The position numbers and the translations under genes are program-made. A DNA stretch of 33,051 bases from Parvularculaceae bacterium (GTDB lineage Bacteria > Pseudomonadota > Alphaproteobacteria > Caulobacterales > Parvularculaceae), in contig JABSRH010000009.1 of NCBI GenBank assembly GCA_013215175.1, positions 1 to 33,051 of the forward strand, read 5' to 3'. The notes under the pieces are model-generated. The model did no database searches, was not told where the DNA came from, and was given only the letters and a program-made list of their open reading frames with translations. Shown here piece after piece: positions 1 to 33,051 of the stretch; the stretch's first letter is position 1, and each line of letters begins with the position of its first letter.

Positions 1-135
1 GTCGGCCGCGGCCGTTGGAGGGGTGTGCCAGTCAAGGCGCTGGGCCTGCTCCAGCCAAAAGGCCTGGCGATCTTCTGGCTGTGCACGTCCTGGTGCTGTG
101 GTCGCTAGGGTGTCCGAAGTGTTGTCGTAGGCCAT
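1..135 (-). CDS. Acyl-CoA synthetase (acetyl/propionyl-CoA synthetase family), N-terminus only
   Basis: The first 45 residues of a minus-strand gene are visible; the rest lies beyond the left edge. The ATG is at 135, preceded by GGGAGAA about 8 bases upstream. The N-terminus contains FWLEQAQRLDWHTPPT, which matches the start of the ACAS_N domain found in AMP-forming acetyl- and propionyl-CoA synthetases (a tryptophan after phenylalanine, then LDW and a proline pair). Known family role: activating short-chain carboxylic acids to acyl-CoA with ATP in the cytoplasm. The PPT segment is closer to what I recall of PrpE-like enzymes than of Acs, but 45 residues cannot settle substrate. It is divergent from the porin gene at 298. 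Confidence 0.6.
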   Translation of the reverse strand, partial: MAYDNTSDTLATTAPGRAQPEDRQAFWLEQAQRLDWHTPPTAAAD

Positions 136-206
136 GGCGGCGTTCTCCCATCGGGTCTTTGGCGTCCCTTGAGAAGCAATCTCTCCCTCACGTCCCTACG
201 GGGCAA

Positions 207-230
207 TTCGACCAAGGTCGGTTCGACCAA
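207..230. promoter_or_regulatory. Overlapping direct and inverted repeats upstream of the porin gene
   Basis: TTCGACCAA occurs twice (207-215 and 222-230), spaced 15 bases start to start. CGACC and its complement GGTCG alternate across 209-228 (CGACC-AA-GGTCG-GTT-CGACC), so two mutually exclusive small hairpins or a dyad operator are possible. The block lies in the 162-base gap between the divergent acyl-CoA synthetase and porin genes, 68 bases before the porin ATG. This is the arrangement expected of a transcription factor site, but I cannot name the regulator. Confidence 0.35.
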
Positions 231-297
231 CGGCCAATAGCGGCGCGACGGTTTTCCCGGATGATGGCGAAAAAACAGAAGTGCTCGGGAGGTAACC

Positions 298-1677
298 ATG
301 ACCAAGATAGGCAAAACCGCAGGAAGGCTAGCGCTACTGACCGCCGTGTCGTCTGTCGCTCTAGGCTCAGCATGGGCGCAGGACAGCGATCTTGAGGCCC
401 GCGTCGAGGCGCTCGAAGCCAAGCTCGACAAGATCATCGAGCGTTTGGACGATGAGCATCAGACACTAACGCCTGCAGAGACCGAAAGTGTTCGCGATGC
501 TGTTAGGCTCATCAAGACTTCCGCGAGTGCCCCCAAGGAATTCGGTGAGACGCCGCCTGAACAGATCCTGGCCAATCGCCCGCAGGGCTTCGTTAGCGGC
601 GATACGGAGGTCAAGTATGGCGGCTTCATCAAACTCGACGCGTCGCTGACAGAGTTCACGGCGGGCGAGCTGCCCACGAACAGTCTGGGCCGAGACTTTT
701 ACATTCCAGGAACCATCCCGGTGGGTGGTGACGGCGGTGATCCCGTCATCGACTTCAACCCTCGTGAGTCGCGCTACTTCTTCGGGTTCAATACCAAGCA
801 CGGAAAGCACAAGATCGGCGGCAAGATTGAGCTTGATTTCCAAGTGACCAACGACGGCAACGAGCGGGTCTCCAACAGCTTCTCGCCTCGCATGCGGCAG
901 GCCTTCATCACCATCGACAATTGGCTGCTCGGGCAAACCTGGTCGACCTTCCAAGATGTGTCAGCGCTTCCAGACAACCTTGATTTCATTGGCCCGACGG
1001 AAGGTACGGTGTTCGAGCGTCAGCCGATGATCCGCTACACCAAAGGGCCATTCCAGATTGCCCTCGAGCAGCCGGAGACGGAGATTACTAGCTCGACCGG
1101 TGGCCGCATGTTGCCAGGCGATGACCTACTTCCCGACCTTGCCCTGCGCTACAACAAGAAAGGCGCTTTCGGTCACCTCACGGTTGCCGGTTTGTTCCGC
1201 CAACTGAAGGCTAGTGAGGATATGACGGCCAACGGCGCTGACACCGCGCTCGGTTGGGGCGTCTCTGGCTCGGGAAAGATCAAGCTAGGGAAGAAAGACG
1301 ACCTCCGTTTCATGGCCACCTACGGCGATGGCATTGGCCGCTATGTCGGTGTGAATATCGTCAACGATGCAGCCTTCGATCCCGACGGTGACCTTGAAAC
1401 CATTCAGACAACGTCGGGCTTTGTCTCCCTACGGCATTTCTGGAATGATCAATGGCGCTCGAACCTGACACTGGGCTATTTCAATGCGGACAATCCCGTC
1501 GCGCTGACGAGCGGTGCGGTCACCGATACCGTGACGTCGTTGCACGCTAACCTCATCTACTCGCTCACGTCGAAGATTGATATTGGTGCTGAATATATCC
1601 GTGCCGACCGTGAGCTAGAGAACGGTGCTGAGGGTGCCATGAACAAGCTCCAGTTCTCGGCCCGCTACGGCTTCTAA
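298..1677 (+). CDS. DcaP-like trimeric outer-membrane porin
   Basis: The protein has 459 residues. A signal peptide ends near residue 27 (SAWAQ), followed by a short heptad-rich coiled coil (about 29-60, with repeated LEARVEALEAKL-type spacing). A beta-rich barrel of about 370 residues begins at KYGGFIKLDA and ends in the C-terminal phenylalanine (ARYGF) typical of outer-membrane barrels. N-terminal coiled coil plus YGGFIKLD-type first strand is the DcaP/porin pattern; family members admit dicarboxylates and other small anions. The start is supported by GGGAGGT just upstream of the ATG. A terminator follows at 1708, so it appears monocistronic. The substrate is not readable; the divergent acyl-CoA synthetase suggests organic acid uptake. 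Confidence 0.82.
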   Translation: MTKIGKTAGRLALLTAVSSVALGSAWAQDSDLEARVEALEAKLDKIIERLDDEHQTLTPAETESVRDAVRLIKTSASAPKEFGETPPEQILANRPQGFVSGDTEVKYGGFIKLDASLTEFTAGELPTNSLGRDFYIPGTIPVGGDGGDPVIDFNPRESRYFFGFNTKHGKHKIGGKIELDFQVTNDGNERVSNSFSPRMRQAFITIDNWLLGQTWSTFQDVSALPDNLDFIGPTEGTVFERQPMIRYTKGPFQIALEQPETEITSSTGGRMLPGDDLLPDLALRYNKKGAFGHLTVAGLFRQLKASEDMTANGADTALGWGVSGSGKIKLGKKDDLRFMATYGDGIGRYVGVNIVNDAAFDPDGDLETIQTTSGFVSLRHFWNDQWRSNLTLGYFNADNPVALTSGAVTDTVTSLHANLIYSLTSKIDIGAEYIRADRELENGAEGAMNKLQFSARYGF

Positions 1678-1707
1678 CCGACTTCCCGTCGTGCCCTCCC
1701 GCGACGT

Positions 1708-1738
1708 AGGGGCAGTGTCCATGGCGCTGCCCCTTTTT
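1708..1738 (+). terminator. Rho-independent terminator of the porin gene
   Basis: AGGGGCAG (1708-1715) pairs with CTGCCCCT (1727-1734) around an 11-base loop, and the stem runs straight into TTTTT (to 1738). It lies 30 bases after the porin stop codon, with the next promoter region following. This is a classic intrinsic terminator. Confidence 0.85.
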
Positions 1739-1768
1739 ATTGGAATCACAGTGTCTTGGTTCCAAACC

Positions 1769-1782
1769 TTGATTTCGATCAA
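1769..1782 (+). promoter_or_regulatory. FNR/FixK-type binding site (perfect consensus)
   Basis: TTGATTTCGATCAA is an exact match to the TTGAT-N4-ATCAA palindrome bound by FNR/FixK/Anr proteins. Its centre is about 81 bases before the ATG at 1857. Activation at the usual -41.5 position would place the transcript start near 1817 with a leader of about 40 bases. It puts the DUF2189-type gene in the same low-oxygen regulon as the adjacent cbb3 oxidase locus. Confidence 0.85.
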
Positions 1783-1856
1783 GGACAGAATACGCGCCCC
1801 CGTGCGCAATCCAATCTCCCTCTGTCGACCAACAGCAACCGTTGAGGCTGCGTGCT

Positions 1857-2639
1857 ATGCCCCTCAGTTCGAACCAGGCCGCGGCTCTGAGCAGTGTCCC
1901 AATCAAGAGCCCTCAAGATGCGCCCTGGCGTTGGTTGTCAGAGGGAGCAAAAGTCTACGCTGCCCATCCGGTGTTGTCCGCGGGATACGGTCTGCTCTTT
2001 GTGCTGATTGGCTATGGTCTCGCCGGATTGCTATTCACAATTCATCTCGTCTCCGTCCTGCCCATGGCCATCGCGTGTTTCGCGCTGGCGGGCCCCATCA
2101 TGGCGGCTGGTCTCTATTCCGTGGCTCAGGCGCATGAGAAAGGACGTAAGGGGACGGCTTACGATATGCTATTCCCGAGCGCGAAGTCGCCGACGCAGAT
2201 CGCCTATCTCGGCGTGATTATCCTCGTCGCCGTCTTGTTTTGGATCGCAACTGCTGCCGCCTTGTTCGCGGCCTTCCATGCAACGGGCCTGTCATCCGTG
2301 CCTGAGTTCCTGGCGTTCAGTCTTACCACACCGCGCGGCTTGACGATGATCGCCGTGGGCACACTGGTGGGCGCCATCCTCGCCTTTGGCCTGTTCGCTG
2401 TCTCTGCCTTTTCGATCCCTCTGCTGATGGATCGCGAGCTCGACTTTGCCACCGCTATTGCTGCTAGCGTGAACGTGGTCCGTGAGAACACGACAATTAT
2501 GCTACTCTGGGCGTGGGTGATCGCCCTGTGCATTGGTTTGGGAACAGCGAGCTTCTTCCTGGGGTTTGTCTATCTCTTCCCCGTCTTGGGCTATGCCACT
2601 TGGGCAGCCTACCGGGATATGTTTCCGTCGTCGTCCTGA
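1857..2639 (+). CDS. DUF2189-family integral membrane protein
   Basis: The protein has 260 residues, with about six hydrophobic segments after a short N-terminal region containing APWRWLSEGAKVYAAHP. The W-L-x-x-G pattern and GPIMAAGLYSVA resemble the DUF2189 family, whose biochemical function is unknown; family members often sit near cytochrome oxidase genes. The ATG at 1857 is preferred over TTG at 1842 because GAGG lies about 9 bases before it. A perfect FNR/FixK box lies upstream. The last 31 bases overlap the 3' end of ccoS on the other strand, so the two genes are convergent and interlocked. Context suggests a low-oxygen respiratory accessory role; that is inference. Confidence 0.78.
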   Translation: MPLSSNQAAALSSVPIKSPQDAPWRWLSEGAKVYAAHPVLSAGYGLLFVLIGYGLAGLLFTIHLVSVLPMAIACFALAGPIMAAGLYSVAQAHEKGRKGTAYDMLFPSAKSPTQIAYLGVIILVAVLFWIATAAALFAAFHATGLSSVPEFLAFSLTTPRGLTMIAVGTLVGAILAFGLFAVSAFSIPLLMDRELDFATAIAASVNVVRENTTIMLLWAWVIALCIGLGTASFFLGFVYLFPVLGYATWAAYRDMFPSSS

Positions 2640-2782
2640 TCAAGGTCGTCGTCGAGGAGAATGCGCTGGGCTGCGCCATCAGGATCATCGAACTGATCAT
2701 TCCTCAGTGACCAGAAGAAGGCGACAACGCCCAACCCGCCCATAAACAAAGCGATGGGTATTAGGATCAATAAGCCTGTCAT
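2609..2782 (-). CDS. ccoS: cbb3-type cytochrome oxidase assembly protein CcoS
   Basis: This is a 57-residue protein. It has one transmembrane helix (about residues 3-25, with GLLILIPIALFMGGLGVVAF), then WSLRNDQFDD and RILLDDD, the conserved aromatic/QFDD and acidic tail pattern of CcoS (FixS). CcoS is needed for heme and copper incorporation into the cbb3 oxidase. Its ATG overlaps the ccoI stop as ATGA (2779-2782), so it is translationally coupled and is the last gene of the cco operon. The open frame extends upstream, but that extension lies inside ccoI and lacks family resemblance. The 3' end overlaps the convergent DUF2189 gene by 31 bases. Confidence 0.92.
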   Translation of the reverse strand: MTGLLILIPIALFMGGLGVVAFFWSLRNDQFDDPDGAAQRILLDDDLDQDDDGNISR

Positions 2783-5007
2783 GAGACTTTTGGGCCTCCG
2801 CGCATCAATCGCATGGCATTCAACGTCACAACCACCGACGATCCCGACATCGCGAGCGCTGCAATCAATGGTGTGACCAACCCGGCCATGGCGAGGGGCG
2901 CTGCCACCGCGTTGTAGGCCACCGCGAACCCGAAGTTCTGCAGGATATGCTGCCGGGCTCGGCGCGCCATGTGCCAAGCTTGGTAGACCGAGCCAACGCC
3001 ATCCTTCTGAAAAACAAAGTCGGCGGCCGACTGAGCCGCATCTGCCGCACTACCGGGCGCCAGCGAGACATCAGCCAGCGATAGAGCCGCCGCATCGTTA
3101 AGGCCGTCGCCGATCATGGCGATAGGGCCGTGCTCTTCTCTCAGCTCACCAATGATCTCGGCCTTATCTTGCGGCGAAAGCCCCGCGCGATGATCGGCGA
3201 TACCGAGACTTTGGGCGACCTCGGCCACAGGCTGGGCCCGATCACCCGAGAGCAGGCTTACGGATAAACCCGACCGATCCAGCGCGTTGATCGTATCCTG
3301 TCCATCCGTGTGCACTTGGTCTTGGAATGTGAGCAAGACCGGATCGGTACTACCCATCTTAAACCAAGAGGTTGGCCCCGCTGCGGGGTGGTTTGCTGCC
3401 CCCACGAATGAAGCGGATCCAAGACGAACCTCGACACCATCGATCACGCCCCGAAGCCCCTGGCCCGGGATCTCATCAGTGTCGAGCGCAAGTGGACCTG
3501 CGCCTTCTACGGCTGCAATTGCGCGGGCGATCGGATGCAGTCCCGCCCTGGCAAGGGCGGCAAGCTTCTTGCGATCGTCAGCAGGAATAGCCTCTCGGTT
3601 CGTCCAAGCCAGTTCGCCGACCGTCAGTGTGCCGGTCTTATCAAAGACGATGTGTCTTGCCTTCGCCAGGCGTTCGAGAGCGTTGCCGCTCTTCACGAGG
3701 ATGCCGCGGCGAAACAATTGTCCTGTCGCCACCACCTGGACAGCCGGTGTAGCCAGACCGAGGGCGCAAGGGCAGGTGATGATCAGCACCGCCGTCGCCG
3801 CCATGACGGCCTCGCGCAATCCGGACCCAGCAAGGATCAACCAGCCGAGAAAGGTCAGCACCGCTAGGGTGTGGACGATCGGGACATAAGCACGGGCAGC
3901 TTTGTCCGCTAGAACGGTATACTGATCTTTAGATTGCTGCCCCGCTTCCATCAGGCGGACAAGGTCAGCAACCAGTGAGCCGGAGACATCAGCGGTCGCC
4001 CTCACCGTGAGGCGTTGCGAGATATTCTGCGTTCCCGCGAACACCTCCCCACCTTCGCGCACCACCTGAGGCAGCGATTCACCAGTCAGAAAAGACACGT
4101 CAATGTCGGACTGCCCGCGAACCACCTGCGCGTTCACCGGCAACCGCGTGCCGGGTCGGATCACCAGCAAGTCACCCGGCCTAATGTCCCGCGCAGCGAT
4201 GGTTTCCACGCTTCCGTCACTCAGTTCACGGAGGGCGGTGGTCGCTTGAAGCGCGAGCAAGTCACTGGCTGCTGCATGGGCACGCTGGCGTAGGCGGTGA
4301 TCCAACCAGCGTCCGATAAGCAAGAAAAACAGCAACATGACCGCAGCATCGAAGTAGGCGTGCTCACCTCCGGCCAGCGATTCAAACATCGACACGCCGA
4401 GAGCGAGGAACACGGCCAACGAAATCGGTACATCCATATTCGCATGGCCTGACTTCAGGGCAGCGTAGGCTGAGCGAAAGAATGGTCGGCCGGAATAGGC
4501 AACAGTAGGAATAGCGATCAGTGCTGAGATCAAATGGATGAGAGACCGCGTCGCTTCGCCCATTTCGTCGCCGTTGGCTGACCAGACGGAAACCGATAGC
4601 AGCATGATGTTCATGGCAGCGAAACCCGCCACGCCAAGACATTTCAGCAGGAACTGTCCCTGGTCATCCTCCTGCTTCTCACGCGTACCCGGATCAAACG
4701 GTAGGGCGGGGTAGCCCAGCTCTTGAAGGGTCTGACCAATCCGCGAGGCCGCCAGGCTGCCCTGCCACTGAACCGAGAGTTTGCCTGTGGAGAGATTGAG
4801 GCGAACGCTCTCAATACCGGGTAGCCGCTGAACGGCGCTCTCGATTTTCGCTATGCACCCTGCGCACTTGGCGCCAGTGATGGACAGTTCAAGGTGCTTT
4901 GACCCCGATCGCTCGTGGACAAAGGGCTCAAGGCTCAGCTCTTCGGTCGGGCTTCCTGCTGGCGCTAATCCCGAGGGGCAACCGAGTTCTGGGGCTGTCA
5001 CACTCAT
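2779..5007 (-). CDS. ccoI: Copper-transporting P1B-type ATPase CcoI (FixI)
   Basis: The protein has 742 residues. An N-terminal heavy-metal-associated domain contains the copper motif CAGC (C48, C51), followed by eight expected membrane segments. The actuator motif TGES lies near 308-311 and the membrane metal site CPC is at 412-414 (TCPCALGLATP). The phosphorylation motif is DKTGT (D456), and the hinge motif GDGLND lies further on. This is a complete P1B ATPase. CcoI pumps copper toward the periplasmic side for the CuB site of cbb3 oxidase, distinct from detoxifying CopA. Position between ccoH and ccoS, with 4-base overlaps to both, identifies the paralogue. Confidence 0.95.
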   Translation of the reverse strand: MSVTAPELGCPSGLAPAGSPTEELSLEPFVHERSGSKHLELSITGAKCAGCIAKIESAVQRLPGIESVRLNLSTGKLSVQWQGSLAASRIGQTLQELGYPALPFDPGTREKQEDDQGQFLLKCLGVAGFAAMNIMLLSVSVWSANGDEMGEATRSLIHLISALIAIPTVAYSGRPFFRSAYAALKSGHANMDVPISLAVFLALGVSMFESLAGGEHAYFDAAVMLLFFLLIGRWLDHRLRQRAHAAASDLLALQATTALRELSDGSVETIAARDIRPGDLLVIRPGTRLPVNAQVVRGQSDIDVSFLTGESLPQVVREGGEVFAGTQNISQRLTVRATADVSGSLVADLVRLMEAGQQSKDQYTVLADKAARAYVPIVHTLAVLTFLGWLILAGSGLREAVMAATAVLIITCPCALGLATPAVQVVATGQLFRRGILVKSGNALERLAKARHIVFDKTGTLTVGELAWTNREAIPADDRKKLAALARAGLHPIARAIAAVEGAGPLALDTDEIPGQGLRGVIDGVEVRLGSASFVGAANHPAAGPTSWFKMGSTDPVLLTFQDQVHTDGQDTINALDRSGLSVSLLSGDRAQPVAEVAQSLGIADHRAGLSPQDKAEIIGELREEHGPIAMIGDGLNDAAALSLADVSLAPGSAADAAQSAADFVFQKDGVGSVYQAWHMARRARQHILQNFGFAVAYNAVAAPLAMAGLVTPLIAALAMSGSSVVVTLNAMRLMRGGPKVS

Positions 5008-5510
5008 TGCACAAACAAACGTTTGTCGGCCACCAGCGCGGGGGCCTTGGCTCCGGTTTCCGTCGCTGACACCGTAAGATCCCAGACCCCTCGTGGTAGA
5101 TGGGCGATATCGATGGTATACCGACCATCACCAAGAGCTGAGAGAGGAATTGACTGCTCACCTGTACTGCTGACGGGTCGGATCACGGTCGCGCTAACCA
5201 CGGCGTCATCGATAGGCTTTCCGTCTTTTGAAGCGAGCCGCAGCGCGATGGAGTTTGAGCCAGAAGCGCTAGGCCCCTCCAGCATCGTCAGTTGCCAACC
5301 CTTCGCCGCTTGCCGCTGTTTGTCCGCTAGCACATCATTGTAGTTGAGCCCCTGGTAGTAAGACTTCTTCACCTGCTCTCCAGGAAAGCTCGTCACAGCG
5401 AGACGCACAAACGTGAAATCAGTGATGATGATCATGCCAAAGAAGACGATAAACGCCGCCAAAACGTGACGGCCCTTCAGGGTGAATGATGTCGTTTCAG
5501 GATGGCTCAT
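5004..5510 (-). CDS. ccoH: FixH/CcoH family membrane protein
   Basis: The protein has 168 residues. A cytoplasmic start of about 13 residues is followed by one transmembrane helix (about 14-36, with HVLAAFIVFFGMIIITDFTF) and a periplasmic domain. The helix is followed by SYYQGLNYND, a hallmark of FixH. CcoH stabilises the cbb3 complex and stays associated with CcoN in studied bacteria. AAGGATCC about 7 bases upstream serves as the ribosome site. Its stop overlaps the ccoI start by 4 bases. Typical family length; nothing is missing. Confidence 0.92.
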   Translation of the reverse strand: MSHPETTSFTLKGRHVLAAFIVFFGMIIITDFTFVRLAVTSFPGEQVKKSYYQGLNYNDVLADKQRQAAKGWQLTMLEGPSASGSNSIALRLASKDGKPIDDAVVSATVIRPVSSTGEQSIPLSALGDGRYTIDIAHLPRGVWDLTVSATETGAKAPALVADKRLFVQ

Positions 5511-5526
5511 GGTGCGGATCCTTTGG

Positions 5527-6948
5527 TTAGTCTGCAGGCCTGACGAAGGTCAGCTCTCGTGTGTGCTGAACGCCTGTCAGCTCGTCGGTCAGGGTCAGTG
5601 TGATGGTCTCCTGCCTCTGGCGTTCAGCAGGTAGGGTGAGAAAAATTCGAAGTTTCAGCTGCTTGTCACCCTCAAGGTCGAAGGCAATGTGCTGGTTGTC
5701 GACGTTGTGCCCCACTGCTTTCACGGATAGCTGCTCCGGACCGCTGGCGGTGAGTGTAAAGGAACGGATGTCGCTCTCCTTGTTGAGGATACGAGCTGTC
5801 ATCGCGTTCCGTATACGGCCGTCAGATAGTTGCGTCGCGAGCATCGTCCGGTCCCGCTCGATGCCGAACTCGAGGTTCTCGCGAGTCCCAAGGCCCAAAA
5901 GCATCACGCCGGCAATCACCATGATGGCGGCAGCATAGACGATGGTCCTTGGTCGGATGATGCGTGGCCAGCGTGCACGCTTCTCAACAGGCGAAGAAGA
6001 AGTGTACTGATTGCTGAACGCGATGAGGCCCGTTGGAAGGCCGACCTTCTTCATCACCGAGTCGCAGGCATCCACGCACAGCCCGCAATTGATGCACTCC
6101 AATTGATCGCCTTCGCGGATGTCGATCCCCATGGGGCAGGCCACGACACAGCCATTGCAGTCGATGCAATCGCCCAGCGCGGACCAGTCTGACCCCTTCT
6201 TGTGCTTGCCGCGAGGTTCACCCCGCGCGGCGAAGTAGCCGACTTGGAAAGTCGACGCATCGGTCATCGCGCCCTGGATACGAGGCCACGGGCACATATA
6301 GGTGCAGACTTGTTCGCGCATGAGGCCGGCGAGGCTGTACGTGGTAAACGTCAAGACGCCAATGAAGATATATGAGCTTCCAGGCGCTTGCCCCGTCAGT
6401 AGGCCGAAGATCACCGTGGGGGCATCATGGAAATAGAGCACCCAAGCGCCACCGGTCAAAACTGCGATCAGCAACCAGATGCTATGCTTGGTCAATTTCT
6501 TTGAGACTTTGCTCAAGGACCAGGGTGCTTTGGCTAGCTTCAGCCGCTTGTTTCGATCGCCCTCGATCATGCGTTCCACGGCAATGTAGAGGTCGGTCCA
6601 AACCGTCTGTGGGCACGCGAAGCCGCACCACAAGCGCCCCCAAAGTGCCGTCACCAAAAAAAGGAGGAGGGCGGATAGAACGAGAACGCCTGTGACGAGG
6701 TAAAACTCGTCAGGCCAAATCTCTAGTCCGAAGAAATAGAGCCGACTTCCCGCAAAATCTACGAGAATAGCCTGCGTCGGTTCTTGTGGCGCGCGAGGCC
6801 AGCGCAACCACGGCAGAAAGTAATACAGGCCCAGTGAGGCGATCAGGATAGCCCACTTGATGACGCGGTACTTCCCCTTCACCAGCTGTGGGTGGATCGC
6901 CTCCCGCTTAGCATAGAGGTTGGGCGCAGGTTGTTGATCGTACGCCAT
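5527..6948 (-). CDS. ccoG: Cytochrome oxidase accessory protein CcoG (FixG), Fe-S protein
   Basis: The protein has 473 residues. Membrane segments flank CGFACP (108-113) and CTYMCP (215-220). Two ferredoxin-type 4Fe-4S motifs follow: C261, C264, C267, C271 and C285, C288, C291, C295. The C-terminal third is a soluble Ig-like domain (CcoG C-terminal domain). Known function in related bacteria: cupric reductase that supplies Cu(I) to cbb3 assembly. It begins 6 bases after the ccoP stop, so it is almost certainly cotranscribed with ccoNOQP. All expected cysteines are present. Confidence 0.95.
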   Translation of the reverse strand: MAYDQQPAPNLYAKREAIHPQLVKGKYRVIKWAILIASLGLYYFLPWLRWPRAPQEPTQAILVDFAGSRLYFFGLEIWPDEFYLVTGVLVLSALLLFLVTALWGRLWCGFACPQTVWTDLYIAVERMIEGDRNKRLKLAKAPWSLSKVSKKLTKHSIWLLIAVLTGGAWVLYFHDAPTVIFGLLTGQAPGSSYIFIGVLTFTTYSLAGLMREQVCTYMCPWPRIQGAMTDASTFQVGYFAARGEPRGKHKKGSDWSALGDCIDCNGCVVACPMGIDIREGDQLECINCGLCVDACDSVMKKVGLPTGLIAFSNQYTSSSPVEKRARWPRIIRPRTIVYAAAIMVIAGVMLLGLGTRENLEFGIERDRTMLATQLSDGRIRNAMTARILNKESDIRSFTLTASGPEQLSVKAVGHNVDNQHIAFDLEGDKQLKLRIFLTLPAERQRQETITLTLTDELTGVQHTRELTFVRPAD

Positions 6949-6954
6949 GGCGCA

Positions 6955-7926
6955 TCACTTTCCGCCTTGTTCGGCCCCGTTATCTTCGGCCGCCAGACTC
7001 CCCGCATCGGCATGCTCGTCACGGGGTTCTGCTTCCGCGACCGTCGTGGCCTCACCACCGCCGAGGGCGTGGACGTAGACGGACAGTGCAACGATGGTCG
7101 TTTCGTCAAGTCGTTCGCCCCAGTTTGGCATGACGCCATTCCGCCCGTTCCGAATCTGTGAGCGGATGGTTTTGACGTCGCTGCCATAGAGCCACTCGGC
7201 ATCGGTCAAGTTCGGCGCGCCCATGGACCTGTCTCCCTGGCCATTCGTGCCGTGGCAGGTAGAACACTGAGCTTCAAAGACCGGCGCAGCCCGATCGATG
7301 GCGGCCTGGTTGCTATGCGGGCTTGAGAAGTTCGACACAAAGACCGCAAGATCATCGATCTCCTCAGGGCTCAGCAGGCCATCAATGCCATACGAGGGCA
7401 TCATCGAAAAGCGCGTCTCATCGCTATGCGCACGAATACCATGAGTGATGGTGTGGCGAATGTCTTCGAGCGTGCCGCCCCACAGCCACACGTCATCAGC
7501 GAGACTAGGATAGCCAGGTACACCGCGGCCGCCGATACCGTGACAGGTCGCGCAGTTGTCACCGAACGCTGACTTTCCGGCCGCCATGACAAACTGAAAC
7601 AGCTCAGGGTCCTGCTCGATTTCCTCCAAAGAGACGTCGCTGAGCAGTTGTGACGCTAGCGCCGTGCGGTCTACTGCGACCTGCTCCATCTGCTGCTGCA
7701 CGTTGGCACGTTCAGAGTGGTTGCGAAGACCCGGCAGGCCGGGGAACGAAGGCATGAAGATACAATAAATCAGAGCCCAGACGATTGTAACGTAGAAGAC
7801 AATCAACCACCAACGGGGAAGCGGTGTGTTGAGCTCCTCAATGCCGTCCCAAGAATGGCCCGTGGTCTCGGTCCCGGTGTGATCATCGACGCGGGGCGTG
7901 TCGTCTTGATGGTTAGAGTTGGTCAT
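6955..7926 (-). CDS. ccoP: cbb3-type cytochrome c oxidase subunit III, diheme CcoP
   Basis: The protein has 323 residues. One N-terminal transmembrane helix (about 40-58) is followed by two cytochrome c domains with CATCH (C125, C128, H129) and CSTCH (C221, C224, H225), and distal methionines in MMPSYG and VMPNWG. CcoP receives electrons from c-type cytochromes in the periplasm and passes them toward CcoN. I chose the ATG at 7926 because GGAGG lies 9 bases upstream; a longer reading frame to 7971 runs into ccoQ. The start overlaps ccoQ by 14 bases. The C-terminus is rich in Ala, Glu and Gly. Confidence 0.95.
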   Translation of the reverse strand: MTNSNHQDDTPRVDDHTGTETTGHSWDGIEELNTPLPRWWLIVFYVTIVWALIYCIFMPSFPGLPGLRNHSERANVQQQMEQVAVDRTALASQLLSDVSLEEIEQDPELFQFVMAAGKSAFGDNCATCHGIGGRGVPGYPSLADDVWLWGGTLEDIRHTITHGIRAHSDETRFSMMPSYGIDGLLSPEEIDDLAVFVSNFSSPHSNQAAIDRAAPVFEAQCSTCHGTNGQGDRSMGAPNLTDAEWLYGSDVKTIRSQIRNGRNGVMPNWGERLDETTIVALSVYVHALGGGEATTVAEAEPRDEHADAGSLAAEDNGAEQGGK

Positions 7927-8080
7927 GGTTCTGATCCTCCGTATCAAGCGGAGTGAGGGCGGCACGGTCAAACGTGGAGCGGTTTGAGGGCGCTAGCGCA
8001 TAGACAAGCACGAGGGCGAAGGCGACGACGAAGAGGACGAGGCCAAAGGTTTGGGCGATGTCAGAAAGAAGTACGTGCAT
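7913..8080 (-). CDS. ccoQ: cbb3-type oxidase small subunit CcoQ (FixQ)
   Basis: This is a short gene of 55 codons. Translation gives a single transmembrane helix (about residues 9-30, with TFGLVLFVVAFALVLVYALA) followed by FDRAALTPLDTED. The basic/aromatic patch after the helix and the small acidic tail are the CcoQ pattern. It lies where CcoQ is expected, between ccoO and ccoP, starts 2 bases after the ccoO stop, and overlaps ccoP by 14 bases. CcoQ helps stabilise CcoP in the complex. Confidence 0.9.
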   Translation of the reverse strand: MHVLLSDIAQTFGLVLFVVAFALVLVYALAPSNRSTFDRAALTPLDTEDQNHDQL

Positions 8081-8082
8081 TT

Positions 8083-8880
8083 CTATCCCTCCGAAGCTTC
8101 ATCGGTGGCTTGATGACTGGCGACGTCTTCAGACTGCGCATCATCACGTCCGGACGCGGTTTCGATTTCAAAAGTGGAGAAATCCACCATGGTGCCAAGG
8201 ACTTGGAGATACGCGATGATGGCGTCCATCTCCGTGATCGTGGATTTGTTGGGGATATCCGGCGTGCTGACGCCGTCCCACCGTTCCTCGAACCCGCTAT
8301 AGTCTTCAGCATAGAGAGAGCCGGCTTGCATAAGGAGGTCATGCTTCGCACCAGCGATCTGTTCCTCGGTATAAGGAACGCCGACACGTTTATTGGCGCG
8401 CATCTTGCCCATGATATTGTCAGTGTTGAGCTTCTTCTCTTGAAGAAAGGCGTAGGGCGGCATGATCGAGCCTGGAACCAAGCTCCGCGGATCAATCATG
8501 TGCTGGCGATGCCAGTCGTCCGAGTACTTGCCCCCCACGCGGGCAAGGTCGGGCCCGGTTCGCTTGGACCCCCATTGGAAGGGGTGATCGTACATGCTCT
8601 CTGCGGCCAATGAATAGTGACCGTAACGCTCGACCTCATCACGCAGCGGGCGGACCATTTGACTGTGGCAGGTGTAGCAGCCTTCGCGGATATAGATGTC
8701 GCGGCCTGCGAGCTCGAGAGGGGTATAAGGACGAACACCGTCCACTTCCTCGATGGTGTTCTCAACATAGAAGAGCGGCGCGATCTCGATCAGACCACCG
8801 ATGGCGACGACAACAAGGATACTTGCGATCAACGGGCCGGTATGTTTCTCTAGAAACTTGTGACGGTTCATGACGGACAT
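8083..8880 (-). CDS. ccoO: cbb3-type cytochrome c oxidase subunit II, monoheme CcoO
   Basis: The protein has 265 residues. An N-terminal membrane anchor (about 15-36) is followed by the heme c motif CYTCH (C68, C71, H72) in the signature [12 protein letters not shown], and the distal ligand is M140 in SIMPPYAFL. CcoO relays electrons from CcoP to the CcoN heme b. The C-terminal 40 residues are acidic and low complexity. The ATG at 8880 has a weak GGAG upstream; an internal ATG three codons later is possible. It lies 6 bases after the ccoN stop in the cco operon. Confidence 0.96.
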
Positions 8881-8886
8881 GGTGGG

Positions 8887-10554
8887 TTACTCCGCAGGCA
8901 CGAGGTTGGGGTTCGCAGCTGGGGCGTTGGCGCCATCGACTTCGCTCTGGCGCACATGGCCCTTAGCGGTCATGTAGAGGTTGTAGCACATGATCAGTGC
9001 ACCCGTGAGATACATGCCGCCACCGACAGCGCGAATGATGTAGGGGATATGCTTGGCTTCGACGGTCTCGATGAACGAGTACTGAAGGAAACCGTACTCG
9101 TCGTAGGCGCGCCATTGCAGACCCTCGGTGATGCCTGCGACCCACATCGCACAGATATAGAGCAGGATGCCGATGGTCGCGATCCAGAAGTGCCACTCGA
9201 CCAGAGCGAAGGAGTAGAGGCGCTCACGCTTCCACAGCCACTGCGTCAGGCAGTAGAGCGCGCCGAAGCTCACGAAGCCAACCCAGCCGAGCGAACCCGA
9301 ATGGACGTGGCCAATACCCCACTCTGTATAATGCGACAGGGCGTTCACGGCACGGACGGACATCAGCGGCCCTTCGAAAGTCGACATGCCGTAGAAAGCA
9401 AGGCTGACAATCATCATGCGGACCACAGGATCAGTACGCAACTTGTCCCACGCACCGGACAGCGTCATCACGCCGTTGATCATGCCACCCCATGAAGGCA
9501 TCCAGAGCATGATCGAGAATACCATCCCCAGGGTCTGCGCCCACTCAGGAAGCGCCGTGTAATGAAGGTGGTGCGGACCGGCCCAGATATAGATGAAGAT
9601 CAGGGACCAGAAGTGAACGATCGACAGGCGATACGAATAGACTGGCCGGTTCACCCTCTTCGGGATGAAGTAGTACATGATCGCCAGAAAGCCTGCGGTC
9701 AGGAAGAAGCCGACAGCGTTGTGGCCATACCACCATTGCGTCAGCGCATCCTGCACACCGCCAAAGAGCGAGTAGCTGCGGCTCTCAAGCAATGAGACGG
9801 GTACGGCTAAATTGTTGACCACGTGCAACATCGCCACGGTGACGATGAACGCCAGGTAGAACCAATTGGCGACATAGATATGCGGTTCTTTCCGTTTCCA
9901 AAGTGTGCCCAGGAACACGAGCAGATACATCACCCAAACAACCGTCAGCCAAAGGTCAGCATACCACTCCGGTTCGGCATACTCTTTCGATTGAGTGATA
10001 CCCATCAGATAGCCAGTCGCGGCCACCACGATGAAGAGGTTGTACCCCCAGAACACGAACCAAGGCAGATTGCCGCCGAACAGTCGCGCCTTGGTGGTGC
10101 GCTGAACAACATAGAACGACGTCGCCAACAACACGTTGCCGCCAAAGGCAAAGATCACCGCCGACGTATGCACTGGCCGTAGCCGGCCGAAGTTCAGCCA
10201 AGGAATAGTCTCCCAAGATAGCAGCGCCGGAAAGGCCAGCTGCGCCGCGATGATCACGCCGACTAGGAAGCCAGCGATGCCCCAGAATGCCGAAGCGGCC
10301 ACGCCAGCCTTGGCAACGTTAAGGTTGTAGGTGTCCGTAGGCGGTGTTTTGCCGAACTGCAGCTGCATCAACAGCGCGTAAAGTCCCGCTGAGAACGCGG
10401 CCAGGAAGATGAAGGCGTGCACGCGCATCGCCGGTTCTGGGGTCAGGATCGCGACGATAAAGAAAAAGAGCGTCCCGATACCTAAGAAGACACTGAGGTA
10501 CGGAATCTCGCTCGACAGAGATCGGAGCGGCGACGGTTGGGTGGCAGAGGACAT
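8887..10554 (-). CDS. ccoN: cbb3-type cytochrome c oxidase catalytic subunit I CcoN
   Basis: The protein has 555 residues and about 12 transmembrane helices. Visible ligands include H129 in [11 protein letters not shown] and the CuB histidines H278 ([11 protein letters not shown]) and H328/H329 ([10 protein letters not shown]). H416 and H418 in GIGHVHSG bind the hemes. This is the C-type heme-copper oxidase that reduces oxygen at very low concentration. I use the ATG at 10554. A TTG at 10599 would extend the frame by 15 residues, but it lies only 18 bases from the FixK-like site and probably precedes the transcript start. First gene of an eight-gene operon. Confidence 0.95.
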
Positions 10555-10616
10555 GGCGAAACCGAGGTTGACGGATGTACGAACGTCTCTTCTGGCCAAA
10601 GGTTCCGTTAGCCGCC

Positions 10617-10630
10617 TTGCGCTCGGTCAA
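10617..10630 (-). promoter_or_regulatory. FNR/FixK-like site upstream of ccoN
   Basis: Read on the minus strand the site is TTGACCGAGCGCAA. It matches the relaxed FixK2 pattern TTG(A/C)-N6-(T/G)CAA but not the full TTGAT-N4-ATCAA palindrome. Its centre is about 69 bases before the ccoN ATG at 10554, a good distance for class II activation with a leader of about 28 bases. It also lies 52 bases before the divergent small gene at 10682. Imperfect symmetry lowers confidence. Confidence 0.6.
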
Positions 10631-10681
10631 CGTTCCTCGCTGCCCATGGGCTAGCACGAGGCTTGTCTAGAGCAGGGCCCT

Positions 10682-10939
10682 ATGTCCCAAGTTTCGAGCC
10701 TGTCGTTAGCCCGGCTAGCCGCCTTAGCTAGTTTCACGGCGATGTCCCTCGCGCCGGTGGAAGTGGCTGCGGCCCACGGCTGGGTGCGGTTATGCCGATC
10801 CGACGGCTCCGTCGTGATGGTGCCGTTTCCCGCACCCGACGATGGTAGCCGTGATCACGGGCACTCCTGTCATGCGCCGTGCTTGTGCGAACGGCGAAAG
10901 CTAAGCCTGCCCCAACCCGATGCCGACCGGGAAAGCTAG
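10682..10939 (+). CDS. Small secreted Cys/His-rich protein of unknown function
   Basis: The protein has 85 residues. The first 31 look like a signal peptide (hydrophobic core LARLAALASFTAMSLAP, cleavage near AAA-HG). The mature part has C38 and then a histidine/cysteine cluster: H59, H61, C63, H64, C67 and C69 (HGHSCHAPCLCERR). The region between reads like a short secreted domain with GWVRLC and VVMVPFP. Such clusters can bind copper, zinc or heme, but I do not recognise a named family with certainty. It is divergent from ccoN, across the FixK-like site, and its stop overlaps the stop of the convergent kinase gene (CTAG, 10936-10939). No strong ribosome site is visible. Confidence 0.65.
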   Translation: MSQVSSLSLARLAALASFTAMSLAPVEVAAAHGWVRLCRSDGSVVMVPFPAPDDGSRDHGHSCHAPCLCERRKLSLPQPDADRES

Positions 10940-12096
10940 TCCGTGTTCACGGAGTCCGGAAAGGTTAGCTCAACGCGCCAACCGCCATCCGACGTCTCTG
11001 ATGCATCGAATCGATATTGATCTGTATACATAGACTGAAGCCGCTCTCGCACATTGGCGAGGCCGATCCCTAAAGAGGGCGCGACGCTTTGCGGGCTCGA
11101 ACCCTCTTCGCTCCGCGCTGGCGTATTCTCGATCGTGATTGTCAACATACGGCTTGATGTGGCCGCTTTGATGAGCACGTGGACTTGGCTCAGCGTCTTG
11201 CTCACGGCATGCTTCATGATGTTTTCGACCACTGGCTGAAGAAGCAGCTTCGGAACGAGCGCCGATAGAGAGTCATCGGAGACGGCGAACTCTGTCGTCA
11301 GTCTATCACCAAAGCGAGCACGCTCGATGTCAAGGTAAAGCCCATTCATGGTCAGCTCATCTTCGAGTGTGTAAACTGGGCTATCGTCTTCCTCCAACGA
11401 CAGGCGCAAGAAATCGCCGATACGCGCCAACATTTTCGTCGCATCCTCGCGACTGCCTGATTGAACAAGGGCGGTTACTGAATTGAGGGCATTGAATAAA
11501 AAATGAGGCTTGAGCTGATATTTCAGCATACGAAGCTCGGCGGCTTGCGACAGTTTTTCAGCTTCGATCCGCTTTAGGCGTTCTTCCCGCGCTTTCTCAC
11601 GAGCTTCCAAAGCGCGGCGTTCGGCAACGATGGCAACCTCCCGTTGCTCCGCTAGCAAACGATAATAGACGAGAGCATGATAGCTAATCGACCAGGCGCT
11701 GAAGACGATCACCGACCCGAAAATCCAACCGCCCCAATCTTCAGCATCGATCACTTCGCCGGTCAGCCACGTGAATGTCAAAATGCGGACAATCGTCCAA
11801 ATGAATGATGCCGCAATCGCTGCTGCTATGTTGACCCCAGCTCGTGTTAGAACGTTCTTTGTCCAGACGGATCGTGCAATCCACCTTAAAGGGTGGCTTA
11901 CAAGAATACCGATGAGGGATTGCAATAAGGTGTGGAAAGCTGGTGTGAACTGTCCAGGATTGTACCAAATGGTCAGGCTGAAATAGCTGAGCGCAGCAAA
12001 CGCCAACCAACCACCCAGTTGAAACGTCCAGTACTGATTGGGGGCGAGGGACAATCGTCGTCCCATAAAGTTCAAATTTTGCGGCTCGGTGGTCAT
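10936..12096 (-). CDS. LytS/YehU-type sensor histidine kinase
   Basis: The protein has 386 residues. Four hydrophobic segments (about 24-44, 56-75, 88-110, 124-146) form the membrane sensor. A charged coiled coil (about 147-192) leads to the His_kinase domain with phospho-acceptor H198 in QLKPHFLFNALN. An ATPase domain follows with an N-box (PVVENIMKHAV) and a G-box (GIGLANVRERL). This is the LytS/AlgZ class that partners LytTR regulators. The gene is divergent from the LytTR gene, 59 bases away, so the two are the likely pair. The stimulus is unknown. The start ATG lacks a clear Shine-Dalgarno; M11 is an alternative. Confidence 0.9.
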   Translation of the reverse strand: MTTEPQNLNFMGRRLSLAPNQYWTFQLGGWLAFAALSYFSLTIWYNPGQFTPAFHTLLQSLIGILVSHPLRWIARSVWTKNVLTRAGVNIAAAIAASFIWTIVRILTFTWLTGEVIDAEDWGGWIFGSVIVFSAWSISYHALVYYRLLAEQREVAIVAERRALEAREKAREERLKRIEAEKLSQAAELRMLKYQLKPHFLFNALNSVTALVQSGSREDATKMLARIGDFLRLSLEEDDSPVYTLEDELTMNGLYLDIERARFGDRLTTEFAVSDDSLSALVPKLLLQPVVENIMKHAVSKTLSQVHVLIKAATSSRMLTITIENTPARSEEGSSPQSVAPSLGIGLANVRERLQSMYTDQYRFDASETSDGGWRVELTFPDSVNTD

Positions 12097-12155
12097 GCAA
12101 ATCTCGCGCGATCAAGGGTCTTGCACGTTAGGTCAGAAAGCGTGACGATCAAACC

Positions 12156-12893
12156 ATGTTGACGACCGTGATTTGCGATGATGAGCGCCCAGCGCTCGAT
12201 CTTCTCGAAAAGATCCTGACCGAGACTGATAGGGTGTCGGTTGTGGGCGCCTATCAATCGGCGGAGCAGGCCGTGGCGCGGATCAATCAAGGCGGCGTCG
12301 ACTTAGCTTTCTTTGATGTGGAGATGCCTGGCACCAACGGAATCGATGCCTTCAGTCAACTGATGGTTAGCCCAAAGCCGCTTCTCGTCTTTGCCACTGC
12401 TCATCCTGAATATGCGTTGGATGCTTTTGAAGTCGACGCTATCGACTATCTGCTGAAGCCGCTCGATCCTGAGAGGGTCTCAAAGGCGCTAGATAAAGCC
12501 GATCGTCTTCATAGGCTTACCTCAAGCGCTGATGCGCAAGAGGCTGCGGCACCAGCGGAGCCAGGTACGCTACGTGTGAAGGATGTCGGGCATGTCTTCT
12601 TCATCCCGTTCGAGCAGGTTCTGTGGGTTGAGGCAGCGGGTGACTATTCGCTCGTGCACACATCGGAACGTGAGTACGCGTTGCGTTGCACCATTTCGGC
12701 CTTAGAGAATGACCTGCCGAGTGAGCAGTTTGTCCGTGTTCACCGCTCAGCGATCGTTCAGATTGCTGCGGTGCGGGAGGTGCGCGTCTTGCCGAAGGGC
12801 GATGCGCAAATCTCCCTCAGCCATGGTTCTGTGGTGAAGGCGAGCCGAAGCTACCGGGACGCGATCAAACGTCTCGTGGCCGCGCCGAAATAA
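12156..12893 (+). CDS. LytTR-family DNA-binding response regulator
   Basis: The protein has 245 residues. An N-terminal receiver domain has the acidic pair DDE at 8-10, phospho-acceptor D54 (FFDVEMPG) and the conserved lysine in DYLLKPLD. A linker (about 120-140) leads to a LytTR DNA-binding domain (about 143-240) with FIPFEQVLWVEAAGDYS and FVRVHRSAIVQ, the family signature. It presumably takes phosphate from the divergent LytS-type kinase. The targets are not visible, but the glucan-utilisation genes start 165 bases downstream on the same strand, so local control of them is plausible. Confidence 0.92.
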   Translation: MLTTVICDDERPALDLLEKILTETDRVSVVGAYQSAEQAVARINQGGVDLAFFDVEMPGTNGIDAFSQLMVSPKPLLVFATAHPEYALDAFEVDAIDYLLKPLDPERVSKALDKADRLHRLTSSADAQEAAAPAEPGTLRVKDVGHVFFIPFEQVLWVEAAGDYSLVHTSEREYALRCTISALENDLPSEQFVRVHRSAIVQIAAVREVRVLPKGDAQISLSHGSVVKASRSYRDAIKRLVAAPK

Positions 12894-12907
12894 GCGCAAA
12901 GGGCACT

Positions 12908-12927
12908 CCATTTCACCGTAGAAATGG
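12908..12927. promoter_or_regulatory. Inverted repeat between the response regulator and GH3 genes
   Basis: CCATTTC (12908-12914) and GAAATGG (12921-12927) form a 7-bp dyad with a 6-base spacer, 15 bases after the response-regulator stop. No T-run follows, so it is more likely an operator or weak terminator than a strong one. A smaller dyad, GCAA-N5-TTGC, lies at 12939-12951. The 164-base gap must contain the GH3 promoter; no clear -35/-10 pair stands out. Confidence 0.35.
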
Positions 12928-13057
12928 TCCAATTCGTCGCAAAAACGTTGCCGCCAGCGGGTGGTCAGACGATGGTCGCGGCGCGTTGCGCGAGGGCCGT
13001 TCAGTGCGGAGACGTTTCGTCATACCGTGCCGCGAGGAAAAAAACGGAAGTGCTTTG

Positions 13058-15307
13058 ATGAAGAAATTATTGTCCTGTTTCACCGGATTGGTCGCTGCTG
13101 GTACCTTGGCAGCATCCCCTGCGTGGGCGGACGACATCGATACCAAGGTCGAGTCGCTGCTCCAGCAAATGACCCTCGAAGAGAAGGTGGGTCAGCTCAA
13201 CCAGTTCACGGATTTCTGGGACGTCACGGGGCCGGCGCCCACGGGTGAAGAGCAAGAAGTCAAGTACGAGCTCATCAAGAAGGGTCTCATCGGTTCGATG
13301 CTCAACGCTGTGGGCACCGAAGATGTCAAAACACTTCAGACCTTTGCCGTGGAGAATTCGCGGCTCGGGATCCCGATGATCTTTGGCTACGACGTCATTC
13401 ACGGGCATAAGACGATCTTCCCGCTGCCCCTCGCCGAAACGGCGAGTTGGGACCTCGACATGATGGAGCAGACGGCCCGTGTCGCCGCTGTCGAAGCTTC
13501 CGCACAGGGATTGAATTGGACCTTTGCGCCGATGATCGACGTCGGTCGCGACCCGCGCTGGGGCCGTGTGATGGAAGGGTCTGGCGAAGATCCCTACCTG
13601 GGCGGCAAGGTTGCCATCGCTCGCGTGAACGGCCTCCAAGGTGACGATCTCGGCGCGGCTGACACCATCGCGGCGACGCTCAAGCATTTTGCCGGCTACG
13701 GTTTTGGTGAGGCGGGCAAGGACTATAACCGCGCCGACGTGGGTACGGTGACCCTGTTCAACACCATCCTGCCGCCCTTCAAGGCTGCTATCGACGAAGC
13801 CAATCCGCGTACGGTGATGAACGCCTTCAACACGGTCAACGGCATTCCTGCGACGGGCGATGAATACCTGCAGCGAGATATCCTGAAGGGTGAGTGGGGT
13901 TTTGACGGCTTTGTCATTTCCGACTGGGGTTCCATCGAAGAGATGGTCGACCACGGCTTTGCTGAAGACGAGCGGGAGGCCGCTCGCCTAGCCATCAAAG
14001 CGGGCTCCGACATGGACATGGAGAGCTACGCCTACCTGGAAAACCTTGAATCGCTTGTTGAATCGGGTGAGGTCGACGTTGCGCTGATCGATGATGCGGT
14101 GCGCCGTATCCTCCGTGTAAAGCACGAATTAGGCCTTTTTGAGGATCCCTACCGCTACATCGATCCGGAGCGTGAAGAGACCCTCCTGATGTCGGATCAG
14201 CACCTCGACGTGGCGTTGAAAATGGCCGAGCGCTCGGTGGTTCTCCTCAAGAACGACGGCGCACTGCTGCCCCTTCAGGCTGGCGAACGGGTCGCTCTCA
14301 TCGGTGCTCTGGCTGCGGATAAAGACAGCCCGCTCGGCAATTGGCGCGCGCAAGGTGAAGAGAGTTCTGCGGTTTCGCTGGTTGAAGGCTTCGCGGCGGC
14401 AGGACTCAATTTCTCATTCTCCAACGGCGTTGATGTTGAGGTTGGTGACGCCAACTTTGCCAGCGAAGTTGTGGTGAACACAGACGACCGGACCGGCATG
14501 GACCAAGCCATCGAAACGGCCAGGTCCGCTGACAAAGTGGTGTTGGTGCTCGGCGAGGATGCGCTGCAAAGCGGCGAGGGCCGCAGCCGCGCGGACATTG
14601 GGTTCCCGGGGCTGCAGCAGGAACTGCTCGAGAAGATCGTGGCGGTGAACCCGAATGTCGTTCTTGTGGTGATGAGTGGCCGCCCCTTGGTCCTGACCTG
14701 GGCTGACGAGAATGTTCCCACCATCGTCCAGGCCTGGCATCTGGGGCACCAGAGCGGCCATGCCCTAACCAATGTGCTGACCGGCGCTTACAATCCCAGC
14801 GGCAAGTTGCCGATGACCTTCCCGCGTTCGGTGGGCCAGCTTCCGATCTACTATGACTACCTCAACACCGGGCGCCCCGGCCCCCGCAAAGAGGTGTTCT
14901 GGCAGCATTATATCGATGAGGATAACGCGCCGCTTTATCCCTTCGGCCACGGTTTGAGCTACACGGACTTCAAATATGACCGACTTCGCGTTCGCCAGGC
15001 GGACGAGGGCTTTGAGGTGTCCGTGCGGGTGCGCAACACCGGTAAGGCTGCCGGCGAGGAGGTCGTGCAGCTCTACATCCGCGACCATGTCGCCAGCGTG
15101 TCCCGTCCGGTTCGCCAGTTGAAGGGTTTCGAGAAGGTTTCTCTCGATCCACGCCAGGCCCAGCGTGTGACCTTCCAGCTGACTTCCGAAGAGCTGGGCT
15201 TCTACAATGGCCGAGGCGAATTTGTTGTGGAGCCAGGCGACTTTGACGTGTTTGTCGGCGGTTCATCGGCCGCGACCTTGTCGGACACGTTCACGTTGAA
15301 GCGCTAA
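13058..15307 (+). CDS. Periplasmic GH3 beta-glucosidase (BglX-like)
   Basis: The protein has 749 residues. A signal peptide (1-24, ending SPAWA) is followed by the GH3 N-terminal barrel. That barrel carries GYDVIHGHKTIFP (110-122), APMIDVGRDPRWGR (157-170), KHFAGYG (209-215) and the nucleophile D289 in GFVISDWGS. The GH3 C-terminal domain and a fibronectin III-like domain (about 650-740) complete the protein. Family activity: release of terminal glucose from beta-linked oligosaccharides in the periplasm. I chose ATG 13058 because it starts a proper signal peptide and has GGAAG 8 bases upstream; the longer frame from 12986 does not. Next to GH16 and a TonB receptor, beta-1,3-glucan (laminarin) is the likely source. 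Confidence 0.94.
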   Translation: MKKLLSCFTGLVAAGTLAASPAWADDIDTKVESLLQQMTLEEKVGQLNQFTDFWDVTGPAPTGEEQEVKYELIKKGLIGSMLNAVGTEDVKTLQTFAVENSRLGIPMIFGYDVIHGHKTIFPLPLAETASWDLDMMEQTARVAAVEASAQGLNWTFAPMIDVGRDPRWGRVMEGSGEDPYLGGKVAIARVNGLQGDDLGAADTIAATLKHFAGYGFGEAGKDYNRADVGTVTLFNTILPPFKAAIDEANPRTVMNAFNTVNGIPATGDEYLQRDILKGEWGFDGFVISDWGSIEEMVDHGFAEDEREAARLAIKAGSDMDMESYAYLENLESLVESGEVDVALIDDAVRRILRVKHELGLFEDPYRYIDPEREETLLMSDQHLDVALKMAERSVVLLKNDGALLPLQAGERVALIGALAADKDSPLGNWRAQGEESSAVSLVEGFAAAGLNFSFSNGVDVEVGDANFASEVVVNTDDRTGMDQAIETARSADKVVLVLGEDALQSGEGRSRADIGFPGLQQELLEKIVAVNPNVVLVVMSGRPLVLTWADENVPTIVQAWHLGHQSGHALTNVLTGAYNPSGKLPMTFPRSVGQLPIYYDYLNTGRPGPRKEVFWQHYIDEDNAPLYPFGHGLSYTDFKYDRLRVRQADEGFEVSVRVRNTGKAAGEEVVQLYIRDHVASVSRPVRQLKGFEKVSLDPRQAQRVTFQLTSEELGFYNGRGEFVVEPGDFDVFVGGSSAATLSDTFTLKR

Positions 15308-15316
15308 CCGGAAACT

Positions 15317-15350
15317 CGTCTGCCGAGCGTGTTTTGACGTTCGGTAGACG
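15317..15350 (+). terminator. Long hairpin between the GH3 and GH16 genes
   Basis: A 13-bp stem (15317-15329 with 15338-15350), including two G-T pairs, closes an 8-base loop TGTTTTGA. It lies 10 bases after the GH3 stop. There is no T-tract after it, so it may act as a weak or Rho-dependent terminator, or as an mRNA-protecting hairpin that sets GH3 and GH16 levels apart. The rest of the 173-base gap shows nothing else clear until the GH16 ribosome site. Confidence 0.5.
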
Positions 15351-15480
15351 GTCCCGGTGTCCAACTCACCGCTCCATCACCCCGCTTCACCGCAAAGTGC
15401 TTGAGACGAAGTGGGCTTCCTGGCCTCCTGTGAGCGGAAAAGTGCCCCGACGAAGAGGGCGCGATTAGGGAGGCAGTGCG

Positions 15481-16476
15481 TTGACCGGCTTGTTGCTGGC
15501 TATACTGGGCGTGTGGGGAGTTGCTGGAGCGGCGGAAGCTTCAAGCACTTCGCCCCAGTGGCAGACCGTTTGGCTCGACGAGTTCGAGGGCCACACGCTT
15601 GATGCTTCCAAATGGGTGATGGAAGAAAGCTGCTGGGGCGGCGGCAACAACGAACGCCAGTGCTACACTCAACGTGAGGAGAATGTGGAAGTCGCCGATG
15701 GCGTGCTTCGTCTCAAGGCGCGTGCGGAACAGTTCGAGGGCCGGATGTTTCCCCTCGGCAAATCAGCCGGTCGCCAGTTCGAGCGTCGTGTACAACCTTA
15801 CACCTCCGGCAAGGTCAAAACCCGCGGCAAGGCGGACTGGAAGTACGGTCGGTTCTCTGCGCGCATTAAACTGCCTGCCGGTCAAGGAACGTGGCCAGCC
15901 TTTTGGATGATGCCATCCGAGGACGCCTACGGCACATGGCCGCTTTCCGGCGAGATCGACATCATGGAGGCGGTCAATCTAGGCACGCCTTGCGAAGATT
16001 GTCCGGGTGGAGAGGAGAGCCGCACCAGCGCAGCGCTTCACTTCGGCGAGCGCTGGCCCGACAACACCTACCTCACCAAAAAGACGGCCGGCACACCGGA
16101 CTATAACCCGTCACAGGGTTGGCACACCTACACGGTGGAATGGGCCGAAGGCGTCTTCCAATGGTTTGTGGACGGCAAAGTTTTTCTGCGCATCACGGCA
16201 GATCAGTGGTTCACAGCGAGTTGCAAGACCGAAGGCAGGGAATTCGCGCCCTTCGACAGGCCGTTCTACCTGATGCTGAATTACGCCGTGGGCGGAAACC
16301 TATCTGAAAAATCGAATGGTGCTGGCTTCGACCCAGCATCTTTTCCTTCCGAACTCCAAATCGACTGGGTGCGCGTTGAGCAGTGCGCGGGCGATGAAGA
16401 GACCGGAAAAGCCTGCCTCACACCGGTCGACTGGGACGGAGAACCAGAAGGCCCGTGGGAAACACAAGCGCGGTGA
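15481..16476 (+). CDS. GH16 family endo-beta-glucanase (laminarinase-like), secreted
   Basis: The protein has 331 residues. A signal peptide (about 1-20) is followed by one GH16 domain. Catalytic motif GEIDIMEAV places E158 (nucleophile), D160 and E163 (acid/base). The extra residue in the EIDIME spacing is the beta-bulge form seen in laminarinases. Surrounding aromatic residues (WPAFWMMP, WPLSGE) line the cleft. The start is TTG at 15481, supported by AGGGAGG 7 bases upstream. Four cysteines near 170-240 could form disulfides. Expected role: cutting beta-1,3(/1,4)-glucan into oligosaccharides outside the inner membrane for the TonB receptor and GH3 enzyme. It lies 38 bases before the receptor gene. 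Confidence 0.92.
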   Translation: MTGLLLAILGVWGVAGAAEASSTSPQWQTVWLDEFEGHTLDASKWVMEESCWGGGNNERQCYTQREENVEVADGVLRLKARAEQFEGRMFPLGKSAGRQFERRVQPYTSGKVKTRGKADWKYGRFSARIKLPAGQGTWPAFWMMPSEDAYGTWPLSGEIDIMEAVNLGTPCEDCPGGEESRTSAALHFGERWPDNTYLTKKTAGTPDYNPSQGWHTYTVEWAEGVFQWFVDGKVFLRITADQWFTASCKTEGREFAPFDRPFYLMLNYAVGGNLSEKSNGAGFDPASFPSELQIDWVRVEQCAGDEETGKACLTPVDWDGEPEGPWETQAR

Positions 16477-16514
16477 CAAGCCGCTAGTTTATTTGCCAAT
16501 TTAGGGAGGGCAAT

Positions 16515-19500
16515 ATGAGTAGAGAAACAAAGATCAGGGGGCTGAAGGCCTCACTGGCACTGCTGACAGGCGTATCCTCGCTTGCCATGGTGCAACCAGC
16601 CTTTGCGCAGCAGATCACAGAGGACGAAGACGGCGACGTCATCGTTGTCCGCGGTATTGCGCAGTCACTCGCTGCTTCGTCGGATATCAAGCGTCGTAGC
16701 CAAGGTGTGGTTGACGCTCTGTCTGCTGAAGACATTGGTGACTTCCCTGATACCAACCTCGCGGAATCCCTCCAGCGGGTAACGGGTGTCTCGATTGACC
16801 GCCGGAACGGCGAAGGCTCGACCGTCACGGTTCGTGGCTTCGGTCCGGGCTTCAACTTGGTCCTGCTCAATGGGCGCCAGATGCCAACCGCCTTCATTGG
16901 CGATGGCAACGATGCTGCATCGCGTAGTTTCGATTTCGGCAACCTTGCTTCTGAAGGCATTGCATCGGTTGAGATCTACAAATCGGGTCGCGCAGATCTG
17001 CCTACCGGTGGTATTGGTTCGACACTGAACATCAAGACCGCACGTCCGCTGGATGCGCCAGGTCTTCGCTTCTCAGCGGGTGTGAAGGGCGTTCTCGATA
17101 AATCGAACACCACGCTCGGCGAGGAAAACCTCACGCCAGAGATCTCTGCGATCTTCTCAAACACCTTCGCTGACAACAAGTTCGGCGTCGCTTTGATCGG
17201 CAGCTACCAAGATCGTGAGAGCGGTTTTGCACAATTCGGTACCTCGAGCGGTTGGCGCGGCGCCTATCGCGGCGATGAAGCAAACTGGGGTACGCTTCCA
17301 CCAGCCGACAGCGGTCGTGTCACGAACCGTCCTGGTCCTGATGACATCTACTCGGTTCCGCAGAACGGTAACTATGCACTGACGCAAATCCGTCGTGAGC
17401 GTACGAACGGTCAACTCGTTCTCCAGGCTCGCCCAACCGACCGGATCGAGTCCACACTCGACTTCTTCTACTCTGAGAACAAGATTTCCGATCAGACGTC
17501 GGACATGTCCGTCTGGTTCAACCACGGCAACACGACGAGTGCGTGGGGCGATGGTCCGATTTCGGATATTCAGTTCTACAACGAAGTGTTCGATCCTGCG
17601 TTCCCATCCGACCTCTCGTTTGGTTCGAAGAATGTGGCGATCGTCAGCGAAAACCACTCCGTTGGTTTGAACGTTGAGTACGAGGTCACCGACCGGCTGA
17701 CCCTGACCGTGGATGCCCATAGCTCGTCAGCGGAATCGGTGCCTGATAGCCCGTTCGGCAGCAACGGCGTTGTGTCGACGGCTGGCTTCTATCTGGCAAG
17801 CCAAGGCCTGGATTTCACAACAGATCTGCCAACACTGTCGCTAGGCTTCGTTGATGGTGTTTCTGATATCGACCCATCTCGGATGCTTGGTACGGGTTCG
17901 ACCTTCCAAGCCGCAACAATCCGTACGGAGATTGATCAGCTTCAACTGTTCGGCTCGTACTCGTTCGATAACTTCATCAAGAGCATCGATTTCGGTGCGT
18001 CTTTGACGAAGAACGACTATCGTTCGACGTTCTCGAACAACCAGCGCGACAGCTGGGGCGGTGTTGGTTCGCCTGATGATTATCCAGATGACATCTGGCA
18101 GCGTGCCAACCTCGCGAGCAACTTCGATCAGCTTTCGGGCTATCGCGACACGTTCCAAGAGTTCTTCGTTGTCGATTTCGATCGCTTGATTGACATTCTG
18201 GACACCGACTTTGGCGGCCAAAGTGCTGTTTGCGGTGGCGACGGCGTGTGTACGGCTGATCTGGTTCAAGTTGACCGCCGTACCGAGGAAGAAACGCTTG
18301 CAGCCTTCATCGAGGTGAATACGGACTTTGAGATCGGCACCATGCCAACCTCGATCAATGTTGGTCTCCGGTATGAACAAACCGACGTCATGTCGGACGC
18401 GCTTGTTCCGTTCCCAACCGGCACGGCATGGGTTGCTGCCAATGAGCTTAGCTTGTTGGGCGTCAATGACCCCGCCAACCGCGACTTCACTTCACTCGAA
18501 GGCGACTACGACTACTTCTTGCCGGCGATCGATTTCCAAGTGCAGCCAACGGACGAATTGGTGCTCCGGGCGTCGTACAGTCACACGATGACGCGTCCTG
18601 ACTATGCGTCCATCCAAGGTGGCCAGACCGTAGCGCAGCTCTTCCGTGTTGATGGTGGCGATGGTAACTCGGGTAACCCCGACTTGCTGCCGTTCTTGTC
18701 GCGGAACATCGATTTGTCTGCTGAGTACTACTATGGTGAAGGCAGCTACTTCTCAGCCGGGTATTACTACAAAGAGGTTGAGAACTTCATTGGCCGTCAA
18801 GTCACTGAGGGTGTGACGCCGTTCGATGTTGTCACGCCAATTGGTGGTCAACGGTATAATGATGCCGTGGCAGCCTTGGGCGGTTCGATGGACTCCGATG
18901 CGATCCGTCAGTACATCTTTGCGAACGCTGATCCGTCGACGTTTGAGATCTTCTTCGTGAACCCTGCTGACGGCTTCGTCACCGGTAACATCTTCGGTGT
19001 GCCTGGTGAGGATCCAACGGTTCCATTCCGTATTTCACAGCCCGTGAACTCGGATGAGACCAAGTCGGTTGATGGTTGGGAGTTTGCTTGGCAGCACCTG
19101 CTCGGCGACACAGGTTTCGGCTGGATTTTGAACTACACGATCGTCGATGGCGACGTGACGTTCGATAACAATGTCGTACCGTCAGATGGCACCGTCCAGG
19201 AGCCGCTGCTCGGCCTCAGCGACAGCTACAACATCCAGGCGTTCTACGACAAAAACGGCTTCCAGGCCCGTCTTGCCTACAACTGGCGTGATCAGTTCCT
19301 GACATCGGCCGTGGGTGTGAACGGTATTCCGGACAACCCACTCTACGTCGAAGAGTTCGGTCAGCTCGATTTCAACGCGAGCTACGATGTGAACGACAGC
19401 CTCACGGTCTTTGTCGAGGGCATCAACGTTCTGGACGAAACCCGTTCGGTTGTTGGTCGCAGCTCTGCGTACCTCAACTTCGTCACGCAAACCGGTCCTC

Positions 19501-19532
19501 GGTACCAGTTTGGTGCACGTTACCGCTTCTGA
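16515..19532 (+). CDS. TonB-dependent receptor (Xanthomonas/Caulobacter carbohydrate class)
   Basis: The protein has 1005 residues. A signal peptide (1-32, ending FAQ) is followed by a TonB-box-like segment DVIVVRGI (41-48). The plug domain includes FPDTNLAESLQRVTGVSI and VTVRGFGP..NLVLLNGRQMP. A 22-strand barrel ends in QFGARYRF with terminal phenylalanine. The plug wording is that of the large TonB-Xanth-Caul group, many of which import oligosaccharides. A loop with CGGDGVC could be a surface disulfide. AGGGAGGG lies a few bases before the ATG. With GH16 and GH3 upstream, the ligand is probably a beta-glucan oligosaccharide; that is inference. Confidence 0.94.
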   Translation: MSRETKIRGLKASLALLTGVSSLAMVQPAFAQQITEDEDGDVIVVRGIAQSLAASSDIKRRSQGVVDALSAEDIGDFPDTNLAESLQRVTGVSIDRRNGEGSTVTVRGFGPGFNLVLLNGRQMPTAFIGDGNDAASRSFDFGNLASEGIASVEIYKSGRADLPTGGIGSTLNIKTARPLDAPGLRFSAGVKGVLDKSNTTLGEENLTPEISAIFSNTFADNKFGVALIGSYQDRESGFAQFGTSSGWRGAYRGDEANWGTLPPADSGRVTNRPGPDDIYSVPQNGNYALTQIRRERTNGQLVLQARPTDRIESTLDFFYSENKISDQTSDMSVWFNHGNTTSAWGDGPISDIQFYNEVFDPAFPSDLSFGSKNVAIVSENHSVGLNVEYEVTDRLTLTVDAHSSSAESVPDSPFGSNGVVSTAGFYLASQGLDFTTDLPTLSLGFVDGVSDIDPSRMLGTGSTFQAATIRTEIDQLQLFGSYSFDNFIKSIDFGASLTKNDYRSTFSNNQRDSWGGVGSPDDYPDDIWQRANLASNFDQLSGYRDTFQEFFVVDFDRLIDILDTDFGGQSAVCGGDGVCTADLVQVDRRTEEETLAAFIEVNTDFEIGTMPTSINVGLRYEQTDVMSDALVPFPTGTAWVAANELSLLGVNDPANRDFTSLEGDYDYFLPAIDFQVQPTDELVLRASYSHTMTRPDYASIQGGQTVAQLFRVDGGDGNSGNPDLLPFLSRNIDLSAEYYYGEGSYFSAGYYYKEVENFIGRQVTEGVTPFDVVTPIGGQRYNDAVAALGGSMDSDAIRQYIFANADPSTFEIFFVNPADGFVTGNIFGVPGEDPTVPFRISQPVNSDETKSVDGWEFAWQHLLGDTGFGWILNYTIVDGDVTFDNNVVPSDGTVQEPLLGLSDSYNIQAFYDKNGFQARLAYNWRDQFLTSAVGVNGIPDNPLYVEEFGQLDFNASYDVNDSLTVFVEGINVLDETRSVVGRSSAYLNFVTQTGPRYQFGARYRF

Positions 19533-19545
19533 TCAGGCGGTTAGG

Positions 19546-19575
19546 CGGCGGTTTCTCCCTCCTGAACCGCCGTTT
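19546..19575 (+). terminator. Hairpin after the TonB receptor gene
   Basis: CGGCGGTT (19546-19553) pairs perfectly with AACCGCCG (19565-19572), loop 11 bases, followed by TTT. It lies 13 bases after the receptor stop. The short T-run suggests a partial terminator that lowers but may not abolish transcription into the halogenase gene. Confidence 0.6.
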
Positions 19576-19597
19576 CATGGCTGAAGTGCACAGGATG

Positions 19598-19625
19598 CCA
19601 CGCCCACTTTTTGCAGTGGGTGTGG
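19598..19625 (+). promoter_or_regulatory. Second strong dyad upstream of the first halogenase gene
   Basis: CCACGCCCACT (19598-19608) is complementary to AGTGGGTGTGG (19615-19625) over 11 positions with one G-T pair, loop TTTTGC. It lies 45 bases before the GTG start at 19671 and just after the receptor terminator-like hairpin. It could be an operator, an attenuator or an RNA-processing site. TATTCT follows at 19626 and may be part of a promoter. The role is not determinable by reading. Confidence 0.5.
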
Positions 19626-19670
19626 TATTCTACTTTTAGAGACCAAAAAGTGCGTGCGGAGTAGTCATCA

Positions 19671-21230
19671 GTGAACAACGACCGACCAGTCAAAAGCGTT
19701 GTGATCGTAGGCGGAGGGACAGCCGGTTGGTTAACCGCGTCCATTCTGGCGGCCGATCATTGTGCGGCGCACCCTGACGGTTTGCAGGTAACGGTCATTG
19801 AGTCCGCTCGCGTCCCGATCTTGGGAGTCGGCGAGGGCACCTGGCCCTCCATGCGTGACACCCTCCGGCGCATTGGCATCAGCGAGACGACCTTTGTGCG
19901 TCGATGCAATGCCGCTTTCAAACAAGGCTCACGCTTCAACGGCTGGAAAGATGGTTCGCCGTCAGATTTTTATTTCCATCCGTTCGAAGCACCACCGAGC
20001 CAGGATGATGTCGACGCGCTGACCTTATGGCGATCATCCTCGGGCCTGTCCTTCGCCGACGCAGTGTGTCATCAGCCTGCTGTGTGTTTGGCAGGCCTTG
20101 CCCCGAAACAAGCCGGGACACCGGAATATGCGGCGGTCGCGAACTACGCCTACCATCTTGATGCTCCGGCCTTTGCTGAGCTCCTCGCGGAGAACGCGCG
20201 CGATAAGCTTGGCGTGAGGCATGTGGTGGACGACGTGGTCAGGGCAACGAAAGATGCCAATGGCCTTCTGGGTTCCGTAGAGACGTCTGAGAACGGATCG
20301 ATTGCCGCCGACCTCTTTATCGATTGCTCTGGTAGTCGCGCTTTGCTGATCGGCGATGAGATGGGCGCCGGGTTCACGGATGTGTCCGACGTCCTGTTCA
20401 ATGATCGCGCCTTGGCTATCCACGTTCCGTATAGACACGACAGTGAGGCCATTGCGTCTGAAACCCACGGCACCGCGATGGAAGCTGGATGGGTGTGGGA
20501 TATCGGTCTTCAGAACCGTCGAGGTGTTGGCTACGTCCACTCGTCCAACCACACGACTGAGGACGAGGCGCGCGCAAGCTTGGGACGCTATCTTCAGGCC
20601 TCGCCATCGGGACAGGCCGTCTCCGCCGATGATGCTCGCTTGATTAAGTTCCAGTCGGCATACAGACCAACGCCGTGGGTGAGCAATGTCGTTGGCGTCG
20701 GTATGTCCGCAGGCTTCGTTGAGCCGCTGGAGGCATCGGCTATCGTGATGATCGAACTGGCCGCCACGATGATCAGTGATATCCTGCCGCCGCAGCTTTC
20801 TGCCATGCCTGGTGCTTCTCGTCGCTTCAACGAGCGTTTCTCTTATCGCTGGGCGCGGATCGTTGATTTTCTCAAGGCGCATTACATTTTCAGCCAACGG
20901 ACCGAACCTTACTGGCAAGCTCATCGCGATCGCTCCACTTGGCCCGATCGCCTGGTGGAGTTGGTTGATCGTTGGGCGGTGGAGCCGCCAAACCGCAGCG
21001 ATTTTCCTCAGATCCAGGAGATCTTTCCCGCGGCTAGTTACGCCTACGTGTTGTACGGCATGGGCTTCGAGACCGTGCCAGCGCCCAACCGACGCCGCAG
21101 GGATTTGCCAGATTTCTTGTCTCAGCACGCGCAAGCCATTAGAACAAAGGCTCAGCGGTTTTCGCAAGGTCTTCCGACAAACCGTGATCTGATTAACCAT
21201 ATTCTGACCACCGGTTTGACCAAGGTCTAA
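19671..21230 (+). CDS. Flavin-dependent tryptophan halogenase family protein (first copy)
   Basis: The protein has 519 residues and a GTG start with GGAG upstream. It contains a Rossmann FAD motif GGGTAGW (14-20), a second flavin-contact segment GVGEGTWP (52-59), catalytic-type lysine K84 in AAFKQGSRF, and GFVEPLEASAI near 349-358. These are the marks of flavin-dependent halogenases, which form hypohalous acid and use the lysine to chlorinate or brominate indoles. The second motif, normally WxWxIP, reads WVWDIG here (274-279), so the proline is replaced. No partner flavin reductase gene is nearby. Genes of this type next to TonB receptors have unknown natural substrates; halogenation is possible, not shown. 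Confidence 0.85.
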   Translation: MNNDRPVKSVVIVGGGTAGWLTASILAADHCAAHPDGLQVTVIESARVPILGVGEGTWPSMRDTLRRIGISETTFVRRCNAAFKQGSRFNGWKDGSPSDFYFHPFEAPPSQDDVDALTLWRSSSGLSFADAVCHQPAVCLAGLAPKQAGTPEYAAVANYAYHLDAPAFAELLAENARDKLGVRHVVDDVVRATKDANGLLGSVETSENGSIAADLFIDCSGSRALLIGDEMGAGFTDVSDVLFNDRALAIHVPYRHDSEAIASETHGTAMEAGWVWDIGLQNRRGVGYVHSSNHTTEDEARASLGRYLQASPSGQAVSADDARLIKFQSAYRPTPWVSNVVGVGMSAGFVEPLEASAIVMIELAATMISDILPPQLSAMPGASRRFNERFSYRWARIVDFLKAHYIFSQRTEPYWQAHRDRSTWPDRLVELVDRWAVEPPNRSDFPQIQEIFPAASYAYVLYGMGFETVPAPNRRRRDLPDFLSQHAQAIRTKAQRFSQGLPTNRDLINHILTTGLTKV

Positions 21231-21243
21231 GGAGGAACTTCCC

Positions 21244-21969
21244 ATGGCGCGCCATGCTCAAGTGAATTTCATTGAACATCCAAAGCTTCGTGTCCGGACG
21301 GAGCGCAGCGCGCTTCTTGGCGACAGCATGATGGCCTGTCCGGTGTTTCCGCACGAGTTCCGCGAGCTGCAGGCGTCCTATCCCGTGGTGTTCACCAAGG
21401 AAGACAAGTCTGGCCTCTTCCGGCCTATGGCGCTTTTTGGCCTCGAGCGGAACGAGAACGTCTTCCTCGACGGTGATCATTGGGATGCAACCTATCTGCC
21501 GCTAGCCTTGCGAATCCAGCCGTTTCTTATCGGGTTGCGGGGTGTCGAGGGCGAGGAGCCAACGCCCGAAGTCCATATCAATCTCGAGCATCCGCGCGTA
21601 AGCGAAACTGAAGGCGAAGCCTTATTCACCGAAACAGGTGAGCACACTGAGTTCCTGAAGTCGATCGCCGAGCTACTGGCCGAAGTCCACGGCGCCGAAG
21701 GCAACGTCGTTGCGTTCTCCGCGATGCTCAACGAGTTGGATCTTCTGGAACCCTTCAGTCTCGATGTCACCCTAGAGAATGGAACCGTCGGTAAGCTGAC
21801 GGGATTCTACACGATTAAAGAAGAGCGTCTCTACGCTCTTAACGGTGAAGAGCTAGAACGTCTGCAAAAGGCTCAGATGCTGCAGGCCATCTTCATGTCC
21901 GTGGCCTCGATCTCGCAATTCTTGGGGGTCATCTCGCGCAAGAACAAACGATTGCTGGCGAGCATCTAA
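21244..21969 (+). CDS. SapC family protein
   Basis: The protein has 241 residues with no signal peptide or transmembrane helix. It contains FPHEFRELQASYPVVFTKE, GLERNENVFLDG and YLPLALRIQPFLIG, the conserved core of the SapC family (named after a Campylobacter surface-layer gene; molecular function unknown). In many TonB-receptor loci SapC-type genes lie beside tryptophan halogenase genes, as here. GGAGG lies 9 bases before the ATG. It starts 13 bases after the halogenase stop and ends 1 base before the cupin gene, so it is an operon member. Perhaps a partner or scaffold for the halogenases. Confidence 0.88.
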   Translation: MARHAQVNFIEHPKLRVRTERSALLGDSMMACPVFPHEFRELQASYPVVFTKEDKSGLFRPMALFGLERNENVFLDGDHWDATYLPLALRIQPFLIGLRGVEGEEPTPEVHINLEHPRVSETEGEALFTETGEHTEFLKSIAELLAEVHGAEGNVVAFSAMLNELDLLEPFSLDVTLENGTVGKLTGFYTIKEERLYALNGEELERLQKAQMLQAIFMSVASISQFLGVISRKNKRLLASI

Positions 21970-21970
21970 C

Positions 21971-23008
21971 GTGAGTTTTTTGCCGTTTCATACGCATCTT
22001 CCAGAGCCTCAGCCAGTCGCTATTGGTGATTTCGGAGCTGGCGGCGCCATTCCGGAAGAGGTGGTCGAACGGCAAGAGCCCATTATTCTCAAAGGCTTCG
22101 TGAGCCATTGGCCGATGGTTGACGCGGCGCGTAACGGCGCCCGGGCCTTTCACGATTATCTCTCAGCATTTGATCAGGGTGCCATCGTCCCGATTGCAGC
22201 TGGCTCGCCAGCATTGGGAGGGAGGCTTTTCTATAACAAGGCCTTCAATGGTCTCAATGCGGAGCAAGGAAGTGCTCGGCTGGGTGAAGTTCTTGCGCGC
22301 ATCGCCGCCGCGGCTGAGGCCGACGAGTCGCCGCTCATTTATCTCGCATCTGCTGAGATCGACCAAGTGCTCCCTGGCTTGCACGCTTCCAATTTCGTTC
22401 CGTTCGGGGAGCATAACCCTCGGGCAAGTGTCTGGATCGGTAGCCGAACCCGGATAGCGGCGCATAACGACCTTCCGCGAAACCTCGCGTGCGTTGCGAG
22501 CGGTCGGCGCCGTTTCACGCTGTTTCCGCCCTCCCAGACGCCGAACCTCTATGTGGGTCCCTTTGAGGTCACGCCGGCTGGACGCCCGATTAGCCTCGTG
22601 GATTTCGCTGCGCCTGACCTTCAGCGTTATCCTCAGTTCAAGGACGCTATGGCCACCGCTTTGTATGCGGACCTTGGGCCAGGAGATGCACTCTTTATAC
22701 CGTCCATGTGGTGGCATCACGTTGAGGCCGAGGCAGGTTTTAACTTGCTCCTCAATTATTGGTGGCGGCCAGCGCCACTTCATCTGGGTACACCGCAAGA
22801 CGTGTTGAACCATGCCATGATGACGCTTCGCGGCCTGCCAGAAGGTGAGCGCGAAATCTGGCGCGATCTTTTCGACCACTACGTTTGGGCGGGGGATGCC
22901 GGCCAGGGCGACCATGTGCCAGATCATGCGCGCGGATTGTTGGCGCCAGTAGATGAAAAAATTGCCGAACGAACAAGGGCCTACCTTGTCAGCCGGCTTG
23001 AGCGTTGA
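21971..23008 (+). CDS. Cupin-like (FIH/JmjC-type) putative Fe(II)/2-oxoglutarate oxygenase
   Basis: The protein has 345 residues. The Cupin_8 signature is visible: metal-binding H165 and D167 in AAHNDLPRNLACV, SGRRRFTLFPP (177-187), and the third histidine in PSMWWHHV (H249 or H250). The HxD...H triad is that of factor-inhibiting-HIF-like oxygenases that hydroxylate protein or small-molecule substrates. GTG start at 21971, one base after the SapC stop, implies translational coupling; no separate ribosome site is obvious. Its place between SapC and a second halogenase suggests joint action on one substrate. Confidence 0.85.
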   Translation: MSFLPFHTHLPEPQPVAIGDFGAGGAIPEEVVERQEPIILKGFVSHWPMVDAARNGARAFHDYLSAFDQGAIVPIAAGSPALGGRLFYNKAFNGLNAEQGSARLGEVLARIAAAAEADESPLIYLASAEIDQVLPGLHASNFVPFGEHNPRASVWIGSRTRIAAHNDLPRNLACVASGRRRFTLFPPSQTPNLYVGPFEVTPAGRPISLVDFAAPDLQRYPQFKDAMATALYADLGPGDALFIPSMWWHHVEAEAGFNLLLNYWWRPAPLHLGTPQDVLNHAMMTLRGLPEGEREIWRDLFDHYVWAGDAGQGDHVPDHARGLLAPVDEKIAERTRAYLVSRLER

Positions 23009-23021
23009 GGAGTTAGGGGAC

Positions 23022-24500
23022 GTGGACAGTAAGCCAAAGACGAAGGTCGTTATCGCAGGCGGCGGAACAGCGGGCTGGATGGCAGCGGCCGCCATCGGAC
23101 GGACGCTCGGCAATGTAGTCGATTGTACACTGATTGAATCAGATGCTATTGGTACCGTAGGTGTTGGCGAAGCGACGATCCCCACGCTCCTAACCTATAG
23201 CCGTTTGCTAGGCATCGACGAAGCCGAATTCATGAAGGCTGTCTCAGGCACCTTCAAGCTCGGTATTTCGTTCGAGAATTGGACGGATGTGGGGCATCGA
23301 TACATCCATTCGTTCGGGATCACGGGCCAAGACCACTGGTCAGCTGGCTTCCAGCATTTTTGGAAACGTGGCAGAGTTATGGGGCAGGCCGAGGAATTTG
23401 GCGACTATTGCCTGGAGCTCGTGGCGGCCGAACGAAACCGCTTCGCCCATCTACCCAACCTCGGCCTCAACTACGCCTACCACATTGATTCGTCAGCCTT
23501 CGCGACGTTTTTGCGGACGATGGCGGAAAGGCATGGCGTTAAGCGTAAAGAGGGCAAAATTGCTGAGGTGCGTCGCGCGCCCAATGGTGATCTCTCCAGC
23601 ATTTTGATCGACGATGGCACTGAGCTGGAGGGCGAATTGTTCATCGACTGCACAGGCTTCCGTGCATTGCTGATGGGCGAGACCTTAGGTGTTGGTTACG
23701 ATGATTGGACCCATTGGTTGCCGTGTGATCGTGCCATCGCTGTACAGACTGAGTCGGTCCGTGAACCGGTGCCCTATACCCGCGCAATTGCTCATGATGC
23801 AGGTTGGCGCTGGCAGATTCCTCTGCAGCACCGCACGGGCAACGGCGTTGTCTTCTCAAGTCGATACATGAGCGAAGATCAGGGTATGGACCACCTGCTG
23901 TCGAGCGTTGACGGTAAGACGGTGTCCGACCCCCGTGTCATTCATTTCCGTACAGGGACAAGGCGCTCCCATTGGCATCGCAATTGTGTGGCCGTCGGCC
24001 TGTCGTCCGGCTTTATCGAGCCGTTGGAATCCACCAGCATTCACCTCATCCAGCGGTCAATCATCCGCCTCATTCGAATGTTCCCTCAGAACGGAATCAG
24101 CGAGACCGATCGCGATGAGTTCAACGCCCAGACATTTTATGAGCTTGAACACATTCGAGATTTCATCATCTTACACTACAACCTCACCAACAGGACCGAC
24201 ACGGAATTTTGGCGTCACGTCCGATCGATGGATGTGCCGGAATCTCTCACCCATCGCCTCGACATGTTCCGCGAGACGGGCCGGGTGTTCCGCGAGAACG
24301 ACCAGCTTTTTGCGGAAAACTCCTGGACGCAGGTCATGCTGGGGCAAGGCCTCGAGCCTCAGTCTTATCATCCGATGGCCGACCAAATGGATGACGATGA
24401 GTTGGTGCGATTGCTCGCTCACATTCGCGAAAACGTGGAGAAGACTGTCGCGGCTCTTCCCAGCCACAAAAGCTATATCGATAGTTTCTGCGCGATCTAA
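23022..24500 (+). CDS. Flavin-dependent tryptophan halogenase family protein (second copy)
   Basis: The protein has 492 residues from GTG 23022. The FAD motif GGGTAGW is at 13-19, and GVGEATIPT follows at 47-55. The catalytic-type lysine is K79 (GTFKLGISFENW), the same number as in PrnA and RebH. WRWQIP (262-267) is the full canonical WxWxIP motif, and SGFIEPLESTSI is present. All expected halogenase motifs are intact. An in-frame ATG at 22953 would overlap the cupin gene by 56 bases; GTG is preferred because GAGGAG lies 9 bases before it. Sequence differs widely from the first copy, so it is not a recent duplication. It ends 4 bases before a strong hairpin terminator. Confidence 0.9.
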   Translation: MDSKPKTKVVIAGGGTAGWMAAAAIGRTLGNVVDCTLIESDAIGTVGVGEATIPTLLTYSRLLGIDEAEFMKAVSGTFKLGISFENWTDVGHRYIHSFGITGQDHWSAGFQHFWKRGRVMGQAEEFGDYCLELVAAERNRFAHLPNLGLNYAYHIDSSAFATFLRTMAERHGVKRKEGKIAEVRRAPNGDLSSILIDDGTELEGELFIDCTGFRALLMGETLGVGYDDWTHWLPCDRAIAVQTESVREPVPYTRAIAHDAGWRWQIPLQHRTGNGVVFSSRYMSEDQGMDHLLSSVDGKTVSDPRVIHFRTGTRRSHWHRNCVAVGLSSGFIEPLESTSIHLIQRSIIRLIRMFPQNGISETDRDEFNAQTFYELEHIRDFIILHYNLTNRTDTEFWRHVRSMDVPESLTHRLDMFRETGRVFRENDQLFAENSWTQVMLGQGLEPQSYHPMADQMDDDELVRLLAHIRENVEKTVAALPSHKSYIDSFCAI

Positions 24501-24504
24501 AGTG

Positions 24505-24536
24505 CACCCCTGCGCAAGATGACTTGCGCAGGGGTG
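24505..24536. terminator. Strong hairpin between convergent genes
   Basis: CACCCCTGCGCAAG (24505-24518) pairs perfectly over 14 bases with 24523-24536 around loop ATGA. It lies between the second halogenase stop (24500) and the stop of the convergent BNR-repeat gene (24549), so it can terminate both. T-runs are short on both sides (TTT on the minus strand side). Confidence 0.8.
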
Positions 24537-24548
24537 ATATAACCTGGC

Positions 24549-27500
24549 TTACGGTGCCGTGGGTAGGGACCGGTTTGGCGAGTACGGTGCGCCTGCATCG
24601 TCGAGTGCCTTTTCAAGACCACTCAGCATGCTGTCGATTTCGTTTAAGCTCTTGCTCACTTCGCCATACTGCTTGGCTGCAATGTCCATCTGGTCGAGGT
24701 GACCTTTGCCCACGGGGGCTTGACTACCCCAGGTGGCCCAACGCACGCCGCTGACCCGGCTTGAGAGGCCCAATGGTGCGGGCTCGTTCCGGCTCGTCTT
24801 CGTGCTGTCACCGTAAAGGACCGTACGCGTGTCGGCGAGCATCGTGCGTGCCTTCACCCACGTGGCGCGATGGGCAGCTGTGGTGCTCGGTACACGATCG
24901 AATGCCGCCTCGATGTAGCGCAGTCGTTCGCCCAGCTCCGATGCCTTACGCGTGGCGCTGCTGGTCTTCTTCGCCATGTCGGCGATGCGGGCGTGATCCG
25001 CGGCCAGTTTCTCACGATCCTCTGCAGCTTCGGGCGAGCGACCGAGCGGTTTCAGCGTGAAGCCTTTTGGATCGGTGAGATAGCTCTCCTCACCATCCAC
25101 CCGCTTGACGAGGCGAACAGCATAAGCGCCGGGCTGGGCCATGGGCCCTGATGAGCCGCCGCCGAACAGGGATGCGGTGGCTTTGGTCAGACGCACCGGA
25201 TCGGGCGAGTCGAGGGTCATGTCCCAAGTCACTCGGTGTACACCCTTACCGCTCGGCACCTGCATCCGGCGAATGACGTTGCCGTCCTTGTCCGAGATCT
25301 CAGCCAGGACCACGGGGTCCATCTCACGGTCTTCAGCCTTCAGATCATCCCAACTTGGATAGGGCGTGTCCTCGCCAGCCTTGGCTTTCTTCGCTTCGTC
25401 CGACTTCCGTTTAGCAGCGGCTGTCTTGAAGCCATCCTTTAGGTGATAAGTGAAGACCGCACCGTACGGATGGTTCTCCGCCGTGTAGAACGCATCGCCG
25501 AGGAAGGACTGCGGACCACCAGCAGGGCCCCAGAGGTCGCCCTCCACATAGTGCCAGGCATCCTTGACATCGAACAGATGCGCGTCACCTTCCAGGTCTG
25601 CCGACGCTGTCCGCAGCGGGCTGTAATCGTCGAGAATGTAGATGCCACGCCCGAACGTGCCGAGCACGAGGTCATCTTCTCGACGCTGAATTTCCAGATC
25701 GCGGACGGAGATTGTGGGCAATCCGCCGGTCATCTCTTGCCAGTTCTCACCGCCATCTTGCGTCATGTAGAGGCCAAATTCAGTACCGACAAACAACAAG
25801 TTGGGGTCTTTATGGTCCTCGGCGATGGTGTGGGCGGTGCCACGATCAGGCAGGCCATCACCAATCGACGTCCACGTCACACCTTTATCAGTGGATTTGT
25901 AGACGTAGGGCTTGTGATCGCCCTTCTTGTGGTTGTCGAAGACCGCATAGGCGGTGTCCGGAGCATGTAGCGATGTGATGATGTCTTCTACCAGCGCCAT
26001 GTCTGGGACGCCGCGGAAATACTGCTCTGAGCGCCAGGTTGCGCCATCGTCTTCCGAGACGCTGATCACACCATCGTCCGTGCCCGCATAGAGAAGGCCC
26101 TTTGTCATCGCACTTTCAGAGAAGGCGATGATCGAGCCATACATCGACGTGCTATCATTCTTCGCGATGGCATCCACGCTCCACACGCGACCCATCACTT
26201 CGAGCTGGTTGCGGTCGATCTGGCGTGTCAGGTCAGGGCTGATCGCTTCCCAGCTGTCGCCGCGATCCTTCGAGCGGAAAACCTTCTCGGCGGCGTAATA
26301 GATCGTGTGCCGATCGTGAGGGCTGATGAGGAGCGGCGTGTTCCAGTTGAACTTGTAATTGTCCTCGGTCTCATCAGGCATCGGCACAATATAGACGCGT
26401 TCACCGGTGCGGCGGTCATAACGAGCGAGGCCGCCATACTGATATTGCGTGTAGATGATGTTCGGGTCTTCCGGGTCGCTCTGCGGCTTGTAGCCATCAC
26501 CGCCTAGAATTAGCGTCCAGTCGGTGTTGGCGATGCCGTGCTTGGTTGGCGTCCGCGATGGCGCGCAGAGTGAGTTGTTGTCCTGCGTTCCGCCGCATAC
26601 ATTGTAGAATGGGAAATCATTGTCCGGTGTTGCGCGATAAAACTGCGTAAGCGGAATATTGTGGAGGTGACGCCAGGTCGTGCCGCGATCGTAGCTCTCG
26701 TAAAGGCCACCATCACCGCCGATGATCAGGTGCATCGTGTTGGTCGGATCGATCCACAGCGCGTGATCGTCCACGTGACGTGCCTTGGTGGAAAGGCGAG
26801 TGAACGTCTTGCCGCCATCTTCCGAAACCGAGGAGAATGTGTCCATGGCGTAGAGGCGTTGTGGGTTCTTCGGATCAACGACGAGTTCGTTGTAGTACTG
26901 AGGGCTCGACGTCATGAACGACGAGCGCTTGCTCCAGCTCGTGCCAAAGTTCTCGGTACGGTAGACCCCTTTGCCTTTGTCGTCCGCCTCGATGATGGCG
27001 TATACCATGTCAGGCTGCGACGGTGCCATAGCGAGGCCAATCCGGCCAAGATCACCACCAGGAAGGCCAGCCTTCGCTTTCGACCAAGTCTTGCCGCCGT
27101 CGCTCGTGGTGTGAATGCCTGAGCCGGGGCCACCGTTGATCAGTGTCCAGACGTGGCGTCGACGCTGATAGCTCGATGCGACGATCTTATCGGGATTGGC
27201 CGGGTGCACCACGAATTCGTTGATGCCGGTGTCTTCGTCGACTTCCAGGATCAGATCCCAGGTCTCGCCACCGTCGGTGGACTTATAAAGACCACGATCA
27301 CCGCCGCTGTTCCAAAGAGGGCCCTGCGCTGCCACCACGACAGTGTCGGCATCCTCAGGATGGACCCAGATCTGGCTGATATGGCCGGAGTCCTTCAGGC
27401 CGATATTCTTCCAAGTCAGGCCACCATCGTTCGACCGATAGACGCCGTCGCCGAAGGCCACCGAGCGCTGCGCATTGTTCTCGCCGGTACCTGCGTAAAC

Positions 27501-27818
27501 GACGGACGTGTCGGACGGAGCGATCTCCACGACGCCGATCGAATAGGAGCCATAATTGTCGAAAACCGGTTTCCAGGTCGTGCCCGCGTCCTTGGTCAGC
27601 CACATCCCACCCGAGGCCGTACCCACGAGATAGTGATGATGGCCACCGGGCATCATGGCGATGTCGGAGATGCGTCCACCGGTAATGGCGGGGCCAATGT
27701 TGCGCATTTTGAGCGAAGCGAGGGGTGTGCTCTCCCCATGATCCGAGGCATTGGCCACCATCGGTGTTGCCGCCACGAGAGCGGAAAACGTCATGAGAAA
27801 CAGTTTATTGCGAAGCAT
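24549..27818 (-). CDS. Large secreted BNR/Asp-box (sortilin/VPS10-like) beta-propeller protein
   Basis: The protein has 1089 residues. A signal peptide (1-24, ending ANA) is followed by about ten Asp-box motifs S/T-x-D-x-G-x-T-W: TKDAGTTW (75-82), SNDGGLTW (129-136), STDGGETW (180-187), then TSDGGKTW, SEDGGKTF, SYDRGTTW, SKDRGDSW, SEDDGATW, STDKGVTW and TQDGGENW. They indicate one or two beta-propellers of the sortilin/VPS10 type. The last 250 residues are helical and lysine-rich with a beta sandwich. Such proteins are often called glycosyl hydrolases, but I see no sialidase RIP motif or defined catalytic residues, so activity is unassigned. It may bind peptides or glycans. Convergent to the glucan locus. 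Confidence 0.85.
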   Translation of the reverse strand: MLRNKLFLMTFSALVAATPMVANASDHGESTPLASLKMRNIGPAITGGRISDIAMMPGGHHHYLVGTASGGMWLTKDAGTTWKPVFDNYGSYSIGVVEIAPSDTSVVYAGTGENNAQRSVAFGDGVYRSNDGGLTWKNIGLKDSGHISQIWVHPEDADTVVVAAQGPLWNSGGDRGLYKSTDGGETWDLILEVDEDTGINEFVVHPANPDKIVASSYQRRRHVWTLINGGPGSGIHTTSDGGKTWSKAKAGLPGGDLGRIGLAMAPSQPDMVYAIIEADDKGKGVYRTENFGTSWSKRSSFMTSSPQYYNELVVDPKNPQRLYAMDTFSSVSEDGGKTFTRLSTKARHVDDHALWIDPTNTMHLIIGGDGGLYESYDRGTTWRHLHNIPLTQFYRATPDNDFPFYNVCGGTQDNNSLCAPSRTPTKHGIANTDWTLILGGDGYKPQSDPEDPNIIYTQYQYGGLARYDRRTGERVYIVPMPDETEDNYKFNWNTPLLISPHDRHTIYYAAEKVFRSKDRGDSWEAISPDLTRQIDRNQLEVMGRVWSVDAIAKNDSTSMYGSIIAFSESAMTKGLLYAGTDDGVISVSEDDGATWRSEQYFRGVPDMALVEDIITSLHAPDTAYAVFDNHKKGDHKPYVYKSTDKGVTWTSIGDGLPDRGTAHTIAEDHKDPNLLFVGTEFGLYMTQDGGENWQEMTGGLPTISVRDLEIQRREDDLVLGTFGRGIYILDDYSPLRTASADLEGDAHLFDVKDAWHYVEGDLWGPAGGPQSFLGDAFYTAENHPYGAVFTYHLKDGFKTAAAKRKSDEAKKAKAGEDTPYPSWDDLKAEDREMDPVVLAEISDKDGNVIRRMQVPSGKGVHRVTWDMTLDSPDPVRLTKATASLFGGGSSGPMAQPGAYAVRLVKRVDGEESYLTDPKGFTLKPLGRSPEAAEDREKLAADHARIADMAKKTSSATRKASELGERLRYIEAAFDRVPSTTAAHRATWVKARTMLADTRTVLYGDSTKTSRNEPAPLGLSSRVSGVRWATWGSQAPVGKGHLDQMDIAAKQYGEVSKSLNEIDSMLSGLEKALDDAGAPYSPNRSLPTAP

Positions 27819-27961
27819 CGGTCAACCCTGGTCTGTTATCGTTGCACGGTAAATACCGCCATTAGTGTGACGATACCACACAATTCATAAGCTCCTGCCA
27901 ACGCCCGCATGCAGCTCGGCCTTTTCTTGGCCCCGCAGGACAAAGCCGCTACGCCCGCAAG
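27819..27961. other. Divergent promoter gap between the BNR-repeat gene and the NRAMP-type gene
   Basis: This 143-base gap must hold promoters for both divergent genes. A small dyad GTGTG (27865-27869) and CACAC (27877-27881) with a 7-base spacer is the only symmetric element I see. No consensus promoter or known regulator site is evident, and neither start has a strong ribosome site. Confidence 0.4.
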
Positions 27962-29155
27962 ATGGTTCGTTTAGGTCCCGCCGTCCTCGTCACCGCAGCG
28001 TTCATCGGTCCTGGCACGGTGGCGACGTGCTTTGTCGCGGGTCAGCGCTTTGGCTTCGCGCTTCTGTGGGCGCTCGTCCTCGCCACGCTGGCGACGATTG
28101 TGTTGCAAGAGATGGCGGCAAGGCTGGGCGCCGGCGGCCGCTTGGGGCTGGGCGAAGCGCTCGTTCAGCAGACCTCGAACCCCATCCTGCGCTGGGGTGC
28201 GGCGACGCTTTTGGTGGTCGCCTTGGGTCTCGGCAACGCGGCCTATGAAGGCGGCAACTTGGTCGGTGCCAGCTTGGGGGCGCAGGCGCTCCTCGGCGTG
28301 GGTGAGGCGGCCCGTCCTTGGGTCGCATTAGGCCTAGCCTTCATCGCCGGTGCCGCGCTTCTTCAGGGGCAGTACAAACTGTTAGAGCGGCTGCTGATTG
28401 GCCTCGTCGGCGTGATGAGCGCAGCATTCCTGCTAGCGATGGTGCTGGCGCGGCCCGACTTGGGCGCATTGCTCAAAGGGCTGTCACCTTCGGTCCCGGC
28501 TGCCAGCTTGCTGACCATCACGGCACTGATCGGCACGACAATCGTTCCGTACAACCTCTTTCTTCACGCCGCCGCCGCTCGCGAGCGCTTTGCCAGTGAT
28601 GATGGTGTCCGTGCAGCCCGCTGGGACACGGTCATTGCGGTTTCGCTGGGCGGTTTGGTATCGTGTGCCGTTCTCATCGTTTCGGCCAGTACTGCCAGCC
28701 AAGGCAGCGCTGCACCGAATATCATGGCGGCGTTAGAGCCGACGCTCGGCCGCGCCGGTTACTTCATCGGCGGCATCGGCCTGCTTGCTGCTGGCCTCAC
28801 CTCAGCCATCACGGCGCCCATGGCCACGGGTTATGTTTTGTCCGAGCTCGTGGGCGGAGACGACGCGCGACGGCAGCAGGTCTTCCGCCTTGCTGCGATG
28901 ACGGTGCTCCTGGCCGGTGCGCTCACGTCCATGCTGGGCATAAAGCCTCTCGTCCTTATCCTGACAGCTCAAGCGGCCAACGGGCTCCTGCTGCCGGTGG
29001 TCGCCATCTATCTCCTGGCAGTGATGAACAATCGTTCTGTGCTCGGAGAAAAAGCGAACGGTACCCTGCCTAACCTTGTGGGTCTCCTCATCGTCGGTGT
29101 GGCGCTACTGCTAGGTGGAATCTCGCTGGGCAAGGTGATAAGCGTGGCCGGCTAA
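27962..29155 (+). CDS. NRAMP-fold membrane transporter lacking canonical metal ligands
   Basis: The protein has 397 residues and about eleven transmembrane helices. The NRAMP TM1 motif DPGN reads GPGT here (16-19, in AAFIGPGTVATC), and the TM6 MPH motif reads VPY (195-197, in GTTIVPYNLFLHAA). So the aspartate, asparagine and methionine that bind Mn/Fe in MntH are missing. The gene runs into pxpA with a TAATG overlap, so it is in the 5-oxoprolinase operon. As I recall, the Bacillus ycsF-kip cluster has a similar gene (ycsG). A role in 5-oxoproline or amino-acid uptake is more likely than metal transport; this is inference. Confidence 0.82.
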   Translation: MVRLGPAVLVTAAFIGPGTVATCFVAGQRFGFALLWALVLATLATIVLQEMAARLGAGGRLGLGEALVQQTSNPILRWGAATLLVVALGLGNAAYEGGNLVGASLGAQALLGVGEAARPWVALGLAFIAGAALLQGQYKLLERLLIGLVGVMSAAFLLAMVLARPDLGALLKGLSPSVPAASLLTITALIGTTIVPYNLFLHAAAARERFASDDGVRAARWDTVIAVSLGGLVSCAVLIVSASTASQGSAAPNIMAALEPTLGRAGYFIGGIGLLAAGLTSAITAPMATGYVLSELVGGDDARRQQVFRLAAMTVLLAGALTSMLGIKPLVLILTAQAANGLLLPVVAIYLLAVMNNRSVLGEKANGTLPNLVGLLIVGVALLLGGISLGKVISVAG

Positions 29156-29898
29156 TGCTCTCTATCGACCTCAATGCGGATCTGGGCGAGGGCTGCGGCG
29201 ATGATGCCGCCCTGATGCCTTGGATCACCAGCTGCAACATCGCTTGTGGCGGGCATGCCGGCAACGCGGCGAGCATGGCCGAGGCCCTCGTCCTCGCCAA
29301 AACACATGGCGTGGTGGCGGGCACTCACCCTTCCTATCCCGATCGAGAGGGGTTCGGGCGCCGCGCCCTCGCGATCGATTTGCCTACTTTAGAAGCCTCA
29401 CTCCAGGAGCAGCTGCAGGATGCGGCGAAAGCCGCTGCTGCCGCGGGAACTGCGCTTCGGCACGTGAAACCGCACGGCGCGCTCTACAACGCAGCCGCAG
29501 CAGATCATCAGCTGGCAGACGTTATCGCGCGAGCTGTCACTGCCATCCTGCCTGGGCGACATCTCGTGGGGCCGCCCCAATCAGAATTGCAGCAAGCCGC
29601 AGTCGAGCAGGGCCTGCCTTTCATCGCCGAAGGGTTTATGGACCGCCGTTACCTCGCCGATGGGGCCTTGCAGCCCCGCTCCGAGCCAGGGTCCGTCCTT
29701 CACGATCAAAAAGAACGGCTTCAGCAAACCTTGGCTCTAGCTCGCGGCGAAGACATCCACGCTGTGGGCGGTATGTTGAACATCAAGGTACAGACGATTT
29801 GCCTTCATGGCGACAGTGACGGTGCCGCGGAAACGGCACGGCTCACCCGGCTCGCCCTCGAAGAGCAGGGCATCAAGGTGCGAGCCCCCCATGGCTGA
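29155..29898 (+). CDS. pxpA: 5-oxoprolinase subunit PxpA (LamB/YcsF family)
   Basis: The protein has 247 residues, the usual family length. The N-terminus SIDLNADLGEGCGDD followed by SCNIACGGHAG is diagnostic for LamB/YcsF. HPSYPDREGFGRR, VKPHGALYN and FMDRRYLADG are further conserved blocks. PxpA with PxpB and PxpC forms the prokaryotic ATP-dependent 5-oxoprolinase, converting 5-oxoproline (a damage product of glutamine/glutamate) to glutamate in the cytoplasm. Its start overlaps the transporter stop by one base (TAATG), and its end overlaps pxpB by 8 bases. Confidence 0.95.
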   Translation: MLSIDLNADLGEGCGDDAALMPWITSCNIACGGHAGNAASMAEALVLAKTHGVVAGTHPSYPDREGFGRRALAIDLPTLEASLQEQLQDAAKAAAAAGTALRHVKPHGALYNAAAADHQLADVIARAVTAILPGRHLVGPPQSELQQAAVEQGLPFIAEGFMDRRYLADGALQPRSEPGSVLHDQKERLQQTLALARGEDIHAVGGMLNIKVQTICLHGDSDGAAETARLTRLALEEQGIKVRAPHG

Positions 29899-30520
29899 TC
29901 CGTCGATTGAGACGTTGGCGGAAGACTCGCTACTCGTGGCGGGCCTTACCTTGGGCCAAGCCCAGGCGCTGGCGTCCGAGCTTGAGGCGAGTGCAGCCTG
30001 GTCAGAAGTGGTACAGGGCCTCGACAGCGTCGCGGTCTCGTTCGACCCTGTTCGTATCGGCCGGTCAAGCGCGCACACAGGCCTTGCGGAGGCCCTGCAG
30101 GCTCTACCGGAACACCCGCCAACCACCGATCATCCCTCGCTCGAGCTCCCCATTCGCTACGGCGGCCCAGACGGTCCCGACCTGGAGCGCCTTTCGGAGC
30201 AGCTCGCGATGGAGCCAGCGGAGCTCATCGCACGTCATCAGTCCACATCTTATAAGGTTGATTTGATCGGCTTCATGCCCGGTTTCGCTTATCTCTCGGG
30301 TCTTGATCCTAGGCTGAAGGCCGACCGTCTGCCCACGCCGCGATACCGCTTACCCGCGGGGTCTGTGGGGATCAGCGGCCTTTTCAGCGGCCTTTATCCC
30401 CTGGACAGTCCGGGCGGTTGGCCCATCATCGGCCGCGTCCAGACAGCCCTTTGGGATCCGACCTCAGCCGACCCCTTTGTGCTCAAGGCTGGTATGACAA
30501 TTAGGTTCGTGAGCTCATGA
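29891..30520 (+). CDS. pxpB: 5-oxoprolinase subunit PxpB (KipI family)
   Basis: The protein has 209 residues from ATG 29891. The signature is GFMPGFAYLSGLDPRL, then PRYRLPAGSVGI and SPGGWPIIGR, the KipI/allophanate hydrolase subunit 1 pattern. It forms the 5-oxoprolinase with PxpA and PxpC. The frame is open 84 bases further upstream, but that part lies inside pxpA and does not resemble the family; the ATG gives the usual length and an 8-base overlap ATGGCTGA with the pxpA stop. The C-terminus overlaps pxpC by ATGA. Confidence 0.94.
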   Translation: MADPSIETLAEDSLLVAGLTLGQAQALASELEASAAWSEVVQGLDSVAVSFDPVRIGRSSAHTGLAEALQALPEHPPTTDHPSLELPIRYGGPDGPDLERLSEQLAMEPAELIARHQSTSYKVDLIGFMPGFAYLSGLDPRLKADRLPTPRYRLPAGSVGISGLFSGLYPLDSPGGWPIIGRVQTALWDPTSADPFVLKAGMTIRFVSS

Positions 30521-31467
30521 GTCTACGGATCACCAGAGCTGGCCTCCAAACCACCGTTCAAGCGGCGCCGCGCCAAGGACGGCGCGGGCAGGGCATGCCG
30601 ACTTCGGGGCCAGCCGATGCGTTGTCCATGGCCTTGGCCAATCGGCTCCTGGATAATCCTCCGTGGGCGCCGTCTTTAGAAATTACGCTCGGCGTTGTCA
30701 CCCTCGTTTTCGACCAGCCGACGCAAATCGCTCTGACGGGTGCCGTTTGTGACTTCACCATCAATAATCAGCCCCGAGAGTTTCACCGCAGCTTGCAGGT
30801 GCAACCAAAGGATAAGATCACCCTCGGGGCCCCGCGCTCTGGCATGCGGACCTACCTAGCCGTGTCTGGCGGTTTTCACGTGGCCGAGACGCTAGGCTCG
30901 GCCTCCACCTACCTGCCCGCAGGCTTAGGCGGCATCGAAGGTCGGGCGCTGCAGGATGGTGATGAGCTCACCTTCAAGCCCCGCCACAACGACCTCGTGC
31001 CTTGCGAGACGCCTCCGGACATTCGGCGTGATCCGGGCGCGGATGTCATTCTCCGCGTCGTGCCATCTGTCGAGTTCAAGGCATTGTCGTCGCGCAGCCG
31101 CAAGACGGTCTTCACCAATGCCTTCACCGCTGCCCGTCAGATTGACCGCATGGGCATCCGGATGAAGGGCCCGCCGCTGGATATGTGGCCAGGGTCCGGA
31201 CAGCTCGCCAGCAGCGCCGTCTTTCCCGGTACCATTCAGTGTCCAGAAGGCGGGGAGCCGATCATCCTCGGTCCCGACGCCCAGACCACGGGCGGGTACC
31301 CACGGATCTTGTCCGTGATCGCCGCCGATCGGCACTTGATCGGCCAGGTGCGACCCGGCTCAACCATCCAACTGATCTACCAAACCCTGGAGCAGGCTGA
31401 GAAAACCAACCGCCAAAGAGCGGCCCACCTCGCGACCTGGCTACCCCAAGAGGCGTTACTCCGCTGA
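30517..31467 (+). CDS. pxpC: 5-oxoprolinase subunit PxpC (KipA family)
   Basis: The protein has 316 residues. It has the KipA/allophanate hydrolase subunit 2 pattern: an N-terminus with RITRAGLQTTVQ, then GPADALSMALANRLLDN, AVSGGF, DRMGIRMKG and GTIQCPEGGEPIIL. It pairs with PxpB to form the ATP-using part of 5-oxoprolinase. It starts within the pxpB stop (ATGA) and is the last gene of the operon; the convergent hydrolase gene ends 3 bases downstream with no visible terminator between. Confidence 0.94.
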   Translation: MSLRITRAGLQTTVQAAPRQGRRGQGMPTSGPADALSMALANRLLDNPPWAPSLEITLGVVTLVFDQPTQIALTGAVCDFTINNQPREFHRSLQVQPKDKITLGAPRSGMRTYLAVSGGFHVAETLGSASTYLPAGLGGIEGRALQDGDELTFKPRHNDLVPCETPPDIRRDPGADVILRVVPSVEFKALSSRSRKTVFTNAFTAARQIDRMGIRMKGPPLDMWPGSGQLASSAVFPGTIQCPEGGEPIILGPDAQTTGGYPRILSVIAADRHLIGQVRPGSTIQLIYQTLEQAEKTNRQRAAHLATWLPQEALLR

Positions 31468-31470
31468 TCG

Positions 31471-32364
31471 TCAGTCCACAGCGTTGGCGTGAAAAGTGAG
31501 AAGCTGAGCCTGAACCTCCCAGGCATCCGTACCGGGAGAAATCAACTCCACATGGCCCGTATTGGGCACCAACTTGAACGATGCCGATCCGCCAGCGCCA
31601 TTGATCCTGTCCGTAAAGGCCTCGCCAAGGGAGGGCGGCGCAATGCCGTCCTGCTCACCGTTCACGCTGTAAACGATCGACATCGGTGGCATGAATTCCG
31701 TAGGCGATGTATCACGATAGGCATCGGCACGATCGCCGATCAAAGCGGTCTCAATATCACGCAAGCAGCTTGGCAGGGTAACTGCCTTGGATAGCTGCAA
31801 GTCAGCCAATCCGCCCGAGTTGATCGCCACATCAATGGGGTAGGGTGACCCTTTGTAAAGTGGGCTGTCTTTCGGCAGGTTCCGTCGGCTGGCGGCCCAT
31901 ACCAACAAATGACCGCCTGCTGAGTGGCCAAAGCCGAGGATCTGCCGCTCGGACAGGTTCATTTCGTCCGGGGCTTTCCGCAGATATTCGATCGCCGCCG
32001 CAACATCATTGAATGTACCAGGATAGCCGCCGCCCTCTTCGTCGACGCCGCGATATTCAATATTCCAAACGGCCAAGCCTCGCTGGCGCAGATCCTCGGC
32101 TGCGTAGTTCATCAGGGTACGGTCCGCGATGGCCTTTTGCCAGCAGCCACCATGGATCATCACAACGACAGGATGAGGCCCCTCTCCATCGGGCAGCCAG
32201 ACATCCACAATGCCGCTATCATGCTCTGCATAGCGCAAGGTCTCGGTCGGGGTGGGCAGCGGCCGCGAGGTGAGATCCGGCCAGCTCATCAGCTCGGCAG
32301 GTTCAGTGCTACCGCCGCATCCGGCAAGCACAAACAGTGCGGCGACCAAGTAGCGCATCGGCAT
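31471..32364 (-). CDS. Lipoprotein alpha/beta hydrolase, arylformamidase-like
   Basis: The protein has about 297 residues. The N-terminus has a lipobox, VLAGC, so it is predicted to be a lipoprotein outside the cytoplasm. The alpha/beta hydrolase core shows HGGCW (oxyanion motif, H at about 71), nucleophile in GFGHSAGGH (S at about 148), acid in GEQDG (D at about 239) and H at about 271 (NTGHVEL). The HGGxW motif is that of arylformamidase-like hydrolases of the AFMID type, which cut N-formylkynurenine. I use ATG 32364; a GTG lies one codon before and a further ATG two codons after. GAGGATGG lies upstream. Divergent from kynureninase, hence the kynurenine link; the periplasmic location is unusual. 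Confidence 0.75.
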   Translation of the reverse strand: MPMRYLVAALFVLAGCGGSTEPAELMSWPDLTSRPLPTPTETLRYAEHDSGIVDVWLPDGEGPHPVVVMIHGGCWQKAIADRTLMNYAAEDLRQRGLAVWNIEYRGVDEEGGGYPGTFNDVAAAIEYLRKAPDEMNLSERQILGFGHSAGGHLLVWAASRRNLPKDSPLYKGSPYPIDVAINSGGLADLQLSKAVTLPSCLRDIETALIGDRADAYRDTSPTEFMPPMSIVYSVNGEQDGIAPPSLGEAFTDRINGAGGSASFKLVPNTGHVELISPGTDAWEVQAQLLTFHANAVD

Positions 32365-32462
32365 CACCCTTCCATCCTCACAGGGAGTGTATCCCTACCC
32401 AACGCCTGTGTCATGGCTGTTCGGTCTAGTCATCTCGTTAACAAATCCGTAGGTGAGCGCCT
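32365..32462. other. Divergent promoter gap between arylformamidase-like gene and kynureninase
   Basis: A 98-base gap must contain promoters for both genes. I see no clear dyad or named regulator site. An AGGTGAG sequence 6 bases before GTG 32463 is the likely kynureninase ribosome site. Confidence 0.4.
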
Positions 32463-33051
32463 GTGTTCGACCTCCATCTCTCCAAAAGCCGCGCTGATGC
32501 TGAAGCGCTCGATCAAACCGACCCGTTAGCTGGCTGCCGAGAGCGGTTCGCGCTGCCCGAGGGCATGACCTATTTGGTCGGCCATTCCCTGGGCCCAGCG
32601 ACAAAAACGGCCTTGGAGCGCGTGGAACAGACGGCTCAGACCGACTGGGCCGAAGGCTTAGTCGGCTCGTGGAACAAAGCCGGCTGGATCGACCTTGCCG
32701 AGAAAGTCGGTGCGCGACTGGCTCAACTCATCGGTGTACCGCCAAGCTCTGTGATGGTGGGCGACAGTGTTTCGGTGAACCTCTTCAAGCTAGCCGTCGC
32801 CGCCTTACCCCTAGCACGGCATCGCTCGATCAGCGTCGAAGCCGATGATTTTTCTACGGATCAATATATCGCCGAGAGCGCCGCTCGAACAGCTGGCGCG
32901 CTGTTCCGCCGATTGCCCGAGGGATCGTCCTTAGCGGCGCTGCAAGAGGGCGGCGTGCTGATCAAGAGCGCGGTCAGTTATCGCTCAAGCGAGATTGTGG
33001 ACATCGCCGCCTATGAGCGAGCAGCCGAAGCATCGGGCGCTCAGATTATCT
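32463..33051 (+). CDS. kynU: Kynureninase, 5' part only
   Basis: The gene is cut by the right edge after 196 codons. Translation from GTG 32463 gives YLVGHSLGPATKTALERV, then SWNKAGWIDLAEKVGARLA, VGDSVSVNLFKLAVAAL and FSTDQYIAES, all in the order found in kynureninase (PLP-dependent, splits kynurenine into anthranilate and alanine). The PLP lysine lies beyond the edge. The first motif reads GHSLGP where GNSLG is usual. GTG has AGGTGAG upstream. Divergent from the arylformamidase-like lipoprotein, consistent with a tryptophan degradation locus. Confidence 0.88.
   Translation, partial: MFDLHLSKSRADAEALDQTDPLAGCRERFALPEGMTYLVGHSLGPATKTALERVEQTAQTDWAEGLVGSWNKAGWIDLAEKVGARLAQLIGVPPSSVMVGDSVSVNLFKLAVAALPLARHRSISVEADDFSTDQYIAESAARTAGALFRRLPEGSSLAALQEGGVLIKSAVSYRSSEIVDIAAYERAAEASGAQII

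Follow-up and report, generated by a model that had tools for sequence, protein, structure and literature searches.

A five-gene unit was identified by profile searches in the window, by which we mean the whole stretch of 33,051 nucleotides analysed here. It consists of a TIGR01782 TonB-dependent receptor, a 2PYX-like flavin-dependent halogenase (Hm), a SapC protein, a Cupin_8/JmjC oxygenase and an Xcc4156-like halogenase (Hh), lying in the order T-Hm-S-C-Hh. The recurrence of this unit in other genomes is not accidental, and the partner common to all these loci is the receptor. With a confidence just short of even, we put forward that this cassette serves specifically for post-translational modification of the adjacent receptor.

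Organization of the locus

The four ORFs behind the receptor were recovered at the positions given in the first-pass annotation, and match the Pfam halogenase, SapC, Cupin_8 and halogenase families (Table 1). That annotation had also placed receptor, GH16 and GH3 genes ahead of the four and described the genes as tightly coupled. Both points are borne out; all of these genes lie on the same strand, the receptor and Hm are 138 bp apart, and the gaps between Hm and SapC and between SapC and the cupin are 13 bp and 1 bp, respectively. Starting from ATG 22953, Hh overlaps the cupin ORF; with the in-frame GTG at 23022 it begins 13 bp past the cupin. The LytTR protein is possibly the regulator of the locus, and the His_kinase-family sensor its possible partner.

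Table 1. Features of the T-Hm-S-C-Hh locus and associated genes in the window
Feature	Position	Strand	Evidence and remarks
His_kinase-family sensor	10936..12096	-	Pfam; homologue in 3/80 named loci (best 80 of 582)
LytTR response regulator	12156..12893	+	Pfam; homologue in 6/80 named loci (best 80 of 582)
GH3 beta-glucosidase	12986..15307	+	Pfam/NCBIfam; associated, outside conserved cassette
GH16 glucanase	15481..16476	+	Pfam/NCBIfam; associated, outside conserved cassette
TonB-dependent receptor TIGR01782 (TonB-Xanth-Caul), 1005 aa	16515..19532	+	TIGR01782 2.3e-188; proposed cassette substrate
W514 codon in the receptor (candidate modification site)	18054..18056	+	83/83 distinct intact-cassette receptors; model
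Hm, flavin-dependent halogenase, 2PYX/9LTB/9LU2 type, 519 aa, GTG start	19671..21230	+	PF04820 2e-109
Hm K84, catalytic-type Lys codon	19920-19922	+	Sequence alignment
SapC, 241 aa	21244..21969	+	PF07277 2e-62
Cupin_8/JmjC-type Fe(II) oxygenase, 345 aa, GTG start	21971..23008	+	PF13621 7e-68
Hh, flavin-dependent halogenase, Xcc4156/BrvH type, 515 aa from ATG 22953	22953..24500	+	PF04820 3.9e-186
Hh catalytic-type Lys codon, K102 from ATG / K79 from GTG 23022	23256-23258	+	Sequence alignment

Association with TonB-dependent receptors

Chance association was modelled in 41 related genomes by 500 random placements, scored for a distance of 5 kb to a TIGR01782 receptor. Within this distance are 108 of the 133 halogenases among the matches listed (mean of 3.3 expected), 22/26 cupins (0.7) and 15/59 SapC genes (1.0). 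Co-occurrence, on which the first-pass annotation had staked its proposal, is thus far above chance. The halogenase set represents 133 of 150 rows among the matches listed and the cupin set 26 of 40 listed rows, weak hits and second fragments being excluded by hand; sequences were extracted for 130/133 halogenases, 29/59 SapC proteins and 25/26 cupins. Every one of the 91 Hh among the matches listed occurs in a genome with a TIGR01782 receptor, and none of those listed is found in the eight of the 41 genomes that lack one. A control genome, that of Caulobacter vibrioides, gave matches to all four families.

Eighty loci, the best 80 of 582 confirmed by cupin similarity, were named individually; because they were picked in this way, they are a biased sample for the cupin. 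The full T-Hm-S-C-Hh order is seen in 44 of these best 80 of 582, from several proteobacterial classes, and the individual counts are 74 for the receptor, 71 for SapC, 72 for Hh and 52 for Hm. Recurrence near TonB receptors had been stated for Caulobacterales and Xanthomonadales. It proved to be wider, extending to Sphingomonas, Massilia/Duganella and Porticoccaceae. At three loci (L241, L242 and L257) a receptor and a cupin stand side by side with nothing else of the cassette. That the four proteins act jointly on one target, as was proposed at the outset, is plausible from the gene order and tight spacing.

The halogenases

Both window halogenases (PF04820) retain the catalytic Lys and Glu and the FAD motif GxGxxG. 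K84 of Hm had been correctly singled out as the catalytic-type lysine, as had K79 of Hh, provided that the latter is counted from GTG 23022. Among the 130 halogenases extracted from the matches listed, the Lys and Glu are present in 90/90 Hh and 27/28 Hm, the exception being a fragment without the Glu region; the Lys is absent from 12 Hl. The WxWxIP motif reads WRWQIP in the window Hh and WVWDIG, with a variant ending, in Hm.

The window Hh aligns with Xcc4156 (6Y1W) at 660 bits with two one-residue gaps, and the cassette Hh of Xanthomonas arboricola does so at 1025 bits over 510 residues. According to passages in the papers on Xcc4156 and BrvH, these enzymes accept indole, not free Trp, and have an open site for "possibly even peptides" (PMC7336383, PMC5945002). 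The passages on the published Xcc4156 structure report no natural substrate, and describe a short substrate loop, in contrast to the long closing loop of free-tryptophan halogenases of the RebH/PrnA type (PMC7336383). A precedent is offered by another enzyme, ChlH, which is reported to halogenate internal Trp residues of peptides and some proteins (PMC12518702).

The cupin oxygenase and SapC

The HxD...H signature noted earlier in the cupin resolves to AHND and a histidine in WWHHV, and this iron triad (H165, D167 and H249) is invariant across 22 aligned sequences. The nearest solved structures in a profile search were FIH (6.8e-29) and then JMJD5 (5.1e-26), both known protein hydroxylases, and this kinship suggests that the cupin may use 2-oxoglutarate and hydroxylate a protein.

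SapC scored 211 bits against PF07277 (cut-off 28.9), and inspection by eye revealed no obvious signal peptide. The name, which implies an S-layer function, derives from Campylobacter. No relatives were found in the PDB by sequence or fold; Foldseek returned none at E 0.001 or better and structural comparison with 998 chains gave no Z score of 2 or above, so that assigning a function from the fold was dropped. Across the 41 genomes SapC stands on its own in 43 of 59 cases, and therefore has some role without halogenases, a point against the receptor proposal. No constant partner emerged from 62 of the 80 listed ORFs at 13 such solo loci; the families recurring there are DsbD_N (7/62 ORFs) and S49 peptidase (6/62 ORFs).

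The receptor and its conserved tryptophan

The receptor scores 628 bits against TIGR01782 (NCBI cut-off 310), possesses Plug and barrel domains, and is modelled by AlphaFold as a TBDT barrel with a pLDDT of 86.5. W514 is placed in this model directly after barrel strand 488-511, at the start of a long segment (512-585). The residue is invariant in 84/84 rows, representing 83/83 distinct intact-cassette receptors since that of L201 duplicates one of the first set; T99, with a broken Hm and without cupin and Hh, was excluded from this group, and its inclusion gives 83/84 distinct. No other position from 500 to 591 reaches 97% in cassette receptors. The 80 named loci (best 80 of 582) yielded 72 upstream receptors, forming 60 clusters at 90% identity and including two fragments (250 and 348 aa) too short to cover W514. 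Tree and column work employed 116 of 118 receptors, one not having been fetched and one being under 700 aa.

In the last alignment the W514 column holds Trp in 15/15 tandem-type and 0/49 solo receptors, the latter figure ranging from 0 to 3 of 49 depending on alignment. The other linked receptors have Trp in 5 or 7 of 9, again by alignment, and a second sample gave 4/5 linked and 3/12 unlinked receptors. A starch-type group, delimited by hand from the tree, is halogenase-linked yet shows Trp in 0/15. A putative substitute Trp in this group (window column 584, 14/15) was rejected on finding that L286, one new starch-like case, is without it. Y155 is found in 87% of linked and 6% of solo receptors, yet it tracks receptor clades and reaches 60% in the tandem type; it was discarded as a modification site. 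Among cassette receptors the best residue tracking the presence of Hm was W258 (81% vs 41%), which is too weak.

W334 and W639 are also conserved at 97% or more in cassette receptors, and in the model all three Trp residues appear near strand ends, as might be expected of sugar-stacking residues of one receptor clade. In that case the target would be a different protein or different residues of the receptor, or the cassette would supply hypohalous acid. The persistence of W514 after loss of halogenases fits such an explanation. It is retained in genome G044 (L211), where SapC and cupin are at the locus and no PF04820 match was found at E 0.001, and six more cassette receptors keep it at loci devoid of Hh. 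Together with Trp in unlinked receptors, one of which (L295) comes from a genome without halogenase at E 1e-30, and with its absence from the starch-type group, this persistence counts against W514 as the site. The tandem-type receptors of G009 likewise keep W514, although no Cupin_8 was found in that genome. Against sugar stacking, W514 is the aromatic common to two receptor groups whose neighbouring glycan enzymes differ (84/84 rows and 16/16), whereas W334 and W639 are each found in 0/16 of the second group; moreover, the company that the enzymes keep with the receptor is left unexplained. We consider this explanation unlikely.

Glycan context and choice of target

Linked receptors adjoin enzymes for beta-glucan (GH16/GH3), xylan or starch, with the same halogenase families throughout, as judged from Pfam tallies of neighbours (starch per locus). 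The tandem-type tally draws on 67 of the 75 ORFs listed, and that for the remaining linked loci, 23 of 24 of which are covered, on 82 of 103. GH3/GH16 homologues are present at 47 of the 80 named loci (best 80 of 582), and absent from the stretch examined in 33. For the six T-S-C-Hh loci of the 41 genomes, inspection of two to four large neighbours at each turned up a glycosidase at two (GH2 in L069, GH9 in L072).

The first-pass annotation had offered two shared targets, an imported aromatic-decorated glycan and the receptor itself. The glycan is unlikely because receptors with such halogenases adjoin enzymes for all three of beta-glucan, xylan and starch, and the scarcity of glycosidases among the neighbours scanned at T-S-C-Hh loci also disfavours it. 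Since the receptor is the common partner while glycosidases vary with receptor type, it would be the better of the two.

More broadly, an aromatic-decorated oligosaccharide or other aromatic might be brought in by the receptor and processed in the cell by the halogenases and oxygenase. Many of the loci resemble carbohydrate utilisation loci, small aromatics are the classic substrates of flavin halogenases, and one T-S-C-Hh locus (L077) adjoins an aromatic catabolic set, the genes for hydroxyphenylpyruvate dioxygenase and fumarylacetoacetase. The variety of glycan enzymes and the loci without GH3/GH16 in the stretch examined or without any glycosidase among the neighbours scanned tell against import; neither beta-glucan nor starch is known to bear aromatic groups, and halogenation is unusual as a catabolic step. 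We regard import as quite improbable. There is a similarly poor chance that the cassette produces or decorates a secreted halogenated compound, such as a siderophore or peptide, which is then taken up via the receptor, as a comparative-genomics study of JmjC enzymes from 2010 reportedly proposed in similar form: siderophore uptake is classic for TonB receptors and halogenase-dioxygenase pairs are known from biosynthesis clusters, but peptide synthetase or siderophore genes were not found among the neighbours (in the window and in the top 25 families of each Pfam tally), and the receptors are of the TIGR01782 type, often next to glycosidases.

Proposed modification of the receptor

The proposed modification of the adjacent receptor starts from what is seen directly: the genes, their intact catalytic residues, the operon structure, the five-gene order across classes and the invariant Trp. 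The model would fill in target, site, compartment, chemistry, SapC role and purpose as follows. SapC and the enzymes would work in the cytosol on the nascent receptor ahead of Sec export, with SapC a candidate adaptor or chaperone presenting it. Trp side chains would be halogenated by both halogenases, probably with bromine, and a residue would be hydroxylated by the JmjC-type cupin. W514, the Trp starting the putative long extracellular segment, is one candidate site. The modification may tune ligand binding or shield the exposed loop against agents such as phages or bacteriocins. In its full form, that two halogenases, a JmjC hydroxylase and a SapC adaptor of unrecorded fold jointly modify a specific surface-loop Trp of the neighbouring receptor, and do so widely, the proposal is appreciably less likely than not.

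If true, programmed halogenation and hydroxylation of outer-membrane proteins would represent a novel way of modifying surface proteins, with a bearing on the uptake of nutrients, the entry of phages and bacteriocins, and Trp biocatalysis in proteins. The proposal also offers a concrete, testable reason why no substrate is known for brominating enzymes such as Xcc4156 and BrvH. We found no paper in the open-licence literature describing such outer-membrane protein modification. The initial description of an undescribed system holds only in part: within the Hh family the structure of one member, Xcc4156, is in print, and around 2010 genes of the SapC, Pass1 (cupin) and halogenase types were reportedly noted to be linked to TonB receptors in Xanthomonas. 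None of the terms SapC, Pass1 and halogenase occurs in the main text of a study from 2007 of carbohydrate loci containing TonB receptors (PMC1790865).

Comparison with known systems

The CUT loci of Xanthomonas and Caulobacter (carbohydrate utilisation, TonB receptors) likewise combine receptor, glycosidases and regulator in one locus. The modification cassette is extra, and some cassette loci have no glycosidase among the neighbours scanned. FIH and JMJD5 (JmjC) share HxD...H and profile similarity with the window cupin, which differs in being bacterial and operonic with halogenases and a receptor. QhpG, LodB and GoxB are flavoprotein maturases of periplasmic quinoproteins, in which protein residues are modified during maturation. 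The halogenases gave weak NCBIfam matches to them (QhpG 1.5e-12), with scores far under the cut-offs, and are not members.

The indole brominases Xcc4156 and BrvH (6FRL) belong to the same family as Hh, which keeps their Lys/Glu and WxWxIP. TonB is absent from the main texts on these enzymes (PMC7336383, PMC5945002); it is the present analysis that connects them with the receptor, SapC and the cupin. For the peptide-modifying flavin halogenases, a passage gives 26% between MibH and Xcc4156 (PMC7336383), and we do not claim close sequence kinship of the cassette enzymes to MibH or ChlH. The likeness is in the proposed chemistry, directed at Trp within a polypeptide; the substrates of MibH and ChlH are RiPP precursors, whereas that proposed for the cassette is an outer-membrane receptor.

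The locus and its distribution

The window is contig C312, one of 322 contigs in an alphaproteobacterial draft genome of 3.08 Mb. All on its + strand are genes for GH3, GH16, a 1005-residue TIGR01782 TonB receptor, a halogenase (Hm), SapC, a Cupin_8 protein and a second halogenase (Hh). The four genes downstream of the receptor are near-contiguous, both halogenases possess the catalytic Lys and Glu, and the iron triad of the cupin is intact, as the first-pass annotation had read the tight packing and catalytic-type lysines. A BNR/sortilin-like protein is encoded nearby (see table), for which no homologue was found at E 1e-10 in the cassette loci of the wider set below (best 80 of 582).

Three halogenase classes were set by PF04820 score, using cut-offs of our own choosing, in 41 related genomes. 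The 133 kept among the matches listed comprise 91 Hh, close to Xcc4156/BrvH, 29 Hm, close to 2PYX/9LTB/9LU2, and 13 of a third class, Hl, one of which is a contig-edge fragment and was left out of extraction. The catalytic Lys is absent from all 12 extracted Hl, every one within a tandem halogenase array; from this loss, Hl appears to be a pseudo-halogenase retained alongside active halogenases, perhaps as a subunit.

Among the matches listed in these 41 genomes, 80 of 91 Hh have a TIGR01782 receptor no more than 5 kb away, against a random-placement mean of 2.5; the corresponding values are 16/29 for Hm (0.5), 12/13 for Hl (0.4) and 22/26 for the cupins (0.7). SapC is unlike the others: of 59 genes, 15 have a receptor nearby, 16 have a halogenase nearby and 43 are in no cluster, in draft genomes where contig ends may conceal such links. 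A 57-genome class-wide sample, including the window's own genome, has receptors (E 1e-100) in seven genomes and halogenases (E 1e-30) in six.

For a wider set, one genome per species was scanned with the cupin alignment and the best 80 of 582 loci were taken, the cupin being present by design. A receptor is found in 74 of these, SapC in 71, Hh in 72, Hm in 52 and any halogenase in 73. They include Henriciella, Sphingomonas, Xanthomonas, Lysobacter, Massilia, Duganella and Porticoccaceae. The complete order receptor-Hm-SapC-cupin-Hh occurs at 44, and the same order without Hm at 17. Median gaps, measured from mechanically assigned ORF starts, are 110 bp (receptor-Hm), 12 (Hm-SapC), -8 (SapC-cupin) and 10 (cupin-Hh), and these short distances mark the five genes as an operon. 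The linkage is real and widespread: the co-occurrence that the first-pass annotation proposed to seek by comparing neighbourhoods is found both in the recurring gene order and in the excess over random placement. At three Duganella loci (L241, L242, L257) receptor and cupin alone are adjacent, without a local halogenase; the loop Trp is retained and halogenases are located elsewhere in these genomes.

Neighbouring genes

SapC-type loci have GH3 (7) and GH16 (6) among 92 neighbouring ORFs at 14 loci, and GH3 or GH16 homologues occur at 47 of the wider set (best 80 of 582). The six receptor-SapC-cupin-Hh loci without Hm in the 41 genomes have a glycosidase in two cases (GH2, GH9) and none in four, among two to four large neighbours scanned at each. 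Tandem-type loci, characterized by halogenase arrays, carry xylan enzymes (GH115 4, GH43 4, GH10 3, GH3 5 of 67 ORFs, 14 loci), and a mixed group made up of all other linked loci has alpha-amylase 24, GH97 8, GH31 3 and GH15 2 (82 ORFs, 23 loci). One receptor clade of 15 loci, with one large neighbour each, was named starch-type for its alpha-amylase (10) and GH97 (1) neighbours; four gave no match at E 1e-20. Four DUF6445 proteins at loci of this clade share a PH[F/I/Y]D motif with a His further on, by which they look like another Fe(II) oxygenase in the cupin's place.

One cassette without Hm (L077) adjoins genes resembling those of tyrosine catabolism (HPPD, fumarylacetoacetase), as well as a relaxase-like ORF; none of its four neighbours scanned is a glycosidase.

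The constant element is thus the receptor with its oxygen-using modifiers, while the glycan varies, and this is the main argument that the enzymes modify the receptor.

Features at the window and related loci
Feature	Locus	Position	Context
BNR/sortilin-like repeat protein, 1089 aa	window	24549-27818	convergent to operon
Decayed second cassette, window's genome	L061 (G000:C266)	2780-7642	halogenase with two in-frame stops
Receptor-SapC-cupin-Hh cassette and adjoining genes	L077 (G006:C1)	849-5288 and 14402-15823
DUF6445 protein	L090	4280-5134	beside starch-type receptor/halogenase locus
DUF6445 protein	L103	10966-11730	beside starch-type receptor/halogenase locus
DUF6445 protein	L104	9200-10042	beside starch-type receptor/halogenase locus
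DUF6445 protein	L111	12496-13338	beside starch-type receptor/halogenase locus
Hl, degenerate third halogenase	L100, L097, L086, L106, L115, L109, L102, L098		amid active Hh genes, tandem arrays
Solo SapC genes	L060, L068, L071, L075, L078, L079, L193-L199

A candidate modified residue

Trp514 of the window receptor (W514) is the third-best separator among all column-residue pairs, present in 69% of 54 receptors near a halogenase (linked) and in none of 49 outside such clusters (solo); the solo count depends on the alignment, being 3/49 in one and 0/49 in the first and last. Of 72 receptors from the wider set (best 80 of 582), 70 have it, the other two being fragments; joining those 70 with 14 of the first set gives 84 of 84 rows (83 distinct receptors, since L201 duplicates one). 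W514 alone reaches at least 97% within positions 500-591 of cassette receptors, and it alone among their conserved aromatics is fully common to tandem-type receptors (16/16) yet rare in solo ones; Y739 is common to all groups and hence a general feature. In the receptor model W514 directly follows strand 488-511, at the start of a long segment (512-585) which would lie on the extracellular side, judging by how long and short loops alternate.

In the decayed cassette of the window's genome, whose Hm is broken and whose contig carries neither cupin nor Hh, the receptor lacks this Trp, which fits W514 as the site. A contig-end receptor (T47) still has this Trp and could be part of the halogenase array that opens contig C57, which would also be consistent. 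Assembly may have split a single tandem-type locus into the contig-end receptor of C71 (L064) and the array of three halogenases with which C57 begins (L062).

Against this, the genome of locus L211 has a receptor with the Trp, SapC and cupin, yet no halogenase was found there. W514 occurs in 0/15 starch-type receptors, in five or seven of nine other linked receptors depending on the alignment, and, in a second sample of 17, in 4/5 linked and 3/12 unlinked receptors. W334 and W639 likewise reach at least 97% in cassette receptors, are absent as conserved residues in the tandem type, and lie near strand ends in the model; they may simply be sugar-binding. In view of this counter-evidence, modification of the receptor by the cassette enzymes is put forward tentatively, as a possibility of nearly even weight, and W514 as the specific residue is rather unlikely.

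SapC

The SapC model is of high confidence (pLDDT 96.8, pTM 0.90) and gave no fold match; no PDB sequence relative was found below E 0.69. H12, E38, N72, P86, P93, F128 and S222 are invariant across 78 cassette and 13 solo forms. The 13 solo forms extracted make up one clade, which includes a single cassette SapC. DsbD/thioredoxin-like and S49 peptidase genes neighbour solo SapC in some genomes, and solo SapC is also present in genomes without a PF04820 match among those listed (e.g., G005, G022, G029, G032). SapC might serve as an adaptor.

Relation to known systems

The Hh of a Xanthomonas arboricola cassette (L215) matches 6Y1W (Xcc4156) with 1025 bits across 510 residues. Xcc4156 and BrvH are reported to be active on indole and not on free tryptophan, and to have an open site for which peptides are possible substrates (PMC7336383; PMC5945002); the BrvH gene is adjoined by a second halogenase gene (PMC5945002). 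ChlH is described as a flavin halogenase acting on Trp within peptides and some proteins (PMC12518702). The top matches of the cupin profile among solved structures are FIH and JMJD5.

No paper joining SapC, tryptophan halogenase and TonB was found in the open-access literature, which omits most subscription journals. Linkage of SapC, halogenase and TonB receptor has reportedly been noted before. The window was initially proposed to hold an undescribed system; this holds only in part, as one of the enzymes recurring in the linkage has already been published as an orphan brominase. The window is another member of a recurrent unit, and its novelty would lie in what that unit does.
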